Positions 1 to 64,000 of a stretch of 64,000 nt of DNA are shown here, one piece after another. Source of the DNA: Flavobacteriaceae bacterium PS02337 (lineage in GTDB: Bacteria > Bacteroidota > Bacteroidia > Flavobacteriales > Flavobacteriaceae). Below the pieces are notes generated by a model, which ran no database searches, was not told the DNA's origin, and saw only the letters and a program-made list of their open reading frames with translations. The position numbers and the translations under genes were made by a program. The stretch's first letter is position 1. Every line of letters starts with the position of its first letter. The stretch spans positions 48,248 to 112,247 of the forward strand of contig JASCOE010000015.1 in the NCBI GenBank assembly GCA_029959285.1, read 5' to 3'.

Positions 1-582
1 TAATCCTAAAGAAGCTTTTATTAGGTTTAAGTTTTCTTCGGAATAATTGATTTTTAAAGCTTCCTGATGTCCTTTATCCGACATTTTGTCCCAGGTTTTT
101 TTGATGATGTTTTTTAGTTTTTCTTCGTCGTGTTTTTGAACGAAAGGTTCTAAGTAATAATCTAAAAATACGAGACAAATAACATCTTCCAATAACTGTG
201 TTTCGGCATCTTTTTTAAGTAGTTTTTTCTCAATTAAAAAGGAAACACGATCGATAAAAGTTTGATCATAACCAGCTTTTACAAGAATTTCGGCTGTAGT
301 TTTTGCGTGGAATTTTTTTAATTCTTCTCTCCATTTCAAATAACCAAGACGATCCATTGGATACGATTCGCGAGCAACTTTCCATCGGCAGATATGTTGT
401 GCTTTTGAAGCGATCTGAATTTCTTCTGAAGCGTTTGGTTCAAACTTCAAAAGTTTTTCATACATCCTGTTTGAATACAATAATTCTTTTGGATATTCTT
501 TGTTTTGGTCTAATTCGATGTTTGGATCTTGTGCATTTTCAGCATCAATCCATTCGCTTGCTTTTTGAAAAGGTGTAGTCAT
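1..582 (-). CDS. DUF4202 family protein (3' end outside window)
   Basis: An open frame runs from an ATG at 580-582 (minus strand) to the window edge, giving 194 residues with no stop. The N-terminus reads MTTPFQKASEWIDAEN, and a central stretch contains SKAQHICRWKVARESYPMDR. These match my memory of the DUF4202 family, which in Bacteroidota and some Proteobacteria is often found beside nirBD. Its biochemical role is unknown; the conserved His/Arg residues could form an HD-like pocket, which is inference. It lies upstream of nirD in transcription order reversed, with an inverted repeat between them, so co-transcription with nirD is uncertain. The C-terminal end is missing only because of the window boundary. 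Confidence 0.75.
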   Translation of the reverse strand, partial: MTTPFQKASEWIDAENAQDPNIELDQNKEYPKELLYSNRMYEKLLKFEPNASEEIQIASKAQHICRWKVARESYPMDRLGYLKWREELKKFHAKTTAEILVKAGYDQTFIDRVSFLIEKKLLKKDAETQLLEDVICLVFLDYYLEPFVQKHDEEKLKNIIKKTWDKMSDKGHQEALKINYSEENLNLIKASLGL

Positions 583-735
583 TTTTTGGTTTGATAATAG
601 AATTTCAAAGATACGGAATTAAGTTTTTTTTCTGCCACGAATTTCACGAATGTCCACGAATTATTGTTTTTGTTTTTTGCCACAGATTAAAGGATTTTTT
701 GTATTTTGTTGCATTGTGAAAATATGACGTCAGTT

Positions 736-837
736 TTGTCATTTCGAGGAACGAGAAATCACACTAGAAGCTCCGTATAGAATATTGCCAATCCTTGTCG
801 ACTCCCGAGTGTGATTTCTCGTTCCTCGAAATGACAA
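736..837. repeat. palindromic intergenic repeat, copy A
   Basis: Two arms of about 33 bp are near-perfect inverted copies: TTGTCATTTCGAGGAACGAG begins the left arm and its reverse complement ends the right arm. The loop is about 35 bp. Related copies lie at 5215-5316 and 9937-10048, all sharing TTGTCATTYCG at the tips and a fragment like AAGATTGGC in the middle. They sit only in intergenic spaces on the chromosomal side. This is consistent with a REP/MITE-type family of flavobacteria. Confidence 0.8.
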
Positions 838-849
838 GATTGAGTTGAA

Positions 850-1227
850 TTAATCTACAAATCCAACAAAAACTTCGTTTTCTACAACTTTAATTGGATA
901 CGTTGCAATTTTAAAATCGTCTCCATTTAAGTTCGAGCCATCTACTAAAGAAAATGTCTTCTTATGCATCGGACACGCAATTTTAGGAATATCATCGGCA
1001 GAACCAGTCATTCCTCTAGAAAGCACCATTTCCATTTTGTGCGGACATGCGTTTTGACAAGCGTACCATTCGTTACGGCGCGTAAAGTTGAAAATCGCAA
1101 TTTGTTTGTTTTTGTATTTGATGCATCCGCCTCGGTTTGTTGGAAAATCTTCTACTTTTCCTGCTTTAAACCAAATTGTGGCATCATTCGGGTGTACGGT
1201 TTCGTATTGATTTAAGATTTCTTCCAT
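850..1227 (-). CDS. nirD: nitrite reductase (NADH) small subunit NirD
   Basis: A 125-residue protein with a Rieske [2Fe-2S] signature: C61-P-H63 and C85-P-M-H88 supply the two Cys and two His ligands. NirD is the small subunit of the cytoplasmic NADH-dependent nitrite reductase, which reduces nitrite to ammonium in nitrate/nitrite assimilation. The large subunit NirB is encoded upstream on the same strand, so the order of transcription is nirB then nirD. The unusually long 396 bp spacer between them carries palindromes (see 1370-1445) and could hold a second promoter or reduce co-expression. The length is normal for the family. Confidence 0.92.
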   Translation of the reverse strand: MEEILNQYETVHPNDATIWFKAGKVEDFPTNRGGCIKYKNKQIAIFNFTRRNEWYACQNACPHKMEMVLSRGMTGSADDIPKIACPMHKKTFSLVDGSNLNGDDFKIATYPIKVVENEVFVGFVD

Positions 1228-1369
1228 TTTGATTTTGTTTTGATTTCCTGTTTCTTAGCCCTCTTTTTACAATCATGAGAGTATGATGGCGCAGTAAAAA
1301 AGAGGGTAAGAAGGACAGCAAACGTTTGTGATTTTTTTCTTTTTTTTGGAGCTGTTATTTTCTCACGCT

Positions 1370-1445
1370 CCCGATAGCTATCGGGATTGCAGATTTAGGC
1401 GATTTTATTTTATCTTTTTAATTCTTTATCCCGATAGCTATCGGG
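1370..1445. repeat. two copies of palindrome CCCGATAGCTATCGGG in the nirB-nirD spacer
   Basis: Two identical 16-bp perfect palindromes lie at 1370-1385 and 1430-1445 in the 396 bp spacer between nirB and nirD (1228-1623). Short self-complementary repeats of this kind are scattered in flavobacterial intergenic DNA. The rest of the spacer is AT-rich with T-runs, and I see no gene in it. Whether the palindromes act on the nir transcript is not shown. Confidence 0.7.
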
Positions 1446-1623
1446 AGTGGCTTTTATTTTAAACACATAGAAACATAGATTTTTTTGTTTTTTGTTTGAG
1501 AAAAAGAAAACTAAAAGAAACTAGTTTCTAACACATAGTCCCGAAGTTTCGTGATGAATTGAAGCAAGTGAAACGGCTTTTTTAAGTTCAGTTAATTCTA
1601 TGATTCTATGTGTTTAAATATTT

Positions 1624-4137
1624 TTATGTCCAAGCTTTTGGTGCTTTTTGATCTCTTAATGGTACAAAAGCAATATTATCGTCTTTCTCGTCTGAGTTCA
1701 CAAAATGATTGAAGCGTTTTAATAATCTTGGTTTTTCTAAAACTTGTTTCCATTCGCATTCGAAAGTGTTTACTAAAGTCTGCATTTCGGCTTCTAATGT
1801 TTCGCAGATTCCTAAACTGTCTTCGATGATAACTTGTTTTAAATATTCTAAACCTCCGTCTAATTTTTCTAACCAAGTTGAAGTTCTAATTAATGGACCA
1901 GCAGTACGGATGTAATACATTAAGAAGCGATCCATATATTTGATAACCGTTTCTTTGTCGATTTTCTCTGCTAATAAAACGGCATGTTTTGGGTTTGCAC
2001 CGCCATTTCCTGCGATGTATAAATTCCATCCGCCTTCAACAGCGATTAGTCCGAAATCTTTTCCACGGGCTTCTGCACATTCGCGAATGCAAGCTGAAAC
2101 GCCACCTTTTAATTTATGCGGAGAGCGGATTCCTTTATATCTGTTTTCTAGTTCGATGGCAAATCCGGCGCTATCGTCCATTCCGTAACGACACCAAGCA
2201 TTTCCAACACAGCTTTTTACGGCACGAAGTGATTTTCCGTATGCATGACCGCTTTCAAAACCATTATCAATTAAGATTTTCCAGATTTTTGGCAAATCGC
2301 TTAAATGTGCTCCAAATAAATCTACTCTTTGAGCTCCAGTGATTTTAGTGTATAAATCAAATTGCTTAGCAACTTCACCAATTACGATTAATTTTTCGGC
2401 TGTAATTTCGCCTCCCGCAACTCTTGGAACTACAGAATAGGTTCCGTTTCGTTGAATGTTGGCCAAAAATCTATCATTTGTATCTTGCGTTGTAACATGT
2501 TTGTTTGCTGTGTCATTGTAAATACTAGAGAAAATAGAAGCTACAACTGGTTTGCAAACTTCGCAACCATCTCCTTTTCCATGATGATCTAAAACATCAT
2601 AAAAGTTTTCATATTTATTGATTTTTACTAAATCAAATAGTTCCTGACGTGTGTAGCTAAAATGCTCACAGATCACTTCTTTTACTTCTTTTCCTAAAGA
2701 TTTTTGAGTTGCTTTTACCAAATCTGAAACCATTGGTTTACAGCCTCCACAACCTGAAGTTGCTTTTGTTGCTTTCACAACATCAGAAAAAGTGGCGCAA
2801 GATTCGTCTAGAATTTTACAGCAAATTGAACCTTTCGTTACATTTTCGCAAGAACAGATTACAGCGGTGTCTGGCAAATCCATTACGCTTCCCATAGAAG
2901 AACCCTCAGAACCGTCACGAGAACCTAAAATTAGATCTTCAGGATTTTTAGGCAAAGCCATTCCGTTGCTGTAAATCTGGAAAAGTGAATTATAATCGCT
3001 GGAATCTCCAACTAAAATTCCGCCTAATAAAGTTTTAGAATCTTTGGTAACGTTAATTCTTTTGTAGATTCCGCTTAATTTATTCTCATATATAATAGCG
3101 GTTACATGTTCATTTTCGATAAAAGGATCACCAAAACTAGCTACTTCAACACCAATTAATTTCAATTGTGTTGACATATCGATGGTTTCTCTCATGGTTT
3201 TCTCACCATTTAAGATTTGCTCGGCAGCAACATCAGCCATTTCGTAACCTGGTGCAACCAATCCGTAAATGTTTTGGTTATAAAGTGCTGCTTCACCAAT
3301 CGCATAAATAGAAGAATCTGAAGTTTGCATTTGATTATTTACCACGATTCCGCCTCTAACGCCGACTTCAAGTCCAGAAACTCTTGCCAATTCGTCGCGA
3401 GGTTTAATTCCGGCAGAAATAACCAACATGTCTACTTTTAACAATTCGTCGTTGGCAAACATCATTCCTGTTATACTTTCCTTTCCGTCAATATATTGTG
3501 TTGCTTTGTTAAGATGAATTCCGATATTTAATTCTTCAATTTTTGACTGAAGCATATCGCTCGCACCTTGATCTAATTGTCTCGGCATCAAACGTGGAGC
3601 AAATTCAACCACATGAGGATTCAATCCTAAATCTCTAACCGCTTTTGCTGCTTCCAAACCTAATAATCCTCCGCCCAAAACTGCGGCTTCTGTAGCGCCT
3701 TTTTGTTTTATTTTTCTAGCATACACCATAATAGCATCCAAATCTTCGATGGTTCTATATACAAAAACACCTTCTTTTTCTACACCTTCAATTGGCGGAA
3801 CAAAAGCTGATGAACCCGTTGCTAAAACTAAGTAGTCGTACGTATGTGTTTTTCCTAAATGCGTGTGAATTGTTTTTTCTTCACGATTAATATCTGTAAT
3901 TAACTCAGATGTATTTAGAATAATATTGTTTTCTAAATACCAATTAGTAGTAGATAATGAGAGATCATCTGCCGTTTTACCTCCAAAATATTCACTTAAA
4001 TGAACACGATCGTAAGCGCGTCTTGGCTCTTCACCAAATACGGTAATCTGATACTTTTCTTGTCCTGATTTTGCGACAAATTTTTCGCAAAATTTATAAC
4101 CAACCATGCCGTTTCCAACTACTATTACTCTAATCAT
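1624..4137 (-). CDS. nirB: nitrite reductase (NADH) large subunit NirB
   Basis: An 837-residue protein of normal NirB length. The N-terminus (VIVVGNGMVGYKF) is the FAD-binding Rossmann fold, and a second dinucleotide fold (AAVLGGGLLGLEAA) follows near residue 150. A BFD-like [2Fe-2S] domain is visible as CSCEN followed by SGCGGCKP, and a second related Cys pair (GCEVCKP) lies further on. The C-terminal third is the sirohaem/[4Fe-4S] reductase half, with C-x5-C (SCVGNAWC) and C-x3-C (ACIREC). It passes electrons from NADH to nitrite, giving ammonium, in the cytoplasm, with NirD as partner. An 18-bp palindrome sits just upstream of its probable -7 box, which suggests control by a DNA-binding regulator. 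Confidence 0.95.
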   Translation of the reverse strand: MIRVIVVGNGMVGYKFCEKFVAKSGQEKYQITVFGEEPRRAYDRVHLSEYFGGKTADDLSLSTTNWYLENNIILNTSELITDINREEKTIHTHLGKTHTYDYLVLATGSSAFVPPIEGVEKEGVFVYRTIEDLDAIMVYARKIKQKGATEAAVLGGGLLGLEAAKAVRDLGLNPHVVEFAPRLMPRQLDQGASDMLQSKIEELNIGIHLNKATQYIDGKESITGMMFANDELLKVDMLVISAGIKPRDELARVSGLEVGVRGGIVVNNQMQTSDSSIYAIGEAALYNQNIYGLVAPGYEMADVAAEQILNGEKTMRETIDMSTQLKLIGVEVASFGDPFIENEHVTAIIYENKLSGIYKRINVTKDSKTLLGGILVGDSSDYNSLFQIYSNGMALPKNPEDLILGSRDGSEGSSMGSVMDLPDTAVICSCENVTKGSICCKILDESCATFSDVVKATKATSGCGGCKPMVSDLVKATQKSLGKEVKEVICEHFSYTRQELFDLVKINKYENFYDVLDHHGKGDGCEVCKPVVASIFSSIYNDTANKHVTTQDTNDRFLANIQRNGTYSVVPRVAGGEITAEKLIVIGEVAKQFDLYTKITGAQRVDLFGAHLSDLPKIWKILIDNGFESGHAYGKSLRAVKSCVGNAWCRYGMDDSAGFAIELENRYKGIRSPHKLKGGVSACIRECAEARGKDFGLIAVEGGWNLYIAGNGGANPKHAVLLAEKIDKETVIKYMDRFLMYYIRTAGPLIRTSTWLEKLDGGLEYLKQVIIEDSLGICETLEAEMQTLVNTFECEWKQVLEKPRLLKRFNHFVNSDEKDDNIAFVPLRDQKAPKAWT

Positions 4138-4163
4138 GATTTCTTTAATTAAGTATTACTACG

Positions 4164-4265
4164 CAAATATAAGTATTTATACTTATTTAAATACGTAAAA
4201 TATTTATTTTTTATCTAAATGCAGAACTAGAATAACTACGTATTTTGTTTAATCTTTTACGTAGT
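4164..4265 (-). promoter_or_regulatory. candidate nirB promoter and operator palindromes
   Basis: Read on the minus strand, TATATTTG (4164-4171) fits the Bacteroidota -7 box TAnnTTTG, about 27 bp upstream of the nirB start codon. Overlapping its upstream side is a perfect 18-bp palindrome, ATAAGTATTTATACTTAT (4169-4186). Further upstream a second inverted repeat, ACTACGTA (4235-4242) and TACGTAGT (4258-4265), is separated by 15 bp. No clear -33 TTG was found. The layout suggests repressor or activator binding in nitrite control, but the regulator is not identified. Confidence 0.45.
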
Positions 4266-4405
4266 GCGGGTTTTGAATGAATTTTAGAAACATTAATTTT
4301 TTAAATTTGAAAAGATTCTAAATAAGCATTTCAAAAAAATATCGTAAATTCATAAGAATTTTACCGTCTTTTTCTATTGAGGAGCATTTTTAAAACAGAA
4401 ATCCT

Positions 4406-5179
4406 ATGAAAAATATATTTTCAATATTGTTATTGTCCATTTTAATGATAAGCTGTAAGACTATGGCAGATAAAGAATCGAAGGGAAAAATAGCTTCGGG
4501 AACATCTCAAGATGATTTGAATTTTTATTTTAAAGCAACTGGAAATGAACCCTTTTGGGGAATTAAAATTGGAAATGATCAGATTGTTTTTACTTCATTA
4601 ATTCCAGGAAAAGAAAGCATAACTTTTCCTGCCGTTGATGCAATACGTGCGATGGATGCGAATGTCAGAATGTACAAAGTAAGTAATGAAACAGCTTCAG
4701 CAACTATTACTATTCAGCAATTGGACTGTCAGGATTCAATGTCTGGTGCAATTTCGCCGTATAGTGTAAAGGTTGAAATTAAAAATAATTCAGAGTTAGA
4801 AGCGAAAAAACTAAGCGGATGCGGAAAATTTATTACTGATTATCGTCTTCATGATATTTGGGTTTTGGAAGAATTGAACGGCTACAAAGTTTTTGAAACT
4901 GATTTTCAGAAAGAATTCCCGAGACTTGAAATTAATTCGACAGAAAATAGATTTTCAGGTTTTGGAGGTTGTAATTCAATTACAGGACAAATTTTTTATG
5001 AGAAAGATCTTTTGCGTTTTACCAAAGTCGTTTCTACTTTAATGGCTTGTCCCTCTGGAAATAAAGAAGGCGATTTTTTGAAAGCGCTTCAAAGTACAAC
5101 CAATTATTCGATTGAAAATAATAGATTGACTTTGTCAAATCCTTCTGGGAAATTGATTGTTTTTAAGAAAGTGGATTAA
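4406..5179 (+). CDS. META/HslJ-domain outer-envelope lipoprotein
   Basis: A 257-residue predicted lipoprotein. The signal peptide MKNIFSILLLSILMISC ends in a lipobox Cys at residue 17. The first half carries a FKATGNEPFWGIKI motif typical of the COG3650-like domain. The second half (from about residue 145, DIWVLEELNGYK) is a META domain like HslJ, with the FGGCNSITG and MACPSG motifs. The family is linked to envelope stress and, in E. coli HslJ, novobiocin resistance; a specific role here is not known. It stands alone between nirB (divergent) and a palindromic repeat. The ATG at 4406 is followed directly by a good signal peptide, which supports the start. Confidence 0.85.
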   Translation: MKNIFSILLLSILMISCKTMADKESKGKIASGTSQDDLNFYFKATGNEPFWGIKIGNDQIVFTSLIPGKESITFPAVDAIRAMDANVRMYKVSNETASATITIQQLDCQDSMSGAISPYSVKVEIKNNSELEAKKLSGCGKFITDYRLHDIWVLEELNGYKVFETDFQKEFPRLEINSTENRFSGFGGCNSITGQIFYEKDLLRFTKVVSTLMACPSGNKEGDFLKALQSTTNYSIENNRLTLSNPSGKLIVFKKVD

Positions 5180-5214
5180 AAGTTTTGTTTCAGGTTTAAA
5201 GTTTCACGTTACTG

Positions 5215-5316
5215 TTGTCATTTCGACGAAGGAGAAATCTCCACGAGAAGCTCGACAAAGATTGGCTTATAGGAATGGAGCTGCTTGCGAAGATTTCTCC
5301 TTCGTCGAAATGACAA
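5215..5316. repeat. palindromic intergenic repeat, copy B
   Basis: Inverted arms start TTGTCATTTCGACGAAGGAG and end with the reverse complement. It belongs to the same family as copies A and C, with compensated differences in both arms that keep the palindrome (GACGAAGGAG here, GAGGAACGAG in A). It lies between the convergent lipoprotein and DUF2130 genes, where it could also end transcription from both sides. Confidence 0.8.
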
Positions 5317-5328
5317 TATTGTGTTGAA

Positions 5329-6612
5329 TTATTCTAATAATTCTTTAGAATCCTCTTCATCATCTCCTTCAATAAAATCCAATTCCAAAGCTCTTACCGT
5401 TTGCACTGCATTTCCAGCAATACCACGAATCGAACCGTACATTCCTAAAGTATTATGAACCACTTTTTCGATTTGCTTTTCACGTTGTTTCCAGATTCTT
5501 TGCATCGCTCTTTTTTCAGAATCCAGATCGCTTTGCATTTGTGTAAAACCTTCTACAATCCCTTCTACTTGCAAACGAAATTCGTTACTCGTTAAGAAAT
5601 CATACAACATCGACATTTTATCGCCTTTGTTTTCCTGCGCCTGAACAGCCTGACTTACCTGAATTAAAGACTGACGTAAAACCGCACTTAAACCTTTAAA
5701 TTCTTCATAAGTACAAATCCAGATTCCGTCGCGCATTCCCATTCGTTCCATTCCAGAAGGCATTACTTCGGTAACTAAAACACCAATATTGGCTCTTTTA
5801 GTTCTAATATCATTTTTGAATTTCTCAATCCAAGATGGTTGAAACGCTTTTGTTCTTTTACTTTCATAATAAATAGAACCGCAGTTTTGCACTTCGCGCG
5901 TATTTACAATTTGAAGACAATCTGCTCCGTTTGCACCTTTTTTAACTTCGTCAATGCTGTCAAGAGGAAAATTATTTGCGAGCCATTCTTCAATTGCCAA
6001 TTCCATTACTTCTCCTTGCAATTGCATAGAACCTTGTTCTTGCTTGCGCTTCATTTCCTCAATCAGCTTTTTTTGATCGTCAGATTGTTTTTGGTATTCT
6101 TTTATTTTTAATTCGTTTTTTTCTTCTTCTTGTTTACGAATTTTATCGCGTTCTAAAACCAAAGTAGCATTAAGTTGTTTTTGAGCTTCAGCTTCAATTG
6201 CTTCTTTCATTTCCAGTTTTTCACGTTGAAGTTTTGCAATTTCACCTTGCATTTTATTCAATTCCCTGATTTTATCTGATTTTTCAGAGAGTTCTTTTTC
6301 CATTAAAAGTAAACGATCTTTATTTTCTTCTTCTAATTTGGCTTTTAGTTTTTCAGAAATTTCTTTTTCGGCTGCTTTTTTTTCTTTTTCAAGACGTTCA
6401 ATAAAAAGCTCATTTTCCTGTTTTTTCTTTACTTCAAATTCGGCTTTTGCTTTTTCGAATTGTTCGTTTTTAAGCTCAATTTCACGATTCTGAATATTGG
6501 CTTTTTGTTGAAATTCTTTACGAATGCTGTCTTCTAACTGATGTTTTAAGATGTCATTTACGTCGATATTTTCTCCGCAGTTTGGGCATTGAATTGAAGA
6601 TTGCTCAGCCAT
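5329..6612 (-). CDS. DUF2130 domain-containing protein
   Basis: A 427-residue protein. It begins with a small zinc-ribbon-like motif (IQCPNCGENI). A long charged coiled coil runs from about residue 25 to 205, and the DUF2130 domain covers about 210-320 (EEWLANNFPLDSIDEV, YYESKRTKAF, GIWICTYEEF). The E-S-K segment resembles the E-x-K strand of PD-(D/E)xK nuclease folds, and the overall layout recalls RmuC. DNA binding or cleavage is inference only. The tail is acidic. No operon partner is seen: it is flanked by repeats on both sides. Confidence 0.85.
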   Translation of the reverse strand: MAEQSSIQCPNCGENIDVNDILKHQLEDSIRKEFQQKANIQNREIELKNEQFEKAKAEFEVKKKQENELFIERLEKEKKAAEKEISEKLKAKLEEENKDRLLLMEKELSEKSDKIRELNKMQGEIAKLQREKLEMKEAIEAEAQKQLNATLVLERDKIRKQEEEKNELKIKEYQKQSDDQKKLIEEMKRKQEQGSMQLQGEVMELAIEEWLANNFPLDSIDEVKKGANGADCLQIVNTREVQNCGSIYYESKRTKAFQPSWIEKFKNDIRTKRANIGVLVTEVMPSGMERMGMRDGIWICTYEEFKGLSAVLRQSLIQVSQAVQAQENKGDKMSMLYDFLTSNEFRLQVEGIVEGFTQMQSDLDSEKRAMQRIWKQREKQIEKVVHNTLGMYGSIRGIAGNAVQTVRALELDFIEGDDEEDSKELLE

Positions 6613-6785
6613 TTTTATTGATTTTTATTTTGTAGAATTATAGTTTGCTAAGGTATTTAAAAGTTCTCTTTTTATGGTGTGGATTTCTGTACTAAATTGT
6701 AACGAATTTTTGTTATAGTCACGAAGGCGCTATGAGGCAAAGTTTTTTTGCCACAGATTAAAAGATTAAAAGGATTTTTTGAATT

Positions 6786-6904
6786 GCCTCCAGCTTTAGC
6801 TGGAGGTATAAAAGTTGAATTAGAAAAGGCTTTAGCCAAATCCGCAGTTGTTAGGCTAAAGCCTTGTAAGCTTAATTATTTTTCCATCCAGCTAAAGCTG
6901 GACG
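6786..6904. repeat. nested inverted repeats in the DUF2130-LysR spacer
   Basis: The 345 bp spacer 6613-6957 holds nested inverted arms. CCTCCAGCTTTAGCTGGAGG is itself a palindrome. AAGGCTTTAGCC is answered by GGCTAAAGCCTT about 35 bp later, and TCCAGCTAAAGCTGGA closes the unit. This is a different family from copies A-C. There is no gene in the spacer. Confidence 0.7.
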
Positions 6905-6957
6905 CAATTAATAAATAAAAACTTCGCGCCTTTGCGAGATTAAATTATAAAACAATT

Positions 6958-7845
6958 TTAGCGTGAACCTGTTTTCTTCAATAAAAAATCAACAGCAGAT
7001 TGCGTAATTTCAGAAACATCTTCTTTTGAAGTTATAATCGAAACATTAGTAAAAAGATTCACTTTTTTCAATTCAATAAAACCAATCTCCGAATCTTGAT
7101 CGTTTTTTGCAATATTCGAAGGAACAATCGAAATTCCTAATCCGTTTTTGACTAATTGTACAATCGAGTTGATGTTATTCGCTTCGTGAATAATCTTCGG
7201 CTTAAAGCCATAAAAAGCACAAAGTTCTAATAAAACTTCATGATAATGCGGCGCATAGTCTTTATTGAAAAACACAAAAGTTTCGTCTTTCAGTTTTAAA
7301 AATTCATTTTCAGATTTTATTTGAATTGCATTTTTGTTGTAAACCAAAGAAAATCCGTCTTTAAACCATAAATGAGATTTTATCTTTGGTGAATGAATGG
7401 GCGATCTGATAATTCCCATTTCGATTTTTCCTTGTTCTAAAGCGTCGATTTGTTTCGTAGTTGAAATTTCAAAAAGTTTGAAATTGACGTATGGAAATTG
7501 TACTTTCAGATGTTTGATTAAATCTGAAATAACTGCCGAATAAATCGAACTGATATACGCGATTCTGAATTCGCCCGAAACGTTTTCTGCAATCTTTTTT
7601 GTTTTCGCAGAAATGTGATCCAAATTCTGAAAAAGTGTTTTTGTTTCTTTTTCAAAATACTTTCCAGCTTCGGTCAATTCTACTTTTTTATTATTTCTAA
7701 TGAAAAGTTTTGCTTGAAGTTCTTCTTCTAATTCGGCTATTTGACGGCTCAATGGCGGCTGTGAAATAAAAAGTTTCTCCGCAGCTTTGGTGAAGTTTAG
7801 TTCTTCGGCTACAGCCAAAAAATATTTTAGATGACGTAATTCCAT
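6958..7845 (-). CDS. LysR family transcriptional regulator
   Basis: A 295-residue protein of standard LysR length. The winged HTH covers residues 1-60 (MELRHLKYFLAVAEELNFTK, then AAEKLFISQPPLSRQIAELE). The remaining ~200 residues form the two-lobed effector-binding domain (FRIAYISSIYSAVISDLIKH, LVKNGLGISIVPSNIA). LysR proteins usually control a divergent neighbour. Here the divergent gene at 8069 encodes a methyltransferase, but a 220 bp spacer with its own large inverted repeat lies between, so that target is only a guess. The ligand is unknown. Confidence 0.9.
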   Translation of the reverse strand: MELRHLKYFLAVAEELNFTKAAEKLFISQPPLSRQIAELEEELQAKLFIRNNKKVELTEAGKYFEKETKTLFQNLDHISAKTKKIAENVSGEFRIAYISSIYSAVISDLIKHLKVQFPYVNFKLFEISTTKQIDALEQGKIEMGIIRSPIHSPKIKSHLWFKDGFSLVYNKNAIQIKSENEFLKLKDETFVFFNKDYAPHYHEVLLELCAFYGFKPKIIHEANNINSIVQLVKNGLGISIVPSNIAKNDQDSEIGFIELKKVNLFTNVSIITSKEDVSEITQSAVDFLLKKTGSR

Positions 7846-7931
7846 GATACTTTTAAGGTATTATTGATTGATAAAAATAGTATTTTTAAAGTATTTATAA
7901 AAAGAATAGTTTTGAAAAAGCAAAAAATAAT

Positions 7932-8051
7932 TCTCTCGCAGATTTAGCAGACAAAGCAGATTATTAATTTTAGATAAATCATCTTAATCATAATAATATC
8001 CTAATCATATAATAGCAAAAAGATTAGCTCAATCTGCTTTATCTGCGAGAA
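7932..8051. repeat. long inverted repeat between LysR and methyltransferase genes
   Basis: The arms are CTCGCAGATTTAGCAGACAA...GCAGATT on the left and its near-complement AATCTGCTTTATCTGCGAG on the right, around an AT-rich loop of about 75 bp. It is another dispersed palindrome family of this genome. A regulatory function between the divergent genes cannot be told from sequence. Confidence 0.65.
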
Positions 8052-8068
8052 ATAAAAAAACAAAAGGC

Positions 8069-8776
8069 ATGATAAAATCAACAATTGCTGAAATCAAAGA
8101 ACGATTTGACAATGATGTCGAACGATTTTCAAATTTAGAAACGGGACAAGTCGCTACAATTGACGCGACAATTTCTTTGGAATTAATAACTGAAGCTTCA
8201 AAACGCATTGTTCCGAATGCTAAAAAAGTTTTAGATGTTGGCTGTGGAGCTGGAAATTATACTTTAATGATGTTGTCTAAAATACCAAACTTAAACTGCA
8301 CTTTAGTCGATTTGAGTTTGCCAATGTTAAATCGTGCTTTTGAAAGAGTTTCAGCAGAAACAAATGGAAAAGTCGAAACAAAACAAGGCGATATTCGGGA
8401 AATTGATTTAGAAGAAAACAGTTTTGATATTATTTTGGCAGGCGCAGTTTTGCATCATTTACGTGATGATGAAGATTGGGAAACAACTTTTACAAAATTG
8501 TTTAAATTGTTGAAACCTGGCGGATGTTTGATGATTTCTGATTTGATAACGCAAGATACGGAGTTATTGAATGAATATACTTGGCAACGTTACGGCGAAT
8601 ATTTAGAAGGAATAGGAGGAGCGGAGTATCGCCAAAAAGTTTTAGATTATATTGAAAAAGAAGATTCGCCAAGATCAATGAATTATCAATTGGATTTGAT
8701 GAAAAAAATTGGTTTTTCTAAAGTCGAAATTTTACATAAAAACATGTGTTTCGGAGCTTTTGGAGGAATTAAGTAG
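8069..8776 (+). CDS. class I SAM-dependent methyltransferase
   Basis: A 235-residue protein with a clear Rossmann-type methyltransferase core. Motif I is VLDVGCGAGNYTL (about residues 54-66), the acidic SAM-ribose loop is LVDLSLPML, and motif IV/post-motif is IILAGAVLHHL followed by LFKLLKPGGCLMISD. The substrate is not evident; the sequence resembles general ubiE/COQ5-like or small-molecule methylases. It has no co-directional partner within 100 bp. Two inverted repeats flank it. Confidence 0.85.
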   Translation: MIKSTIAEIKERFDNDVERFSNLETGQVATIDATISLELITEASKRIVPNAKKVLDVGCGAGNYTLMMLSKIPNLNCTLVDLSLPMLNRAFERVSAETNGKVETKQGDIREIDLEENSFDIILAGAVLHHLRDDEDWETTFTKLFKLLKPGGCLMISDLITQDTELLNEYTWQRYGEYLEGIGGAEYRQKVLDYIEKEDSPRSMNYQLDLMKKIGFSKVEILHKNMCFGAFGGIK

Positions 8777-8786
8777 ATTTTTTTTT

Positions 8787-8870
8787 TGCCACGAATTACA
8801 CGAATTATCACTAATTTTTATTTAAAAAAAGAAAAAAATAATTCGTGCAAATTTGTGTAATTCGTGGCAA
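8787..8870. repeat. inverted repeat GCCACGAATTACACGAAT family
   Basis: The left arm GCCACGAATTACACGAATTA is matched by AATTCGTGCAAATTTGTGTAATTCGTGGC on the right. Degenerate single arms of the same unit occur near 640-690 and 6750-6785. It lies between convergent genes and probably also acts as a bidirectional stem for transcription end. Confidence 0.65.
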
Positions 8871-8879
8871 ATAAACATT

Positions 8880-9158
8880 TTATAAAACTTGTGCAGTTTT
8901 GTATACTTGAATTGGAGTAGAAACAAGGCTTTCGGTTTTTTTAATGAAATCTTGGAGATACGATTGACTGTTGTGCAAATCTAGACCAACTTGGTCTTTC
9001 CATTCTTCCCAAAGAATAAAAACATTTTCGGAAGTATGTAAATCATAACGAATACAAGCTGCTTCTTTTCTGGTTTCTGCTACTAAATGAGCAAGCAAGT
9101 TTTGAACTTCAATTAAATGCTCAGGTTTACTTTTTAAAATTGCTGTAATTGAAATCAT
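8880..9158 (-). CDS. antibiotic biosynthesis monooxygenase (ABM/YgiN-like) protein
   Basis: A 92-residue ferredoxin-like ABM-domain protein (ITAILKSKPEHLIEVQNLLA, then ENVFILWEEWKD and LDLHNSQSYLQDF). The His in LHNS is at the position conserved in YgiN-type quinol monooxygenases. The stop of the upstream quinone reductase gene and this start are 2 bp apart, so the two are translated from one message. In E. coli the matching pair is mdaB-ygiN, where they form a quinone redox cycle; the same role is inferred here. Confidence 0.85.
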   Translation of the reverse strand: MISITAILKSKPEHLIEVQNLLAHLVAETRKEAACIRYDLHTSENVFILWEEWKDQVGLDLHNSQSYLQDFIKKTESLVSTPIQVYKTAQVL

Positions 9159-9160
9159 AA

Positions 9161-9766
9161 TTATAAGTTTTTAAAAGTTTCTTCTAAATGTTTGGTGTAA
9201 TTCTCCTTAAAGATAACGATATTTTCTGGTGTGGCACCTTTCTCAACATCATGAAAATGGAATCCGTTTATGCGTTCCATTCCTGTAAATTTGTTCATTT
9301 TGTGGAAACCAAACATTACGCCATCGTCTACAGAAGTTTCATCGAAGAATTCTCCAGGAAGTGTAAAAGCCGTTGCAGGTGCGTTCCAGCTTGTGGTAAG
9401 CATGTATTTGCGTCCGTGTAAAAGTCCGCCTGTTCCGTAATTAATGTCTGGATTTACGCGGCTTCTTCCGTCGCTTTTGTAGATTCCGTTGTTGTGGCCT
9501 TGCGTGAAAACGTCATCGATGTATTTTTTGAAAAGGTTTGGAATTTGAAACCACCAAACTGGTGTATGATAGATGATTAAATCTGCCCAAACGAATTTTT
9601 CTACTTCTTTTTGAAGGTCTATTTCGCTTTCGATATGCGTTGTTTTGATTTCGTAATTTGTATTTTTTGAAAGAAATTCAACTGTCCAATCTTGAACGGT
9701 TTGATTAAATTTTCCTCCTGAATGTGCGAATTTTTGTCCGCCGTTGATTATAAATATCTTTTTCAT
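9161..9766 (-). CDS. NAD(P)H-dependent quinone oxidoreductase, MdaB-like
   Basis: A flavodoxin-fold oxidoreductase. The frame is open from 9844, but I place the start at the ATG 9764-9766 because the family begins MKKIFIINGG; the 26 residues before it look non-coding. That gives 201 residues. Visible motifs are IINGGQKFAHSGGKFN at the FMN phosphate loop, IYHTPVWWFQIP and LLHGRKYMLTTSWNAP. MdaB enzymes reduce quinones by two electrons, which protects against redox-cycling compounds. It is co-transcribed with the ABM gene downstream. Confidence 0.88.
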   Translation of the reverse strand: MKKIFIINGGQKFAHSGGKFNQTVQDWTVEFLSKNTNYEIKTTHIESEIDLQKEVEKFVWADLIIYHTPVWWFQIPNLFKKYIDDVFTQGHNNGIYKSDGRSRVNPDINYGTGGLLHGRKYMLTTSWNAPATAFTLPGEFFDETSVDDGVMFGFHKMNKFTGMERINGFHFHDVEKGATPENIVIFKENYTKHLEETFKNL

Positions 9767-9936
9767 TTTTAAATTATTGTTTCTTATGAAAATGGATGCG
9801 TGAGGGATAGAGGCGGTATCCTTTTGCGAAATGAAATGGAGCAAAAGATATAGCCGAAAGCCCGACCCGGAGGGACACGCCCAAATTTTAGTTATTTAAA
9901 TTTTTGAGATTTTTTTTTGAAACACATAGTTCACGC

Positions 9937-10048
9937 AATCTTGTCATTCCGAGGAACGAGGAATCTCCACGAGAAACTCTACAAAGATTGGCAACTCACT
10001 GTGCGGAATTACTTGCGAAGATTCCTCGTTCCTCGGAATGACAAGATT
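9937..10048. repeat. palindromic intergenic repeat, copy C
   Basis: Arms of about 37 bp: AATCTTGTCATTCCGAGGAA on the left and the reverse complement ending at 10048. It is the most perfect of the three related copies. It lies in the 367 bp spacer between the aldo/keto reductase stop and the MdaB-like start. The rest of that spacer holds the short GC-rich phrase CCCGACCCGGAGGGACACGC (9871-9890), a fragment I have seen dispersed in flavobacterial intergenic DNA, and no gene. Confidence 0.8.
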
Positions 10049-10133
10049 ACGCAGACTAACTATGTGTGTTTATGTAAGTGAAACGCCTTTTTAAATAAAG
10101 CAAAACAATGTTTCTATGTGTTTAAAAAGAATA

Positions 10134-11120
10134 TTATTTTATTTTAGCAATTGCCTGATTAATAAAATCCAATTCTGAAGCAGATAAATCGACATCCATT
10201 GTTTTGGCGTTTGAAATGGCTTGTTCTGCGTTTCTTGCTCCCGCTAAAACTATCGAAATTCCTTTTTGTAAAGTTGTCCAACGTAAAACCAATTGCGAAA
10301 TTGAAATGTGTTTTGAATGCGCTAAAGAACTCAATTCTTCGATTAAAGTTTTGACTTGCTGCAAATCGAATTTTCCGAAATAACCGTTTCTGTGATCGTT
10401 TTCTTTTAATTTACTGTCTGTAAAATATTTCCCAGTCAATAAACCTCTTTCCATTGGACTGTAAGCGATAATTCCGATGTTTTCTGCAACTGTAAACGGA
10501 ATTAAATCAGTTTCAATTGAACGATTCAACATACTGTATGCCACTTGATTTGATGCAATTTGAATGGTTTTTTGAGCTTCTTTAATTTGTTCAACGTTGT
10601 AATTACTTACTCCAAAAGCTCTGATTTTTCCTTGTTGAATTAAAGTTTCAGCGGCTTCCATAGTTTCAGAAATCGGAGTTGTTGAGTCTGGCCAGTGAAT
10701 TTGCAATAAATCGATATAATCGGTCTGAAGACGTTTTAAGCTTTCTTCAACTTCTTTAATTACGTTTGCTTTTGATGAATATTTATAGATCGGAACTTTT
10801 TTACCATTATCATCAGCATCAAAAAAGAAATCTCCTTTTCCGTTATTGCTTCCGTCCCAAACTAAACCGAATTTGGTAAGTAATTGAATTTTAGAACGAT
10901 CTTGACTTTTTACAGCTTCTCCGATCATTTCTTCGCTTAAACCAAATCCGTAAAAAGGAGCGGTGTCGATTGTAGTTACACCATGATCGATTGAAGCGTG
11001 AATAGAATCGATTGAATCTTTCTTTTCTGTTCCGCCCCACATGGTTCCGCCAATCGCAAATGCACCGTAAGTAATGGTTGATAATTCAAGTTCGGAGTTG
11101 CCTAATTTTCTATATTCCAT
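10134..11120 (-). CDS. aldo/keto reductase
   Basis: A 328-residue TIM-barrel aldo/keto reductase. The catalytic tetrad is visible: Asp in TIDTAPFYG, Tyr in the same motif, Lys in LLTKFGL and His in LQIHWPD. The NADPH-binding end is present as VLAGARNAEQAISNA. It is close to the YajO/Tas-type subfamily, but the substrate is not clear. The gene is divergent from an AraC-type regulator 116 bp away, a common arrangement in which the regulator controls the reductase; this is inference. Confidence 0.9.
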   Translation of the reverse strand: MEYRKLGNSELELSTITYGAFAIGGTMWGGTEKKDSIDSIHASIDHGVTTIDTAPFYGFGLSEEMIGEAVKSQDRSKIQLLTKFGLVWDGSNNGKGDFFFDADDNGKKVPIYKYSSKANVIKEVEESLKRLQTDYIDLLQIHWPDSTTPISETMEAAETLIQQGKIRAFGVSNYNVEQIKEAQKTIQIASNQVAYSMLNRSIETDLIPFTVAENIGIIAYSPMERGLLTGKYFTDSKLKENDHRNGYFGKFDLQQVKTLIEELSSLAHSKHISISQLVLRWTTLQKGISIVLAGARNAEQAISNAKTMDVDLSASELDFINQAIAKIK

Positions 11121-11188
11121 GATTGTGATTTTTTCTATTATAATTTAATGAGGCAAAATTATACTGTTTTTATGATTCTTATTTGGTA

Positions 11189-11215
11189 TATATTTGTCTT
11201 TTTTAGGTATATTTG
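11189..11215 (+). promoter_or_regulatory. candidate promoter of the AraC gene (two -7 boxes)
   Basis: Two exact TATATTTG boxes (11189-11196 and 11208-11215) match the Bacteroidota -7 consensus. A TTG at 11183-11185 sits 22 bp before the second, close to the usual 19-21 bp. The second box would start a transcript about 20 bp before the ATG. Confidence 0.5.
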
Positions 11216-11236
11216 CAACTTCAAATAAAATGAATT

Positions 11237-12082
11237 ATGAAAAAAGAAAATTTATACGAACCTTTTACGGTTTCTTTTGAAACGCTAAATGAATATCCAG
11301 ATGTTGGCGATCGTCATAATTTTTTCGAACTGGTTTATATTTTGGAAGGAACAGGAAGACAGTGTATTAATAAAAATATTTTTGAATACGATCCTGGTCA
11401 TTTGTTTTTATTGACGCCGGAAGATTGTCATAATTTTACGATTGAAACTCAAACTAAATTTTTCTTTTTGAGGTTTAATGATATTTATTTGAAAAATTCG
11501 AGTCTGCAGAATGAAAACATTCAGCGATTGGAATATATTCTTCAAAATGCGAATCATCAGCCGGGTTGTATTTTAAAAAATGATCCTGACAAATGTTTGG
11601 TGAAAGTGATGATTGAAGCGATTTGCCGCGAACATCAGGATAAAGATGTTTACAATCAGGAATTGATTCAGCAATTAGTTAATACGCTGATTATTATTGT
11701 GGCGAGAAATATTGCGAAATATCTTCCAGAACAAGTCACTATTTCTACAGAAGCTAAAGCAATGGATATTCTGCAATACATTCAGAATAATATCTATTAT
11801 CCTGAAAAGATTAAAGCAGAATCGATTAGCGATTATTTCGGAATTTCGAATACGTATTTAGGACGTTATTTTAAAAAACATGCCAGTGAAACGATGCAGC
11901 AATATATTAGTAATTACAAAACGAAACTGATTGAACATCGTTTGCAATTCAGCGATAAGCGTATCAATGAAATTGCGTATGAATTTGGTTTTACTGATGA
12001 AAGCCATTTTAATAAATTCTTTAGAAAACAAAAAGGGTATAGTCCGTCTGAATTTAGAAAGACGATTCGATTGAGTGCTTAA
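11237..12082 (+). CDS. AraC family transcriptional regulator
   Basis: A 281-residue protein with an N-terminal cupin-like sensor half (HNFFELVYILEGTGRQCINK, HLFLLTPEDCHNF) and a C-terminal pair of HTH units from about residue 180 (KAESISDYFGISNTYLGRYF, INEIAYEFGFTDESHFNKFF, then KKGYSPSEFRK-type ending). Such regulators sense small molecules. The divergent aldo/keto reductase gene is the obvious candidate target. A good -7 box precedes it. Confidence 0.92.
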   Translation: MKKENLYEPFTVSFETLNEYPDVGDRHNFFELVYILEGTGRQCINKNIFEYDPGHLFLLTPEDCHNFTIETQTKFFFLRFNDIYLKNSSLQNENIQRLEYILQNANHQPGCILKNDPDKCLVKVMIEAICREHQDKDVYNQELIQQLVNTLIIIVARNIAKYLPEQVTISTEAKAMDILQYIQNNIYYPEKIKAESISDYFGISNTYLGRYFKKHASETMQQYISNYKTKLIEHRLQFSDKRINEIAYEFGFTDESHFNKFFRKQKGYSPSEFRKTIRLSA

Positions 12083-12166
12083 AAACACGGATTTAACTAA
12101 TTTTTACGAATTTTTTTTGCCGCGGATTTTGCGTTTTCGGAATGCGAATCAGTTTTATCGCGTACT

Positions 12167-13225
12167 TTAATTCTCTTTCCCAATAATAAAATCAAAATGC
12201 TCAGTTTTACCGGCTCTTAAATTGTTGATTTCATTTTGAACTAGTTCTTCTAAAGAATCGGCGACAATATTTCTGTCCCAAGATTCATTTTGAAGTTCAA
12301 TAATTTGTCCAAATTTTCCTTTTGAAGCTGGATCTGTGTCAAAAAGTAAATAATCTCCATTTCTTCCTGTTGCAAAGGGAATCCATTTTGGATTGGCGTA
12401 ATTATTGGTTCGAATTTTTTCGAAATCTATTTCTTGTTCTGGTAAATCGTCTTCCTCAAATTGTAAATCTTGAATTGAATTCCATTCTTCCTTAATGTCT
12501 TCAAACGGAATAAGTTCATAACTCCAATTATTAACTCCAAATTGAAAAGTAGAAGTAACGGCATCATAATCTACATTTTGGACTTTGTAAAAGTTTACTA
12601 ATGCAGATGGAATTTTGATTTCGTCTTCTAAAACAGAATGATTTTCTATGTCTTCGACAGAAATGCCATCTGTAAGATTGTAGTAATCATTATCAGTAGA
12701 AACAATTTTATTTACTTCTGAAATCCATTCTTGCCATAAAGATTCAAATGATTTGAATTCTGGATCGAGTGGAGCAGTGGTTTTTTTAGGTTTTTCTATT
12801 TGTTCGTAGGCCGAAATGTCAATTGCAGTAATTATTTCATCTTCTTTATCGAACCAAACACTGGTTTTGTTAAGTATTAAAGCGCCTGTTTTATCTCCTT
12901 TAAAAAGTTTTACAACCTGACTTTTATTGTTCTCGTAGTAATGCAGTAATTCGTTTCCATCGAATAGAAATTCTCCAGAAAATGAATCTTTAGAACAATA
13001 ATCATATTTGTTACAGACTAATTCCAACATTAAATGTTCTGCTTTTTCTCCTTCTTTAGAGAAAGCCATAATGCCTAAATTATCCCAAGTATAAATATGA
13101 TTGTATTGTTTTTTGGTGTATCTATAATCTCCTAAAGCTTGTTTTAAAACTGTTATATCAATTGGAAATTCAATACTTACGCCATTAATCTGAAAGTCTT
13201 CTTTGGATAATTCAAGTTTTGTCAT
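12167..13225 (-). CDS. SMI1/KNR4 family protein with extra N-terminal domain
   Basis: A 352-residue protein. The C-terminal half (about 175-345) matches the SMI1/KNR4 (SUKH) pattern: IPSALVNFYKVQN, an acidic middle, WIPFATGRNGDYLLFDTDP, then SLEELVQNEI. The N-terminal half (LSKEDFQINGVSIEFP, YTWDNLGIMAFSKEGE, SVWFDKEDEIITAID) is a separate beta-rich domain also met in other bacterial proteins of unknown role. SUKH proteins are often immunity proteins of polymorphic toxins. No toxin gene adjoins it, so function is open. It ends 27 bp upstream of the peptidase gene and may share its transcript. Confidence 0.75.
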   Translation of the reverse strand: MTKLELSKEDFQINGVSIEFPIDITVLKQALGDYRYTKKQYNHIYTWDNLGIMAFSKEGEKAEHLMLELVCNKYDYCSKDSFSGEFLFDGNELLHYYENNKSQVVKLFKGDKTGALILNKTSVWFDKEDEIITAIDISAYEQIEKPKKTTAPLDPEFKSFESLWQEWISEVNKIVSTDNDYYNLTDGISVEDIENHSVLEDEIKIPSALVNFYKVQNVDYDAVTSTFQFGVNNWSYELIPFEDIKEEWNSIQDLQFEEDDLPEQEIDFEKIRTNNYANPKWIPFATGRNGDYLLFDTDPASKGKFGQIIELQNESWDRNIVADSLEELVQNEINNLRAGKTEHFDFIIGKEN

Positions 13226-13252
13226 TTTACTTTTTTTGAAAGAAATTAGTAA

Positions 13253-14014
13253 TTAGATAATCTTTTTTATTACACGAAGTTTATGTGTGTGTTTGTTTAA
13301 TTCTGGATTGTAAATTCCGGTATGATCTAAACGATCAATGCGAACTTTTCCACTTGCGTGAATGATGTAATTATTGTCCATAATAATACCGACGTGAGTA
13401 ATATTTCCTTCGTCATTGTCAAAAAAAGCTAAATCTCCTGCTTCACATTCTTCGATAAAACTTAACGGATCGCCTTCAAGTGCTTGTTGAGAGGCATCAC
13501 GATGAATTTTATAACCGTTTAATTTGTAAACCATTTGAGTAAAACCAGAACAATCGATTCCAAAAGGTGTTTTTCCGCCCCATAAATAAGGCGCGTTTAA
13601 ATACATAAAAGCAGTTTTAATAAGAGCGCTTTTAGGTTTTATGCCGCTGGTTTTGGTTCCTTCAAAATCAAAATTAGAAGTATTGATTTCGCTATTATTT
13701 AAAAAAGATAAAGAAGCTCCAAGCGGAATAGGAAGCAGTACATTTTCAGGAGCAGTGATATAGTCAATCAAATCAGCGTTTAAAATGATAGCTTCTTTAC
13801 TCAATTGATTAAATTGCTGTTCAGAAATTACCTGATATTGCTTAGAATCGACCCAACCAACATAATCGTCGAATTGAATTTTAATTTTAGCCCATTGATT
13901 TTGGCGTTCTAAAATTTCGATATGTTCGCCAAACAAAAGCTGTGTAACGATTTCACTTCTGTCGCTTGGTTCAGATCGAACAGGTACTATGGCAAGATTG
14001 CAAATTCCGAACAT
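13253..14014 (-). CDS. NlpC/P60 (C40) peptidase with N-terminal SH3 domains
   Basis: A 253-residue protein. The N-terminal half is SH3b-like (CNLAIVPVRSEPSDRSEIVT, LFGEHIEILERQNQWAKI, DDYVGWVD). The C-terminal half is an NlpC/P60 cysteine peptidase with the catalytic Cys in FGIDCSGFTQM and His in THVGIIMD. It is expected to cut peptidoglycan stem peptides (gamma-D-Glu to diamino acid). No signal peptide is evident at the chosen start. The thiolase gene lies 71 bp upstream on the same strand. Confidence 0.88.
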   Translation of the reverse strand: MFGICNLAIVPVRSEPSDRSEIVTQLLFGEHIEILERQNQWAKIKIQFDDYVGWVDSKQYQVISEQQFNQLSKEAIILNADLIDYITAPENVLLPIPLGASLSFLNNSEINTSNFDFEGTKTSGIKPKSALIKTAFMYLNAPYLWGGKTPFGIDCSGFTQMVYKLNGYKIHRDASQQALEGDPLSFIEECEAGDLAFFDNDEGNITHVGIIMDNNYIIHASGKVRIDRLDHTGIYNPELNKHTHKLRVIKKII

Positions 14015-14085
14015 TTAAGGCAATTTATAAGTTTAAAATTAGGAGTCATTACTTTCTAATAACTCCTAATTTTGGATGATATTAT

Positions 14086-15264
14086 TTAGGCTCTTTCAAT
14101 AACAATTGCAGATGCGCCACCGCCACCGTTGCAAATTGCAGCCGCTCCGGTTTTTGCATTGTTTTGTTCTAAAACATTGATTAAAGTTACGATAATTCTA
14201 GCTCCCGAACAACCTAGCGGATGTCCTAAAGAAACAGCACCACCGTTTACGTTTACTTTATCGTTATCTAAATTTAAGATTTTCGCATTAGCCAAACCAA
14301 CTACAGAAAAAGCTTCGTTAAATTCAAAATAATCAACATCTGAAATAGCGATTCCCGCTTTGTCTAAAGCTTTAGGCAGTGCTTTTGCTGGACTTGTTGT
14401 AAACCATTTTGGTTCTTGTGCAGCATCTGCGTATCCTTTTATGTATGCAAGAGGTTTTAATCCTAATGCATTTGCTTTTTCTTCAGACATTAAAATTAAA
14501 GCTGCAGCTCCGTCATTAATTGTTGAAGCGTTTGCGGCAGTAACAGTTCCGTCTTTTGTGAAAACAGCTCCCAAAGATGGAATCTTATCTAATTTTACAT
14601 TAGTATATTCTTCGTCTTTTGAAAAGATAATTGGCTCGCCACGTCTTTGTGGTACTTCAACGGGAACAACTTCATTATCAAATTTTCCAGCATCCCAGGC
14701 TTTTGCACTTCTTTCGTAAGATTGAATTGCGAAAGCATCTTGTTCTTCACGGCTGATGTTATATTCAGTTGCACATAAATCAGCGCAAACTCCCATTGCG
14801 TTGTTATCGTAAGCATCTGTCAAACCATCTTTTTGCATACCGTCAAGCATAGTTGCAGGACCAAATTTGTTTCCAGTACGCATTTGTACGTAATGAGGAA
14901 TCAAGCTCATGCTTTCCATTCCGCCCGCTACCACAATCTCTGCGTCTCCGCAGGCAATTGCTTGAGCAGCAAACATTACAGCTTTCATTCCAGAGGCGCA
15001 AACTTTGTTTACTGTTGTAGCAGCAACTTCTTCAGACAAACCAGCAAAAAGCGCTGCTTGACGAGCTGGAGCTTGTCCAACGCCTGCCTGAATTACGTTC
15101 CCCATGAAAACTTCATCAACTAATTTTGGGTCTAGGTTAATTTTTTGAAGGGCTCCCTTTATAGCGGCAGCGCCTAATTTTGGAGCAGGTACAGTAGATA
15201 ACCCTCCCATGAAACTTCCGATAGGTGTTCTAACGGCAGAAACGATAACAACTCTTTTGTTCAT
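14086..15264 (-). CDS. acetyl-CoA C-acyltransferase (thiolase)
   Basis: A 392-residue thiolase of standard length. The acyl-accepting Cys89 lies in VNKVCASGMKA, His348 in GGAVSLGHPLGCSG, and the second catalytic Cys378 in AAICNGGGGAS. It condenses two acetyl-CoA or splits 3-ketoacyl-CoA. The sequence is closest in feel to the acetoacetyl-CoA (AtoB/PhaA) branch, but substrate length cannot be fixed from motifs. It is transcribed away from the tRNA cluster. Confidence 0.93.
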   Translation of the reverse strand: MNKRVVIVSAVRTPIGSFMGGLSTVPAPKLGAAAIKGALQKINLDPKLVDEVFMGNVIQAGVGQAPARQAALFAGLSEEVAATTVNKVCASGMKAVMFAAQAIACGDAEIVVAGGMESMSLIPHYVQMRTGNKFGPATMLDGMQKDGLTDAYDNNAMGVCADLCATEYNISREEQDAFAIQSYERSAKAWDAGKFDNEVVPVEVPQRRGEPIIFSKDEEYTNVKLDKIPSLGAVFTKDGTVTAANASTINDGAAALILMSEEKANALGLKPLAYIKGYADAAQEPKWFTTSPAKALPKALDKAGIAISDVDYFEFNEAFSVVGLANAKILNLDNDKVNVNGGAVSLGHPLGCSGARIIVTLINVLEQNNAKTGAAAICNGGGGASAIVIERA

Positions 15265-15439
15265 TTTCTGTTTAATATTAGTTATAAAGCAAATTTACTG
15301 TTTATTTGAATAAATTCAAATTTTGTGTAAAATAGGGTGATTTTAAATTCAAGATGAAATTTTTGTTAATTCTATTCGTTTGATTGTGAAGCATTTTAAA
15401 AAAAAGATTAAAAAAACTTAAAAAAAAGCGCTGAAATAC

Positions 15440-15470
15440 TTGTGAGATATGGAATGTTGTCTTACATTTG
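15440..15470 (+). promoter_or_regulatory. promoter of the tRNA cluster
   Basis: TTG at 15440-15442 and TACATTTG at 15463-15470, separated by 20 bp, are a textbook Bacteroidota promoter (TTG, 19-21 bp, TAnnTTTG). The predicted start of transcription lies near 15477, about 25 bp before tRNA-Ser. The whole 15265-15502 spacer otherwise holds no gene. Confidence 0.75.
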
Positions 15471-15502
15471 CAACCGCAAAACAGAACACGTTTCTTGAGC
15501 TT

Positions 15503-15586
15503 GGAGAGGTGCCAGAGCGGTAATGGAGCAGATTGCTAATCTGTCGACGGGTAACCGTCGCCAGGGTTCGAGTCCCTGTCTCTCCG
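15503..15586 (+). tRNA. tRNA-Ser (GCT)
   Basis: An 84-nt cloverleaf with the long variable arm of serine tRNAs. Acceptor GGAGAGG pairs with TCTCTCC, the anticodon loop is TTGCTAA, and the T-loop region is GGTTCGAGTCC. CCA is not encoded. Confidence 0.93.
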
Positions 15587-15600
15587 CTTAATTTTGCCTT

Positions 15601-15675
15601 CGGGGTGTAGCGTAGCCCGGTTATCGCGCCTGCTTTGGGAGCAGGAGGTCGCAGGTTCGAATCCTGCCACCCCGA
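15601..15675 (+). tRNA. tRNA-Pro (TGG)
   Basis: Acceptor CGGGGTG pairs with CACCCCG, the anticodon loop is TTTGGGA (TGG), and the T-arm contains GGTTCGAATCC. It lies 14 bp after tRNA-Ser, so it is part of the same transcript. CCA is not encoded. Confidence 0.93.
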
Positions 15676-15705
15676 CTAAACTTTACCATAAGTTTTAAAA
15701 GAAAT

Positions 15706-15779
15706 GGTTCCATAGCTCAGCTGGATAGAGCAACGCACTTCTAATGCGTAGGTCGAAGGTTCGAATCCTTCTGGGATCA
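15706..15779 (+). tRNA. tRNA-Arg (TCT), probable integration target
   Basis: Acceptor GGTTCCA pairs with TGGGATC (with G-U pairs), the anticodon loop is CTTCTAA (TCT), and the T-arm contains GGTTCGAATCC. It is the last tRNA of the cluster. Its 3' part (15758-15773 and beyond) recurs inside the end of the adjacent recombinase gene, so this tRNA or a relative was the insertion target of a mobile element. Confidence 0.92.
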
Positions 15780-15783
15780 CTCA

Positions 15784-15815
15784 AGAGGATAATCGTAACT
15801 GATTATCCTCTTTTT
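15784..15815 (+). terminator. rho-independent terminator of the tRNA cluster
   Basis: A perfect 11-bp stem, AGAGGATAATC and GATTATCCTCT, with a 6-nt loop (GTAACT) is followed by a T-run. It starts 5 bp after tRNA-Arg. Confidence 0.9.
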
Positions 15816-15894
15816 GTTTACATTTTTATTTTTTTAAAAATTAACAAAATTACTGTGGCACATTCGTGGCGCATGCGATTTTAAAATTAAAATA

Positions 15895-17457
15895 TCAGCG
15901 TTTACAAGGCATGAGGCCATATGGTTCGAATCCTTCTGCGTTCACATAAGAGGACAAATCAGTATTTTGCTGATTTTGTCCTCTTTTTTTATTGTATAAC
16001 TCCTTGTAAAACAACAACATAAGTCGAAGCGCTTCGTTGATTTTAGTGGTTCGAACTTCGTTATTTTCAAAAGTAAGTTTTTCAGGAAATATCGAACCAA
16101 TTATCTTCCTTTTCCCTTCTGTAGATGCTTCTTCATAGAGTTTATCAAGCTGTGAAATGTTGCTGAGCGCCTTATTTAAAAGAGGTTCAACGTTTGGAAT
16201 ACTGCTGTTTTGACTTGTGAGTTGTGCTTCTAGACGATTTATATTATCTGCTGTTTCTATTTTGATTCTTTTATAATCGTCAGCATCTAAATCACCAGCT
16301 ATTAATAAGTTTCTTGCACGCGTCAATCTTTGATTTGTTTCCTCCAGTTTCTTTTTCAAAACATCAGTATCGCTTCTATTATATTTTGTTTTACTATTAT
16401 ATACAGAAGTGATTGTCTGCTTGTAAAGTTCAAGAAAAGGTAATGGTCTGACATATTTTCGAAGTTCCTCTACTATTTTGTCATTAACTATAGGTGCTTT
16501 TTCTCTGAATGTACATCCCATAGTGCAGTGATAATAATGATAGTACTTGTAACGCCCTTTTGACGCACTGCCAGTAAGTACCTTTCCACACTTAGGACAT
16601 ATTAAATATCCGCGGAGTGGCAATGCTGGATCTACTGTTATTGTAGTTCTTTTTATTTTTTTCCGTCCATCTAGTATATCCTGTACGTCATAAAATAAGG
16701 CTTCTGTTATAAGTGGCTCATGCTGTCCCTGAACTAAATGACATTCTTCGTCTTTATACTTAGCAACGAATACCTTGCCGAAGTAAATAGGATTTCTCAG
16801 TGCAACCCAGAAGCAGCTTCGTGTGGAATTAAGACCTTTTTTCTTAGCAGCTTTCCATATTTGTTCTGTGTGTATTTGTCCTTTAGCAAGTTCTTCAAAT
16901 ACCCATCGCATTATTAATGCCTGATCCTCTTTAATTGCAATATGTTTTTTTCCTGTCTCAGTAATTCTATTTACATATCCTAACGGAGGGCGGCCCATCA
17001 CACGTCCTTCTTTTTTTGCTCTCCGCATTCCATTGAATACATTTAATGCACGGCGGTCATTTTCTACCTCCGGTGCAGCAAGATAAAATGCAAGCATCAT
17101 TTTATTTTCGGGTATTGAAAGGTCCAATGGCTGCTCAACAGCCTGAGGTTCTACTCCTAAATTGCGTAATGTACTGATCATTTGATATGAATCACCTGCA
17201 TTTCTACTGAATCTGTCCCACTTTGTAAATAAAATAAGATCAGAATGTCCCCTGCGTGATCGGAGTTCTGCTAATAGTTTTTTCCAGGCTGGACGGTTAA
17301 ATGTTTTAGCTGAGTGATCTTCTATTACAACTTTACGAACTTTAAGTGAGTTTAGGTCACAATATTTGCGCAGACGTTCTTCCTGATCACGTTGTGAATA
17401 TCCTTTATCAGCCTGCTCTTCCGTACTTACCCTAATATATAAATCTGCAATTTTCAT
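15895..17457 (-). CDS. large serine recombinase
   Basis: A 520-residue site-specific recombinase. The N-terminal resolvase domain has the nucleophile Ser11 in LYIRVSTEEQA, the catalytic Arg motif in KWDRFSRN, and a recombinase domain after about residue 155. A zinc ribbon follows (ICPKCGKVLTG, then HCTMGCTF) with a coiled coil near 365-440. It would integrate and excise the element. The last ~30 codons read through the terminator-like hairpin and the tRNA 3' copy, so the C-terminal tail (from about NQQNTDLSSYVNAEGFEP on) is probably set by the attachment site and would differ in the excised form. Two small element genes lie upstream. Confidence 0.9.
   Translation of the reverse strand: MKIADLYIRVSTEEQADKGYSQRDQEERLRKYCDLNSLKVRKVVIEDHSAKTFNRPAWKKLLAELRSRRGHSDLILFTKWDRFSRNAGDSYQMISTLRNLGVEPQAVEQPLDLSIPENKMMLAFYLAAPEVENDRRALNVFNGMRRAKKEGRVMGRPPLGYVNRITETGKKHIAIKEDQALIMRWVFEELAKGQIHTEQIWKAAKKKGLNSTRSCFWVALRNPIYFGKVFVAKYKDEECHLVQGQHEPLITEALFYDVQDILDGRKKIKRTTITVDPALPLRGYLICPKCGKVLTGSASKGRYKYYHYYHCTMGCTFREKAPIVNDKIVEELRKYVRPLPFLELYKQTITSVYNSKTKYNRSDTDVLKKKLEETNQRLTRARNLLIAGDLDADDYKRIKIETADNINRLEAQLTSQNSSIPNVEPLLNKALSNISQLDKLYEEASTEGKRKIIGSIFPEKLTFENNEVRTTKINEALRLMLLFYKELYNKKRGQNQQNTDLSSYVNAEGFEPYGLMPCKR
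15923..15945. other. copy of a tRNA 3' end: att-like direct repeat
   Basis: GGTTCGAATCCTTCTG at 15923-15938 is identical to the tRNA-Arg T-arm region at 15758-15773. The match continues imperfectly through the discriminator and the first arm of the terminator: CGTTCACATAAGAGGACAA against GGATCACTCAAGAGGATAA. The second copy is followed by its own terminator-like hairpin (15948 to about 15987). This is the footprint expected at the end of an element integrated at a tRNA gene. The copy's acceptor strand (TGCGTTC) does not pair with the neighbouring tRNA-Arg, so it came from another tRNA allele. Confidence 0.7.
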
Positions 17458-17477
17458 GATTTTGAAATTGATTAAAC

Positions 17478-17675
17478 TTATTTACACTCATCTTGTTGGA
17501 GGGTAAATTTACGTCTTTTTTGTTCATTTAAATATGTACTAACCACTATTTCAGCCATTTCGTAGAGGAAATCTAAGATTATTTTTGCTTGTTCATCATC
17601 AACATTAATTCCATCTTTCCTTAATAATTCCATTGCCTTGTTAGGCGTTATTCTATCAATCTCTTTCTCTCTCAT
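17478..17675 (-). CDS. small hypothetical protein upstream of the recombinase
   Basis: A 65-residue acidic/basic helical protein (NKAMELLRKDGINVDDEQAK, then ILDFLYEMAEIVVSTYLNEQ). Two adjacent ATGs exist (17678 and 17675). A strong AGGAGGT at 17681-17687 lies 5 bp before the second ATG and only 2 bp before the first, so the second is preferred. A Shine-Dalgarno this strong is unusual in Bacteroidota. It is co-directional with the recombinase 20 bp downstream and may be a regulatory accessory factor; that is inference. Confidence 0.6.
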   Translation of the reverse strand: MREKEIDRITPNKAMELLRKDGINVDDEQAKIILDFLYEMAEIVVSTYLNEQKRRKFTLQQDECK

Positions 17676-17700
17676 CATACACCTCCTTCTATTGACAGCA

Positions 17701-17720
17701 AAAGCCCGTAACCGGGCTTT
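17701..17720 (-). terminator. hairpin terminator between element genes
   Basis: AAAGCCCG and CGGGCTTT form an 8-bp stem with a TAAC loop. On the minus strand it is followed by TTTT counting the stem end. It separates the 94-residue gene from the small gene and recombinase, so the latter pair probably has its own promoter. Confidence 0.65.
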
Positions 17721-17749
17721 ACTAATTAATTAAAATTGATTTCAATTAT

Positions 17750-18034
17750 TCATATAGGAAAATAAATTGTACTCCGCTGGTTTCTATTGCGTTTTGGAAG
17801 ATAACTTATATAACCATACTCATTTAATTCACGAATACATTTATGGTAGGTTACAGGCCCGGTTATCTTGGCTAACTTCATGATTTCATACCTATAAACC
17901 TCAATAGGATTTACAAAACCCTTTTCCGTCCTAAATTGAAGCAGTGCAGCATATATACCGATATGCGTGACGCTAATACGGTAATCTTTTTCTATTGCCT
18001 TAAAGAAATCAGATAAAGGTTTTAGTGTTTTCAT
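17750..18034 (-). CDS. small winged-helix-like element protein
   Basis: A 94-residue protein (LKPLSDFFKAIEKDYRISVT, HIGIYAALLQF, VYRYEIMKLAKITGPVTYHK, ELNEYGYISYLP). The order of helices, ending in a beta-hairpin wing with GYISYLPKRNRN, resembles a short winged-helix DNA-binding domain. This is a visual impression, not a family match. Such genes are typical near the recombinase of Bacteroidota elements, where they could control excision. A terminator follows. Confidence 0.6.
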   Translation of the reverse strand: MKTLKPLSDFFKAIEKDYRISVTHIGIYAALLQFRTEKGFVNPIEVYRYEIMKLAKITGPVTYHKCIRELNEYGYISYLPKRNRNQRSTIYFPI

Positions 18035-18048
18035 TATTTCCTAGATTA

Positions 18049-19104
18049 TCAGCTTACACGCATACCATTTCTTGTAGAATGGTTCACCTGTTGACTCTCA
18101 TTTGTCTTTTGCTGCTGTTTTACTGTTTCCATTGTTTTATTCCCCAATGCTGTTGATAGCGTAATTTTTCTTGAGTGGTCGTCATAAATGTTTACTGATT
18201 TAAACTGAGGATTAGCTTCAATATAAAACCGGTGTTCATTTCCATTTTTAATCAAGGTTACAGGCAAACGATTTCCTTGTTTTAAATCATCCTTTAATTT
18301 ATCGGCTTGAGTTTTATTGTTTAATTCCTTTAAAGGAAGTTGCTGTAAGGCTTTTTCAAGATCATAACCATACCCGGAATGAAATTCTTTGATGCGGTGA
18401 TTGCCACTTGCGTCTTTATCATTAAGATCCAGTTGGATCCAGGATTTTTCCTTCTGAATGGAACGTCCAGCTAATAAATTATATGCCTGTGTTGTATCAA
18501 TAGAATTTCCTTGTTGTACTTTAAAATATTGGCTTCTCTCTTCATCAGGCTTTGATTCATTTTGCAAAGTCGTTTTATATGCTTCAAATTGATACTGTCC
18601 GCTTTGGTCTTTAACAAAGGACAACTCATGATCCAGTCGTTCTTTTTCGTTGACGTAATAGGAAACCGGAATAGGAAACTGCTCGTGACCCAATTTGATC
18701 TGCTGTTCAATTTTAGAAGATAAATCTCTAAAACCAATACGCTGCACCTGATCGTACAGCGATTGGTTATTTTTTTCTTCCTCTTTTGCATCTTTCCGAA
18801 CAGCAATTTGGTCTATGAGAGGTGCAATGATCAGTTTACGGACAAGTCGTACTAATACATTAGGATAAAGCTGTTTTAGAATCTTGTTCTTTTCCTGCTT
18901 GAGCATCTGCAAAGCAAAACGTTCTTCAATATTTTTAGTTCCCTTATACTTTGTTCCAATACGCTCGTAATGATGCAGTTTTTCTTTAACCAGTGACCTA
19001 TTGCCCGAAAGACTAAAATTAAACACTTTACTAAAACGCTCTTCCCTGGAGCGCCACTGGTTTAATTCCATCTCTACCCTGTTCATAGGAAGTTGTTCAT
19101 TCAT
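18049..19104 (-). CDS. element protein with repeated GRS/GYGYDLE domain (paralogue 1)
   Basis: A 351-residue cytoplasmic, charged protein. The region 170-330 shares a domain with the protein encoded next to it at 19114-19911: TQAYNLLAGRSIQKE, WIQLDLNDKDASGNHRI, HSGYGYDLEKALQQLPLKEL and IEANPQFKSVNIYD. The N-terminal 160 residues (MNRVEMELNQWRSREER) are unique and helix-rich. I know this domain from Bacteroidota mobile elements and plasmids but cannot assign a function. It ends the tra cluster on the recombinase side, and the two paralogues are 9 bp apart. Confidence 0.65.
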   Translation of the reverse strand: MNEQLPMNRVEMELNQWRSREERFSKVFNFSLSGNRSLVKEKLHHYERIGTKYKGTKNIEERFALQMLKQEKNKILKQLYPNVLVRLVRKLIIAPLIDQIAVRKDAKEEEKNNQSLYDQVQRIGFRDLSSKIEQQIKLGHEQFPIPVSYYVNEKERLDHELSFVKDQSGQYQFEAYKTTLQNESKPDEERSQYFKVQQGNSIDTTQAYNLLAGRSIQKEKSWIQLDLNDKDASGNHRIKEFHSGYGYDLEKALQQLPLKELNNKTQADKLKDDLKQGNRLPVTLIKNGNEHRFYIEANPQFKSVNIYDDHSRKITLSTALGNKTMETVKQQQKTNESQQVNHSTRNGMRVS

Positions 19105-19113
19105 AATTACTAA

Positions 19114-19911
19114 TTACATAGATTGGCTTTTCCTTTTTTTCTTAGCTTCCTTTGGCACTTCTGGTCCATCATCATCGGCAGTTTGGTTTTTCTTTTTACT
19201 GCCTTGTTTTTCAGAAGCTTGCTGAGTTTCGGATTGCTTTTCTTCTTTAGACTTACGATTATCAATGCGCTGTAAATTGCTGTCATAAACATTAATTGTC
19301 TTGAATTGTGGGCTGGCTTCAATATATTGCTTAATCTCATTTCCTTCTTTTTGGAAAGTAGCGGATTGCAGGTTTCCCTTTTTCAAAGAATTGATCAAGT
19401 CTTCTTTGTATTTTGGGGTTTCCAGTTCTTTAATCGGATGTTTGGAGAGTGTTGCTTCCAAATCATAGCCGTAATTCTGATGGTAATGGTTTAGCTTAAA
19501 GTTTCCATTAGTTTCGGACTGTTTAAAATCGATTTGAAGCCAAACGTTGTAAATTTCTCCCTCCTTGTTGGTAAGATCTTTGTTTACTGATCTGCCTTCC
19601 ATAAGATTGTAAGCTTCTTTCATAGTTATGTTGCTGCCTTTATTAATATAAAAGGTTTGCTCCAAAGCTTCTTTGGAATTTTCCTTTTGCAGTTCCACTT
19701 TATAAGAATTAAAGAAATACATATCGCTTTCTTTTGACTTATTGAAATTTAATGTAGCTGCAGCAGTATCATTACCATATTGCGCATTATGCGTCAAAGT
19801 GAAATTAGGTTCTTCTTTTTGCATTTTTTCTTTTAATTCAGACTCTAATGCATCTCCAAAACCAGTGTACTTTAACTGGTCGCGTAAGTATTCAAAATTT
19901 TTCTCGTTCAT
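19114..19911 (-). CDS. element protein with repeated GRS/GYGYDLE domain (paralogue 2)
   Basis: A 265-residue protein sharing its main domain with the product of 18049-19104: MKEAYNLMEGRSVNKDL, VWLQIDFKQSETNGNFKL, HQNYGYDLEATLSKHPIKEL and IEASPQFKTINVYDSNLQRI. The C-terminal 40 residues are very lysine/glutamate-rich (KSKEEKQSETQQASEKQG), a disordered, nucleic-acid-like tail. The function is unknown. The tandem arrangement implies duplication followed by addition of different flanks. Confidence 0.65.
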   Translation of the reverse strand: MNEKNFEYLRDQLKYTGFGDALESELKEKMQKEEPNFTLTHNAQYGNDTAAATLNFNKSKESDMYFFNSYKVELQKENSKEALEQTFYINKGSNITMKEAYNLMEGRSVNKDLTNKEGEIYNVWLQIDFKQSETNGNFKLNHYHQNYGYDLEATLSKHPIKELETPKYKEDLINSLKKGNLQSATFQKEGNEIKQYIEASPQFKTINVYDSNLQRIDNRKSKEEKQSETQQASEKQGSKKKNQTADDDGPEVPKEAKKKRKSQSM

Positions 19912-19939
19912 GATTTCAATTTTTTAATTATTAAATAAT

Positions 19940-20785
19940 TTATAGTTTGGGAAGTACAGTCACCTGTACCAATTTTGTATTCTTGACATGTTCTTCTAAA
20001 TGTCTGCCGCCATTTTTCTCCATTAGCTGTATGGCTAAATATTTTTTTTCCGGAATTGTAAATTTTGGCATTGCAAATACAAAGATGTTTTCTGCTTCAG
20101 CTTGAATTTTATCAACTTCATTCAGGATATAAATTGGTTTAATTTCGATTTCCTGTGAAGCAGTACGTTTTATTTTTTTAGTGTCGCGAATAAAAAAACG
20201 AAGCTGGCCTATCTCATAATTGATTTTAGAATTGTTGGTTATCTTTATCCTGTAATACATTACTTCGTCACGAATAAAAATTCCATTGAGCCTAAAATCA
20301 ATATCGTATCTACTTTCCTTTTGACCTCGCAGCTTTTTTTTGTCGTATAGCGCTAACTTTGAATATTCCTCAATATCCTGATCATTAATAATTTTATCTG
20401 AAAAATAAATTTCCTGTCCATCCGGCTTAGTTTTATTAAGGGTAAGATTCAGTTGTGGAAACTCTTCATTATAGTCCAGCACGAAAGAGTAGAATTTTCC
20501 ATCTGCAGTCACTACCGTAAGATTGGTCTGGAAAAATCCTTTTTGGGCAGCCTTAACCTGAAGGATGTTTTCAAGACCTTTAGCTTTTTGTACGAGTATG
20601 TCGGGACTTCCCTTGTCGACGCTTTTGATGGCAAAAGGAAATACAATATTGGTCGTTTTTGAATAGGCTATCATTAAGGAGTCCGATTCTATTTTGGATA
20701 AATGGTTTTTACCTGTTTGCTGTGCCAATACACCGATGGTCATAAATAATAGATGGCCCATCACCAATAGTTTAAAATTTTTCAT
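19940..20785 (-). CDS. traN: conjugative transposon protein TraN (DUF4138)
   Basis: A 281-residue protein with a Sec signal peptide (LLVMGHLLFMTIGVLAQQ). The family pattern is present: TTNIVFPFAIKSVDKGSPDI near the N-terminus, then VKAAQKGFFQTNLTVVTADG and YSFVLDYNEE. TraN corresponds to the VirB9-like outer-membrane-side component of the T4SS channel. It lies 18 bp downstream of traM, the VirB10-like partner, in the expected K-(L)-M-N order. Confidence 0.88.
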   Translation of the reverse strand: MKNFKLLVMGHLLFMTIGVLAQQTGKNHLSKIESDSLMIAYSKTTNIVFPFAIKSVDKGSPDILVQKAKGLENILQVKAAQKGFFQTNLTVVTADGKFYSFVLDYNEEFPQLNLTLNKTKPDGQEIYFSDKIINDQDIEEYSKLALYDKKKLRGQKESRYDIDFRLNGIFIRDEVMYYRIKITNNSKINYEIGQLRFFIRDTKKIKRTASQEIEIKPIYILNEVDKIQAEAENIFVFAMPKFTIPEKKYLAIQLMEKNGGRHLEEHVKNTKLVQVTVLPKL

Positions 20786-20803
20786 CTGTATCTTTTTTAG
20801 TTT

Positions 20804-22087
20804 TTAATTGGAATCTTTTTGTTTCTGTTTTTCATCACGCAGCAGTACTTTATAACCTGCTTTCACAACTACCTTAACCAGTTTTACTTTTTTGCTTAGC
20901 AGACTTTTAGCCGCTTCAATTCCTGCTCCCGCTGCCTGAGCGCCCCAGGAATCATCCAATGATGTAACTCCTAAAGTTTGCATGGAGCGATCAGCCGAGG
21001 CTTTCGCTACATCACGATTAATGGCTCCCGGAATATATATCCCGACAAGTCCATCCATGTCGTAAACAGACAAATCCACCGGGAATAAAGAGTTGTTGTA
21101 TCTAATACTACTAATGTTGATTGTTAATCGCTCTCCCTTTAAAGAAGCTGTTCCATACAGAAAATTATCTTTTGGAATTTTAATGCCATTTATAAAAATG
21201 TCATTCATGAGTCGGAACTTAACTGTGGAGCCATTTACAATTGTTTGTGTTTCATGAATAATGGCTTCTACAGCATTCGGCATTAAATCATCATTTTCAA
21301 ATTCGTCTAAAGAGTAAAAACCATTCTGTTTGTAATCAGAACTGTTCAATGTTTTGTTTTGTAAATAAGAAACAGGATCTTCATACTCCTTGGTGGAAAT
21401 AGTAAAGACTTGTCCACGCTGAGCCTCGGAAGCTTTTTTTAATTTTTCCTGTACCCTGTTTGGATGTTGGATATCCAAAATACTCTCCAGCATTCCTCCG
21501 AGTTGCTGCAGTTCCGGATCCTGACTTTCCTGCTCTTCATTCATGGATTGCATCATTTGTTCGAGCCTGTCCACATCATTGGAATGCAGCGAGGTTTCAT
21601 TCGATTTTGCAATTTTTACATAATCTTTATTTTGCGCCGGAACTGCTACTGATGTATTGATTGCTTTTTGCAATGCTTCCAATTTTTGATGTACTTTTTC
21701 TTCGTTTGAATCGCGATAAACAGATTTATTTAAACCATGTCGCTCTTTTCTCTGAGTAACAGCACTGCTGTCTTCGGTTGAATCAATCTGAAAAGACTGG
21801 CTCAAATAGTTGGGATCTTTTTTAATAAGTTCATCAAGCTTTGCTGAATCAAGTGCAGCCAGATCATAGTAATTCATTTTATCGAGCGGAAGTCCTTCTT
21901 TCAGGTTCGCATTGGGAAGTTTTAGATTAAAACCTTTTTGCTGTGGTGCTGCTGAGTTGGCAGCATCCATTTTTCCACCTCCCAATGCCCAAAATATGGC
22001 AGTTAGAAATGGCAACGCCAATATTGGCAGTACCAAGAGCATCTTACGATGTTTTAAAGCCTTTAATGATTTTGTGTTTTGTTCCAT
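20804..22087 (-). CDS. traM: conjugative transposon protein TraM (VirB10-like)
   Basis: A 427-residue protein. An N-terminal membrane segment (MLLVLPILALPFLTAIFWAL) is preceded by basic residues, then a proline/glutamine-rich periplasmic stalk. The C-terminal domain (VEAIIHETQTIVNGSTVKFR, IPKDNFLYGTASLKGERL, DMDGLVGIYIPGAINRDVAK) is the TraM/VirB10-type fold. It spans the envelope and links the inner-membrane complex with TraN. The gene order supports the assignment. Confidence 0.88.
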   Translation of the reverse strand: MEQNTKSLKALKHRKMLLVLPILALPFLTAIFWALGGGKMDAANSAAPQQKGFNLKLPNANLKEGLPLDKMNYYDLAALDSAKLDELIKKDPNYLSQSFQIDSTEDSSAVTQRKERHGLNKSVYRDSNEEKVHQKLEALQKAINTSVAVPAQNKDYVKIAKSNETSLHSNDVDRLEQMMQSMNEEQESQDPELQQLGGMLESILDIQHPNRVQEKLKKASEAQRGQVFTISTKEYEDPVSYLQNKTLNSSDYKQNGFYSLDEFENDDLMPNAVEAIIHETQTIVNGSTVKFRLMNDIFINGIKIPKDNFLYGTASLKGERLTINISSIRYNNSLFPVDLSVYDMDGLVGIYIPGAINRDVAKASADRSMQTLGVTSLDDSWGAQAAGAGIEAAKSLLSKKVKLVKVVVKAGYKVLLRDEKQKQKDSN

Positions 22088-22091
22088 GATA

Positions 22092-22586
22092 TTAATTTTT
22101 AAGATGTGAGTAATAATAATTCTCTATTATTGTTAAACTGTCCAGAAGTCCGGGACGATTTAATACAATGCTGTCATGCGTTTTTTTCCCTGTCGGACTG
22201 CGCCCCAAACTATCCATATACCTACGAAAACTTGTGATTTTTTCAAATTCAGTTTCGCTAATAATTGTATTGAGTTGGGGAGGCTTTTCTTTTTTGGGTA
22301 CCAGATTGGTTGGTTTGGTAATCGGGGTTACTGTTATGTTTCTATTTTTATTACCTAAAAAACTATTAACAATCAGGTATATACTGCAGCTACTGGTAAA
22401 TACTGTAAAACACAAGAGAATCACAATCCAGTTAAGACGCGAAAAATGAGCTGTTTTACGTTCAAGCCAATTGGCGCATTTATACTGCAATCGCAGATTA
22501 GCCTGGTCAAACTTTTGCCATAGATTATTTTTAGCAGTTGCAAGAACATCGCTTTTTTTGCTATTTCGTTTAAAAAAGAGTTTCAT
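22092..22586 (-). CDS. TraL-position membrane protein
   Basis: A 164-residue protein with one membrane span (IVILLCFTVFTSSCSIYLIV, about 54-73), a basic cytoplasmic N-terminus and a periplasmic tail rich in Thr/Lys/Pro. It sits between traK and traM, the place of traL in Bacteroidota conjugative transposons, and is 4 bp from traM. The sequence itself is poorly conserved in my memory, so the name is positional. It is probably part of the inner-membrane T4SS assembly. Confidence 0.6.
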   Translation of the reverse strand: MKLFFKRNSKKSDVLATAKNNLWQKFDQANLRLQYKCANWLERKTAHFSRLNWIVILLCFTVFTSSCSIYLIVNSFLGNKNRNITVTPITKPTNLVPKKEKPPQLNTIISETEFEKITSFRRYMDSLGRSPTGKKTHDSIVLNRPGLLDSLTIIENYYYSHLKN

Positions 22587-22600
22587 GGTGTACAGCTTTA

Positions 22601-23221
22601 TTATTTTCTATTTTCAGTACTTATGTCCCGATTCTCAATAGTATTCCATCGCTCGATTAAAAAGCCATGCGGATTGTTGTCGCTTCGAGATACATTGCGA
22701 ACGTTGCCCTCTGTTATAAGGTTTCTATGCGCAATACTGGTGGTACGAATGATATTTTGAGTAGCATAACATCGGAATCCATACGGATAGTTGTTAAGGT
22801 CAATAGTCACACTGTCAATCTGTATGGTCTGGCTGACGTTACCTGATATGATACCGGAGTAGTAACCGTTTTCCTTTAAATCATCATAGACGCGTTTTGC
22901 ACTGTCATCTGCCAGATAAAGAGCTTTTGTTACATTGCTTTTAATGACTTTATCATCCGGGTCAAGTGTAAAAAACAGCTTATGGAACGTTTTTACATGA
23001 TCCCTAGCTTCTACAGGAATATTATCTTTTCGGTCCGAAGCATAGGCTTCCAGCGCTTTTCCGTTAGCCAGTATATAAACCTTATTTTGCATTTGAGACA
23101 CCAGCGAGAAACTTTTATAAAGTGAAAAGCAGCTAATTAAAATACATCCCGTAATGACCAGCATGGTAAATCCGCGAACATGCCGAAAGGCAGTGTCAAT
23201 ATTTTTCATTTTGCTAAACAT
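22601..23221 (-). CDS. traK: conjugative transposon protein TraK (VirB8/TrbF-like)
   Basis: A 206-residue protein: short cytoplasmic N-terminus, one membrane helix (VRGFTMLVITGCILISCFSL), then a periplasmic domain with the family segments NKVYILANGKALEAYAS, RDHVKTFHKLFFTLDPDDK and YPYGFRCYATQNIIRTTSI. This is the NTF2-like VirB8/TrbF-type nucleation protein of the channel. A second in-frame ATG (23209) also fits as the start; both precede the conserved NIDTAFRHVRG. Its order after traJ is canonical. Confidence 0.9.
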   Translation of the reverse strand: MFSKMKNIDTAFRHVRGFTMLVITGCILISCFSLYKSFSLVSQMQNKVYILANGKALEAYASDRKDNIPVEARDHVKTFHKLFFTLDPDDKVIKSNVTKALYLADDSAKRVYDDLKENGYYSGIISGNVSQTIQIDSVTIDLNNYPYGFRCYATQNIIRTTSIAHRNLITEGNVRNVSRSDNNPHGFLIERWNTIENRDISTENRK

Positions 23222-23238
23222 AAACTTTGAATTTAGGG

Positions 23239-24435
23239 TTAAGATTTACCTTTTAATTTGTCAGCCATATAATTGTCCTTGTCCTTAAAGTAAGGAGCAG
23301 AATTAACGGAATCAGACATGCTTTGATACATACGTCCGGCAGCATTCCCCATCGCATCAGCTACCATTGTAGTTCCTTGAGATGTAGTATTGACAAGGGA
23401 AGTTGTTGAATTACTAAACATACTGGTTACTTTTTGTCCGAGTGCACCGCCACCTCCGGCATGAACAATGTAATTAGCAACAGAAGGGACAGTGAAATAG
23501 CCTATAATCCCAATAATCATAAATACTAAATAGGCAACATCAGTTCTGCTAAAGAAAGTATCTCCATATTCTCCTGCTTGCGCAATATCAATTTTGAGCA
23601 TATTTTCCTGAATTTTTCCGATGATGCTTCCAAATATGTTAGCCACGGGAAGCCACAGATAGATATTGATGTAACGTGCCAGCCAGACGGTCAGGGTGTG
23701 TTGAAAACCATCGAAGACCGAAATACCAAAAACAATTGGACCTAAAATAGAAAGTACCACCAATTGAAAAGTCCGAAGTGTGTCGATGCACAGGGAAGCA
23801 GATTCAAATAATACACGCAGTACCTCGCTCATCCATTCTTTTACTGAATTTCGAAAATTATAAGAAGCTTTGCTCATGGCAAATTTGATATCATTTCCAA
23901 TACCATCAAGCATTCCCTGCCCACTTGGATCTGCATCATCATGGGTATATCGGTACCATTTATCCTGATCTCCGCTTCCTGTTGAACCCACATACATTTT
24001 CCAGGGATCGGTATCTTTGAGTGCTTCTTCTTTTTCTTTAAGCAGTCTTTCAATCGCTTTATTCGATCCTTCCACCATTGCAGCAGTTGCTGTAACGGTA
24101 GGTTTCATGACACCATTAATCATATAGAGGACAGAGGGAAAAATCATAATACAAAATCCAATAACAAAAGGACGAAAGAGCGGGTAAAAATCTATGGGTT
24201 CAGCACTTGCGATATGTCTCCAGACTCTTGAGGCGATATACCACATAGCGGCAAAACCGGCAAGTCCCTGTCCGACGCCAATCAGATTACTACATAAGGG
24301 CATCATTTCATCATACAATTGTTCCAATACACTATGCAGACCGTTCATGTCGTCTGCAATTCCTTGTGCATGGCTTAGAAAGGGGAATAATATACCCGGA
24401 ATGACAAATAATTTCTTTTGATTTATCTTTATCAT
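23239..24435 (-). CDS. traJ: conjugative transposon protein TraJ (VirB6/TrbL-like)
   Basis: A 398-residue polytopic membrane protein. It has a signal-like N-terminus, several hydrophobic segments (GQGLAGFAAMWYIASRVW, PFVIGFCIMIFPSVLYMING, TFQLVVLSILGPIVFGISVF, VAYLVFMIIGIIGYFTVPSV) and a Gly/Ser/Thr-rich C-terminus. TraJ is the inner-membrane channel component. The gene follows three TraI-like genes and precedes traK, as in CTnDOT-type modules. Confidence 0.9.
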   Translation of the reverse strand: MIKINQKKLFVIPGILFPFLSHAQGIADDMNGLHSVLEQLYDEMMPLCSNLIGVGQGLAGFAAMWYIASRVWRHIASAEPIDFYPLFRPFVIGFCIMIFPSVLYMINGVMKPTVTATAAMVEGSNKAIERLLKEKEEALKDTDPWKMYVGSTGSGDQDKWYRYTHDDADPSGQGMLDGIGNDIKFAMSKASYNFRNSVKEWMSEVLRVLFESASLCIDTLRTFQLVVLSILGPIVFGISVFDGFQHTLTVWLARYINIYLWLPVANIFGSIIGKIQENMLKIDIAQAGEYGDTFFSRTDVAYLVFMIIGIIGYFTVPSVANYIVHAGGGGALGQKVTSMFSNSTTSLVNTTSQGTTMVADAMGNAAGRMYQSMSDSVNSAPYFKDKDNYMADKLKGKS

Positions 24436-24447
24436 AGCAGTTTAGAT

Positions 24448-25083
24448 TTAATTGTTTAGCTTGTAAATACTGCGCATTGCCTGCGTATAATTATGCTCCT
24501 TTGCACGCTGTAAAGCCAGTACAGTCGTATTATTGTTGAAGTTTCTCAGGAACAAAAGTTTGTCCTGCATATCTGCATATATTTTGTCAATAGCGGCCAG
24601 CCTTTCATCATCAGACATTCGCATTTTATTTGCGGTAATCACAGAGGTCAGTTCATCAAGATTTCTAAGACTTTGCTTAAAAAGATTATTGTATACCCTT
24701 TCGAAATAGGCAATTTCTTCAGCATTAAAATTTTTACTGTCCCTAAAGCGGCTAAAAGCGGACTTGTATTCTTTTACCAGCAGCACCTGATAATTCACAA
24801 TGTCACCAATACGCCTGTAATTCTTAACTGTGGGGCTAACCTGCATGAGCGCATCAAGAAATGTTTCATGAAGGCTGAAATTTCCTTCCGATAAATCTTT
24901 CACGGTATTATAACCACCACTAAGTATTTCATAGCCCTTTTTCATGTCCTTTAAAATCTGTTTGAACTGGGCCAATTTCTCTATGTTCAAAATCAATTGC
25001 TGGATTTCCTGTTTTTGAGCGGTTATCTGGGATGGAAATAGCAATCCGGTAAACACAATTCCTATAATCAATAATTTTTTCAT
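24448..25083 (-). CDS. TraI-like secreted T4SS protein, third paralogue
   Basis: A 211-residue protein with a signal peptide (LLIIGIVFTGLLFPSQITAQ). It belongs to a tandem trio with the products of 25080-25709 and 25725-26411. Shared features are a helical mature part, a YxRIGDIVNYQVLLVKEYKS-type segment, and a C-terminal MSDDERLAAIDKIYADMQDK block followed by LALQRAKE. In Bacteroidota elements such genes between traG and traJ are called TraI, or TerB-like by automatic annotation. A role as a VirB5-like periplasmic or pilus-associated part is inferred. Its ATG overlaps the stop of the previous gene by 4 bp. Confidence 0.75.
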   Translation of the reverse strand: MKKLLIIGIVFTGLLFPSQITAQKQEIQQLILNIEKLAQFKQILKDMKKGYEILSGGYNTVKDLSEGNFSLHETFLDALMQVSPTVKNYRRIGDIVNYQVLLVKEYKSAFSRFRDSKNFNAEEIAYFERVYNNLFKQSLRNLDELTSVITANKMRMSDDERLAAIDKIYADMQDKLLFLRNFNNNTTVLALQRAKEHNYTQAMRSIYKLNN

Positions 25084-25709
25084 GGCAAATCTGTATTTAT
25101 GCCGTTTAGGATACGGCTGTTTTTTGCTTCTGTCAATTCGGCTGCTTTTGATACAGCCATAACTTTAGCTTGATTGCTAAAGCTTTCAGAGAAAGCATAG
25201 TTATCAAGCATATTCTGGTAAATCATATCAATGCGTTTCACTCGCTCATCATCTTTCATCTCTAACTTTCCGTCTGTAATGATTGTTAGAAGTTCATCCA
25301 GATTGGTATCACAATTTTTGATTAACCTTTCAAAAACCCTTTTGATATAATCGACTTCATCTCCATGAAACAAATCATCCTGCCGGATTTGCTGATGCAA
25401 GCTTTTGTAGCTTTTCATGATTTTTGTCTGGAGCCCTATAATTTCCGTTACCCTTGCGTACTTTTTTATTTTGGGATTGACGACCTTGAGGGAATTCAGG
25501 TAATCGGTATGAAGATTAAATTCTCCACGTTTGAAATCTCCTATGGTATTGAGTCCTTTTTTGACTGCCGAATAGCCTTTTTGTGCATATCCGATATAGA
25601 CTTTCAGGGCCGCTATTTGCTCTAAAAGCATCCTTTGCTGTTTTGCCTGTGCCTGAAGATTACCTGTGATCAGTGCATTAAAAAGCACCACTAAAAATAT
25701 TTTTTTCAT
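25080..25709 (-). CDS. TraI-like secreted T4SS protein, second paralogue
   Basis: A 209-residue protein with a signal peptide (FLVVLFNALITGNLQAQA). Its mature part aligns by eye with the next gene: AYVGYAQKGYSAVKKGLNTI resembles MKKGYEILSGGYNTVKDLSE, followed by GEFNLHTDYLNSLKVVNPKI and the C-terminal MKDDERVKRIDMIYQNMLD block. It is translationally coupled to the third paralogue by an ATGA-type overlap. The function is as for its neighbours: secreted T4SS accessory, not proven. Confidence 0.75.
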   Translation of the reverse strand: MKKIFLVVLFNALITGNLQAQAKQQRMLLEQIAALKVYIGYAQKGYSAVKKGLNTIGDFKRGEFNLHTDYLNSLKVVNPKIKKYARVTEIIGLQTKIMKSYKSLHQQIRQDDLFHGDEVDYIKRVFERLIKNCDTNLDELLTIITDGKLEMKDDERVKRIDMIYQNMLDNYAFSESFSNQAKVMAVSKAAELTEAKNSRILNGINTDLP

Positions 25710-25724
25710 GATTTTATTGGTTGT

Positions 25725-26411
25725 TTACGGAATTCCGTAAAATTGCTTAACTGATTTGACATCATGCTCTGTTTTGGCTCTTTGAAGGCTCAGTAGTATA
25801 TTTTGTCTGTTGAAGAGTGTCAGGTCATCATAATTAGCATCAATCTGATCTGCAGCAGCATTTATAATCTCCAGTCTTTTGGCATCACTCATCTGTGTGG
25901 TAAAAGAATCCAATACAAGGAAAATCTGATCGATGTTTTTCAGGCTTTCATCGAGTATCCCGGAATACACACTTTGCATATAATCGAGTTCACTGGCCTT
26001 AAAATGAGAATCTTTTTGAAACAGGTTCCAGGCCCTTTCATATTCATCTACCAAACGAACCTGTTTTTCACTGATATCTTTGATACGCTGGTAATAGGTA
26101 ATAATGGATTTGACTTTTGCCAGTTCTTCATAATAATTCTTATAGAGTTCTTTTTGTTTCTCAGTCCAATCGGAAATCTCATCCAACTTTAGTTTGGAGA
26201 GGATATTTTCTATTTTTTTCTGTGCATTCTGCAGCCAGATCGTTTTGTTCTGCAGTTTTTGGATCCTTAGGTCAATTGCCTTAATTACTTTTTTGGCAAC
26301 CGCTTTTACGATTTCTAAAATCGGTATTGCCGCAACCGTTGCCGGTCTTGCCGGAGTGCTGATCAGTAAAAAACACAACAGGCAAATCATGATTTTCTTT
26401 TTTGCTTTCAT
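25725..26411 (-). CDS. TraI-like secreted T4SS protein, first and most divergent paralogue
   Basis: A 228-residue protein with a signal peptide (IMICLLCFLLISTPARPATV) and a basic, coiled-coil-like segment (DLRIQKLQNKTIWLQNAQKK). It ends with the same C-terminal block as the other two members (MSDAKRLEIINAAADQIDAN, LLSLQRAKTEHD). It lies directly downstream of traG. The set of three probably arose by tandem duplication; each is different enough to be kept for a distinct role. Confidence 0.72.
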   Translation of the reverse strand: MKAKKKIMICLLCFLLISTPARPATVAAIPILEIVKAVAKKVIKAIDLRIQKLQNKTIWLQNAQKKIENILSKLKLDEISDWTEKQKELYKNYYEELAKVKSIITYYQRIKDISEKQVRLVDEYERAWNLFQKDSHFKASELDYMQSVYSGILDESLKNIDQIFLVLDSFTTQMSDAKRLEIINAAADQIDANYDDLTLFNRQNILLSLQRAKTEHDVKSVKQFYGIP

Positions 26412-26439
26412 AAGTATTGTTGTTTAGTTTTCATATTTT

Positions 26440-28905
26440 TTATGCTCTTAAGTCATTGGCAAGTGCTGCAATGCCTTTTCTTATGTCACCATCAAATTTC
26501 TTAGCATACGCCTGTACTTTTACTTTTTCAGTTTCTTCGGTTGTGTACGCGTAATATTCTTCAAGGGATACCTCCGTGCGGTATACTTTAGACTGCATGC
26601 CTCCCAGAGAAATAAATACTTCTTTGTATTTCTTATCAGGATCATTGGCTTTGTTTACAGATAGTACGAGTGCCTTTTCTTTTTCGGTAAGCCCAAGCAG
26701 TTCCTGAATCTGTTCGAACTTATTTTGATACTTGCTTTGGTCCAATAATATCTTGCAGTCACTGTTATTGATAATAGCCTGCTTGACTACCGGAGAAGAA
26801 ATAATATCTTCTACTTCCTGCGTGACTACTATGGCCTCTCCAAAGAATTTACGCACAGTCTTGAATAAATACCGAATATATTCTGCCATTCCTTCCTTGG
26901 CAATAGCTTTCCAGGCTTCTTCAATCAGGATCATTTTTCGGACTCCTTTAAGCTTGCGCATCTTACTGATAAAGACTTCCATAATGATGATCGTCACCAC
27001 TGGAAAGAGTATTGGATGGTCTTTGATATTATCGAGTTCAAAAACAATGAAGCGTTCTTTTAACAGATCCAGATTCTCAGTAGCATTGAGCAGGTAATCA
27101 AATTCACCTCCTTTGTAATACGGACGCAGTACGTACAGAAAATTGTTTACATCAAAATCCTTTTCCTTTACCTTATCACCTTCTAATATGGATACAAACT
27201 CGTTTTTCAGAAATTCATAAAAGCTGTCAAAGCAGGGAAATAAATCGGAATTGCTATCTAATTTTTCATAATACAATTGCAGTGCATTGGACAGTGCTAC
27301 ATATTCACTTCGATTGAAAGTTTCATTGTCTTTTTTCCAGAGTGCCAATAAGAGTGTTTTAATACTTTCTTTTTTCTCGGTATCAAGCGAATCGCCTTCA
27401 CTGATATAAAAGGGATTAAACCTAATAGGGTTCTTTTCATCGTAGGTAAAGTAATAGCCATTAACCATATCACACAGTCCTTTGTAGCTGTGCCCGACAT
27501 CAACAAGTACAACATGAGTTCCCTGCTCATAGTAACTTCTAACCATATGATTGGTGAAAAATGATTTACCGCTTCCCGAAGGCCCTAGTATGAATTTGTT
27601 TCTATTGGTACAAATCCCCATTTTTACTGGTTCGTCGCTAATGTCTACATGAACCGGTTTTCCAGTCAATCGATCTCCTAATCGAATTCCAGTTGGACTA
27701 AGCGAAGAACGATACCCTGTTTCCAGATTCAGGAAGCATGTTGCTTGTTCTGTAAACGTATCAAAGGTGTCATTCATTGGGAAATCTGCGGAATTCCCGG
27801 GAATTCCTGCCCAAAATATTTGTGCGCCACCCACTGTTTCTTGTTTAGCAGCTGCATCCATCTGAGCCAGTGCTGAAGAAACTTTATTCTTCAGGTCTTT
27901 GAGTTCTTCTTTATTATCTGTCCAGATCAGCACATTAAAATGTGCTTTTACAGGCAGTCGCTGCTGGCTGATAGCCTCGTTAAGAAAATCATTTGTAGCA
28001 TCTCGCGCAATCAGGTTCTCCCTACTGTAGGCTGATAAGGATTGCAGTCGCAGTCTTTTACTTTCAAGTTTTTGCAGCGTTTTCTGGAAATCCTCTATGA
28101 AAATATATTGATTATAAATGTGGTTACAGGAAAGTAATTGCCCCAGAGTCGAAGCAAATCCGATACTGAATTTGGTCTTATCTGTGGAATAGCGGTCATA
28201 ATTAATTCTCGAACCACATAAGGCAGGCAGATCAGCGGCATCCCCCAACGTATAAATCTGGCAATGTTTGTCTCCTACCTGAAGACCATCATCAAAAGAG
28301 ATATCTTTAAAAACAAACGAGTTCTGTTTTTCAGACAAAAAACAATATTGTTCAATGATACCAATCTTTCTGCTGTGGCTTTTAAGTTCATCATTACCAA
28401 GGCGGGTCAATTTGACAAAACTACTGTCTTCCAGTATGCGTCTGAATTGTCCGGTACTATCAATAAATTCCTGACGCAATTGTGCTTTTAATGTTTCTTC
28501 AGGAACAATAGAAGCTCTCAATAAATTTGAAAATAGGGAACTTGACGTTTTTCTTCCTACCGGTTTTTTGGTTAAAAAAATGTAACAAGAATGATCCAGA
28601 AAGGGACGTTCATTAAAAAAGCGTTCACTGCTTCGGGTAAGAAAACTCGAATCTTCGCTTGTGAAATCGGGTTCAAACTTGCTGTCTATAAACCAATCCT
28701 GCTTATGGAATACGCTAAATTTCGGCAATAACTTTATCGCTTTAAGCCACGCCTGATGAAATGCTTCGTATTCCTGATCCGACAAGGTAAATATCTCGGG
28801 CAGTTCTGCTTTAAACACTACTGTCACATCGCCTTGTTTGGACAGGATGCAATCGTGCTCTACATCCATAATTGGTAAAATATCATCTATCATCTTTTCC
28901 ATCAT
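26440..28905 (-). CDS. traG: conjugative transposon ATPase TraG (VirB4-like)
   Basis: An 821-residue VirB4-type ATPase. The N-terminal half (to about 400) is the conserved VirB4 platform domain. Walker A is FILGPSGSGKSFFTNHM near residue 440, Walker B is KMILIEEAWKAIA near 660, and a later TVRKFFGEAIVVTQEVEDI motif matches the family's arginine-finger region. It powers assembly and substrate transfer at the inner membrane. It is co-directional with traF upstream and the TraI-like trio downstream. The alternative start at the second Met does not change domains. Confidence 0.93.
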   Translation of the reverse strand: MMEKMIDDILPIMDVEHDCILSKQGDVTVVFKAELPEIFTLSDQEYEAFHQAWLKAIKLLPKFSVFHKQDWFIDSKFEPDFTSEDSSFLTRSSERFFNERPFLDHSCYIFLTKKPVGRKTSSSLFSNLLRASIVPEETLKAQLRQEFIDSTGQFRRILEDSSFVKLTRLGNDELKSHSRKIGIIEQYCFLSEKQNSFVFKDISFDDGLQVGDKHCQIYTLGDAADLPALCGSRINYDRYSTDKTKFSIGFASTLGQLLSCNHIYNQYIFIEDFQKTLQKLESKRLRLQSLSAYSRENLIARDATNDFLNEAISQQRLPVKAHFNVLIWTDNKEELKDLKNKVSSALAQMDAAAKQETVGGAQIFWAGIPGNSADFPMNDTFDTFTEQATCFLNLETGYRSSLSPTGIRLGDRLTGKPVHVDISDEPVKMGICTNRNKFILGPSGSGKSFFTNHMVRSYYEQGTHVVLVDVGHSYKGLCDMVNGYYFTYDEKNPIRFNPFYISEGDSLDTEKKESIKTLLLALWKKDNETFNRSEYVALSNALQLYYEKLDSNSDLFPCFDSFYEFLKNEFVSILEGDKVKEKDFDVNNFLYVLRPYYKGGEFDYLLNATENLDLLKERFIVFELDNIKDHPILFPVVTIIIMEVFISKMRKLKGVRKMILIEEAWKAIAKEGMAEYIRYLFKTVRKFFGEAIVVTQEVEDIISSPVVKQAIINNSDCKILLDQSKYQNKFEQIQELLGLTEKEKALVLSVNKANDPDKKYKEVFISLGGMQSKVYRTEVSLEEYYAYTTEETEKVKVQAYAKKFDGDIRKGIAALANDLRA

Positions 28906-28941
28906 CCTTTTTTTTACCGCTCAGCTAATGCTGAGCAAATT

Positions 28942-29259
28942 CTATTTCTTCATCATAAATATTTTTCTGCTTTGCGATTTCACAGCTTTTGGAATCTGTC
29001 GTTTCGCTAAAGCTTTCATCATTCCATATTCACCGTATTTATGGCTCATTTTATATATTTTCAAAACCCACAATGTCCCTGAAATACCAATAATTCCGAT
29101 ACAGATAATTGAGGGTAAGCCTGCTATATACATAATTGCAAACAGTATCATAAGCACAATTACGCCACCACCCAAATACCAGATATACTGCGCTTTTAAT
29201 CCCTTGAACTCTATGCTCTGGTTAATTCCTTTGTTGATTTGATACACACTGTTTGACAT
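28942..29259 (-). CDS. traF: conjugative transposon protein TraF (DUF4133, VirB3-like)
   Basis: A 105-residue protein beginning SVYQINKGINQSIEFKGLKA, the hallmark of DUF4133. Two membrane spans are visible (YIWYLGGGVIVLMILFAIMY and LPSIICIGIIGISGTLWVLK), followed by a basic tail (YKMSHKYGEYGMMKALAKRQ). It is a VirB3-like inner-membrane partner of the TraG ATPase, encoded just before it. Confidence 0.9.
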   Translation of the reverse strand: MSNSVYQINKGINQSIEFKGLKAQYIWYLGGGVIVLMILFAIMYIAGLPSIICIGIIGISGTLWVLKIYKMSHKYGEYGMMKALAKRQIPKAVKSQSRKIFMMKK

Positions 29260-29269
29260 GGTCTTTATT

Positions 29270-32200
29270 TTAAAATTTCATCCTGCTGCTGCGTCTCATC
29301 TCCGAAAAAGAGCGCTCCTGCCATTTATCAGTATTGCTTTCTGCCACTGTGAGATGCTGTGATTCTTCAATACTCTTTATTGGCAGTTGAATTACCGGCG
29401 CTGTATCCGTTAATTTTGTTTCATTACTGAGACTAGCCTCTTGCGGATTGGCTTCTTTCAATTGGTTCTCCTGAATTTTCAGGGCTATTTCCCTTTCCAG
29501 ACTACAGAGATCGCTTTTCATTTTTTGAAGCTCATGCTCTTGGCTAAATACCCTTGTGGTTAATTGTTGTAATTCCGGCAGTTGATTTTCAATATCATTC
29601 AGGGACTTTTGGTATTTTGCCGTGAGATGTTCCACCTTATCAATGGCATTTAGAAAATGACGGGCTGCCAATTTTGGATTGTCCACATTTGGAGTTCCTC
29701 CATTTGAAGTATATTTAATACCATCTTCCAAACGTTGTGCATAAAAGCTGTTGCAGTAACGGTACTGGTACAAACCATCATTTTGATAGGCTTCACGTTC
29801 TCTTTTTATATAGAGTCCAAAATCATATAACTTCCCAATTTGTTTGGCCAGGTTTTCTCCTTCTGGAGGTTTCCAGTTTTTATAGAGCAGGATAATTTCT
29901 TTGCCGATAATTTCTGGATCTGCTGTTTTGCAGTTATACAACTCAATGGGATTGGCTTTGGAACCATCAGGCTCATACTTCAGATTGTTTTTGTAAAAAC
30001 TGTGATCAGCAGTTAGTTTGTCCAGAGTTTTAGTGGTGATTCCTTTTTCTTCCATTAAATATTCAACCTGATATTTAGTTCTGGAAATTTCCTTGTAATG
30101 TGCTTTTTTAAGGCTTTCCATTACCGTTACTTTTTTCTCCAATTTTGATTTTTCCAGTAATGAAGTATCACCAGATAGCACTGCGATATATTCTGAAAAG
30201 TTCATACCGCTTTGCTCATCCATGGCTCCCTCATCAATAGTCCTCACATTAAGTTCACAGTTTTTCATCTGACTGATAAAAGTCTGTTTGTTCTTCAAAA
30301 GGTTGAATTTGTAATTGTCCAGGGATTGCTCTGTTGCATAGATGAAATTTTTTACTTTATTCCCATAATGCAGTTTGGCGACTTCGTTCCCTTGTCTGCT
30401 GCCTCGGCCGTTGCGTTGTCCCAGGTCAGATGGTCTCCAGGGAATATCCATATGATGCATCGCCACAACACGCTTCTGCACATTAAGTCCGGTTCCTGCT
30501 TTTTCTGTACTACCCAAAAGAATACGTATCTCACCGGTATTCATTTTAGAAAATAACTCTGGTTTCTTTTTATCGGTCCAATCGTGTATGTAGGTAATCT
30601 CATGAGCCGGGATGTTAAAATCCTTTACCAGTTTTTCTTTAAGAGCATCATACATATTAAAGGCATCCGGCTTGGGTGTACCGATATCTGAAAAAACAAT
30701 CTGAGTGCCTTTATGCTCGATGGAAGCCTGATAAATTTCAGCCACATTTCTGGCGCATGTATTGACCTTATTATTCGGATGATCACCATATCTTTCATTT
30801 ATCAGCCTCATATCGGCAGCCATTTTTTTAGCATAATTAGTAGCGATTAGCATCCTGCCTTTATCTTCCTGTTGGGTAAGGGGTGCCCTGCCGATAAGTG
30901 TCGCATTACCTGTTTTTGCAAACTGCATGAGCTGGGTAATAAATTCACTTTGCTCAGGTGTAGGACTAATATTGACAAGTCGCTCGTCAATTTCAGGTTT
31001 GTCCAGATCAATATGTTTGGCTGTTTTGTAATCGGTAATCTCGTTATAGAACAGTGCCAGTTCCGGAACTTTAATAAAATGACGAAAACGCTCTTTGGCA
31101 ATAATCTCATTGGTGACAGAAAATTCAAAATCAGTTGTTTTTCTGGCAAAAACAGCTGCCCATCCATCAAAGTTTTCAATATGCTGGCGTTCCATTTCTT
31201 TAGGGCGCAGGTATTTGAAAAGCAGATACATTTCGGTAAGACTATTGGATATTGGAGTACCGGAAAGAAAGGTCACACACAGATCCGAATCGAATTTTTC
31301 CTGAAGCGTGCGTACCGCAAATAACATATTAAGCGCCTTTTGGCTTCCCTGCATATTTCCAATTCCTGCAACACGGTCATGACGGGTAGTGAAAGTCAGG
31401 TTTTTGAATTTGTGAGATTCATCTACAAACAAATGATCAATCCCCATTTCTTTAAAGTTGATGCCGCTGTCCTTTTTATCTTCTATATCTTTCAATAGTG
31501 TTTTTAGTCTGCCATCCAGATTATTTTTTCGTATTTCAAGACCTTTTAATATTTTCTTGGAAATGTCACCTCCCAGATCTCTGGCTGTATCAAGGTCGCG
31601 TTCTATATTATCCAGCTCATTTTGTAAGATCTCTTTTTGTATTTCGGGTGACTGCGGAATTTTACCAAACTGATCGTGGGTTAAAATGATACAGTCCCAA
31701 TTGTTATTTTTGATCTCATGGAAGAGTCTCATTCTTTTTGCCGGAGTAAAATCATTTTCACCAGGTGCCAATATTCTTGCATTGGGATATGCCTTTCTAT
31801 AGGTTGCTGCAATTTGATTTACATTAGCATTCAATGCCAGTATTGCAGGTTTATGAATAATCCCTAGTCGTTTCATTTCATTGGCAGCTACAATCATAGT
31901 GAGTGTCTTTCCAAGTCCGACCTCATGATCGATTAATGCACCACGGTTCTGAATAATACGCCATGCCGCATTTTTCTGAGAACTGTACAAGTCTTCAATC
32001 TCCAGAGCTTTTTTATCCAAACCCGGAAAGCTCAGATGACTTCCATTATATTCTCGCAATACGTAACAATTAAACGTATTGTTATAGAGATTTTCCAATT
32101 CATTTTTGTCGTTTATTGGCAATTCCTGCAGCCACTCAATAAAACCATTACGGATGTTTTCAATTTTTTGATGGGCAAGCTGTATAGCTTCATTATCGGG

Positions 32201-34840
32201 CAGTCGGATGGGTTTTCCGCCGGCTCCCTCAACTTCATAGGTAAAAAAGGGAGCCGTATTTTCGAGCGCATGCTCCAATATGGTGTATCCATAAGTTGTT
32301 CTGCCGCTTTTTGGAGTCACCGAAAATTCTCTGTCTATTTTGGTATTATGTCCTGTACTTACTTTAAAGGTATCCAGTGATGGGAAATAATTAATTTCAG
32401 TTGGCTGGTCAAATAATTTTCCGGCAAAACTTTCATAGTATCGGTTAGGAATCCATCGTTCGCCCAGGTTAAAATCGAGTAATTCAAAAGGGATACGCTC
32501 TGGCTGAACTTTTTCCAGTGCCTGCAATCCTTTGTAATATTGCGTGTTTTCAGGGTATAACTGCACAGCCTGTTTAGCCTGTTGTAACTTTTCTACAACA
32601 TTGCCGCTTAAATAGAGGTCTGAAGTTTCCCAATTCTGCCCTGTAGGATTCAAATAAATATGTTGGTTCAGACGTTCTATAACCTCATTTTGTTCAAGTC
32701 CTGTTGCAGCAGTTATAAATCCTAAGTCAACAGCTCCTTTTTCATTCAGACTTCGGGCCAGCGCTTCAATCGGATCATCTGTATAATAGCGCTCTTGCTG
32801 TTTTACTACAGATTCTATTAAAATATCCGACTTCACATAACGTTCGCCTTCTTTGCGTTCCAATGAAGAAAGAATGGTGAAACCGAAAGCGGAATCCTGC
32901 ATGATTAACCTGCGATTCTCAGCACCGTTCAAAATACCATAGTGGGAAACAAATTTGGTATACTGCTCATCTAGATTTTTCCGAACCTGTTCACTGCCAG
33001 CTTTATCTGATTGCTCTTTCTCAAACAATTCCAGATAATGATCCCGAATAGCAATATAGGAATCATAGAATTTCAGATTGCCTTGTGATGCTAATGGCTG
33101 GAAAAAGGCTTGTTTGTGCTGCTCATTGATATCACTGATAATTCCAACGGATTCTCCAACTCTAACCAGAGTACCTTCTGTATAAAAAGATTTCAACGAA
33201 GCAACTTCTTCATAGAGTCGTTTTTCCAGGTTAAAAGCAGGTTCAAGGGTTTTATCTCCTTCATAAATATATTTGTGATCATAGTATTGAAGGGTATTGG
33301 ATAAAGCCAATAATTCATGTGGCAGTAATCCGCCATTCATCCAATTGGCTGAAAAGCCATCGATTTCTTTTACATTCGAATATAATTTATACAGGTATCG
33401 ATTAGTCTTGATTTGTTTAGCAGTGATAAGAACCACATTTTCATGCGAGGGATTATCATTTGTGCGTATGGTACTGAGTATTCGTGCTGTTTTTTTATCC
33501 ACTACAGTTTCATCAAGAGGATTGATGTAATCCATAGCACGGTTGATGTTCTCTGCAGGCACAGTATCAAACAAGCCAAGCTGGACTGAAATACCGCTTG
33601 CTTTACTCTCTGGCATGGGTAAATAAGTGAATTTTTGTCCGATTGCTTGCGCGGGCTGAACTATCTCCGTTTTTTGAGCCTGCTCAAAGCGTTCTAAGTT
33701 GAAATTATCTTTTAGTCCCTTTGTAATGTTTTCTCCAAGACGGTTTCCAATAGAATTGATATCACCGTTTTGTCTCACACTTTGATGCGCCTGTCCGTAT
33801 TGGTTTTTACCGGCTTTTATTTCATTCCCAATGATGAGCTCGGGTCTGTTGTGCAGATATTTATTGATACTGTATTTTCCAAATTCATTTTCAAGTTCAA
33901 CGGTTTGCAGCAGCTCATTTTCATTATCAGACAGGGTTTGTTTATGCTCGTTTTTCTGAACAATAAGCAAATGATTAGGAGCATCGGTATTTCCGGTCTC
34001 CTTCATCAGGTTATCAGGCATAACTGCTACACTCACAAAATCTGCATTTTGAAAAAGATATTCTCGCGCGCTTTGATTGGAAGGACTGTTCAAAAAACCG
34101 TCTGTTGTAATATAAGCCATAAGACCGCCATCAGCGAGTTTGTCCAATCCTTTTGCAAAAAAGTAATTGTGGATTTTTCCTGAAATCGTTTTATCGGGAT
34201 AGGCTTGGTCATACACAGAAAAATTACCAAAAGGAATGTTGCTGACCACAAGATCATAACTGCCGTTATCATTTGTTGGAGCTTCTTCCAGTCCTATTAC
34301 ATGAGTGGTATTTTGGGTTGAAAGTGTACTGTTTAATGCTGAAAGTACCAGTCCGCTTAATTGGTCTTTTTCCACAGCAGTAATTTGTTCCAAATTTGAA
34401 AATGCACTGTCTGCTTCAGTGATAAAAATTCCTGATCCTGCTGATGGCTCGTATAATCTTTTAGGATTAATACCTTGTTCTTCCAAAGCAGTGTACAAAG
34501 TGCTCGGTACTATTTCCGGTGTATAAAATGCGGTAAGAACACTATTACGAAGTGAAGAAATAACTGAATTATAATCTTTTTCAGAATAGTGTTCCTGCAA
34601 TAATTCATGCAGTCTTGTCATTTCCGGATGCAGCTTCAGATCTTCTTTAGTAGCGCCGGATTTTATCCAGTCTTCAGTAGTGCCATTTGGGTATAATACA
34701 GCCTTGATACCTCCGAAGCCAGCATATGCCTTAAGCGCGTCAACTGCTTCTGCCGATAAAGCATCACCTTGCTGCCATTGCATTGCAATGGTAATCGCCT
34801 TGATATTGGCACTTAGTTTTTGGGATAGATTGTAAGCCAT
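29270..34840 (-). CDS. giant N6-DNA methylase-helicase fusion of Bacteroidota elements
   Basis: A 1,856-residue protein. Near residue 140 is a methylase motif I ([11 protein letters not shown]), and near 206 a motif IV of the form VVSNIPFG, which departs from the usual NPPY/F but is typical of this element-borne family. A central region of unknown fold follows. From about residue 960 an SNF2-like helicase begins with Walker [15 protein letters not shown], then [24 protein letters not shown] and a C-terminal helicase lobe ([25 protein letters not shown]). It recalls DarB-like or antirestriction methylase-helicases. It probably protects or processes element DNA on entry, which is inference. It is inserted between traE and traF. 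Confidence 0.85.
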
Positions 34841-34878
34841 AATTACTCCTTTTCATACTACACACTGCTATAAATAGC

Positions 34879-35307
34879 TCAATTCAGATAGTCAGCAATC
34901 TGACCAATAAGGGCATCTTTCAAATTAGGGTCTTCTTCATTTTCTTTAGTAAAACCAATGGTTTCAAAAATGGGTCTGCAGCTTTCCATTAGGTTAATTA
35001 CCTCATAGGTCAGGATACCTGACTCCTGAAAATCGGCATAGTTTTTCTCAAACTCATCTGAAAGCAGGGAGCGGATATATAAAAACCGGGAAGGTTTCAG
35101 ATCTTCGGTAAGTACATTGAGACAGATTTCTTCGATGATATATTGAGGTGTACCATCAGATAACATATCATCCAATATGGATTTAACGCCATCTATTTTT
35201 TTATTGAGATAATCCAATACACTATAATCTTCCTGTAGTGTAAACATCAAATCCGGATTGTTATGGATAATGTAAAACCATAACTTTTCTTTGAGTAGAT
35301 CTTCCAT
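34879..35307 (-). CDS. DUF1896 family protein
   Basis: A 142-residue protein taken from the internal ATG at 35305-35307. The longer frame (to 35373) would overlap traE and starts with a sequence (MCFSGGSGYRNQ) not seen in the family. The body matches DUF1896: LWFYIIHNNPDLMFTLQEDY, YIIEEICLNVLTEDLKPSRF, ILTYEVINLMESCRPIFE. DUF1896 genes accompany Bacteroidota conjugative elements; their function is unknown. It lies between traE and the methylase-helicase. Confidence 0.8.
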   Translation of the reverse strand: MEDLLKEKLWFYIIHNNPDLMFTLQEDYSVLDYLNKKIDGVKSILDDMLSDGTPQYIIEEICLNVLTEDLKPSRFLYIRSLLSDEFEKNYADFQESGILTYEVINLMESCRPIFETIGFTKENEEDPNLKDALIGQIADYLN

Positions 35308-35318
35308 AACAATTTGTT

Positions 35319-35666
35319 TTAAATCCCAAAGAAGGATTTGATTACGGTAGCCACTACCACCAGAAAAACACAACTTCCAAACCAGGCTGCCGCTACTTTT
35401 CCGGTATCAGGATCACCTGCGTTCCATTTTTGATATACTTTCACAGCACCGATGAGTCCCAATAGTGCTCCTACGGCATACATCAGTTCCGTTCCTGCAT
35501 CAAAGTAACTTCGTACTTGTTGGTTGGCTTCATTGATTCCTGCCAGACCATCCTGGGCGTAGGTTTCATAACTGATCACAAAAAGGATTTGTATCAGAAG
35601 CATACAGATACTATTTGTTTTTTGCTCAATAAACTTTTTAAAATTCCTGTTCCATTTTTTCATCAC
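35319..35666 (-). CDS. traE: conjugative transposon protein TraE (DUF4134, VirB2-like pilin)
   Basis: A 115-residue protein. A long N-terminal signal ends at ETYAQDGLAGINEANQQV. The mature part has two membrane spans (ELMYAVGALLGLIGAVKVYQ and VAAAWFGSCVFLVVVATVIK) split by a short loop KWNAGDPDTGK. This is DUF4134/TraE, the pilin-like or channel subunit. It is the first clear T4SS gene in transcription order, after one membrane protein gene. Confidence 0.9.
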   Translation of the reverse strand: MMKKWNRNFKKFIEQKTNSICMLLIQILFVISYETYAQDGLAGINEANQQVRSYFDAGTELMYAVGALLGLIGAVKVYQKWNAGDPDTGKVAAAWFGSCVFLVVVATVIKSFFGI

Positions 35667-35698
35667 ACATTATTTTTAAAGTTTAAAAATTCAGAAAA

Positions 35699-35786
35699 AA
35701 ACGGAGGTGTAGCCGCTGTCGCAGTTCCACTTTCCTGTTACATATGCCATACTGCGCCGGGATGGACAGGGGCAATTCCTCCGTTA
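35699..35786 (-). repeat. GC-rich spacer closed by an AACGGAGG/CCTCCGTT inverted repeat
   Basis: The 133 bp spacer before traE contains an 88-bp segment that starts AACGGAGG and ends CCTCCGTT. It is much GC-richer than its surroundings. On the minus strand the closing arm is followed by a run of T, so it can fold into a long hairpin ending in a U-tract. One minus frame also reads MAYVTGKWNCDSGYTSVFF with a stop just after the hairpin. It could be a leader or attenuator, a terminator, or a very small gene; I cannot decide. Confidence 0.5.
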
Positions 35787-35799
35787 AATTGTTTAGAGT

Positions 35800-36279
35800 T
35801 TATTCCCAAAGGGCTTCTGCTTCCTTCTGGGTTAAAGTAATTGATTCGAGTTTCTCACATTCTGAGACTATCAGTTCACTTATCGAAGAATTAAAAGGGG
35901 AATTTTTCACTGAAGGGAATTCTCTTAGGAGAAGCTGCAGATAATAGGTAAATTCTTTTTTGACTAATTTTTTCTTTGCAGCATCTGCGATGAAAGTTTT
36001 TAATCGTCCCACCAAAGTATCAACATCCTGAAAAGTAGTGTCAAACTCTCCGAAGGAAATTTGTTCTGAGATTGCTTCAGGTAATTCCTGATAATTTAAT
36101 TCGGATTGAGAATCCTCGTAACTTGGATTTTCAAATCCACGGAATTGAAGTTTCCGCTTTCCTGATATGACTTCTTTGAGATCATCAAAATAAAATCGAA
36201 ATCCAACAAATAAATACCAGCTTGCCAATAGCAGAATAACTACAACTATGTAATTACCCCATGAAATGTTTGTAAACAT
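35800..36279 (-). CDS. single-span membrane protein at the start of the tra cluster
   Basis: A 159-residue protein. One N-terminal membrane helix (NYIVVVILLLASWYLFVGFR) is followed by an acidic cytoplasmic domain (ENPSYEDSQSELNYQELPEA) and a basic helical patch (KTFIADAAKKKLVKKEFTYY). I do not recognise a family. Similar short membrane proteins precede traE in Bacteroidota elements. It is the first gene of the minus-strand block, with 500 bp of regulatory-looking DNA upstream. Confidence 0.65.
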   Translation of the reverse strand: MFTNISWGNYIVVVILLLASWYLFVGFRFYFDDLKEVISGKRKLQFRGFENPSYEDSQSELNYQELPEAISEQISFGEFDTTFQDVDTLVGRLKTFIADAAKKKLVKKEFTYYLQLLLREFPSVKNSPFNSSISELIVSECEKLESITLTQKEAEALWE

Positions 36280-36395
36280 ACCTCATCATTTTATCGTTCT
36301 ACATTAGTTTCTCACAGTCCCGGAAGATGGACAATTCTAATTCCGGATCTTCATCATTACAGAACAAAGTAACGATAGAGATAAAACTGCCACAA

Positions 36396-36439
36396 GTACA
36401 ACTTTTCGTTGTACCCTAGTTGTACCCCGTTGTACCCCC
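36396..36439. repeat. GTTGTACCC tandem repeats and hairpin upstream of the tra cluster
   Basis: Three direct copies, GTTGTACCCT (36408), GTTGTACCCC (36419) and GTTGTACCCC (36429), have a period of 10-11 bp, so they lie on one DNA face. An inverted half, GTACAAC (36396-36402), makes a hairpin with the first copy. They lie in the 496 bp spacer between the minus-strand tra block and the plus-strand 1,699-residue gene. This fits an operator or iteron array. The rest of the spacer (36440-36741) is AT-rich with poly-A runs and no gene. Confidence 0.65.
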
Positions 36440-36741
36440 AGTAAAATCAAGGATAAAAAAAATTAAAAAAAATGCAAAAAAATAAAAAAACCTCCCGAAT
36501 GGAAGGCCGATTTGATGCTGAGATAATTATTTCAGGATAATTGTTTGTGTTCTATTTTTTTTATTGTAATACAGATAAAAGAAAATTTTTCATTGAAGCA
36601 GTATAAAAAAGCGAGTATTTTTATTTTGTAGGTTAACTAAAAAAAAAACACTTTTTAGTACCATAGTCTTAACAAACTTTATTACCCACAACATCTTAAC
36701 TTTAATATTAATTAACTATAGTAAATAGTATCGTAATACTC

Positions 36742-36749
36742 TATATTTG
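36742..36749 (+). promoter_or_regulatory. candidate -7 box for the GHKL-DarT-HD gene
   Basis: TATATTTG is an exact Bacteroidota -7 box 27 bp before the GTG start. No TTG lies at the ideal -33 place, so the promoter may need an activator. An operon of the large gene and the macro gene would begin here. Confidence 0.45.
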
Positions 36750-36775
36750 ATTTCAATTAAAAATCACAAATCATA

Positions 36776-39700
36776 GTGCTACAAGAAATCATACGATTAC
36801 AATTTGAAGAAAACACAGATTATAATAATCCGGGACAGGCAGTAAATCAGATGCAGTCATTATATGCACTATCAAAAGACCTGTACACCGATTCAATAAG
36901 ATTCATATACGAGCTGTTACAGAATGCGGACGATTCTAATATAGGGGAATCAAAAGTAAAAGTTTCAGTTAGGCTTATTGGCAACAACCTAGTAATAGCT
37001 CACAATGGTAAACCATTTGATGAACGTGATATACAAGGTATATGTGCCGTTAATAATGGTACGAAAAAGCAAGAAACAGATAAAACCGGATTCAAAGGCA
37101 TAGGATTTAAATCTGTTTTTGGGCAATCTGATAAAGTGACAGTATTTTCTAGTGGTGAATATTTTAGGTTCGACGAATCGTATCTCCACGATTGGAAGTG
37201 GGCTGGTACACAAGAATCGTGGGAAGAACAAAGTAGAAGGTTATTTAAGTTTCCTTGGCAAATAATTCCAATATCTACCAAACCGGAAGAAGTCCAGCCA
37301 GATATCCATCAATATCTTATCGGAACAGACTTTACAGTGGCTACAATTGTTGAGATTACTAATATTAAAGAAGCTGAAATCGCAATCAATGAGTTGTCCG
37401 ATAAAGTCGACATGTTTCTTTTTCTGAAAAATATTGAAGAGATTAATTTTAACTTGGGCATCCAAAAAGTTATCCGTATCACACCAACAGAAGAAAATGA
37501 AACTTTACTAACGCTAAATGGTGAGACAAAAGCAAAATATTTACTAAAGCATATCGTGCTTTCCGTTCCAGCATCTGTAAAAAAATCAATTGCCGGAGAT
37601 ACAAACGTTCCTGAAAAACTAAAGCTGGCGGATAATATCGAGATTTCATTTGCGGCAAAAGTAGGAGATAACGGACTTGAGACAATTTCATCCTCACAAA
37701 GTTTGCTATATGCATATCTTCCAACTGAAGAACGAAGATATAAGCTTCCAATACTGGTAAATGCAGCCTTTCTAACAACAGCAAATAGGGAAACATTACA
37801 TGCAGATTCTGCTTGGAACCAATGGTTATTTTATAGTCTGTCTAAAGAATTGTTTATCTGGATTGCAGAATTAGTTATAGGTAAATTCTCGGATGAAGCT
37901 TACAGGCTTTTACCTGAAAAGCTTGATGGAGATAATGCCTTGATAAAAGAGTTTAATAAAGGTTATAACGAATCCATTTCACTTCTACCTTTCCTTTTGA
38001 CCTATGAAAATAAGCTTGTAAAGATTAATGACGCAATTATAGATGAGACATTTTTAATAGGTAATGAACTGTTTGGACAAGACTTAATAAGAACATTTGT
38101 TATTAATGAATTAAATTTACAAACAACTGATTTAAAGCCGTTTGTACCTCATAGAAAATATACCAATAAGCTTAAAAAGCTAGGAGTCAATTCTTTCAAA
38201 TGGATCAACTTACCGCAGCTTTTGGCATCTCCACTATTCAATTCATTGCACGACGTTGAAAAAAACAAAAAATTAATTGTTGCAATGGAAGAATTTAGTC
38301 AAATGGAAAAACCTTCTGAGATACATAATGATAGCCTCAAAAAGTGGGCATTTTTATTTGATCATAAAATGAAATTAAAATCCCCAGAAGAAATATTTTT
38401 TCCCCAATTAGACGATTCTACGTGGGATTCTCCTGATAGTGAATTATCCTTTGTACATCCTGAAATTCTAAAATGGCTAGACAGCAAAATTAAATTGAAA
38501 TTGTGGCTGGGTGAACTAGGTGTTGTAGAGAAATCTGATTTAACCTTTTTTCACAAGACAATACTCCCCAACGTTGCAACTTTTATAACTGACGTCAATG
38601 CGTTGGAAACAGTGAGGAGCATATTTATGCTATTTAAGAGAAATGAGATTAACTCCGAATCTTTATTTAAGTTATCAGATCTTAAGTTGTTCACAACACA
38701 AGGCAATTTACTTTCTGCAAAAAATATGTATTTTTCTACTGTATACGACCCAATACTCGATTTACAGCCAGTGCTTAATAAAGACTTCTACTTGTCTGAT
38801 CAATATATATCTGCAGAGTCAGAGCTTTCTGAATGGAAACGTTTTTTCAAATATTTTGGCGTTCAAGAGAGAATCTCTATCACTACAACCACAACAAGAA
38901 AATCAAAGATTACACTGATTAATAGAGATTTTCAAAGTGGATATTTTGATATGGATGACAAGCGTTTTTACGGTAACCATTTCCTAGCATTTGCTTACAT
39001 CGGATTAAGTACTTCCAGTTTGTTGACAGATATGACCATTGAGCCAAAGAAATCTTCATTATTTTGGTCAGATTTGATTAGACATAACGATCTGGAAAAA
39101 ATAATTATACAGGCTACGGCCTTCTGGGGTCACACAGGCAAGCCCAGTGAAACTACGGGAAATAAAGTAGATAATTATTTGAAATGGTATATCCAGAATA
39201 ATGACTGCCTGCCTACACTAAATGCCAAGTGTTTACCAGCGGGAAGCATTTTCCTTAATGATGAGCGCATCAATGAAATCGTGGGTGCATATCTTCCTGT
39301 TTTTGACGGCCCGAATTTGGATGCAGACTGGAGGTCATTCTTTGGCTTTAAGACAAGTTTAAGCGTTGAAGATTATCTTTCGGTATTAAATTCAATTTCC
39401 GAAGATTTAAATTCAGACAATAAATCGCGTATACAGAAGATTTATGAATATCTTTTGGACAATATAACAAATTGGACTTCTGAAGTTCTCGAAGAAATAA
39501 AGGAATGGGCAGCAGGCGCAAAACTTATGGATAAGAAAGGGGACTTTTCTCCAGCCTTTACTTTAAAGCATTATCCTGATGGCGACAATTCAATATTTCA
39601 GGACAGGTTTGAGTTCATACAGCTAAGTGCTTCCAATAGAAAACACCCTGAAATTTCAGAATTACTTGCTCTGTTTGGGGTTGAAATTATAAAACAAAAC

Positions 39701-41875
39701 TCATTTAAGCTAAGTGTGACTAATGAAAAAGATGCGGATAATCTTAGTGAAAAAATAGCTTCAATAATACCTTATTGGGCAAAATGGACAGAAAGTGAAG
39801 CACAGAGTGGCTATCCGCAGAGAAAGTATGAACTCGAAACCATATTTGAGAAAGCATCTTTTAAAATTGCAGATGAATTGGTTGTGTCGTTCGGACAAGA
39901 CTGGAATAAAGAGGTAAGTGTATATGAAAATGAAAACGTTTTTCATGTACTGACAAATTGGAAAGCCAACGACGTGATGTTAGGATTGATTTCTAAACTT
40001 TGTGACTATTTTAAGGCCAAACGATTCGAATCGGAACTAGGCTTTTTGTTACGCTCAGAAGAAGAAGAAATTATACGGTATTTTAATAGAGAGGATATAG
40101 AAATTCCAGAATTTGAAAGAACTACAATAAAATCAAGTACCAATTCTGATCCTGTCCTCCCTATTTTTAGCGATTTTAAAAAACCAATTGATTATCTCAG
40201 CCTGTGGAAAAAGAATCTCGAACGAAACAGTAATCTTATAGAATTTGCATCCGGAGATTCCAAGAGACTCTTACTAAATGGTCTGAAAAAACAAAAACCC
40301 GACACTGAGGTCTGCATCTATCATTTTAGTCATCTGGAAAATGCGGTTACCATAATTAAGGAACAACAAATCAAGAGCAGGCAATTAGCAAACTTCAAGG
40401 ATTCTGCAGGAGCTGGTATAATAAGTCAGACGCTGGAGGATCGAAAACAATATGCCCGATTTTATTTCAGATCCCACACCCCAACACAATATTATGTTGA
40501 AAACTGGGGACGAGGGCAATATTCCTTAGATCACATCAATGGCGAGCCTGTTTGCCCCGTACCTGTTTTTTTTATAATTCCTATTGATGAAATAATTGAA
40601 TCAGTAAATTGGAAAGTAAGTCTGGGAACAATGGCATCACATAACGTACAATATGGAAACACGTTCGATATTGTATCCAAATTTGATTTTGACAGCCTAT
40701 ATAAGATGAAATCTGACGTTGATCATGATCGGTATATGGCTGCTTCCCATCAGGAATTTCTAGTAAAGGACAGCCTTCATTTAGATAGGATTAATTACCG
40801 TCTCGCTGTACAGGATAGTGAAGCAAGGAATGCCCTACTTATTATGCTTAATGATTATGAGAAATGGGAACCGCTAATATCTATCGACCCAGATCTGTTT
40901 TATAATGAAAATCCAAAAATAAAAATTAGTAAGAATGATCATAAATTATCAACTGATTTTACTGGAAAGCGGAATGGTAAATTTGTTATGCAATACTTAG
41001 GAGTTGATCACTGGAAGAAAATAAAGGGTGATAATATAGAACAGTACAATAATAATGGAGTTACTACAACAATTTCCGCGAAGACTATAAATCTATCATC
41101 AAATTTTGAGGTTTTAAGATATAATTTATTTTACTGTTATAATGGTCAGCTGTGGCTTGTTGATACCAATGACCCTGAATCAAATACCTTTGATACAGGA
41201 TATATAGCAACGGCTTTAAATAATTGGATGCAATCTGGAAATAATACTCCAGTAGAACTGATTATGAATTTAAAAATGCATCCGGAGCTAAACGATCACT
41301 TTAATAAATCTATTGGAGGTCCTGATAAGCTAACACTGCAAGAACATACAATTGCAGTGATGTCTAATTATCAAAAATACTTTAATCATCAACAAGCGTT
41401 TTTTCCAGAAGAGAAGATTTTTTTACTTTTCCTGGCTTTGCACGATATTGGTAAACCTAAGGCAATTGCATTGGGCAACAGGCATGAACAGCACCACCAT
41501 ACACTTGAGATTATAGATGCAATTACTTCAACTTTACCTGTCGATGCTACACAGATAGAAAAAATAAAAATTTTAATAAACGAAGACCCTATTGGGAAAT
41601 ATTTAAATCCTGCTGTTTCCCAGTCGCTTGATGTAACTGTCAGGGAAATTATCGCCATAAATGAAAAATTTGGAATGTCATTTGTAGATTTCTATCTAAG
41701 CTACATTATATACTACCAGTGTGATGCCGCTGGTTATGGCTCTTTAGTTGAAACCCTTTTCAAAACTGCCGAGTCTGGAGAACTGTTAAAGCATCCCGAG
41801 AAGAACCGGCTACTTTTCAATGATCCGTATGAAACAAAATTCTTAATGCTTGAAGAGCAATTAGACTTACTTTAG
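36776..41875 (+). CDS. sacsin-like GHKL ATPase - DarT-like ADP-ribosyltransferase - HD domain fusion
   Basis: A 1,699-residue protein with a GTG start; upstream frames are closed. Residues 1-250 form a sacsin-like GHKL ATPase domain: E46 and N50 in YELLQNADD, N77-G78 in IAHNGKPF, and the lid GFKGIGFKSVFG (105-116). A long middle region of unknown fold follows. From about 1175 to 1400 it resembles DarT: IYHFSHLENAVTIIKEQQI (from 1181), ARFYFRSHTPTQYYVE, and E1327 in SHQEFLVKDS, the place of the catalytic Glu. The C-terminus is an HD phosphohydrolase-like domain: EHTIAVM, LHDIGKP with H1556-D1557, HEQHHHTLEI and QCDAAGY. DarT modifies thymidine in ssDNA using NAD+. The partner 3 bp downstream is a macro-domain protein like DarG. 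A phage-triggered DarTG-type defence is inferred. Confidence 0.85.
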   Translation: MLQEIIRLQFEENTDYNNPGQAVNQMQSLYALSKDLYTDSIRFIYELLQNADDSNIGESKVKVSVRLIGNNLVIAHNGKPFDERDIQGICAVNNGTKKQETDKTGFKGIGFKSVFGQSDKVTVFSSGEYFRFDESYLHDWKWAGTQESWEEQSRRLFKFPWQIIPISTKPEEVQPDIHQYLIGTDFTVATIVEITNIKEAEIAINELSDKVDMFLFLKNIEEINFNLGIQKVIRITPTEENETLLTLNGETKAKYLLKHIVLSVPASVKKSIAGDTNVPEKLKLADNIEISFAAKVGDNGLETISSSQSLLYAYLPTEERRYKLPILVNAAFLTTANRETLHADSAWNQWLFYSLSKELFIWIAELVIGKFSDEAYRLLPEKLDGDNALIKEFNKGYNESISLLPFLLTYENKLVKINDAIIDETFLIGNELFGQDLIRTFVINELNLQTTDLKPFVPHRKYTNKLKKLGVNSFKWINLPQLLASPLFNSLHDVEKNKKLIVAMEEFSQMEKPSEIHNDSLKKWAFLFDHKMKLKSPEEIFFPQLDDSTWDSPDSELSFVHPEILKWLDSKIKLKLWLGELGVVEKSDLTFFHKTILPNVATFITDVNALETVRSIFMLFKRNEINSESLFKLSDLKLFTTQGNLLSAKNMYFSTVYDPILDLQPVLNKDFYLSDQYISAESELSEWKRFFKYFGVQERISITTTTTRKSKITLINRDFQSGYFDMDDKRFYGNHFLAFAYIGLSTSSLLTDMTIEPKKSSLFWSDLIRHNDLEKIIIQATAFWGHTGKPSETTGNKVDNYLKWYIQNNDCLPTLNAKCLPAGSIFLNDERINEIVGAYLPVFDGPNLDADWRSFFGFKTSLSVEDYLSVLNSISEDLNSDNKSRIQKIYEYLLDNITNWTSEVLEEIKEWAAGAKLMDKKGDFSPAFTLKHYPDGDNSIFQDRFEFIQLSASNRKHPEISELLALFGVEIIKQNSFKLSVTNEKDADNLSEKIASIIPYWAKWTESEAQSGYPQRKYELETIFEKASFKIADELVVSFGQDWNKEVSVYENENVFHVLTNWKANDVMLGLISKLCDYFKAKRFESELGFLLRSEEEEIIRYFNREDIEIPEFERTTIKSSTNSDPVLPIFSDFKKPIDYLSLWKKNLERNSNLIEFASGDSKRLLLNGLKKQKPDTEVCIYHFSHLENAVTIIKEQQIKSRQLANFKDSAGAGIISQTLEDRKQYARFYFRSHTPTQYYVENWGRGQYSLDHINGEPVCPVPVFFIIPIDEIIESVNWKVSLGTMASHNVQYGNTFDIVSKFDFDSLYKMKSDVDHDRYMAASHQEFLVKDSLHLDRINYRLAVQDSEARNALLIMLNDYEKWEPLISIDPDLFYNENPKIKISKNDHKLSTDFTGKRNGKFVMQYLGVDHWKKIKGDNIEQYNNNGVTTTISAKTINLSSNFEVLRYNLFYCYNGQLWLVDTNDPESNTFDTGYIATALNNWMQSGNNTPVELIMNLKMHPELNDHFNKSIGGPDKLTLQEHTIAVMSNYQKYFNHQQAFFPEEKIFLLFLALHDIGKPKAIALGNRHEQHHHTLEIIDAITSTLPVDATQIEKIKILINEDPIGKYLNPAVSQSLDVTVREIIAINEKFGMSFVDFYLSYIIYYQCDAAGYGSLVETLFKTAESGELLKHPEKNRLLFNDPYETKFLMLEEQLDLL

Positions 41876-41878
41876 AAA

Positions 41879-42331
41879 ATGAAAATTATTCAATCAGGAG
41901 ATATATTTCAAAGCGAGGCGCAAACACTTGTAAATACCGTTAATTGTCTTGGTGTCATGGGCAAGGGTCTCGCTTTGCGATTTAAAAATGAATATCCCGA
42001 AATGTATGTGGCTTACGTAGACATTTGCGAAAGGAGGCTTTTAGATATTGGAAAATTGTGGCTTTATAAAACAGATGAAAAATGGATTTTAAATTTCCCA
42101 ACCAAGTATGATTGGAAACTGCCTACACAAGAGCAATACCTAGAATTAGGGCTTCAAAAGTTTTTGAGTACATATAGGAAAAAAGATATAACATCTATTG
42201 CATTTCCATTGCTTGGAGCAAGCAATGGAAAACTTGACCCTAAAGTTTCTTTGGATATAATGACTCATTATTTAAGCCAATGTGAAATACCCGTTACTAT
42301 TTATTTGGCTTATGAAAATAAAAAAATCTAA
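41879..42331 (+). CDS. DarG-like macro-domain protein (minimal antitoxin)
   Basis: A 150-residue macro domain. The ligand loops are clear: GDIFQSEAQTLVNTVNCLGVMGKG at the N-terminus (residues 7-30 region, given here in parts: VNTVNCLGVMGKGLALRFK), the DarG-type WILNFPTKYDWKLPTQEQY, and the second loop AFPLLGASNGKLD. DarG macro domains remove ADP-ribose from thymidine in DNA and so neutralise DarT. Typical DarG also has a C-terminal domain that blocks DarT directly; it is absent here. The gene starts 3 bp after the DarT-like fusion gene, so the two are certainly co-expressed. Confidence 0.9.
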   Translation: MKIIQSGDIFQSEAQTLVNTVNCLGVMGKGLALRFKNEYPEMYVAYVDICERRLLDIGKLWLYKTDEKWILNFPTKYDWKLPTQEQYLELGLQKFLSTYRKKDITSIAFPLLGASNGKLDPKVSLDIMTHYLSQCEIPVTIYLAYENKKI

Positions 42332-42366
42332 TCCGAAGTTTCAAAATCTTTTAAGGAACAGATAAA

Positions 42367-42680
42367 TAGAAATTGTATTTTGCCTCTGATATGCCAAGAA
42401 GTTTTGGACAATCTGATTTGTATGTGTAGTAATAAACGAAGATGGAGCCTTTGGTAAACTGGAAAATCTTGGCGCAGAAAATTAGTACTTAAGTACGGGA
42501 AACTTCCCTTTTAAAGCAGTGGAAAACGGACTTTATTTTGCCAGTGATGGACATCCGGGATTAGGAGGTTTGGATGTTTCTGTTCCAAAATAAAAGACAA
42601 TTTAACTTTCAATCGCTTAAAAATATAGGAGAACCGGTAAATATAAAGTTTAATGATTATGTCTTATATAATTGATAGTA
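42367..42680 (+). pseudogene. remnant of an OmpA-family/PD40 beta-propeller outer-membrane gene
   Basis: The 550 bp without an intact gene (42332-42881) contains broken, in-order fragments of a flavobacterial OmpA-type protein with PD40 repeats: KLYFASDMPRSFGQSDLYV then a stop, NEDGAFGKLENLGAEN then a stop, GNFPFKAVENGLYFASDGHP followed by GLGGLDV, and finally LKNIGEPVNIKFNDYV in another frame. Several stops and a frameshift make it non-functional. It has no start and no end domain. Confidence 0.75.
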
Positions 42681-42881
42681 GTGGGAAAATCAGCTCAATT
42701 GACCATTATCTGTCAAAATTAAAAGACCATCTTAATTTTGTTTAAATTTATTCCTAATATTTAATACGTCATCATAATATTAGAAAAAAAAAACATTATA
42801 CCTTCACTAACAATAATTTAGATTAGAATTAATTTAAAATATGATAATTAATTAAATAGTGTTGGTCAACACATTCCAAAA

Positions 42882-43569
42882 TTACTGTTTAATTTGTTCC
42901 GAAAGTATATGGTCTAAATGGCCATTTTTCCAACCAAGGAGTTTACTATAAAGACTGTGATCGACAATCTCAGGATTTATTATGATCAAATCAATTATTT
43001 TAGGTCGTTTATTCCTATCCTAAAATGATAAAAATTCAATCTCCGACTTTTTATCAAGTAGCTCCCAGCCATCATCTTTTCGTATAAAATAGACTTCATG
43101 ACTAAGTGTGTCTTTCAATCCGTTTTTAATTGCAGCAGCAAAAACATTTTTTTTTTCGAATTGTAGTATATTCAACAATTGCCTTATTACCGGAACTCAT
43201 CATCCTTATTTCTTTGATTGCTCCAAACTCTTCATCTGCAACTTTTATGCGTTGAATTTTACTTATTTTATCATCTTTGGGTGTCGGTAGTAGATAAGGT
43301 TTTGCTGCTGTAGTAAAACTTATAAAGGAAGTTGTATCACCAAGCTTCTTCGACTGCAGTACTTTTACAAATCCTTTTTCTACAAGTCCCGATTTAAAAA
43401 TCGTGTAAGCATGTGTGGGATCACCACAGAAAATATCATGATCTACAATAGTAGGGTAATGATTTTTTTCCAGAATAAGGGCGGTAGCCAATTTCTCATC
43501 CAGCTTTTTAGGCTGGCAACCTGTTATGATCAGAATCATAGTGGCTAAAATATAAGATAGCTTTTTCAT
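42882..43569 (-). pseudogene. lipoprotein gene broken by a poly-A frameshift and an in-frame stop
   Basis: The first frame encodes a lipoprotein of 147 residues (signal MKKLSYILATMILIITGC) ending in the odd tail RKKKCFCCCN. That tail follows a run of ten A (43147-43156 on the plus strand as T). Removing one A continues a sensible protein: KKNVFAAAIKNGLKDTLSHE, VYFIRKDDGWELLDKKSE, EIEFLSF, then a TAG. The same frame stays open after the TAG for 45 codons, to TAA at 42882. The function is unknown. It may be a real decayed gene, a homopolymer slippage switch, or a sequencing error at the A-run. Confidence 0.65.
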
Positions 43570-43593
43570 GTTTTTAAGTTTTAAATTATTTAG

Positions 43594-44274
43594 TTAATAT
43601 TCTTTAATCTGTTTAATCATGCGCTCCAATGTTTCAATTGCTATTCGTTTATCCCTTTCTTCAAAAATGTAAGCTTTGCTTCGCATGGCATTGTATGAAA
43701 GATCCACTTTATTCGGAGTGGATAGAAATGGAACAATTGTTTTAAATAAATGATTCATTGATTTTGAAATAAGAATTTTTAATTCATCAGATGCCCTAAG
43801 TATTAAGGCTGTCTGATCTGTCGAAAGCTTACATAAGACTTTATTAGAGGAAGAGTCTGTAACGGAGGACTCACACATCTTCTTTTCAATAATTGGTAAA
43901 GGTTTGTTTAAATAGTTTGCAAATCTGGATTCTACAAAAGTTATTAATTCATCCAAACACGAAATTAAAGTAGCGGTTACCTCTTTTAAATGTTCTCTAT
44001 GTTCATCATCGGTACTATTTATCTCTGTAATTTTGCCTAAGAGAAATAACAGCGATGAATAATAATTTCCAACTAAAATTTTAATCTGTTTCTCCTTGGT
44101 AAGCGAAAAAACCTGTACCGTAAACTGCGACTGAATTAAGAATGTTTGCTCGGTCGCTTTTTTAATAATCGCTTTGGATTGAATTGGAGTAATCATAGTA
44201 AGATCTGTTTTACCAGGATTAAGGGTTGAGGTCACCGTTAAATCCATCCATTCTAAAAGATAGGTTTGAGTCAT
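43594..44274 (-). CDS. hypothetical protein, 226 residues
   Basis: No family is recognised. The protein is mixed alpha-helical, without signal peptide or membrane span (QSKAIIKKATEQTFLIQSQF, TATLISCLDELITFVESRFA, LSTDQTALILRASDELKILI, ETLERMIKQIKEY). The ATG at 44272-44274 follows an AT-rich leader. It lies 25 bp upstream of the broken lipoprotein gene on the same strand and downstream of an AraC regulator, so these three may once have been one unit. Confidence 0.55.
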   Translation of the reverse strand: MTQTYLLEWMDLTVTSTLNPGKTDLTMITPIQSKAIIKKATEQTFLIQSQFTVQVFSLTKEKQIKILVGNYYSSLLFLLGKITEINSTDDEHREHLKEVTATLISCLDELITFVESRFANYLNKPLPIIEKKMCESSVTDSSSNKVLCKLSTDQTALILRASDELKILISKSMNHLFKTIVPFLSTPNKVDLSYNAMRSKAYIFEERDKRIAIETLERMIKQIKEY

Positions 44275-44383
44275 TTTTTTTACTTTTACTTAGTAAATAT
44301 TTCTCTCGACTTGCAATCGACAGTACTCTAAATCAATGCTTATAGAACATTCTTAACCCGGTCAAACATGTATTTTAAAGTAT

Positions 44384-45244
44384 TTAATTAGAATTTAATC
44401 GTAAACGGTATTCTGAAGGAGACAGGGAAGTATGCTTCTTAAAAAAAGTACTGAAAAAAGAAGTATTGGCAAATTTCAGTTCTTCTGAAATATATAAAAT
44501 GGTTAAATCATTATTTTGAAGCAGGATTTTGGCCTCCAGAATAATTGCATTTTCTATACATTGTTTCGCTGTGATCTCCGTAACCTGTTTGACAGTTTTA
44601 GTAAGATGCCCTGCAGTAACATTTAGGATATTTGCATAGAATTTTACACTGTGTTCTTTTCGGCAGTTTAGTTCTAATAACCTAAAAAAGTGTATAACTA
44701 TTTTTTCATTTCCAGTATGTTTAACAATATCATACCAAGATGATCGATAATATGTTGCAGCCAGTTCGTAAAGGAAAAGATTAAAACTCAAAAGTAGTGT
44801 TTCCTTTTTCAAAATATTCTTATTTGAACTTCTGACTTTACTATTGATCAATTTAAGCAGATCTACAAGTAATCCAATTTCTTTATTTTTAAGAAAAATC
44901 TTGGAAGTATTTTTTGCAATAAAAAATTCAAAATATCCTATGTGCGGCCATCTTATACTATTAGCAAAAGCAAACTCCGAGGAGAATGAAAGCTGGCATA
45001 TTTGTAATTGATTGCTCATTATTAAAACTTCGCAAATAGACTTTTTTGGAATAACGATTAGTTCATTGATAAATAAATGAATCTTTTTACTATTAATCAA
45101 CAGGGATACTGCTCCGGAATTTATAATCAAAACGGTAAATCGATTCAATACAATTGATTCTTTAAAAGCAATTCTGGAGGAGAACGTTTCAAAGATGTAG
45201 ACTTGTAAGCCTGATGGGTTATATTTTGATTTTTGAGATGCCAA
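44384..45244 (-). CDS. AraC family transcriptional regulator
   Basis: A 286-residue protein. The N-terminal half is a weak cupin-like sensor (YIFETFSSRIAFKESIVLNR). The C-terminal 100 residues are a two-HTH AraC domain (VKFYANILNVTAGHLTKTVK, LTILYISEELKFANTSFFST, then TSLSPSEYRLR). The second HTH is well preserved. It probably regulates the neighbouring small genes of this accessory segment; the target and ligand are unknown. Confidence 0.85.
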   Translation of the reverse strand: MASQKSKYNPSGLQVYIFETFSSRIAFKESIVLNRFTVLIINSGAVSLLINSKKIHLFINELIVIPKKSICEVLIMSNQLQICQLSFSSEFAFANSIRWPHIGYFEFFIAKNTSKIFLKNKEIGLLVDLLKLINSKVRSSNKNILKKETLLLSFNLFLYELAATYYRSSWYDIVKHTGNEKIVIHFFRLLELNCRKEHSVKFYANILNVTAGHLTKTVKQVTEITAKQCIENAIILEAKILLQNNDLTILYISEELKFANTSFFSTFFKKHTSLSPSEYRLRLNSN

Positions 45245-45282
45245 AATAGACGCTTTAAAATGTTTAATTGTGTTAGAAAGTA

Positions 45283-45531
45283 TTATTTATCAAATAATCT
45301 GGCCATCAATGAAACGCAAACGAACAATAAATTTGAAATGCCGTTTACAAAAAATAGATATGCCAATTTTCTGGGACAATCAGTTTTTATCCCACCATCG
45401 GTTAAATAGCCTATTATTTCATCATAGGATAATAGATCTATGATGAAATAAAGGCTTACAATATTGAAAAGAATCAAAAACACGCAATACACATATTGCA
45501 ATTGTTTTTCAATCGACTCAGTTATATACAT
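45283..45531 (-). CDS. small two-span membrane protein
   Basis: An 82-residue protein with two hydrophobic spans (YVYCVFLILFNIVSLYFIID and KLAYLFFVNGISNLLFVCVS) separated by a loop DEIIGYLTDGGIKTD. It starts 2 bp after the stop of the lipoprotein gene, so the two are a translational pair. No family is recognised; the size and topology recall holin-like or immunity proteins, but there is no direct evidence. Confidence 0.6.
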   Translation of the reverse strand: MYITESIEKQLQYVYCVFLILFNIVSLYFIIDLLSYDEIIGYLTDGGIKTDCPRKLAYLFFVNGISNLLFVCVSLMARLFDK

Positions 45532-45533
45532 AA

Positions 45534-46265
45534 CTATTCTGTTTGGAGATTTTGAATTATGAGTCCTGTCACTATTGATTTATTAATCGCAGTTGAAGAA
45601 TTTGCTACTGCACCTTGTACAGCTCCAACACGATTTCCAACAGAAGTTTCCCAATCCTTATCTTTACGTTCTTTAGCATAATACGATGAATATCTTACTA
45701 TAGAGGAAGTCGTGAGAATGATCCTCTTATCCTCATTGCTAAACTGTGTGTTGGATATAACGGAAGCCTCGAATGAGATTATGGATTGATGAATAACAGC
45801 ATATTCATTAGTTTCCCATAGCAGTATGGAGTCCATAAAATTGGAAAGAGAAATTTTAGCGGCATTTGTCATTGAGGAATTTGCAATCGCCTGTTCTAAT
45901 TTTATTTGAGGATCATCGACAATTTCTTGTATTTCCTGAAAGTTGCAGGGAAGACTTGTTCCCATATTTAAAAGATCGTTATTCAGAACCGAGATAGAAT
46001 CTACTTTTTGACTGATTTGAGGAATCGTATTGAAAGTATAATTTCCAGACAAGTAAACATCAAGGATGTCATTGTGTATTTTACCTGCTATGTCATATTC
46101 ATTAGCCGGATTTTCAGGGCTTAGGTTCTGAAGCAGTTTTGTCGTTTTTTTCGATTCATTTTCAATAAGACCATCATCTAAAATTTCAGTATTGTCAATA
46201 CTCTCATTGGTACAAGAAATAAGTGTTGATACTAAAACAACTAGCAATAATAAAAGATTTTTCAT
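45534..46265 (-). CDS. hypothetical lipoprotein, paired with a small membrane protein
   Basis: A 243-residue predicted lipoprotein (LLLLLVVLVSTLISC, Cys18), then an acidic linker and a helical mature region (DIAGKIHNDILDVYLSGNYT, AIANSSMTNAAKISLSNFMD, KDWETSVGNRVGAVQGAVAN). The C-terminus (GAVQGAVANSSTAINKSIVT) is small-residue rich. I do not recognise the family. It shares a message with the 82-residue membrane protein and is divergent from the TPR-AraC regulator, which is a likely controller. Confidence 0.6.
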   Translation of the reverse strand: MKNLLLLLVVLVSTLISCTNESIDNTEILDDGLIENESKKTTKLLQNLSPENPANEYDIAGKIHNDILDVYLSGNYTFNTIPQISQKVDSISVLNNDLLNMGTSLPCNFQEIQEIVDDPQIKLEQAIANSSMTNAAKISLSNFMDSILLWETNEYAVIHQSIISFEASVISNTQFSNEDKRIILTTSSIVRYSSYYAKERKDKDWETSVGNRVGAVQGAVANSSTAINKSIVTGLIIQNLQTE

Positions 46266-46619
46266 GATTAAAAGTGTTAAATGTAAAGACTGTTTTTTTT
46301 CAGTCAGTTCATTTCACCCGGGTTAGCAGAACTTTGATCCGGCACGATGCCAAATGTTTTTTGCTATTGAATTCGAAACAAATCTAGAAGTAGATTTTTT
46401 GATTTGCAAAACGTTGTATATGGATTTTCCGAATTTAGGGTATCCATTTTCCGAAAATAGACATACCTTTTTTTATTTAAAACACACTAACTGTCAATAG
46501 ATTACGTTATACTTAATGCTGTTTTAAGCAAAACGCAATATTATATTTAGCAAATAGTGTTTTTCGCTGATAAAAATGCATTTTCATATCAAATAATGTC
46601 TCATTTTTTACTTTAACTT

Positions 46620-48308
46620 ATGATTAAAAATTATATATTATTAGTAATTCTTTTCTTTGGACATCAATTGTATGCTCAGGAAATGGAATCGAAAATTTTC
46701 GATACGCTTAAAAGAAAGAGTTATGATTATCTTTTTGAACGTATAGAGGCCACGGCTGAGCATAAAGCAAATCAGGCATACTATCTTAAGTACTTTTTGA
46801 ACAAGGCTAAAACGGATAAAAATTTCAAGGAGATTGTAAATGGATATAAAAATTATTTATTCTATTCTCCTGAAAAATTAAAAGTGGTATATGCAGACAG
46901 TATGATTTATACTGCAAAAAAAGCAAATGATAATGCTCTTATTGGCTCTGCTTATCTTTCAAGAGGAATTGTCTACTATGGACAAAAAAAACATAAATAT
47001 GCTCTTGATAATTATCTTGTAGCCGATAATTATATTTCTAAAACCAGCGACAAATATCTAATTTATAAGGTTAAATACAATATTGCAGGTGTAAAATATT
47101 ATCTCGGATTCTATGATGAGGCAATTTCTCTTTATAACGAATGCATTGATTATTTTAAAGAAAATAATTCAAGAGCATATTTGAATTCATTGCATTTACT
47201 TGGTTTGTGTTATAACAGGGTTGGTAATTATGGTTTGTGTTCTGAAATAAATGAAAAAGGTATTCAGGAAGGAATAAGATTAGACAATAATGAGGTGAAA
47301 GATTACTTCATTCATTCAGAAGGCATCAATCAGTGCTTTAAAAACAACTATGCAGAAGCTATAAAAAAAATTAATTATGCAATTCCATCTATAAAGAAAA
47401 ATAAAGATTTTGGTAATGAGTCTGTTGGATATTTTTATATTGGTAAAAGCTATTGGAATCTTCACAAACCTGAAATGGCTTTACCATATTTTTTTAAAGT
47501 TGACAAGATTTTTGATGATAAAGAGTATATACGTCCGGATCTACGGCAGAACTACGAGTTACTATTAAAGTATTATAAATCTAAAAAAGATCTTCATAAA
47601 CAGCTCTACTATACGGATAAGTTACTAAAGGCAGACAGTATATTGGACAACAAGTTCATCTATCTTTCCGGCAGAGTTCGCAAAGTGTATGATACGAAAG
47701 TATTACTTAAAGATAAGCAGGATATTGAAGAATTGTTTAATAAGAGGAAGTATAATGATTTTATTTTTACTGGCATCGTAGTAGTATTATTTTTAATCGT
47801 ATCATTCATCGCTTACAGGCATATCAGAAATAAGAATGTTTACAGACAAAAATTTGAGGAATTGATGGCGAAAAATGAGGCTATTTCTAGAGTGGAAGTC
47901 AAAAATGTAAGTAAGGGAATTGGAAATATAAATAAAGATACTGTTGCAGATATACTTAAACAATTGGAGAAATTTGAAAAGGATAAAAAATTTCTAGTAA
48001 AAGACCTAACTTCCGCGAAGCTTGCCGCGATCTTCAATTCCAATCCAAAATATTTATCACAGATAATTTATCAATACAGAGGAAAGAAATTTGTGAGATA
48101 CATTACTGATCTTAAAATCAATTATCTAATAAAGTTATTAAAAGAAGATAGTAAAATAAGGAAATATTCTAATAGTGCATTGGCTGAAGAAGTTGGATTT
48201 AGCAGTACTAAAACATTTACTCAGGCTTTTTTTGCAGAAGCTGGGTGTCCAACGTCTTATTTTATTGAAGAACTAAATAAGATGTCTCAGGAAAATAAGA
48301 TTCTTTGA
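46620..48308 (+). CDS. membrane-anchored TPR - AraC-type HTH regulator
   Basis: A 562-residue protein with a signal peptide (YILLVILFFGHQLYAQE). It has several TPR-like units (about 90-330, such as GSAYLSRGIVYYGQKKHKYA and YNIAGVKYYLGFYDEAISLY) and a single membrane span (FIFTGIVVVLFLIVSFIAYR, about 380-400). A cytoplasmic coiled segment leads to an AraC-type HTH (LAAIFNSNPKYLSQIIYQYR, SALAEEVGFSSTKTFTQAFF). Such proteins sense something outside the inner membrane and bind DNA directly. The 354 bp spacer upstream (46266-46619), shared with the divergent lipoprotein, is AT-rich with repeated TTTTCCGA and holds no gene. Confidence 0.85.
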   Translation: MIKNYILLVILFFGHQLYAQEMESKIFDTLKRKSYDYLFERIEATAEHKANQAYYLKYFLNKAKTDKNFKEIVNGYKNYLFYSPEKLKVVYADSMIYTAKKANDNALIGSAYLSRGIVYYGQKKHKYALDNYLVADNYISKTSDKYLIYKVKYNIAGVKYYLGFYDEAISLYNECIDYFKENNSRAYLNSLHLLGLCYNRVGNYGLCSEINEKGIQEGIRLDNNEVKDYFIHSEGINQCFKNNYAEAIKKINYAIPSIKKNKDFGNESVGYFYIGKSYWNLHKPEMALPYFFKVDKIFDDKEYIRPDLRQNYELLLKYYKSKKDLHKQLYYTDKLLKADSILDNKFIYLSGRVRKVYDTKVLLKDKQDIEELFNKRKYNDFIFTGIVVVLFLIVSFIAYRHIRNKNVYRQKFEELMAKNEAISRVEVKNVSKGIGNINKDTVADILKQLEKFEKDKKFLVKDLTSAKLAAIFNSNPKYLSQIIYQYRGKKFVRYITDLKINYLIKLLKEDSKIRKYSNSALAEEVGFSSTKTFTQAFFAEAGCPTSYFIEELNKMSQENKIL

Positions 48309-48422
48309 ATAAATAATTCCTATAATAATTATGAATTAAAAACGTTTTTAATTTTTGCAGCAAAGTTGCAATATAACAAGCAAAGTTTTATTTTCGCTGC
48401 CTTAATTTAATAAAAACATATC

Positions 48423-48599
48423 ATGAAAGATTTAGTAGCTAAAATAAACGCCGAAATCGAAACATTTAAAACAGAATCGGATTCACTAATTGAAAAAGGT
48501 GTTAAAGCAGCTGGAGCGAGAGCTCGTAAATCAACTTTAGAAATTGAAAAACTATTAAAAGAGTTTAGAAAAGTTTCTATTGAGGAGTCGAAAAAATAA
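48423..48599 (+). CDS. histone H1-like small basic protein
   Basis: A 58-residue protein: MKDLVAKINAEIETFKTESD, then GVKAAGARARKSTLEIEKLL and a lysine-ended tail VSIEESKK. It matches the Bacteroidota histone H1-like (Hc1-related) family, which binds DNA without clear sequence preference. It has its own strong terminator 18 bp downstream. Such genes are common in flavobacterial chromosomes and mobile elements. Confidence 0.85.
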   Translation: MKDLVAKINAEIETFKTESDSLIEKGVKAAGARARKSTLEIEKLLKEFRKVSIEESKK

Positions 48600-48617
48600 T
48601 TCAATCTTACTTTACTT

Positions 48618-48655
48618 AAAAAGCCTTTCCGATTTTTCCGAAAAGGCTTTTTTTG
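48618..48655 (+). terminator. rho-independent terminator after the H1-like gene
   Basis: AAAGCCTTT and AAAGGCTTT form a 9-bp stem around CCGATTTTTCCG, followed by a T-run. It also faces the convergent XRE gene across an AT-rich spacer. Confidence 0.85.
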
Positions 48656-48786
48656 TAATAAGTAAATTTATTATGACTCTTATAATAGATCTTAATAAAT
48701 CTGTAAGTAATTTTAATCTCTGAGATTCTAACGTTAATAAAAGTAACAATTAGAACTTAAAAGAATAATTGCTATTATCTGTTTGG

Positions 48787-49335
48787 TTATCGGATGTTAT
48801 CGACAGTTTCTAACTTTAGAGATTCACTAAATTTTACATGCTTTTCAATTTTTGGCCTCCATTTGTCTTGTGTTGACATAGTATCGCAAATTTTTTCATG
48901 AAAATAAACTTGAAACCATGTCTTTTTGTGGAACTCACATACATTCTGATATGTTTTTTCAGAATGTATCATTAACTTCAGAATAAATTCTTCTTTAGGT
49001 TCTCTATGGTTGTTTATGACTTGACTTAAACTTACTGGGGTTATATCAATATCTTTTGCAAAACTGCTTCTCTTATTGTAAATAGTATCAATATATGCCG
49101 ATAAGAATTCTGAAAAATAGTGGTGATTATCATAAGTCGGTTTGCTTATATAAGCTTCCATTTTTAATTTTAATTGTAATAGTTTGGCACGAATAACCTG
49201 ATCTATGGGTAAGTTTTTAATTCGTTGTAAACGTGCTTCCATTAAAGCCGATCCATCAGTGTCACGTTCTGAATTTGATTTGTATCTTGAATCTACTCCA
49301 AATTCAATATCTTCAATATTTACTTTCTTATTCAT
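48787..49335 (-). CDS. XRE-type HTH protein, probable antitoxin of a GNAT/Xre pair
   Basis: A 182-residue protein. An HTH is visible at about 95-125 (RSSFAKDIDITPVSLSQVIN, then NHREPKEEFILKLMIHSE). The N-terminal third is charged and likely flexible (YKSNSERDTDGSALMEARLQ). The start overlaps the end of the GNAT-like gene by 8 bp, so translation is coupled. In type II toxin-antitoxin logic the Xre protein would neutralise the acetyltransferase and repress the operon. The toxin-first order is less usual but known for HigBA-like pairs. Confidence 0.7.
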   Translation of the reverse strand: MNKKVNIEDIEFGVDSRYKSNSERDTDGSALMEARLQRIKNLPIDQVIRAKLLQLKLKMEAYISKPTYDNHHYFSEFLSAYIDTIYNKRSSFAKDIDITPVSLSQVINNHREPKEEFILKLMIHSEKTYQNVCEFHKKTWFQVYFHEKICDTMSTQDKWRPKIEKHVKFSESLKLETVDNIR

Positions 49336-49795
49336 TATCGTATGTGTTTATCAAGTTTAAAATTTCTGGAACCTCAAGACTCAAAGTCATTCCGGTTATA
49401 TTCATATTGTATTTGTCGATATAATGCTGGGCAATATTACTTTTTGGTTTGAGTGATACGCAGGCTAACTCTGCATATTCTGCTACTGCAATTTTCGCAG
49501 CATGGGTAATTAAGTTTGCAGCAATATTGTCAAATATCTTATTTGCACCTTTATTTTCTAATGAAACAGTCAGAAGTCTAATATGGACTCTCCATTCCTC
49601 GGGTATTCTTTCCAAAGAAATAATTCCTAAAATATCATTTGAATTGATAATTTTTAACTTATAGATTTCGTAAGCCCTTTCAGTCTTCCAATCGAAAAAA
49701 TAGCGTTTTTTATCTATAGACTTAAAATCAATATCCTCTACCGGAAGAATTTCTACATTGTAAATTTTTCCCGAAGAAGTTTCTTGAATTGTCAT
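49328..49795 (-). CDS. GNAT-fold acetyltransferase-like protein
   Basis: A 155-residue protein. The GNAT order is visible: ILGIISLERIPEEWRVHIRL for beta strands 2-4, a long helix GANKIFDNIAANLITHAAKI, then LACVSLKPKSNIAQHYIDKY, which matches the GNAT pattern of strand, substrate loop and terminal helix. The glycine loop for CoA (usually R/Q-x-x-G-x-G/A) is poor (ENKGANKIF), so activity is uncertain. Overlap with the Xre gene suggests a two-gene unit. Confidence 0.6.
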   Translation of the reverse strand: MTIQETSSGKIYNVEILPVEDIDFKSIDKKRYFFDWKTERAYEIYKLKIINSNDILGIISLERIPEEWRVHIRLLTVSLENKGANKIFDNIAANLITHAAKIAVAEYAELACVSLKPKSNIAQHYIDKYNMNITGMTLSLEVPEILNLINTYDNE

Positions 49796-49898
49796 TTTAC
49801 AAATTTACAAATAGTTTACTTATTTTGGAAACATTTATTGTTAAGTTTACGTTTTTAGGAAATATATTTATTGTAAATGCTTTTTACTACTGGCTTAT

Positions 49899-50366
49899 TC
49901 ACTGGAAATGATTTAATAAAGTTTTTAAGACTCCATTTGCATTTTCGAAATTTTCTCTTTGCTTATCAATTTCTTGAATTCTTTTTATTCCATGAAAAAG
50001 ATTATTTCTATATCGATATACAATTATTAGTAGTGCTAATATAATATCGTTATTTTTTGTATTATTTCCAAGTAATACGTCTTCAACAAGATTTCGACGA
50101 TCGTTATTTCTAAAATGCAAATATTGAAAGCGATTTGTAAATGTACCGTTTGAAACATATCTGTTTTTGAAGTATTCCAAATAGCTATTGAATTCAGTTG
50201 AGTCAATTAAACTATTTTTTATAACTTCTTCAGTACGGGCAATTGAAAAATTATTTTGGCAAACCACATTTTCAAAAACATTCCAAATCAAAGAAAAATC
50301 TTTAACACTTGATAAATCTACTTCAGAAAAATTTGTACCAAATCTATCATTAATCCATTCTCTCAT
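49899..50366 (-). CDS. HEPN-like protein with Rx4H motif
   Basis: A 155-residue protein, mostly alpha-helical. R120-N-N-L-F-H125 in VYRYRNNLFHG matches the Rx4-6H active-site motif of HEPN ribonucleases. HEPN domains cut RNA in many defence and toxin-antitoxin systems. A partner is not certain: the DUF4238 gene 70 bp upstream on the same strand is the nearest candidate. The start ATG at 50366 gives MREWINDRFG. Confidence 0.65.
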   Translation of the reverse strand: MREWINDRFGTNFSEVDLSSVKDFSLIWNVFENVVCQNNFSIARTEEVIKNSLIDSTEFNSYLEYFKNRYVSNGTFTNRFQYLHFRNNDRRNLVEDVLLGNNTKNNDIILALLIIVYRYRNNLFHGIKRIQEIDKQRENFENANGVLKTLLNHFQ

Positions 50367-50436
50367 AAATTATTTTTTAAGTTCTTTTTTTTAAAGGTTT
50401 CCGGCAACATTTTAGGTACTAATTTAACTCTATAGA

Positions 50437-51492
50437 TTAGCCTTTAAAATCTCTCATATTTTCATTTCTTAATTGGACAAAATGATTAGTTAGTTTATGA
50501 GATTTGGCTCCTTGTGGTTCCTTTACAAAGCTTAATTTTAAATTAAGCTTTCTGTCTTCTGTTTGGTGTATGTATGTAATGCGTTCATTTCCATCTATAT
50601 CTAGATGCCTTTTGCCACTTTCATATAATTTGCTTTTATCTTTCTGTCTTAAGTTATTCACTTTACTGGTAAGGTTTTTTAAATACATTTCTGATACAGA
50701 ATCATCGAAAATACATATTTTATGACAATTTGCCAATTGTAAAAGATTGAGTTGGTTGATATCATTTTCATCTGTTAAAAGGATTTTCGTATCTTTCTTG
50801 TTTCCAAATTTGTATGCCCACTTATCGTAATATACAAGCATTAAGTCTGGCGATATAGGGAAAAATAATTGTAATCCTTTCGAAAAAAGACCAAGATGGC
50901 CACCGGGATGATTTCTTTTTTCTAAATATTGATTATATCTATTACATGGGTTATCAGATGTAATAAACTTTTTTTTTGTATTATTAATTAGCAAAACTAA
51001 TTCTAAATCATTTGCATATTTGACTCCTTTAGCTACAGTAGAAAGTGACTGTGCAGGAGCATTCTTAAGTTTAATACTTAAATCGTCCTTAATTAGTGCA
51101 CCCAGTCGATCATCATATTTTGCAAGTTCTTTAATTGTTTTGTCTACAACTTCATTTAATTTTTCCGAAGAGTTTTTGGTTCTGTATGAAAGAATTATAC
51201 TAAAAAGATGCAGTATAATGTATTTTTCAGAATTTCTTACAGGTATCTTTTTTTCTTTTATTATTTCTGCTATTATAGGTGCTGCAGAATCCTCTATTTT
51301 TCCCAAAGCATCTTCTATAACTTTATCTTCTCCATAAAAATAATCTTCTTGTGCTTGCGAATCTAAAGGGCAATTAATTCTGTAAAACTCAGTTTCTACA
51401 TTGAAAATATTAATTTTTGTTTTTTTTATTTCGTTAGAAAAATGTCTTAATAAAAGTTTAGGAACAAAATGTTGTTTTTTCTTTTCTGCCAT
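50437..51492 (-). CDS. DUF4238 domain-containing protein
   Basis: A 351-residue protein beginning KKKQHFVPKLLLRHFSNEIK, the N-terminal hallmark of DUF4238. A helical region (SEKYIILHLFSIILSYRTKN) and LVLLINNTKKKFITSDNPCN follow, where the SDNP motif is typical. The function is unknown. DUF4238 genes are frequent in defence islands next to restriction or toxin genes. It is transcribed toward the HEPN gene. Confidence 0.8.
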   Translation of the reverse strand: MAEKKKQHFVPKLLLRHFSNEIKKTKINIFNVETEFYRINCPLDSQAQEDYFYGEDKVIEDALGKIEDSAAPIIAEIIKEKKIPVRNSEKYIILHLFSIILSYRTKNSSEKLNEVVDKTIKELAKYDDRLGALIKDDLSIKLKNAPAQSLSTVAKGVKYANDLELVLLINNTKKKFITSDNPCNRYNQYLEKRNHPGGHLGLFSKGLQLFFPISPDLMLVYYDKWAYKFGNKKDTKILLTDENDINQLNLLQLANCHKICIFDDSVSEMYLKNLTSKVNNLRQKDKSKLYESGKRHLDIDGNERITYIHQTEDRKLNLKLSFVKEPQGAKSHKLTNHFVQLRNENMRDFKG

Positions 51493-51650
51493 ATTTAATT
51501 TTTAATAGGATAATTTATAGTGGCTCTGCGCCGCGGCTTTGACTTAGCACTTTGTCGAAATGATATATTAATTAGGTTTACTAATTTAGGATCAGAAAAA
51601 TAAAACTGCCATTACGTAAAACCTTTTTTGCAGCACTACACTGATAAAGC

Positions 51651-52475
51651 TCAAAAACGTCTTCTTCTTCCAGTGAATCTGCGCCCCAATAATAATTGAT
51701 TAAACTGATACCTTGAACGCACTTGTTGTCTTTCTAATTCTAGTTTTGCTTGCTGAGCTTTGAGTTTATTTTGTTCAGCCAAATCATTCATAAAAGAGGC
51801 ATATCTTGTTTGCCATTCACCGTCAATTATGCTTTTAATAAGAGCTTTGCGAGATATTTCTGCGAATACTGTTAGCCAGCCTAGTTGAATCGGAAATATA
51901 CAATAAAGAAGCGTTCTATTACTTTTTTTATTTCCTATTAGCACAGTTTCTTTAAAATCTATTATAACAGGAACAGAACTGCCTAGCCAATTTTTAGGAA
52001 AACACTCATCTGCGAATTCAATCCCAAATATGCTGGGATTTTCCATAGGCACGAAATCTTTTTGCGCTTTAATAAATCTCGGAATATCTCTTTGTAATCT
52101 CGTTCCATCAACAATCCATATCATATTCTTGTAGAAATCCTCGCGTTGCCTGCGCTCTATAGGATTAATATGCGAATGCTGAAATTCGATAACCAAACCT
52201 TTATCTGTTCGAACATCGGCTATATGTTTTTCGTTTGTAACGCTGTCAAATTGAATAATTTCCTGCCATTCAATTGGGAAATTTCCTTTCCATTCACGAT
52301 GCCATTCTGTTTCAGTTTCCCACCACCTGTCACATCGCCGAATTTTTTTGTGCGCCCAATGATTTATTTTAAACTCTCCGCATTTTGCAATCAATTCTGC
52401 TCCGCAACTTTGGCAGAAACCTTTAGCCCCTTTAGAAGCCTCAATTTTATTACCATCAACTACTGCGAACTTCAT
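51651..52475 (-). CDS. CoiA-like nuclease domain protein
   Basis: A 274-residue protein. A zinc-ribbon-like start (GFCQSCGAELIAKC) leads into INHWAHKK. The nuclease-like core follows: WWETETEWHREWKGNFPIEW, HIADVRTDKGLVIEFQHSHI and REDFYKNMIWIVDGTRL. The D-x(n)-E-x-Q pattern (ADV, IEFQHS) fits the PD-(D/E)xK-type CoiA fold. CoiA is named for competence in Gram-positives; this branch is widespread in accessory DNA and might act as a DNase. The C-terminus is a long basic helix (LKAQQAKLELERQQVRSRYQ). Confidence 0.8.
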   Translation of the reverse strand: MKFAVVDGNKIEASKGAKGFCQSCGAELIAKCGEFKINHWAHKKIRRCDRWWETETEWHREWKGNFPIEWQEIIQFDSVTNEKHIADVRTDKGLVIEFQHSHINPIERRQREDFYKNMIWIVDGTRLQRDIPRFIKAQKDFVPMENPSIFGIEFADECFPKNWLGSSVPVIIDFKETVLIGNKKSNRTLLYCIFPIQLGWLTVFAEISRKALIKSIIDGEWQTRYASFMNDLAEQNKLKAQQAKLELERQQVRSRYQFNQLLLGRRFTGRRRRF

Positions 52476-52652
52476 TTCAAATTTTCTTTTTTAGTGAAAA
52501 ATTCTATTACATTTCCGCCAATGTCTTGGCGTTTAGGATTTAAAAACCCGAGTTTTTTACCATTAAACACAATTTTTTAAGTACAAAACCATTTTTAAAT
52601 TTAGTATATTATTCAAATCTGGTATTAAAGTTGTTATGCGCTGCCCTTTTAT

Positions 52653-54035
52653 TCATTTTTTGGTTTTTCTGTTAAGTTCTTCGAGATAAATCCCATAAAG
52701 ACTTAATTCATTCAAAGCTAACTGAAAAACAGAAGTAATTGGAGGTGGTTTAAATATTTCAAATACATCGCAATTAGGGTCATTATCAGGGAATGAATAT
52801 TTATTTTTTAGATAGTTTGGTCTTTTGGCAATTTGCTCGGTTTTAATACTTTCAAATATTTCATATGTTGCTATTATCAACATAGTAGATTCTCCAAATG
52901 TTGTTAATTTATCAACGCTTTTAAAAATATTGTTCTCTAAAATAACTGGGGGCGAGAACAAATTTATTATTCTCGAAAGTGAAAGCAAGAACTTTTGCTT
53001 ACCTTTTATAGTATTAACTTCGGGAACAAAAAACGGTCTTATGAAATAGAAAAAGTCCTTTTCTTTAAGTTGCTGTGCAATATAAAATTTATCATAAAAA
53101 TATTTAATTGCTTGTGAAATATGAATTCTACCTTGATTAAATGTCTCATTAGCAAAATCATTAGTTTTATCAAGTACGTCCGTATATTGTTTAGTATCTT
53201 TAAAATTACTTAATAAATATTCCTCTGGTTTTGATTGAAACTCTTCATAATCATCTGTATGTTTTAATTTTTCTAAAATCTCAATCAATTTTAAGGCGGG
53301 ATTGTATGAATTTAAGGCAAAGTATGCAATTAGAATTTTTTCAAAAGCTGAAGGTCTAAGTATATCATAATGCAATAATAAACAGTCAAAAAATTGATAT
53401 GGATAAAATGGTCTTTGACTTAATGTTTTGTAGTTAATTTCAGATAAATTATTTTCAAAAAGGTATTCGTCTATTGATGAACTTAAAAATTCATCTATTG
53501 CTCCAAATGTCAAATAAAATGAATTTATATTAATTAGACCATCGATTTCTATTTGGATAAATTTTCTACCACCATTTATTTTATTACCGTCAACAACAGT
53601 AGATATTGGTTTCTCTATTTCTTTAATAGTTTTAATAGAGAATTTTTTATTTTGTGATTGTTGAGTTTCTTCAACGAGACGATAATCAATATCATCATCA
53701 TTGATTATTGATGTTATTAAATTCCATTCTTCAATTTCTTCTTTATTATTTTCTAATATATTTTTGTTAATTGGGAATGCATCAATATTATTCTTGTGTG
53801 CTAGTATAGTTATAAGTTTAAATCGGTCACAAAAATTTAAATGAAATTGCCTAACTCCTGGGAATGTACTAATATTTGTGAGATAATGGTAATATTCATG
53901 AATAAATATTGCTTGTTGTTGTCCAATGTTTAGGTCTGAAATAAATGTTGTTAAGTTATTTGTGTCAAATCCATCCAGACAAATATAAAATCTATCAGGA
54001 TAATATTTAATTTTAGTTAAGTCTATTTTGTTCAT
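52653..54035 (-). CDS. putative HExxH metalloprotease-like protein, 460 residues
   Basis: The protein contains H46-E47-Y48-Y49-H50 in QAIFIHEYYHYLTNIS, the zinc-binding motif of gluzincin/metzincin-type metalloproteases. The third ligand is not obvious; GAIDEFLSSSIDEYLFENN contains candidate Glu residues. The rest is helical without membrane spans (QALNELSLYGIYLEELNRK-type ending). No named family is recognised. It is flanked on both sides by the cassette-like spacers described in the findings, which supports a self-contained gene unit. Confidence 0.6.
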   Translation of the reverse strand: MNKIDLTKIKYYPDRFYICLDGFDTNNLTTFISDLNIGQQQAIFIHEYYHYLTNISTFPGVRQFHLNFCDRFKLITILAHKNNIDAFPINKNILENNKEEIEEWNLITSIINDDDIDYRLVEETQQSQNKKFSIKTIKEIEKPISTVVDGNKINGGRKFIQIEIDGLININSFYLTFGAIDEFLSSSIDEYLFENNLSEINYKTLSQRPFYPYQFFDCLLLHYDILRPSAFEKILIAYFALNSYNPALKLIEILEKLKHTDDYEEFQSKPEEYLLSNFKDTKQYTDVLDKTNDFANETFNQGRIHISQAIKYFYDKFYIAQQLKEKDFFYFIRPFFVPEVNTIKGKQKFLLSLSRIINLFSPPVILENNIFKSVDKLTTFGESTMLIIATYEIFESIKTEQIAKRPNYLKNKYSFPDNDPNCDVFEIFKPPPITSVFQLALNELSLYGIYLEELNRKTKK

Positions 54036-54154
54036 TTTTTTTGAGTGTTGCGTTTAACTTATTGCCATAAAATGACATCAAAAACCTAATTGTAAAAAGC
54101 TTTATGCAATTGATTGATATTAATTCCAAACATTTGTATTTGCTAATTATTTAA

Positions 54155-54466
54155 TCAGTTTTTCAACCAATTAACAGCTCCAATAAAATCATTTGAAAGT
54201 ATTAGAAAGTTATTAATGTCTATATAGTTTTCTCTAAATGAATTACTTATTACAAATCTTCCAGCTTTTCTAATATCTTGATTCCAATATTGTAAAAAAT
54301 ATTGAAATTTTTCAGATGTACTAAAATCTTCAAGCACTAATGCTTCTATGCGCTCAACCAATTTAAAATATTGTTCTCTATTTATTTCATTATTTATGTT
54401 ATACTGTTCTGTTGATTCAATATTAAATTGTTGAATATCATTTATTAAACTATTTATCTTTTCCAT
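54155..54466 (-). CDS. small hypothetical protein, 103 residues
   Basis: A helical acidic protein (INSLINDIQQFNIESTEQYN, RIEALVLEDFSTSEKFQYFL, then WNQDIRKAGRFVISNSFREN). No family is recognised. It is bounded by two related non-coding spacers, so it appears to be a separate cassette. An ATG at 54466 gives the start. Confidence 0.55.
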   Translation of the reverse strand: MEKINSLINDIQQFNIESTEQYNINNEINREQYFKLVERIEALVLEDFSTSEKFQYFLQYWNQDIRKAGRFVISNSFRENYIDINNFLILSNDFIGAVNWLKN

Positions 54467-54683
54467 TTCTTTATAATTTACAAATCAAATTTATAAGTAA
54501 AAACTATTGATTTCGTATCTTTAATAGTTAAATTGTTAAAAATAGATAAATTATCCTACTTCTTTGATTGCAGTGAAACTTCTATTATTACCCTAAATTT
54601 GTGAGATTATCTCAAATACAAACTTAAATTTCCATTAAGCTAATTACCTACATCCTCTTTGGTAACCGTTAAAGTAAGGCTCG

Positions 54684-55262
54684 CTATTTTATATAAAGTT
54701 CTTTTATATTTGGAACATCGTTAATTTCGGTTTCTGTCAAGGAATACTTAATATTATATTCTTTTACTTTTTCAGAAAGCATTGAGGCAATTCCACGTAT
54801 TAACGTCAATCGTTCTGAGACAATTTCCACAGTTTGACCAAATAATTCACTATCTATGTTGTCAAGTTCCTTTTGTGCTTCTGGTTCGGTTTCTGTATTT
54901 GGATAGATAATATTTCGTAACACTTGTGTAAGTTCTCTTATTTTTGAGTGATCGTCTTTTCCTCCACCTGAATTCCACTGATTTAAAGCGTAGTCAGAGC
55001 AATTTTCCATTTCATATGATTCGGATATTACACCAGCGTATAATACCTTTATTCTGCGTCTAAGGTAGTTTTCGAGTTCTGTAAAATTGTTAATTCCGAA
55101 TGTTCTTGGTTCTAGTACGGCCTCTCCTGAATACCCATCTATTCTCATTTCTATGGATATTCCATTAGTGATGAAACCTAACTCTCTAGCTATAATATAA
55201 TGACCAGCTTCGTGATTACAAATATTTTCAATATTAACTAAGTCTGTTGAATGAATTTTCAT
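54684..55262 (-). CDS. M41-like HEAGH metalloprotease domain protein
   Basis: A 192-residue protein. H17-E18-A-G-H21 in NICNHEAGHYIIARELGF is the zinc motif of FtsH-type (M41) peptidases. The following IDGYSGEAVLEPRTFGINNF and LRRRIKVLYAGVISESYEME match the usual order of the M41 core. The AAA+ and membrane parts of FtsH are absent, so this is a free-standing protease domain. Such stand-alone HEAGH proteins occur in defence and signalling islands. Its target is unknown. It is followed and preceded by cassette-like spacers. Confidence 0.75.
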   Translation of the reverse strand: MKIHSTDLVNIENICNHEAGHYIIARELGFITNGISIEMRIDGYSGEAVLEPRTFGINNFTELENYLRRRIKVLYAGVISESYEMENCSDYALNQWNSGGGKDDHSKIRELTQVLRNIIYPNTETEPEAQKELDNIDSELFGQTVEIVSERLTLIRGIASMLSEKVKEYNIKYSLTETEINDVPNIKELYIK

Positions 55263-55421
55263 TTTTTATTGTTTCTTGATTTTTAGATTTCCTGTAAAGT
55301 TTTCGTAATAAGCGGGTTTGGGACTAAATTAATCCCATTCTTCGAATTTGCCAAATCATCCCAAATACAAAAACAAATATCTATTAATCCAATTGCTTAA
55401 ATCCGTTTTAACCGTTAGGTA

Positions 55422-56042
55422 CTATTTTTGTAGTTTGTCAAGTAATTGTTCAAGATTGGCTTTTATATCTTCGGGTAAATCAGGATTTAATTCATTTGTT
55501 TTAATTTCGACGCCTTGTACTTTACTTAGGGTATCGATTTCTATTCTGTCAAGATGAAAATATGAATAAGTATATTTTCCTTTTTCAGACTTGCTATTAT
55601 ACTTAATCAGTTTTTTATTATTTCTAATTGTTGATTCGTAATCAATGTGATCAAAATAATTATCTAAATTAGGGTGTATAAAATGATATTTTCCAGACAC
55701 TTTATAATTAGGCTTTATCTTCGATAAGTCGACAATAAAATCAATTCTGTCATTTTTGATATTCATATTACATCTCTTGCAAGAGATATTTAGGTTTTCA
55801 ATATCAAACATATATTCAGAAAATAAAGTATTTCCTTTAGGTAAAATATGTTCTATGTCGATAACCATATTAAATTCATCTTGAAGATCTCTTCTACAAT
55901 AGCAACATTGCTCAAAATTAATTGCTCGATAATGGAGCTTTACTCTTCTTTTAATTGGATTTAATATTTGATCATTCCAAATGTCACCACCGTTATTTTT
56001 TGCTTGTTCAATTATCGCTATTTCTTGTTCAGTGTAATTCAT
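55422..56042 (-). CDS. HNH endonuclease, PtuB-like
   Basis: A 206-residue HNH nuclease. CCYC (C46, C47, C49) and SCKRC (C88, C91) form the zinc knuckle. D62-I-E64-H65 in VIDIEHILPKG is the catalytic His strand, and N83/N85 in IENLNIS are the middle Asn position. The gene follows the ATPase gene with a 1 bp gap. An ATPase-HNH pair of these sizes corresponds to Septu (PtuA-PtuB), in which phage infection releases the nuclease. The specific subtype is not settled. Confidence 0.85.
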   Translation of the reverse strand: MNYTEQEIAIIEQAKNNGGDIWNDQILNPIKRRVKLHYRAINFEQCCYCRRDLQDEFNMVIDIEHILPKGNTLFSEYMFDIENLNISCKRCNMNIKNDRIDFIVDLSKIKPNYKVSGKYHFIHPNLDNYFDHIDYESTIRNNKKLIKYNSKSEKGKYTYSYFHLDRIEIDTLSKVQGVEIKTNELNPDLPEDIKANLEQLLDKLQK

Positions 56043-56043
56043 T

Positions 56044-57198
56044 TTAAGAGTATTTAGATGCTAATTCAAGAATCCCACTTAGGGCTTGTTTCTGTTGATT
56101 ATCGTAAGAATTTTGAATTAAATCATATAAAATGTTCTGGAAATTAGTGTATGAAATTTTCCCTTCCGACAGTAAATTGAATTTTTCTATTACAAGCTGA
56201 GAAATAAATCTGTTTTCAGGTGTTGTCAAGTCAAAATAGTTATCATAAATTTCTTCAACATTTTTTAACTCTTTATTTTGTTTGTTAAATTGTCCAAAAG
56301 ACGAACCTTTGAAAATATTTACATTTGTAATGTTTAATTCTGCACCATTAATGACGAGGGGTGAATGTGTAGCTATTATTATTTTGGGTTGATAAAAATA
56401 AAATAATTCACTAAGTTTCTTTACATATTCGACTTGCCATTTTGGATGAAGACTATTCTCAGGTTCATCAATTAGAATTATTGAACTATCTGTGATATTT
56501 ACACTAATATACATTAGTGAAGCGATCAGAGTTAGTTCTCCCGAACTAGCGTGATTTAATGGAAATGAATGATTATTCTTAAACAGAGTTATTTCAATAT
56601 CTTTTAAAATTTTAAGCTTCTTAAGTTTACTTTCGTAGTTTAAAACTTTTAAGAAGAAAACATTTCTAAAGGCGTCAAATTCATTATTTTTATCAAAATC
56701 TAATATAAATTTGCCTTCATTTTCAATTAATGAATAATCGTAAGATCTGTTTAAAAAATATAATAAATCTTCAATTTCTTCTTTGTTGAAAGCACTAGTA
56801 TTTATAATTATATCTCTAAAGTCAGGGTTAAGGTTATTTATTTTAAACTCAATTCTTGGCTGTAGATTTATATAGTTAAAAACATTAGAAAGATTGAAAA
56901 AAGCTTTTATATTATCACTTTCCAATACCTTTAGAACTTCTTTAATGGAATGTTTCGCAATGTTTTTACCATGAGAACTTTTGAGTAGTTTTGCTCTAGA
57001 TCCTTTTATTGTAAATTTATCATAGATTGTGTTAGCTATTGCAATTACTGTTTTGCCCCTTTTTAAATGATGTTTTGCTATTTCATTTAAATATGTACTT
57101 TTTCCACTTCCATTTATTCCGACTAAGATGTTTACATCTTCGTCTGATCTTGAGTTTTCTAATAAGTCTATATTTTGATTGTTATGAAAAAAAAACAT
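56044..57198 (-). CDS. ABC/RecF-like ATPase, PtuA-like
   Basis: A 384-residue ATPase. Walker A is ILVGINGSGKSTYLNEI (G27 to S34), the signature-like region is NHASSGELTLIASLMYISVN, and Walker B is SSIILIDEPENSLHPKWQVE, followed by the switch His in IIIATHSPLVI. The small size, with no coiled-coil insertion, fits PtuA or Abi-type overcoming-lysogenisation ATPases. It pairs with the HNH gene downstream, forming a Septu-like unit. The preceding spacer is one of the conserved cassette-like ones. Confidence 0.85.
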   Translation of the reverse strand: MFFFHNNQNIDLLENSRSDEDVNILVGINGSGKSTYLNEIAKHHLKRGKTVIAIANTIYDKFTIKGSRAKLLKSSHGKNIAKHSIKEVLKVLESDNIKAFFNLSNVFNYINLQPRIEFKINNLNPDFRDIIINTSAFNKEEIEDLLYFLNRSYDYSLIENEGKFILDFDKNNEFDAFRNVFFLKVLNYESKLKKLKILKDIEITLFKNNHSFPLNHASSGELTLIASLMYISVNITDSSIILIDEPENSLHPKWQVEYVKKLSELFYFYQPKIIIATHSPLVINGAELNITNVNIFKGSSFGQFNKQNKELKNVEEIYDNYFDLTTPENRFISQLVIEKFNLLSEGKISYTNFQNILYDLIQNSYDNQQKQALSGILELASKYS

Positions 57199-57378
57199 TT
57201 TAAATTTATTTTTAAATTTTTTAGATTAAACTTGCCGTTAAAATTATGTATTACATTTGGTTCTATATTACGTTAAAACCATTATTCGAATTTCCCAAAT
57301 CATTCCAAATGCAAAACCAACTTTCCATTTGGCCTATTGCCAAAATCTGTTGTTATGCCTTCGTTCTTTCTAGATTTT

Positions 57379-59133
57379 CTACTTATACCATTCTTCTTTT
57401 AATTCCTCAAAATTCATGTCTTTCCATTTTGTTTTCCATAATTCCCAATATGGAATATCATTTGATGACGGTTGAGGGTCACATCTGTCTATTGTTACAA
57501 TTGAAGGTAAAATTATAGATTCACCAACTAGTAATGCATCTCCTTGTTTTAATGAAGTCATTTTGTCAACCAATGAACCCAAAGAATCTGGTAATAATTT
57601 TTTGACATAACTTTGGTCTACAGGGTTTGTTAATCTCATTGCTATAAAATTATTGCATTGCGAAAAAATTGTCTCTGAAATTTCAGAAGGTCTTTGGCTA
57701 GCTAATAGTAAAGTTATCCCATATTTTCTGCCTTCTTTAGCAATTCGTTCTATTGATTGTTTAGCAGACCTATATTTTGCTAAATCACTATCAGGTACAT
57801 ATTTATGTGCTTCTTCAAACACTAATAAAATGGGGATATCATTATTTATTTTTTCGTTGGTATCTTTTAAACATCGTAGTCTTTTGTATATATATCCATA
57901 CTCAAAAACAAGTCTTGATATTAAAGAAACAGTAATACTTAATACATCAAAAGGAACACCACTTAAATCAAGTATTGTAACGTTTGAATTTGTTGATGAG
58001 TAACCAATCAAATTTTTGATTGTATCTTCAAATGATATTTTTGTTGATTTTTCACCTAGTAAAAAATCTAATCTTTTATCACTAAGTTTATTTTCAAGTC
58101 TATTTATAAAATTAATTAATTTGCCATTGTGCCCAGCAGCAGCTGTTCCAGTTGGAATTAATTTTTCTGCGAAAAGGCGAAAACAATTTTCTTCATTAAA
58201 TATAAATTTATGACCAGTTGAATCTTCCCAGGTTATATCATTGTTAGTGATTTTCCTTTCATTATTTCTGTTTGAAACATATTGTAATATTTCTTTTAAG
58301 TCAAATGGGAGAGGAGAGTCAAAATGAATTCTATTTTTTTCTTCATCGCCTCCCGAAAATTTTAATTTTCGGTTATTTACAATTGCCTCTTTCAAAATTG
58401 CTCTTTGATTATGATCATTAGCTTCTGTATCCAAAAAAAATTCCTCTAGCTCTTCACCTTTTAAAAGCCAATAAGGTAAAATTAAGCTTCCAATATCTAT
58501 AATATTTGCATCTGGAAAAGAAGCTTTATATTCAGAATGAATATCAAAAATAATTATGTGAGAATTATTTAAAGAGAAACTTCCATCTTTAGATGATACT
58601 GCTTTTTGAATAATTGATGATAAGGTATGTGATTTACCTGAACCAGTGGAACCCACTACCGCTATATGTTTATTGAAAAACTTATTGCCATTAATAGGGA
58701 CTTTAACAGAAGGATTTGAAGCAAGAGATGAAAAACAAAAACTTTCATGTGGAGCAATAGATTCTTCGTATATCTTCTTTATTTCTTCAATTGTTGCTGG
58801 AAATACATCTTTTGGTGGAATAGCTAGGGAATCACCACCTCTTTCAAATTTCCCGTTTCTTAAAACACCAAGAGGGAAAGCTTCGATAATATGTTCTCTT
58901 ACATGTATTATTTCTCCCTTTTCGTCTTTGGTATCTCGAATTGAAATTTGAAAATTTTCAATTATTGCAATAAGACTTGCATTTTCACTATCCTCTATTT
59001 TTAGGTATGAGCCTACTTTCAATGTCTCATCAACATTTTTAAATATTTCAAGATCTTTAACAACTATCTTAACTTTATCAGGAAAAACGGCAACAACTTG
59101 AGCATTTTGCTCTTTGGAATTTTCTGTGCTCAT
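57379..59133 (-). CDS. HerA-like ATPase
   Basis: A 584-residue HerA/FtsK-type ATPase. An N-terminal HAS-like barrel (QVVAVFPDKVKIVVKDLEIF) is followed by Walker A GSTGSGKS (161-168), Walker B in IPILLVFEEAHKYVP, and the arginine-finger region KYGITLLLASQRPSEISETI. HerA forms hexamers that move DNA. Here the gene starts 2 bp after the DUF4297 gene, so the two make the DUF4297-HerA defence pair reported in systematic screens (Gao and colleagues, 2020). The complex is expected to degrade DNA on infection. Confidence 0.88.
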   Translation of the reverse strand: MSTENSKEQNAQVVAVFPDKVKIVVKDLEIFKNVDETLKVGSYLKIEDSENASLIAIIENFQISIRDTKDEKGEIIHVREHIIEAFPLGVLRNGKFERGGDSLAIPPKDVFPATIEEIKKIYEESIAPHESFCFSSLASNPSVKVPINGNKFFNKHIAVVGSTGSGKSHTLSSIIQKAVSSKDGSFSLNNSHIIIFDIHSEYKASFPDANIIDIGSLILPYWLLKGEELEEFFLDTEANDHNQRAILKEAIVNNRKLKFSGGDEEKNRIHFDSPLPFDLKEILQYVSNRNNERKITNNDITWEDSTGHKFIFNEENCFRLFAEKLIPTGTAAAGHNGKLINFINRLENKLSDKRLDFLLGEKSTKISFEDTIKNLIGYSSTNSNVTILDLSGVPFDVLSITVSLISRLVFEYGYIYKRLRCLKDTNEKINNDIPILLVFEEAHKYVPDSDLAKYRSAKQSIERIAKEGRKYGITLLLASQRPSEISETIFSQCNNFIAMRLTNPVDQSYVKKLLPDSLGSLVDKMTSLKQGDALLVGESIILPSIVTIDRCDPQPSSNDIPYWELWKTKWKDMNFEELKEEWYK

Positions 59134-59135
59134 TG

Positions 59136-60368
59136 TTATATTATATTTTTAATTTTATTTAAATTATCAACTTGGATTTTTATTTCTTTAATAGAACTTG
59201 AATTATAATCAAAAAAAATGTCGTTTAGATAAAACTGATAAATCTCGGACCGCCTTCCAGTTAATGCAATAGTATCTTTTAAAAAATTTATGTTATTAAT
59301 AAACTTTAGTTTGATTTGATTTGAAATAGCTGGTTTTTTTATAACAGATTTTGGATTGAATTCGGCTCCTTCAAAATCAAAACCATCGATAATGATTATT
59401 TCATCTTCAATTAAATCTTTTTTTAATTCTATTAGTTCTAAATTATCTACACCATGAAGATATATGTAGGGGCTAAATGGAGTAGGTTGATTTATTATTT
59501 TTGTATAATTTTTAATTACCAAATTTAAAAGAGTTTTTAAATCACTTCTTGAATATGAGTTTGAATTAATTTCAAATAGAAAAAAACGTTCTTTGAACAA
59601 TATATTTACACTTCCAAAATATTCTTTTCTTAAATTAGAATAGTGCGCATTCTCTCCTTTTTTCAAAATAAACCATTCGTTAAATAATACACTTGAATTA
59701 TTTATTCTTTTAAGAAATTCAATTTTACTTATATTCCTATTTAATTGGTTTTTATCTTTTGAAATATCTCTAATAACTTTTAATGAACTATTATAAAAGT
59801 AGAATTCAGCTAAAAATGCACTGCAACTAAAAGTTGACTTCAATAAAATGATAATATCGTTATACTGTTTTTCGAATTCAACGGCATTAATTTCAATTTC
59901 AAGTAGTTGCAAAAAATCATTCAATTCTACATCATTCAGTTTAAGATCATCATGATGCAAATGTTTGACTTTAGTACTTACACCATTAATTTTTTCAGTT
60001 TGACTGTAAGTTAAGAAATCATCTTTAAGATTTTGAATACTTAATGGTAGTGATAATTTCGATTGACCTGATTTATAGAAGCCTCTTAGGTTGTATTTTA
60101 TCTCAGTTTTCTTGCCTAATTTTACATCTTTAAAATGATTAAGCATTAACATTATTGGCTTTTTAATAACTGAATGATTATACTCTGTATTCTCGTAGTA
60201 TTTGCATTGTATTGCAGTTGTTTCCGTTGCTGTCGTAATATCAACATCTTCTACACCTTCAACTAAAATTGAATCAGTATCTTTTAATAAATTAAGTACG
60301 GAAATTATCGAGTAATCAAATTGATAAAAATATCCTCGGATTGTATCTATTGCTGCTCTGTCTGCCAT
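59136..60368 (-). CDS. DUF4297-type nuclease subunit paired with HerA
   Basis: A 410-residue protein counted from the ATG at 60366-60368. The frame is open to 60404, where an ATG lies within a GTTATGCC spacer motif and would add 12 lysine-rich residues. The family opening is MADRAAIDTIRGYFYQFDYS. The nuclease-like core is DSILVEGVEDVDITTATETT then AIQCKYYENTEYN, where E/D and Q-x-K residues fit the PD-(D/E)xK strand. No further domain is recognised in the C-terminal half. It is coupled to HerA. Confidence 0.78.
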   Translation of the reverse strand: MADRAAIDTIRGYFYQFDYSIISVLNLLKDTDSILVEGVEDVDITTATETTAIQCKYYENTEYNHSVIKKPIMLMLNHFKDVKLGKKTEIKYNLRGFYKSGQSKLSLPLSIQNLKDDFLTYSQTEKINGVSTKVKHLHHDDLKLNDVELNDFLQLLEIEINAVEFEKQYNDIIILLKSTFSCSAFLAEFYFYNSSLKVIRDISKDKNQLNRNISKIEFLKRINNSSVLFNEWFILKKGENAHYSNLRKEYFGSVNILFKERFFLFEINSNSYSRSDLKTLLNLVIKNYTKIINQPTPFSPYIYLHGVDNLELIELKKDLIEDEIIIIDGFDFEGAEFNPKSVIKKPAISNQIKLKFINNINFLKDTIALTGRRSEIYQFYLNDIFFDYNSSSIKEIKIQVDNLNKIKNII

Positions 60369-60424
60369 TTTATTTTGTTGTATTTTTTTTTTAGAATGAG
60401 GCATAACGCCCTGCTATTACACTT

Positions 60425-63070
60425 TTATATTCCGTAAATATTTTGTCTTTGAATAAATGCTCTTTTTCCACCTTCTAATATTTCACAACAAATTTCTCTA
60501 GTTTCTTTTCTATCGATTGAGCCAGAATTTAATACGTGAGTTTTAATACTTGTACTTTTTAGAGGAATAATTAATTCAGCATCTCCTAAAACTGCAATAT
60601 TTGCATTGTGCGTAACAATTATAACTTGTCGTTGTTCTTTAATTTTTCTTAGATTTTTTACTATTGTTTTATAGATAAATTCACTATCTAAATTATCCTC
60701 GGGTTGATCAATAATTAATGGTTTGTTGCTGTCTGAAAGCATTAAAATTCCCAAAAGTACTGAATGCTGTTGTCCTAGTGATAGTTGAGAAATGGGTTTG
60801 CTATAATATTTTACATCTCCATTGTCGTCGGCTACTGATTTTGTAACTATTATTGAAGGAAAGTCTTCAAAAGCTAATGCTTCATAATCTTCATAGTTGT
60901 AATCTTTTATTGTTTTTTCTATAATAGTTGCTGCATCGAAATCAGATAAAATTGGACTTCCTTCTTCATCTAATATTTTTATTAAAATATTTTTATTACC
61001 ACTCTTACAAGCTTCAACAAATTCAAAGGGAGATAATTGTTCTGAGATTAGCTTAGATTTTTTAAGGGTTCTCCAGTCCATTTTAGATCTTAAAAGCGCA
61101 TCAAAATCAGGTGAGAATTTACCTTTTTTATATTTTATTGATATAAAAAAACCATCAATAGTATTTCTTAAATCTGCATTAGCTTTTTTTGCGAATGTAT
61201 TTCTCTCTACATAAATGTCATTTTTTATAGCACTTCTTTTAGCTAATAGTCCATCTCTTTCGGTAGATAAATCTATGAGCTTTTTTTTATCTAAATTTAA
61301 TTTCGTTATGATTTTTTGATAATCGACGATATCTTTAGAAATTTGATTTATTTTACCTAAGTCAAAAGGGATACCTTGTTTTTCAAATTCTATTTTTTTA
61401 GTATCAATTTTATCTTGTATTGACTTTTCTTTTGCAGTCCAATTGTTAAGTTGTTCGTTAAGTTCAGCTATTTTTGCAGTTAGTTCAGCATTTAATTCAT
61501 TTGATTTTGTTTTGACAACTGCTGAAAAATCTGCTACTATTTCCTTAACTTTCTTAAAAAAATCTTTACCAACTATTATATCTGTATCGACCAAAGATTC
61601 AAAATTCTTGAAAGTATCGTCATCACTTAAAATCTCCTTGTAATTTTTAATCAATTTGTTTAAGTCGATTATTAACTCACTTCTAATTCCACGTTCTTTA
61701 ATTAATGCATTTTGATATTTTACAAGTTCACCAGCTTTTTCTTTTTCAAGATTTTCTAATTTTTTTTGTTCGTTTTTTAACGCTTTTTCGGTTTCTTCAA
61801 AACTTAACAGCCCGATTCTTAATTTCTTAGCTTCACTTTGGTTTTCAAGAAGTAATGAAACTAATTCTTTGTCCTCAACTAACTTTGCATTCAATCTTAA
61901 AAAGCTGTCAAGAAAATCTATTAGTACTTTTGGATTATCATCACTATTTTGAATTGTGTCAGCAGTTTCTCCCTGTCCGTAAGTTTCAATATCAACTTTT
62001 GATATGCCATTTATTGGGTCAGTTACATTTTGTAAATTACTATTTTTTTCGCGCGTGAAATCAATAATTTGATTGGCTTCATCAACATATTTTAATTTTA
62101 TTTTCTGGGGCCAAACGTCAGAATCAACAACAGTAGATTTTGAATTATTACCAGATGTTTCACGAATTGCCTCTAATAGCGTTGATTTTCCGGCACCACG
62201 ACTTCCTATTATACAGGTAAGGTTACTACTTAATTTAATTTCAATATCATCAAGAAGTCCTCCTTCAATTGTTATGCTTTGAATAATTGGCCGCATTTCT
62301 GGAACTTCATTTTCTAATCTTACTCTTGATTCGTGAGTAAGTAATGCTATTTTTATAGAGTGAAAATTTAATTCATCTACTTTAAATCGAGTTAGTTTAT
62401 TTTCCCCCTCTGCATTTGTTCCTAATCTGTTTAAAGAATGTGAATCAGATGACATTAATTTGGGTAAAGTATAACTGTCGTCATATCCTAAATGTTCTTT
62501 ACGCAACTTTAAAAGTCTTTTTCTATCAAGACTCTCGTCTAAATCTGTATATAAATTTATACTAGATTTAGAGTTAATTTCTAAACCCAGTAAATACTCG
62601 TGTTTTAATATTTCTTCTATTGGAGGTCCAAATCTACCAATAGTTTGTTCAAACCCAGAGGATAACTCTATATGAGCTAATATACCAAAGCCATTGTATA
62701 TTTTAGCAAGCTCCAAGCACTCTAGTATACCTTGGTGGCAAATTTTTTTGTCCTCACTTACTGTTAAATTGCCAAAAAAATCTCTTAGGTTTTTGTAAGT
62801 TTCAAAATACACTAATAAATGACCTTGAGTTGTACTAATTTCTACACCAGGTAAAACCAGTATGTTTTTTTCTTTAGCATATTCAATTGCTGTATATGAA
62901 TTGTGGATTTCATTGTGATCTGTTATACTAATGATACTTAATTTTTTTTCAATTGCGGTATCTACAATTGCTGTAGGTGTCATTGTGGTATCAACTACAT
63001 CAAATGAGCCAAATTCTCCGAAAGAATGTATATGTAAATCTGCTCTTAAAAATTTCGCGCCTGCACTCAT
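60425..63070 (-). CDS. TrlF-family PHP domain - SMC/ABC-like ATPase
   Basis: An 881-residue protein. The N-terminal PHP phosphoesterase has all four motifs: RADLHIHS (D11, H13, H15), ISITDHNEIH, GVEIST and SSDSHSL. An ABC/SMC-type ATPase follows, with Walker A GSRGAGKSTLLEAIRE near residue 285, a long coiled coil, signature QLSLGQQHSVLLGI and Walker B KPLIIDQPEDNLDS, then the switch VTHNANI. Such PHP-ATPases (TrlF type) occur in defence islands; the PHP part could cut nucleic acid or nucleotides, powered by the ATPase. The gene stands alone. Confidence 0.9.
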   Translation of the reverse strand: MSAGAKFLRADLHIHSFGEFGSFDVVDTTMTPTAIVDTAIEKKLSIISITDHNEIHNSYTAIEYAKEKNILVLPGVEISTTQGHLLVYFETYKNLRDFFGNLTVSEDKKICHQGILECLELAKIYNGFGILAHIELSSGFEQTIGRFGPPIEEILKHEYLLGLEINSKSSINLYTDLDESLDRKRLLKLRKEHLGYDDSYTLPKLMSSDSHSLNRLGTNAEGENKLTRFKVDELNFHSIKIALLTHESRVRLENEVPEMRPIIQSITIEGGLLDDIEIKLSSNLTCIIGSRGAGKSTLLEAIRETSGNNSKSTVVDSDVWPQKIKLKYVDEANQIIDFTREKNSNLQNVTDPINGISKVDIETYGQGETADTIQNSDDNPKVLIDFLDSFLRLNAKLVEDKELVSLLLENQSEAKKLRIGLLSFEETEKALKNEQKKLENLEKEKAGELVKYQNALIKERGIRSELIIDLNKLIKNYKEILSDDDTFKNFESLVDTDIIVGKDFFKKVKEIVADFSAVVKTKSNELNAELTAKIAELNEQLNNWTAKEKSIQDKIDTKKIEFEKQGIPFDLGKINQISKDIVDYQKIITKLNLDKKKLIDLSTERDGLLAKRSAIKNDIYVERNTFAKKANADLRNTIDGFFISIKYKKGKFSPDFDALLRSKMDWRTLKKSKLISEQLSPFEFVEACKSGNKNILIKILDEEGSPILSDFDAATIIEKTIKDYNYEDYEALAFEDFPSIIVTKSVADDNGDVKYYSKPISQLSLGQQHSVLLGILMLSDSNKPLIIDQPEDNLDSEFIYKTIVKNLRKIKEQRQVIIVTHNANIAVLGDAELIIPLKSTSIKTHVLNSGSIDRKETREICCEILEGGKRAFIQRQNIYGI

Positions 63071-63332
63071 TCTTTTTTATGTTTAGATTTTTGATGATTG
63101 TGATTAAAGCTTGCCGTCAACTTGTTTGTTTTTACCATAAAATTGCCTATTAACTTATATTTTCTAAGTCTTTATGGCATTAATAGGTTTTAATACCAAA
63201 CATACATAACCACATCCAGTTTCTTTTACGGTTTTCCATAATCTATGTAATTAATGAGGTGCAAAATAGTTCTTTTAACAATAAATAGGCTACCGTATAA
63301 ATACCTGTTTTTAATTTTTTATTAAGCATAAA

Positions 63333-63358
63333 AAAAGATGCCAGTTGGCATCTTTTCT
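63333..63358 (-). terminator. strong hairpin terminator, probably bidirectional
   Basis: AAAAGATGCCA and TGGCATCTTTT form an 11-bp stem with a 2-nt loop, flanked by A-runs on one side and T-runs on the other. It ends the 102-residue gene at 63374. The remaining part of the 303 bp spacer 63071-63373 contains one cassette-like spacer copy (63102-63210) and no gene. Confidence 0.85.
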
Positions 63359-63373
63359 ACTATTTTTTTATAA

Positions 63374-63682
63374 TTATAGATATTCCCTTTCACACTCTAT
63401 AAAGAATTGTGATAATGTCATCTCTTCTTTCCGCAAAATTTTTATTAGTGTATTTATAGGGATATTATAACCCTCATCACTGGCAATTTTTGAAATAGTA
63501 CTTGTTACAAGATCACATTGGTTTCCGTATGACGTAAAACTAATATCTTTACCGTACTCATCTTTTTTGTCTACAATCCATTTTTTCGCAATAAAGTTAC
63601 AGATATGCTTTTTTGAAAGCATACCTTCAGGTCCTAAAGAGATAGATTTATTTGTAGCCAATTTGTCTTTATATATTAACAA
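63374..63682 (-). CDS. divergent XRE-like small DNA-binding protein
   Basis: A 102-residue protein. The order of segments follows the XRE HTH: KKHICNFIAKKWIVDKKDEY as helix 1, QCDLVTSTISKIASDEGYNI as the recognition helix area, INTLIKILRKEEMTLSQFFI as the last helices with the LSQFF ending common in XRE proteins. The usual Gln/Arg contacts are weak, so DNA binding is likely but not certain. It has its own terminator and may control its own transcription. Confidence 0.6.
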   Translation of the reverse strand: MLIYKDKLATNKSISLGPEGMLSKKHICNFIAKKWIVDKKDEYGKDISFTSYGNQCDLVTSTISKIASDEGYNIPINTLIKILRKEEMTLSQFFIECEREYL

Positions 63683-63700
63683 AATAAATTCATTTGTCGA

Positions 63701-63893
63701 AAAAAATCGTTTGCGATAGCAAACGTTAGAATAATTTTCTTATATTTGCTTTCAATCCATTAGGATTGTATTTTTGCGATTCTTCATAAAAAATATTGAA
63801 GCATTCGCTTAGAATCTCGGCTCAAAACTTGGCAGTTTAAACCACGAGATGATAAGTAAGATGCTCACGTCTACTGGCGTGGGTTTCTATGTT
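63701..63893 (-). ncRNA. candidate structured non-coding region after an IS110-type transposase
   Basis: Between the transposase stop (63894-63896) and the terminator-like hairpin CGTTTGC-TATC-GCAAACG followed by seven T (63701-63725) lie 170 bp without a gene but with several hairpins. These are CTCACG/CGTGGG (63863-63882 area), TCTCG/CGAGA enclosing AAACT/AGTTT (63815-63850), and CAATCC/GGATTG (63752-63767). IS1111/IS110 elements encode guide-like bridge or seek RNAs in a non-coding end. The assignment is inference; no ends of the element were mapped. Confidence 0.4.
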
Positions 63894-64000
63894 TTATCCA
63901 AATAAATATTGATGTTTTTTTTCATAAAATCTATCATCTCTTACACAAGCAAATATTCTTAAGATCAATTTATTCCTAATAGCATTGATAATCGACATCA
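63894..64000 (-). CDS. IS110-family transposase, C-terminal end only
   Basis: The window edge cuts a minus-strand frame whose last 34 residues read MSIINAIRNKLILRIFACVR then DDRFYEKKHQYLFG and a TAA. This matches my memory of the C-terminal end of Bacteroidota IS110/IS1111 transposases (VINAVRNKL, FAVVRD, YEKNY). These are DEDD-type enzymes. The catalytic parts lie outside the window, so only the family-level call is possible. Confidence 0.65.
   Translation of the reverse strand, partial: MSIINAIRNKLILRIFACVRDDRFYEKKHQYLFG

Follow-up and report, generated by a model that had tools for sequence, protein, structure and literature searches.

The two-gene unit P0001-P0002 of Flavobacteriaceae bacterium PS02337 probably encodes a Tiamat-type defence protein, in which a swappable DarT-like/HD effector replaces the C-terminal domain, together with a macro protein acting as the cognate eraser, and we assign this reading a probability of about 0.6. 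The domain order, the swap point, the conserved Glu, Tyr and HD ligands and the recurrence of the cassette are the parts of this explanation that are seen directly. The unit lies within a window of 64,000 nucleotides from contig JASCOE010000015.1, which is the whole stretch of DNA that was analysed, and its features are collected in Table 1.

Table 1. Features of the P0001-P0002 unit and of its surroundings, numbered from the first nucleotide of the window
Feature	Position	Strand	Evidence or remark
Three tRNA genes	15503-15780		
Serine recombinase gene	15895-17457		Adjoins tRNA cluster
TraM gene	20804-22087		
TraG gene	26440-28905		
Intergenic region, 496 bp	36280..36775	.	ORF map, partial sequence reading
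Tiamat-core / DarT-like / HD protein P0001, 1,699 aa, GTG start	36776..41875	+	ORF map, profile matches
Tiamat (TmtA) core, residues 3-1136	36782..40183	+	PADLOC PDLC03972; 42% identity with caspase-bearing homologue P0008
Sacsin-type GHKL ATPase domain, residues 41-225	36896..37450	+	Pfam SACS; NCBIfam P_loop_sacsin
DarT-like ADP-ribosyltransferase domain, residues 1182-1376	40319..40903	+	Pfam DarT; catalytic Glu1327 at nt 40754
Spacer after DarT, residues 1377-1479	40904..41212	+	Partly alignable with other fused proteins
HD phosphohydrolase-like domain, residues 1480-1699	41213..41872	+	PADLOC Cas3-HD model, metal ligands
DarG-type macrodomain protein P0002, 150 aa, ATG start	41879..42331	+	PADLOC DarG, Pfam Macro
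PtuA-like gene	56044-57198		
HerA gene	57379-59133		E 9.8e-298
DUF4297 gene	59136-60404		E 3.1e-162
Ppl-like gene, weaker match	60425-63070		E 2.9e-28

Gene layout and the Tiamat-type core

The stop codon of P0001 and the start codon of P0002 are separated by 3 bp, and the ORF next upstream of the intergenic region points in the opposite direction in the ORF map. This region is presumably the promoter region of the two-gene unit; sigma-70-like sites number 39 between positions 36200 and 43200, versus 31.4 (sd 5.2) in shuffled sequences. The initial annotation had read P0001 as a GHKL ATPase followed by a DarT-like domain and an HD domain, and the sacsin and DarT profiles as well as the HD metal ligands agree with this order. 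The motifs YELLQNADD, GFKGIGFKS, IYHFSH, ARFYFRSHTPTQYY and LHDIGKP start at residues 45, 105, 1181, 1227 and 1555, respectively, and Glu1327 lies within SHQEFLVK. In view of the profile scores for SACS, DarT, Macro, P_loop_sacsin and TmtA, the ORFs and domain matches of the two proteins are not due to chance.

Residues 3-1136 of P0001 match the PADLOC TmtA model PDLC03972 (E 3e-273, model positions 4-1125 of 1302), TmtA being what we take to be the protein of the Tiamat system, and no paper confirming the tie between this gene name and Tiamat was found among the open-licence papers listed by literature searches. Inside the core, the Pfam SACS match has an E value of 1.2e-10 and NCBIfam P_loop_sacsin scores 82.7 bits (cut-off 50). 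The layout had at first been held to be wholly unfamiliar, which is not supported, because the core belongs to an already catalogued defence family.

Model positions 1126-1302 are unmatched in P0001, whereas P0010 from G030 fills positions 4-1300 of the 1302 and ends in NOV_C (DUF3883), which PMC3710099 presents as a novel REase domain. P0008 from Flavobacterium suaedae is 42% identical to P0001 over residues 10-1112, with the similarity limited to that stretch; C-terminal to its core it carries a Schlafen-AlbA domain and a caspase domain, and no macro gene was found in the 23 kb examined around it. The G082 member, which belongs to another TmtA clade, terminates in an MkoA-like helicase, and the caspase- and helicase-ended proteins likewise match TmtA models. 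As judged from the NOV_C, caspase and helicase ends of P0010, P0008 and G082, the C-terminus of the TmtA platform is variable, and the P0001 version bears DarT-HD there, with the swap point at approximately residues 1112-1157. A survey count of TmtA matches (178 of 295 genomes) was not used, since many of the weak matches listed resemble ordinary HtpG/Hsp90, being frames of ~600 aa that align with the ATPase only.

The DarT-like domain and its substrate

Pfam DarT (PF14487) matches P0001 over the full 201-position profile (E 2.5e-16, 60.4 bits versus a cut-off of 22.5), and the NCBIfam DarT equivalog scores 14.3 bits, below its cut-off of 150. A PDB profile search with the domain returned DarT 7omv as the sole match (E 7e-4, residues 10-90 of its 210), and the AlphaFold model of residues 1160-1400, computed without an alignment (pLDDT 29.1), neither supports nor contradicts an ART fold.

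For alignment and tree building, 17 rows were used, comprising five fused domains, the DarT of Rhizobium acidisoli (329 aa, with an adjoining macro gene) and 11 ordinary DarTs, the last consisting of 10 non-fused matches (L071 and L072 being near-identical) and one Klebsiella plasmid DarT. From the 18 non-fused matches, L074, L075, L078, L084, L087, L089 and L090 were left out owing to internal stops or partial length, and L088 was removed from the tree owing to its very long branch. The five fused DarTs and the Rhizobium acidisoli DarT fall on one side of a branch with a support of 100/100, while the five fused DarTs alone receive 67/87; in an earlier tree without the Hymenobacter and Rhizobium rows, four fused DarTs were grouped with a support of 92/98. 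By this phylogeny the domain of P0001 is not an ordinary DarT2 and belongs to a divergent clade. The catalytic glutamate proposed at the outset is present, and the columns of both Glu1327 and Tyr1230 (the FYF tyrosine) are invariant in 17/17 aligned DarT sequences.

Other positions of the active site depart from the characterized enzymes. Substitution of E152, N104, M71 or R52 by alanine inactivated DarT1 and abolished its toxicity, the methionine being assigned an oxocarbenium-stabilising role in DarT enzymes and the base-coordinating residue being H119 in DarT2 and N104 in DarT1 (PMC11543638). We infer from the alignment that the methionine and base-coordinating columns correspond to T1237 (the PMLY methionine position) and T1285 in P0001, and no clear arginine is present in the column of the catalytic Arg (R51 in DarT2, R52 in DarT1), where the alignment of the NAD loop is gapped. 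On account of T1237 and T1285, both the activity and the substrate of the domain are uncertain; the enzyme is probably active, and thymidine should not be taken for granted as its substrate.

It is possible, though on balance unlikely, that the DarT-like domain would mark a target other than thymidine, such as guanine, RNA or protein, and that the macro protein would erase this mark, with the logic of defence otherwise unchanged. The PMLY methionine is replaced by T in 6/6 members of the divergent clade and kept as M in 11/11 ordinary DarTs, and the base-coordinating position is N in the five other clade members (5/6) and T in P0001; DarT1, which has N104 at this place, is described in PMC11543638 as targeting guanine. 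However, the partner here is a macrodomain, and in the same source DarG did not reverse guanine marks. Asn is also not diagnostic of the substrate, because it occupies the position in five of the 11 ordinary DarTs as well, the remaining six having H.

Macro partner, relatives and the HD domain

The DarG-type macro gene that had been noted directly downstream stands up to profile comparison: P0002 matches Pfam Macro (E 1.4e-14) and PADLOC DarG (E 7.4e-50, model positions 4-144 of 329), and its score of 157.6 bits with the NCBIfam DarG model is below the cut-off of 250. The match covers the DarG macrodomain only, the C-terminal half of DarG being absent, and P0002 shares 56-58% identity with the macro proteins (230 aa) of G220 and G256. 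The FPTK lysine, K76 in P0002, is kept in all full-length macro sequences compared (broken or cut ones aside) and, judging from its position, would be equivalent to K80, the catalytic lysine of DarG (PMC11543638). As the second DarG domain is missing, P0002 is more likely an eraser than an antitoxin that works by binding. A strict DarTG identity of the unit is not supported, in view of both NCBIfam scores, the absent DarG C-terminal half and the change of two key DarT1/DarT2 positions.

Searches with the C-terminal part of P0001, made in sets that have genomes in common, matched five of 395 genomes of the order (its own, G220, G256 and two weak matches), five of 395 genomes of the phylum (its own, G220, G256, G833 and one weak match) and its own genome only among 300 of the genus, and the cassette is rare. 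G357 and G126 from the order and G776 from the phylum were rejected, because six-frame searches of their loci at E 1e-5 yielded neither a DarT nor an HD, core or macro match. The C-terminal part had no relatives in phages or viral contigs and, as a query against plasmids, none there either, plasmid DarT relatives emerging only when the G256 sequence was used for searching. No relatives of whole P0001 or P0002 were found in viral contigs; against plasmids, whole P0001 matched 24 records, none over more than 80% of its length, and the matches listed (20 of the 24) are confined to residues 1-597.

The relatives place the cassette on different N-termini. P0011 from G833 (1,940 aa) begins with another TmtA clade (PDLC03970, E 3.6e-196) and is 30% identical to P0001 over residues 1157-1696 of the latter (E 5e-61), the similarity of the cores being weak (E 3e-5). 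P0004 from G256 (1,948 aa), which is Trp-rich and repetitive by eye, resembles P0001 in the DarT (E 5e-33) and HD (E 5e-23) domains only, and the fused DarT protein of G220 (1,565 aa) has no HD domain. The DarT proteins of G220 and G256 are encoded directly downstream of a gene for an MkoA-like helicase, MkoA presumably being the helicase of Mokosh. The same helicase type stands directly upstream of the DarT protein on a plasmid of Hymenobacter sp. NBH84; this protein has no HD, and a search of the whole plasmid record, run without a positive control, recognised no macro gene. This Hymenobacter protein is matched by the fused-DarT profile (E 9.5e-43) and missed by the PADLOC DarT model at 0.001. 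None of the three helicase-linked DarT proteins (G220, G256 and Hymenobacter) matched a Mokosh model at E 0.001.

With P0001 included, HD is found in 3/5 fused proteins, 4/5 fused loci have an immediately following or overlapping macro gene, and no macro gene was found at 18 sacsin-core loci without DarT (one per genome, some with an ATPase-like match only, 1.8-23 kb examined each). The DarTG reading had been made to depend on relatives keeping the catalytic Glu and the macro gene: all four fused relatives keep the Glu and three of them have a macro gene directly behind. DarT, HD and macro recur together twice, with a second Tiamat clade and with the repeat protein as carriers, and two relatives are without HD, one of these also lacking a recognised macro gene. 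Recurrence on other large proteins points to a putative plug-in weapon module.

From the serine recombinase gene beside the tRNA cluster, followed by TraM and TraG, the genes of P0001 and P0002 resemble the cargo genes of an integrative conjugative element. A scan of ten genes downstream also bears out the defence neighbourhood suggested earlier, with the PtuA-like gene and HerA plus DUF4297 at ~14-18 kb. The appearance of conjugative cargo, the 3-bp spacing of macro and toxin genes and the retained catalytic Glu would also suit a self-contained DarTG-like toxin-antitoxin locus that stabilises the element, the giant N-terminus merely holding the toxin without sensing phage. We consider this improbable, since a plain toxin would need no TmtA-class core of 1,136 residues, since that core is 42% identical in the caspase-effector homologue, where the examined 23 kb hold no macro gene, and since the Hymenobacter relative is without a recognised one.

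The HD domain is the weakest of the domain calls in P0001. Its metal ligands form a complete H-HD-H-D set (H1524, H1556-D1557, H1575 and D1650) that is invariant in P0001 and both HD-bearing relatives (n=3), and the PADLOC Cas3-HD model matches these three proteins with E values of 1.4e-4 to 4.3e-4. Pfam HD (PF01966) returned no match on P0001, a PDB profile search with the domain gave nothing up to E 10, and the AlphaFold model of residues 1480-1699 without an alignment (pLDDT 40.7) neither supports nor contradicts the fold. The genome of P0001 itself yielded nine HD loci, and the five compared by hhalign scored 33.5, 30.6, 28.5, 26.2 and 17.2 versus at most 18.3 for 14 controls, so that one HD protein (17.2) is below the best control; the best single-sequence probability was 40%, and the best partner is of the poly(A) polymerase/tRNA-nucleotidyltransferase type. 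The intact ligands and the two changed DarT positions would fit a DarT-like domain that is inactive, or a ligand sensor binding NAD/ADP-ribose, with HD as the real effector, but this is very unlikely, as Glu1327 and Tyr1230 are invariant throughout the alignment, HD is missing from 2/5 fused proteins that retain DarT, and a macro eraser would be hard to explain if there were no writer.

Proposed mechanism and relation to known systems

For a Tiamat-type protein with an exchanged effector, the GHKL/sacsin core would sense an infection signal and would free the tethered DarT-like domain through ATP-driven opening and closing, as is characteristic of GHKL proteins. This domain would ADP-ribosylate nucleic acid, most likely DNA belonging to the replicating phage or to the infected cell, and would block replication, while P0002 would clear stray marks in uninfected cells. 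HD would probably act as a second, optional phosphohydrolase, with the adduct, NAD/ADP-ribose or nucleic-acid ends as its substrate. We infer that the core gates the effector in P0001 by analogy with VcSduA, a GHKL ATPase-nuclease fusion, of which mutants in either domain lost phage protection and for which control of the nuclease by the ATPase is the hypothesis of its authors (PMC12137116). A bolder and more tentative proposal is a writer-eraser-processor cassette, comprising a new clade of DarT-like ART that would have a substrate of its own, a lone macrodomain eraser and an adduct-processing HD. This cassette may have been attached to at least three types of sensor, and the three seen to carry it are two Tiamat clades and a repeat protein linked to a Mokosh helicase.

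Among the known systems, Tiamat, which is common in genomic-island hotspots (PMC12629846), shares with P0001 the TmtA core with its sacsin ATPase and the very large protein size, and differs in having NOV_C (in P0010) instead of DarT-HD and no second, macro gene in the comparison drawn here. P0001 resembles DarTG2 in its DarT Pfam family and catalytic Glu and in the adjoining DarG-like macrodomain with the FPTK lysine. In contrast to DarTG2, the toxin is a domain in the C-terminal part of an ATPase of 1,699 aa with an extra HD domain, the clade is without the PMLY methionine, the H119 equivalent is lost in P0001, and P0002 does not have the C-terminal half of DarG. DarTG1 (DarT1-NADAR) has in common with five of the six members of the clade the Asn at the base-coordinating position, where P0001 itself has Thr, and its eraser is NADAR rather than a macrodomain as in P0002. 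GHKL-Shedu likewise has a GHKL N-terminus proposed to control a C-terminal enzyme that attacks nucleic acid (PMC12137116), although VcSduA is a DUF4263 nuclease and P0001 combines a DarT-like ART and HD with a sacsin/TmtA-type core; no Pfam match to DUF4263 was found in P0001 up to E 1. The link to Mokosh lies in the MkoA-like helicases directly upstream of the DarT proteins of G220, G256 and Hymenobacter NBH84, whereas the ORF map has no MkoA-like gene directly beside P0001 and P0002. Among the open-licence papers listed by literature searches, none was seen to describe a fusion of DarT with a protein of the sacsin/Tiamat or the Mokosh type.

To our knowledge, the mode of action of Tiamat proteins is not known. 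A Tiamat protein bearing DarT would offer a chemical read-out, namely NAD-dependent labelling that the macrodomain should erase, so that activation of a sacsin-type ATPase could be measured directly. We also know of no earlier case of an HD enzyme linked to the ADP-ribosylation of nucleic acid. DarT-type enzymes would no longer be confined to small toxin-antitoxin pairs and would include tethered effectors as well, and the presence of one cassette on different large proteins argues that GHKL proteins and helicase partners in defence loci serve as exchangeable-effector platforms. If the writer-eraser-processor proposal is true, Tiamat would amount to a general alarm platform built on an ATPase, whose killers could be exchanged and be nuclease-like, caspase, helicase or ADP-ribosyltransferase.

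DarT and macro genes among relatives

The stand-alone DarT of the Rhizobium acidisoli plasmid groups in the same divergent clade as the fused DarT domains; its gene is preceded by a macro gene, and genes for SIR2-family and ATP-binding proteins lie close by. The macro protein of genome G833 is joined to a type I methyltransferase N-terminal part (E 7e-65, model positions 1-204 of 834), which looks truncated, and no recognised macro gene was found across the 190-kb Hymenobacter sp. NBH84 plasmid record.

Tiamat cores with other partners

The Flavobacterium loci L007 and L008 have in common four similar genes behind the Tiamat-core gene, and the two loci are possibly a caspase-effector Tiamat operon. 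One of the four encodes a protein of ~1,050 aa with an SMC/MukB-type likeness by eye. In genome G082, a gene with a PDC-S68 match adjoins that for the Tiamat/helicase chain.

Features of the comparison loci and the window (Schlafen-AlbA and caspase calls from a Pfam search of the L007 protein only)
Feature	Coordinates	Source or details
Tiamat core, C-terminal Schlafen-AlbA and caspase domains	L007:9971-21152 (with the four genes behind)	Flavobacterium suaedae
Tiamat core, C-terminal Schlafen-AlbA and caspase domains	L008:9971-21119 (with the four genes behind)	F. supellecticarium
Tiamat core (PDLC03970) and MkoA-like helicase, single chain, 2,310 aa	L022:1763-8695	G082
Locus with stand-alone DarT, 329 aa	L092:3069-6921	Rhizobium acidisoli plasmid
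Macro protein, 445 aa	L030:6195-7532	G833
Mokosh-like helicase and repeat/DarT protein	L091:1930-7005	Hymenobacter sp. NBH84 plasmid
1,856-aa protein	window 29270-34840 (-)	Matches: Eco57I-type methylase, SNF2-like helicase
PtuA-like ATPase gene	window 56044-57198	
HerA and DUF4297 gene pair	window 57379-60404	HerA E 9.8e-298; DUF4297 E 3.1e-162

Other genes of the window

The HerA/DUF4297 pair, a known candidate defence pair, is accompanied by the PtuA-like ATPase gene. The gene of the 1,856-aa protein borders on the conjugation genes, and its product is probably a polyvalent protein of the conjugative element.
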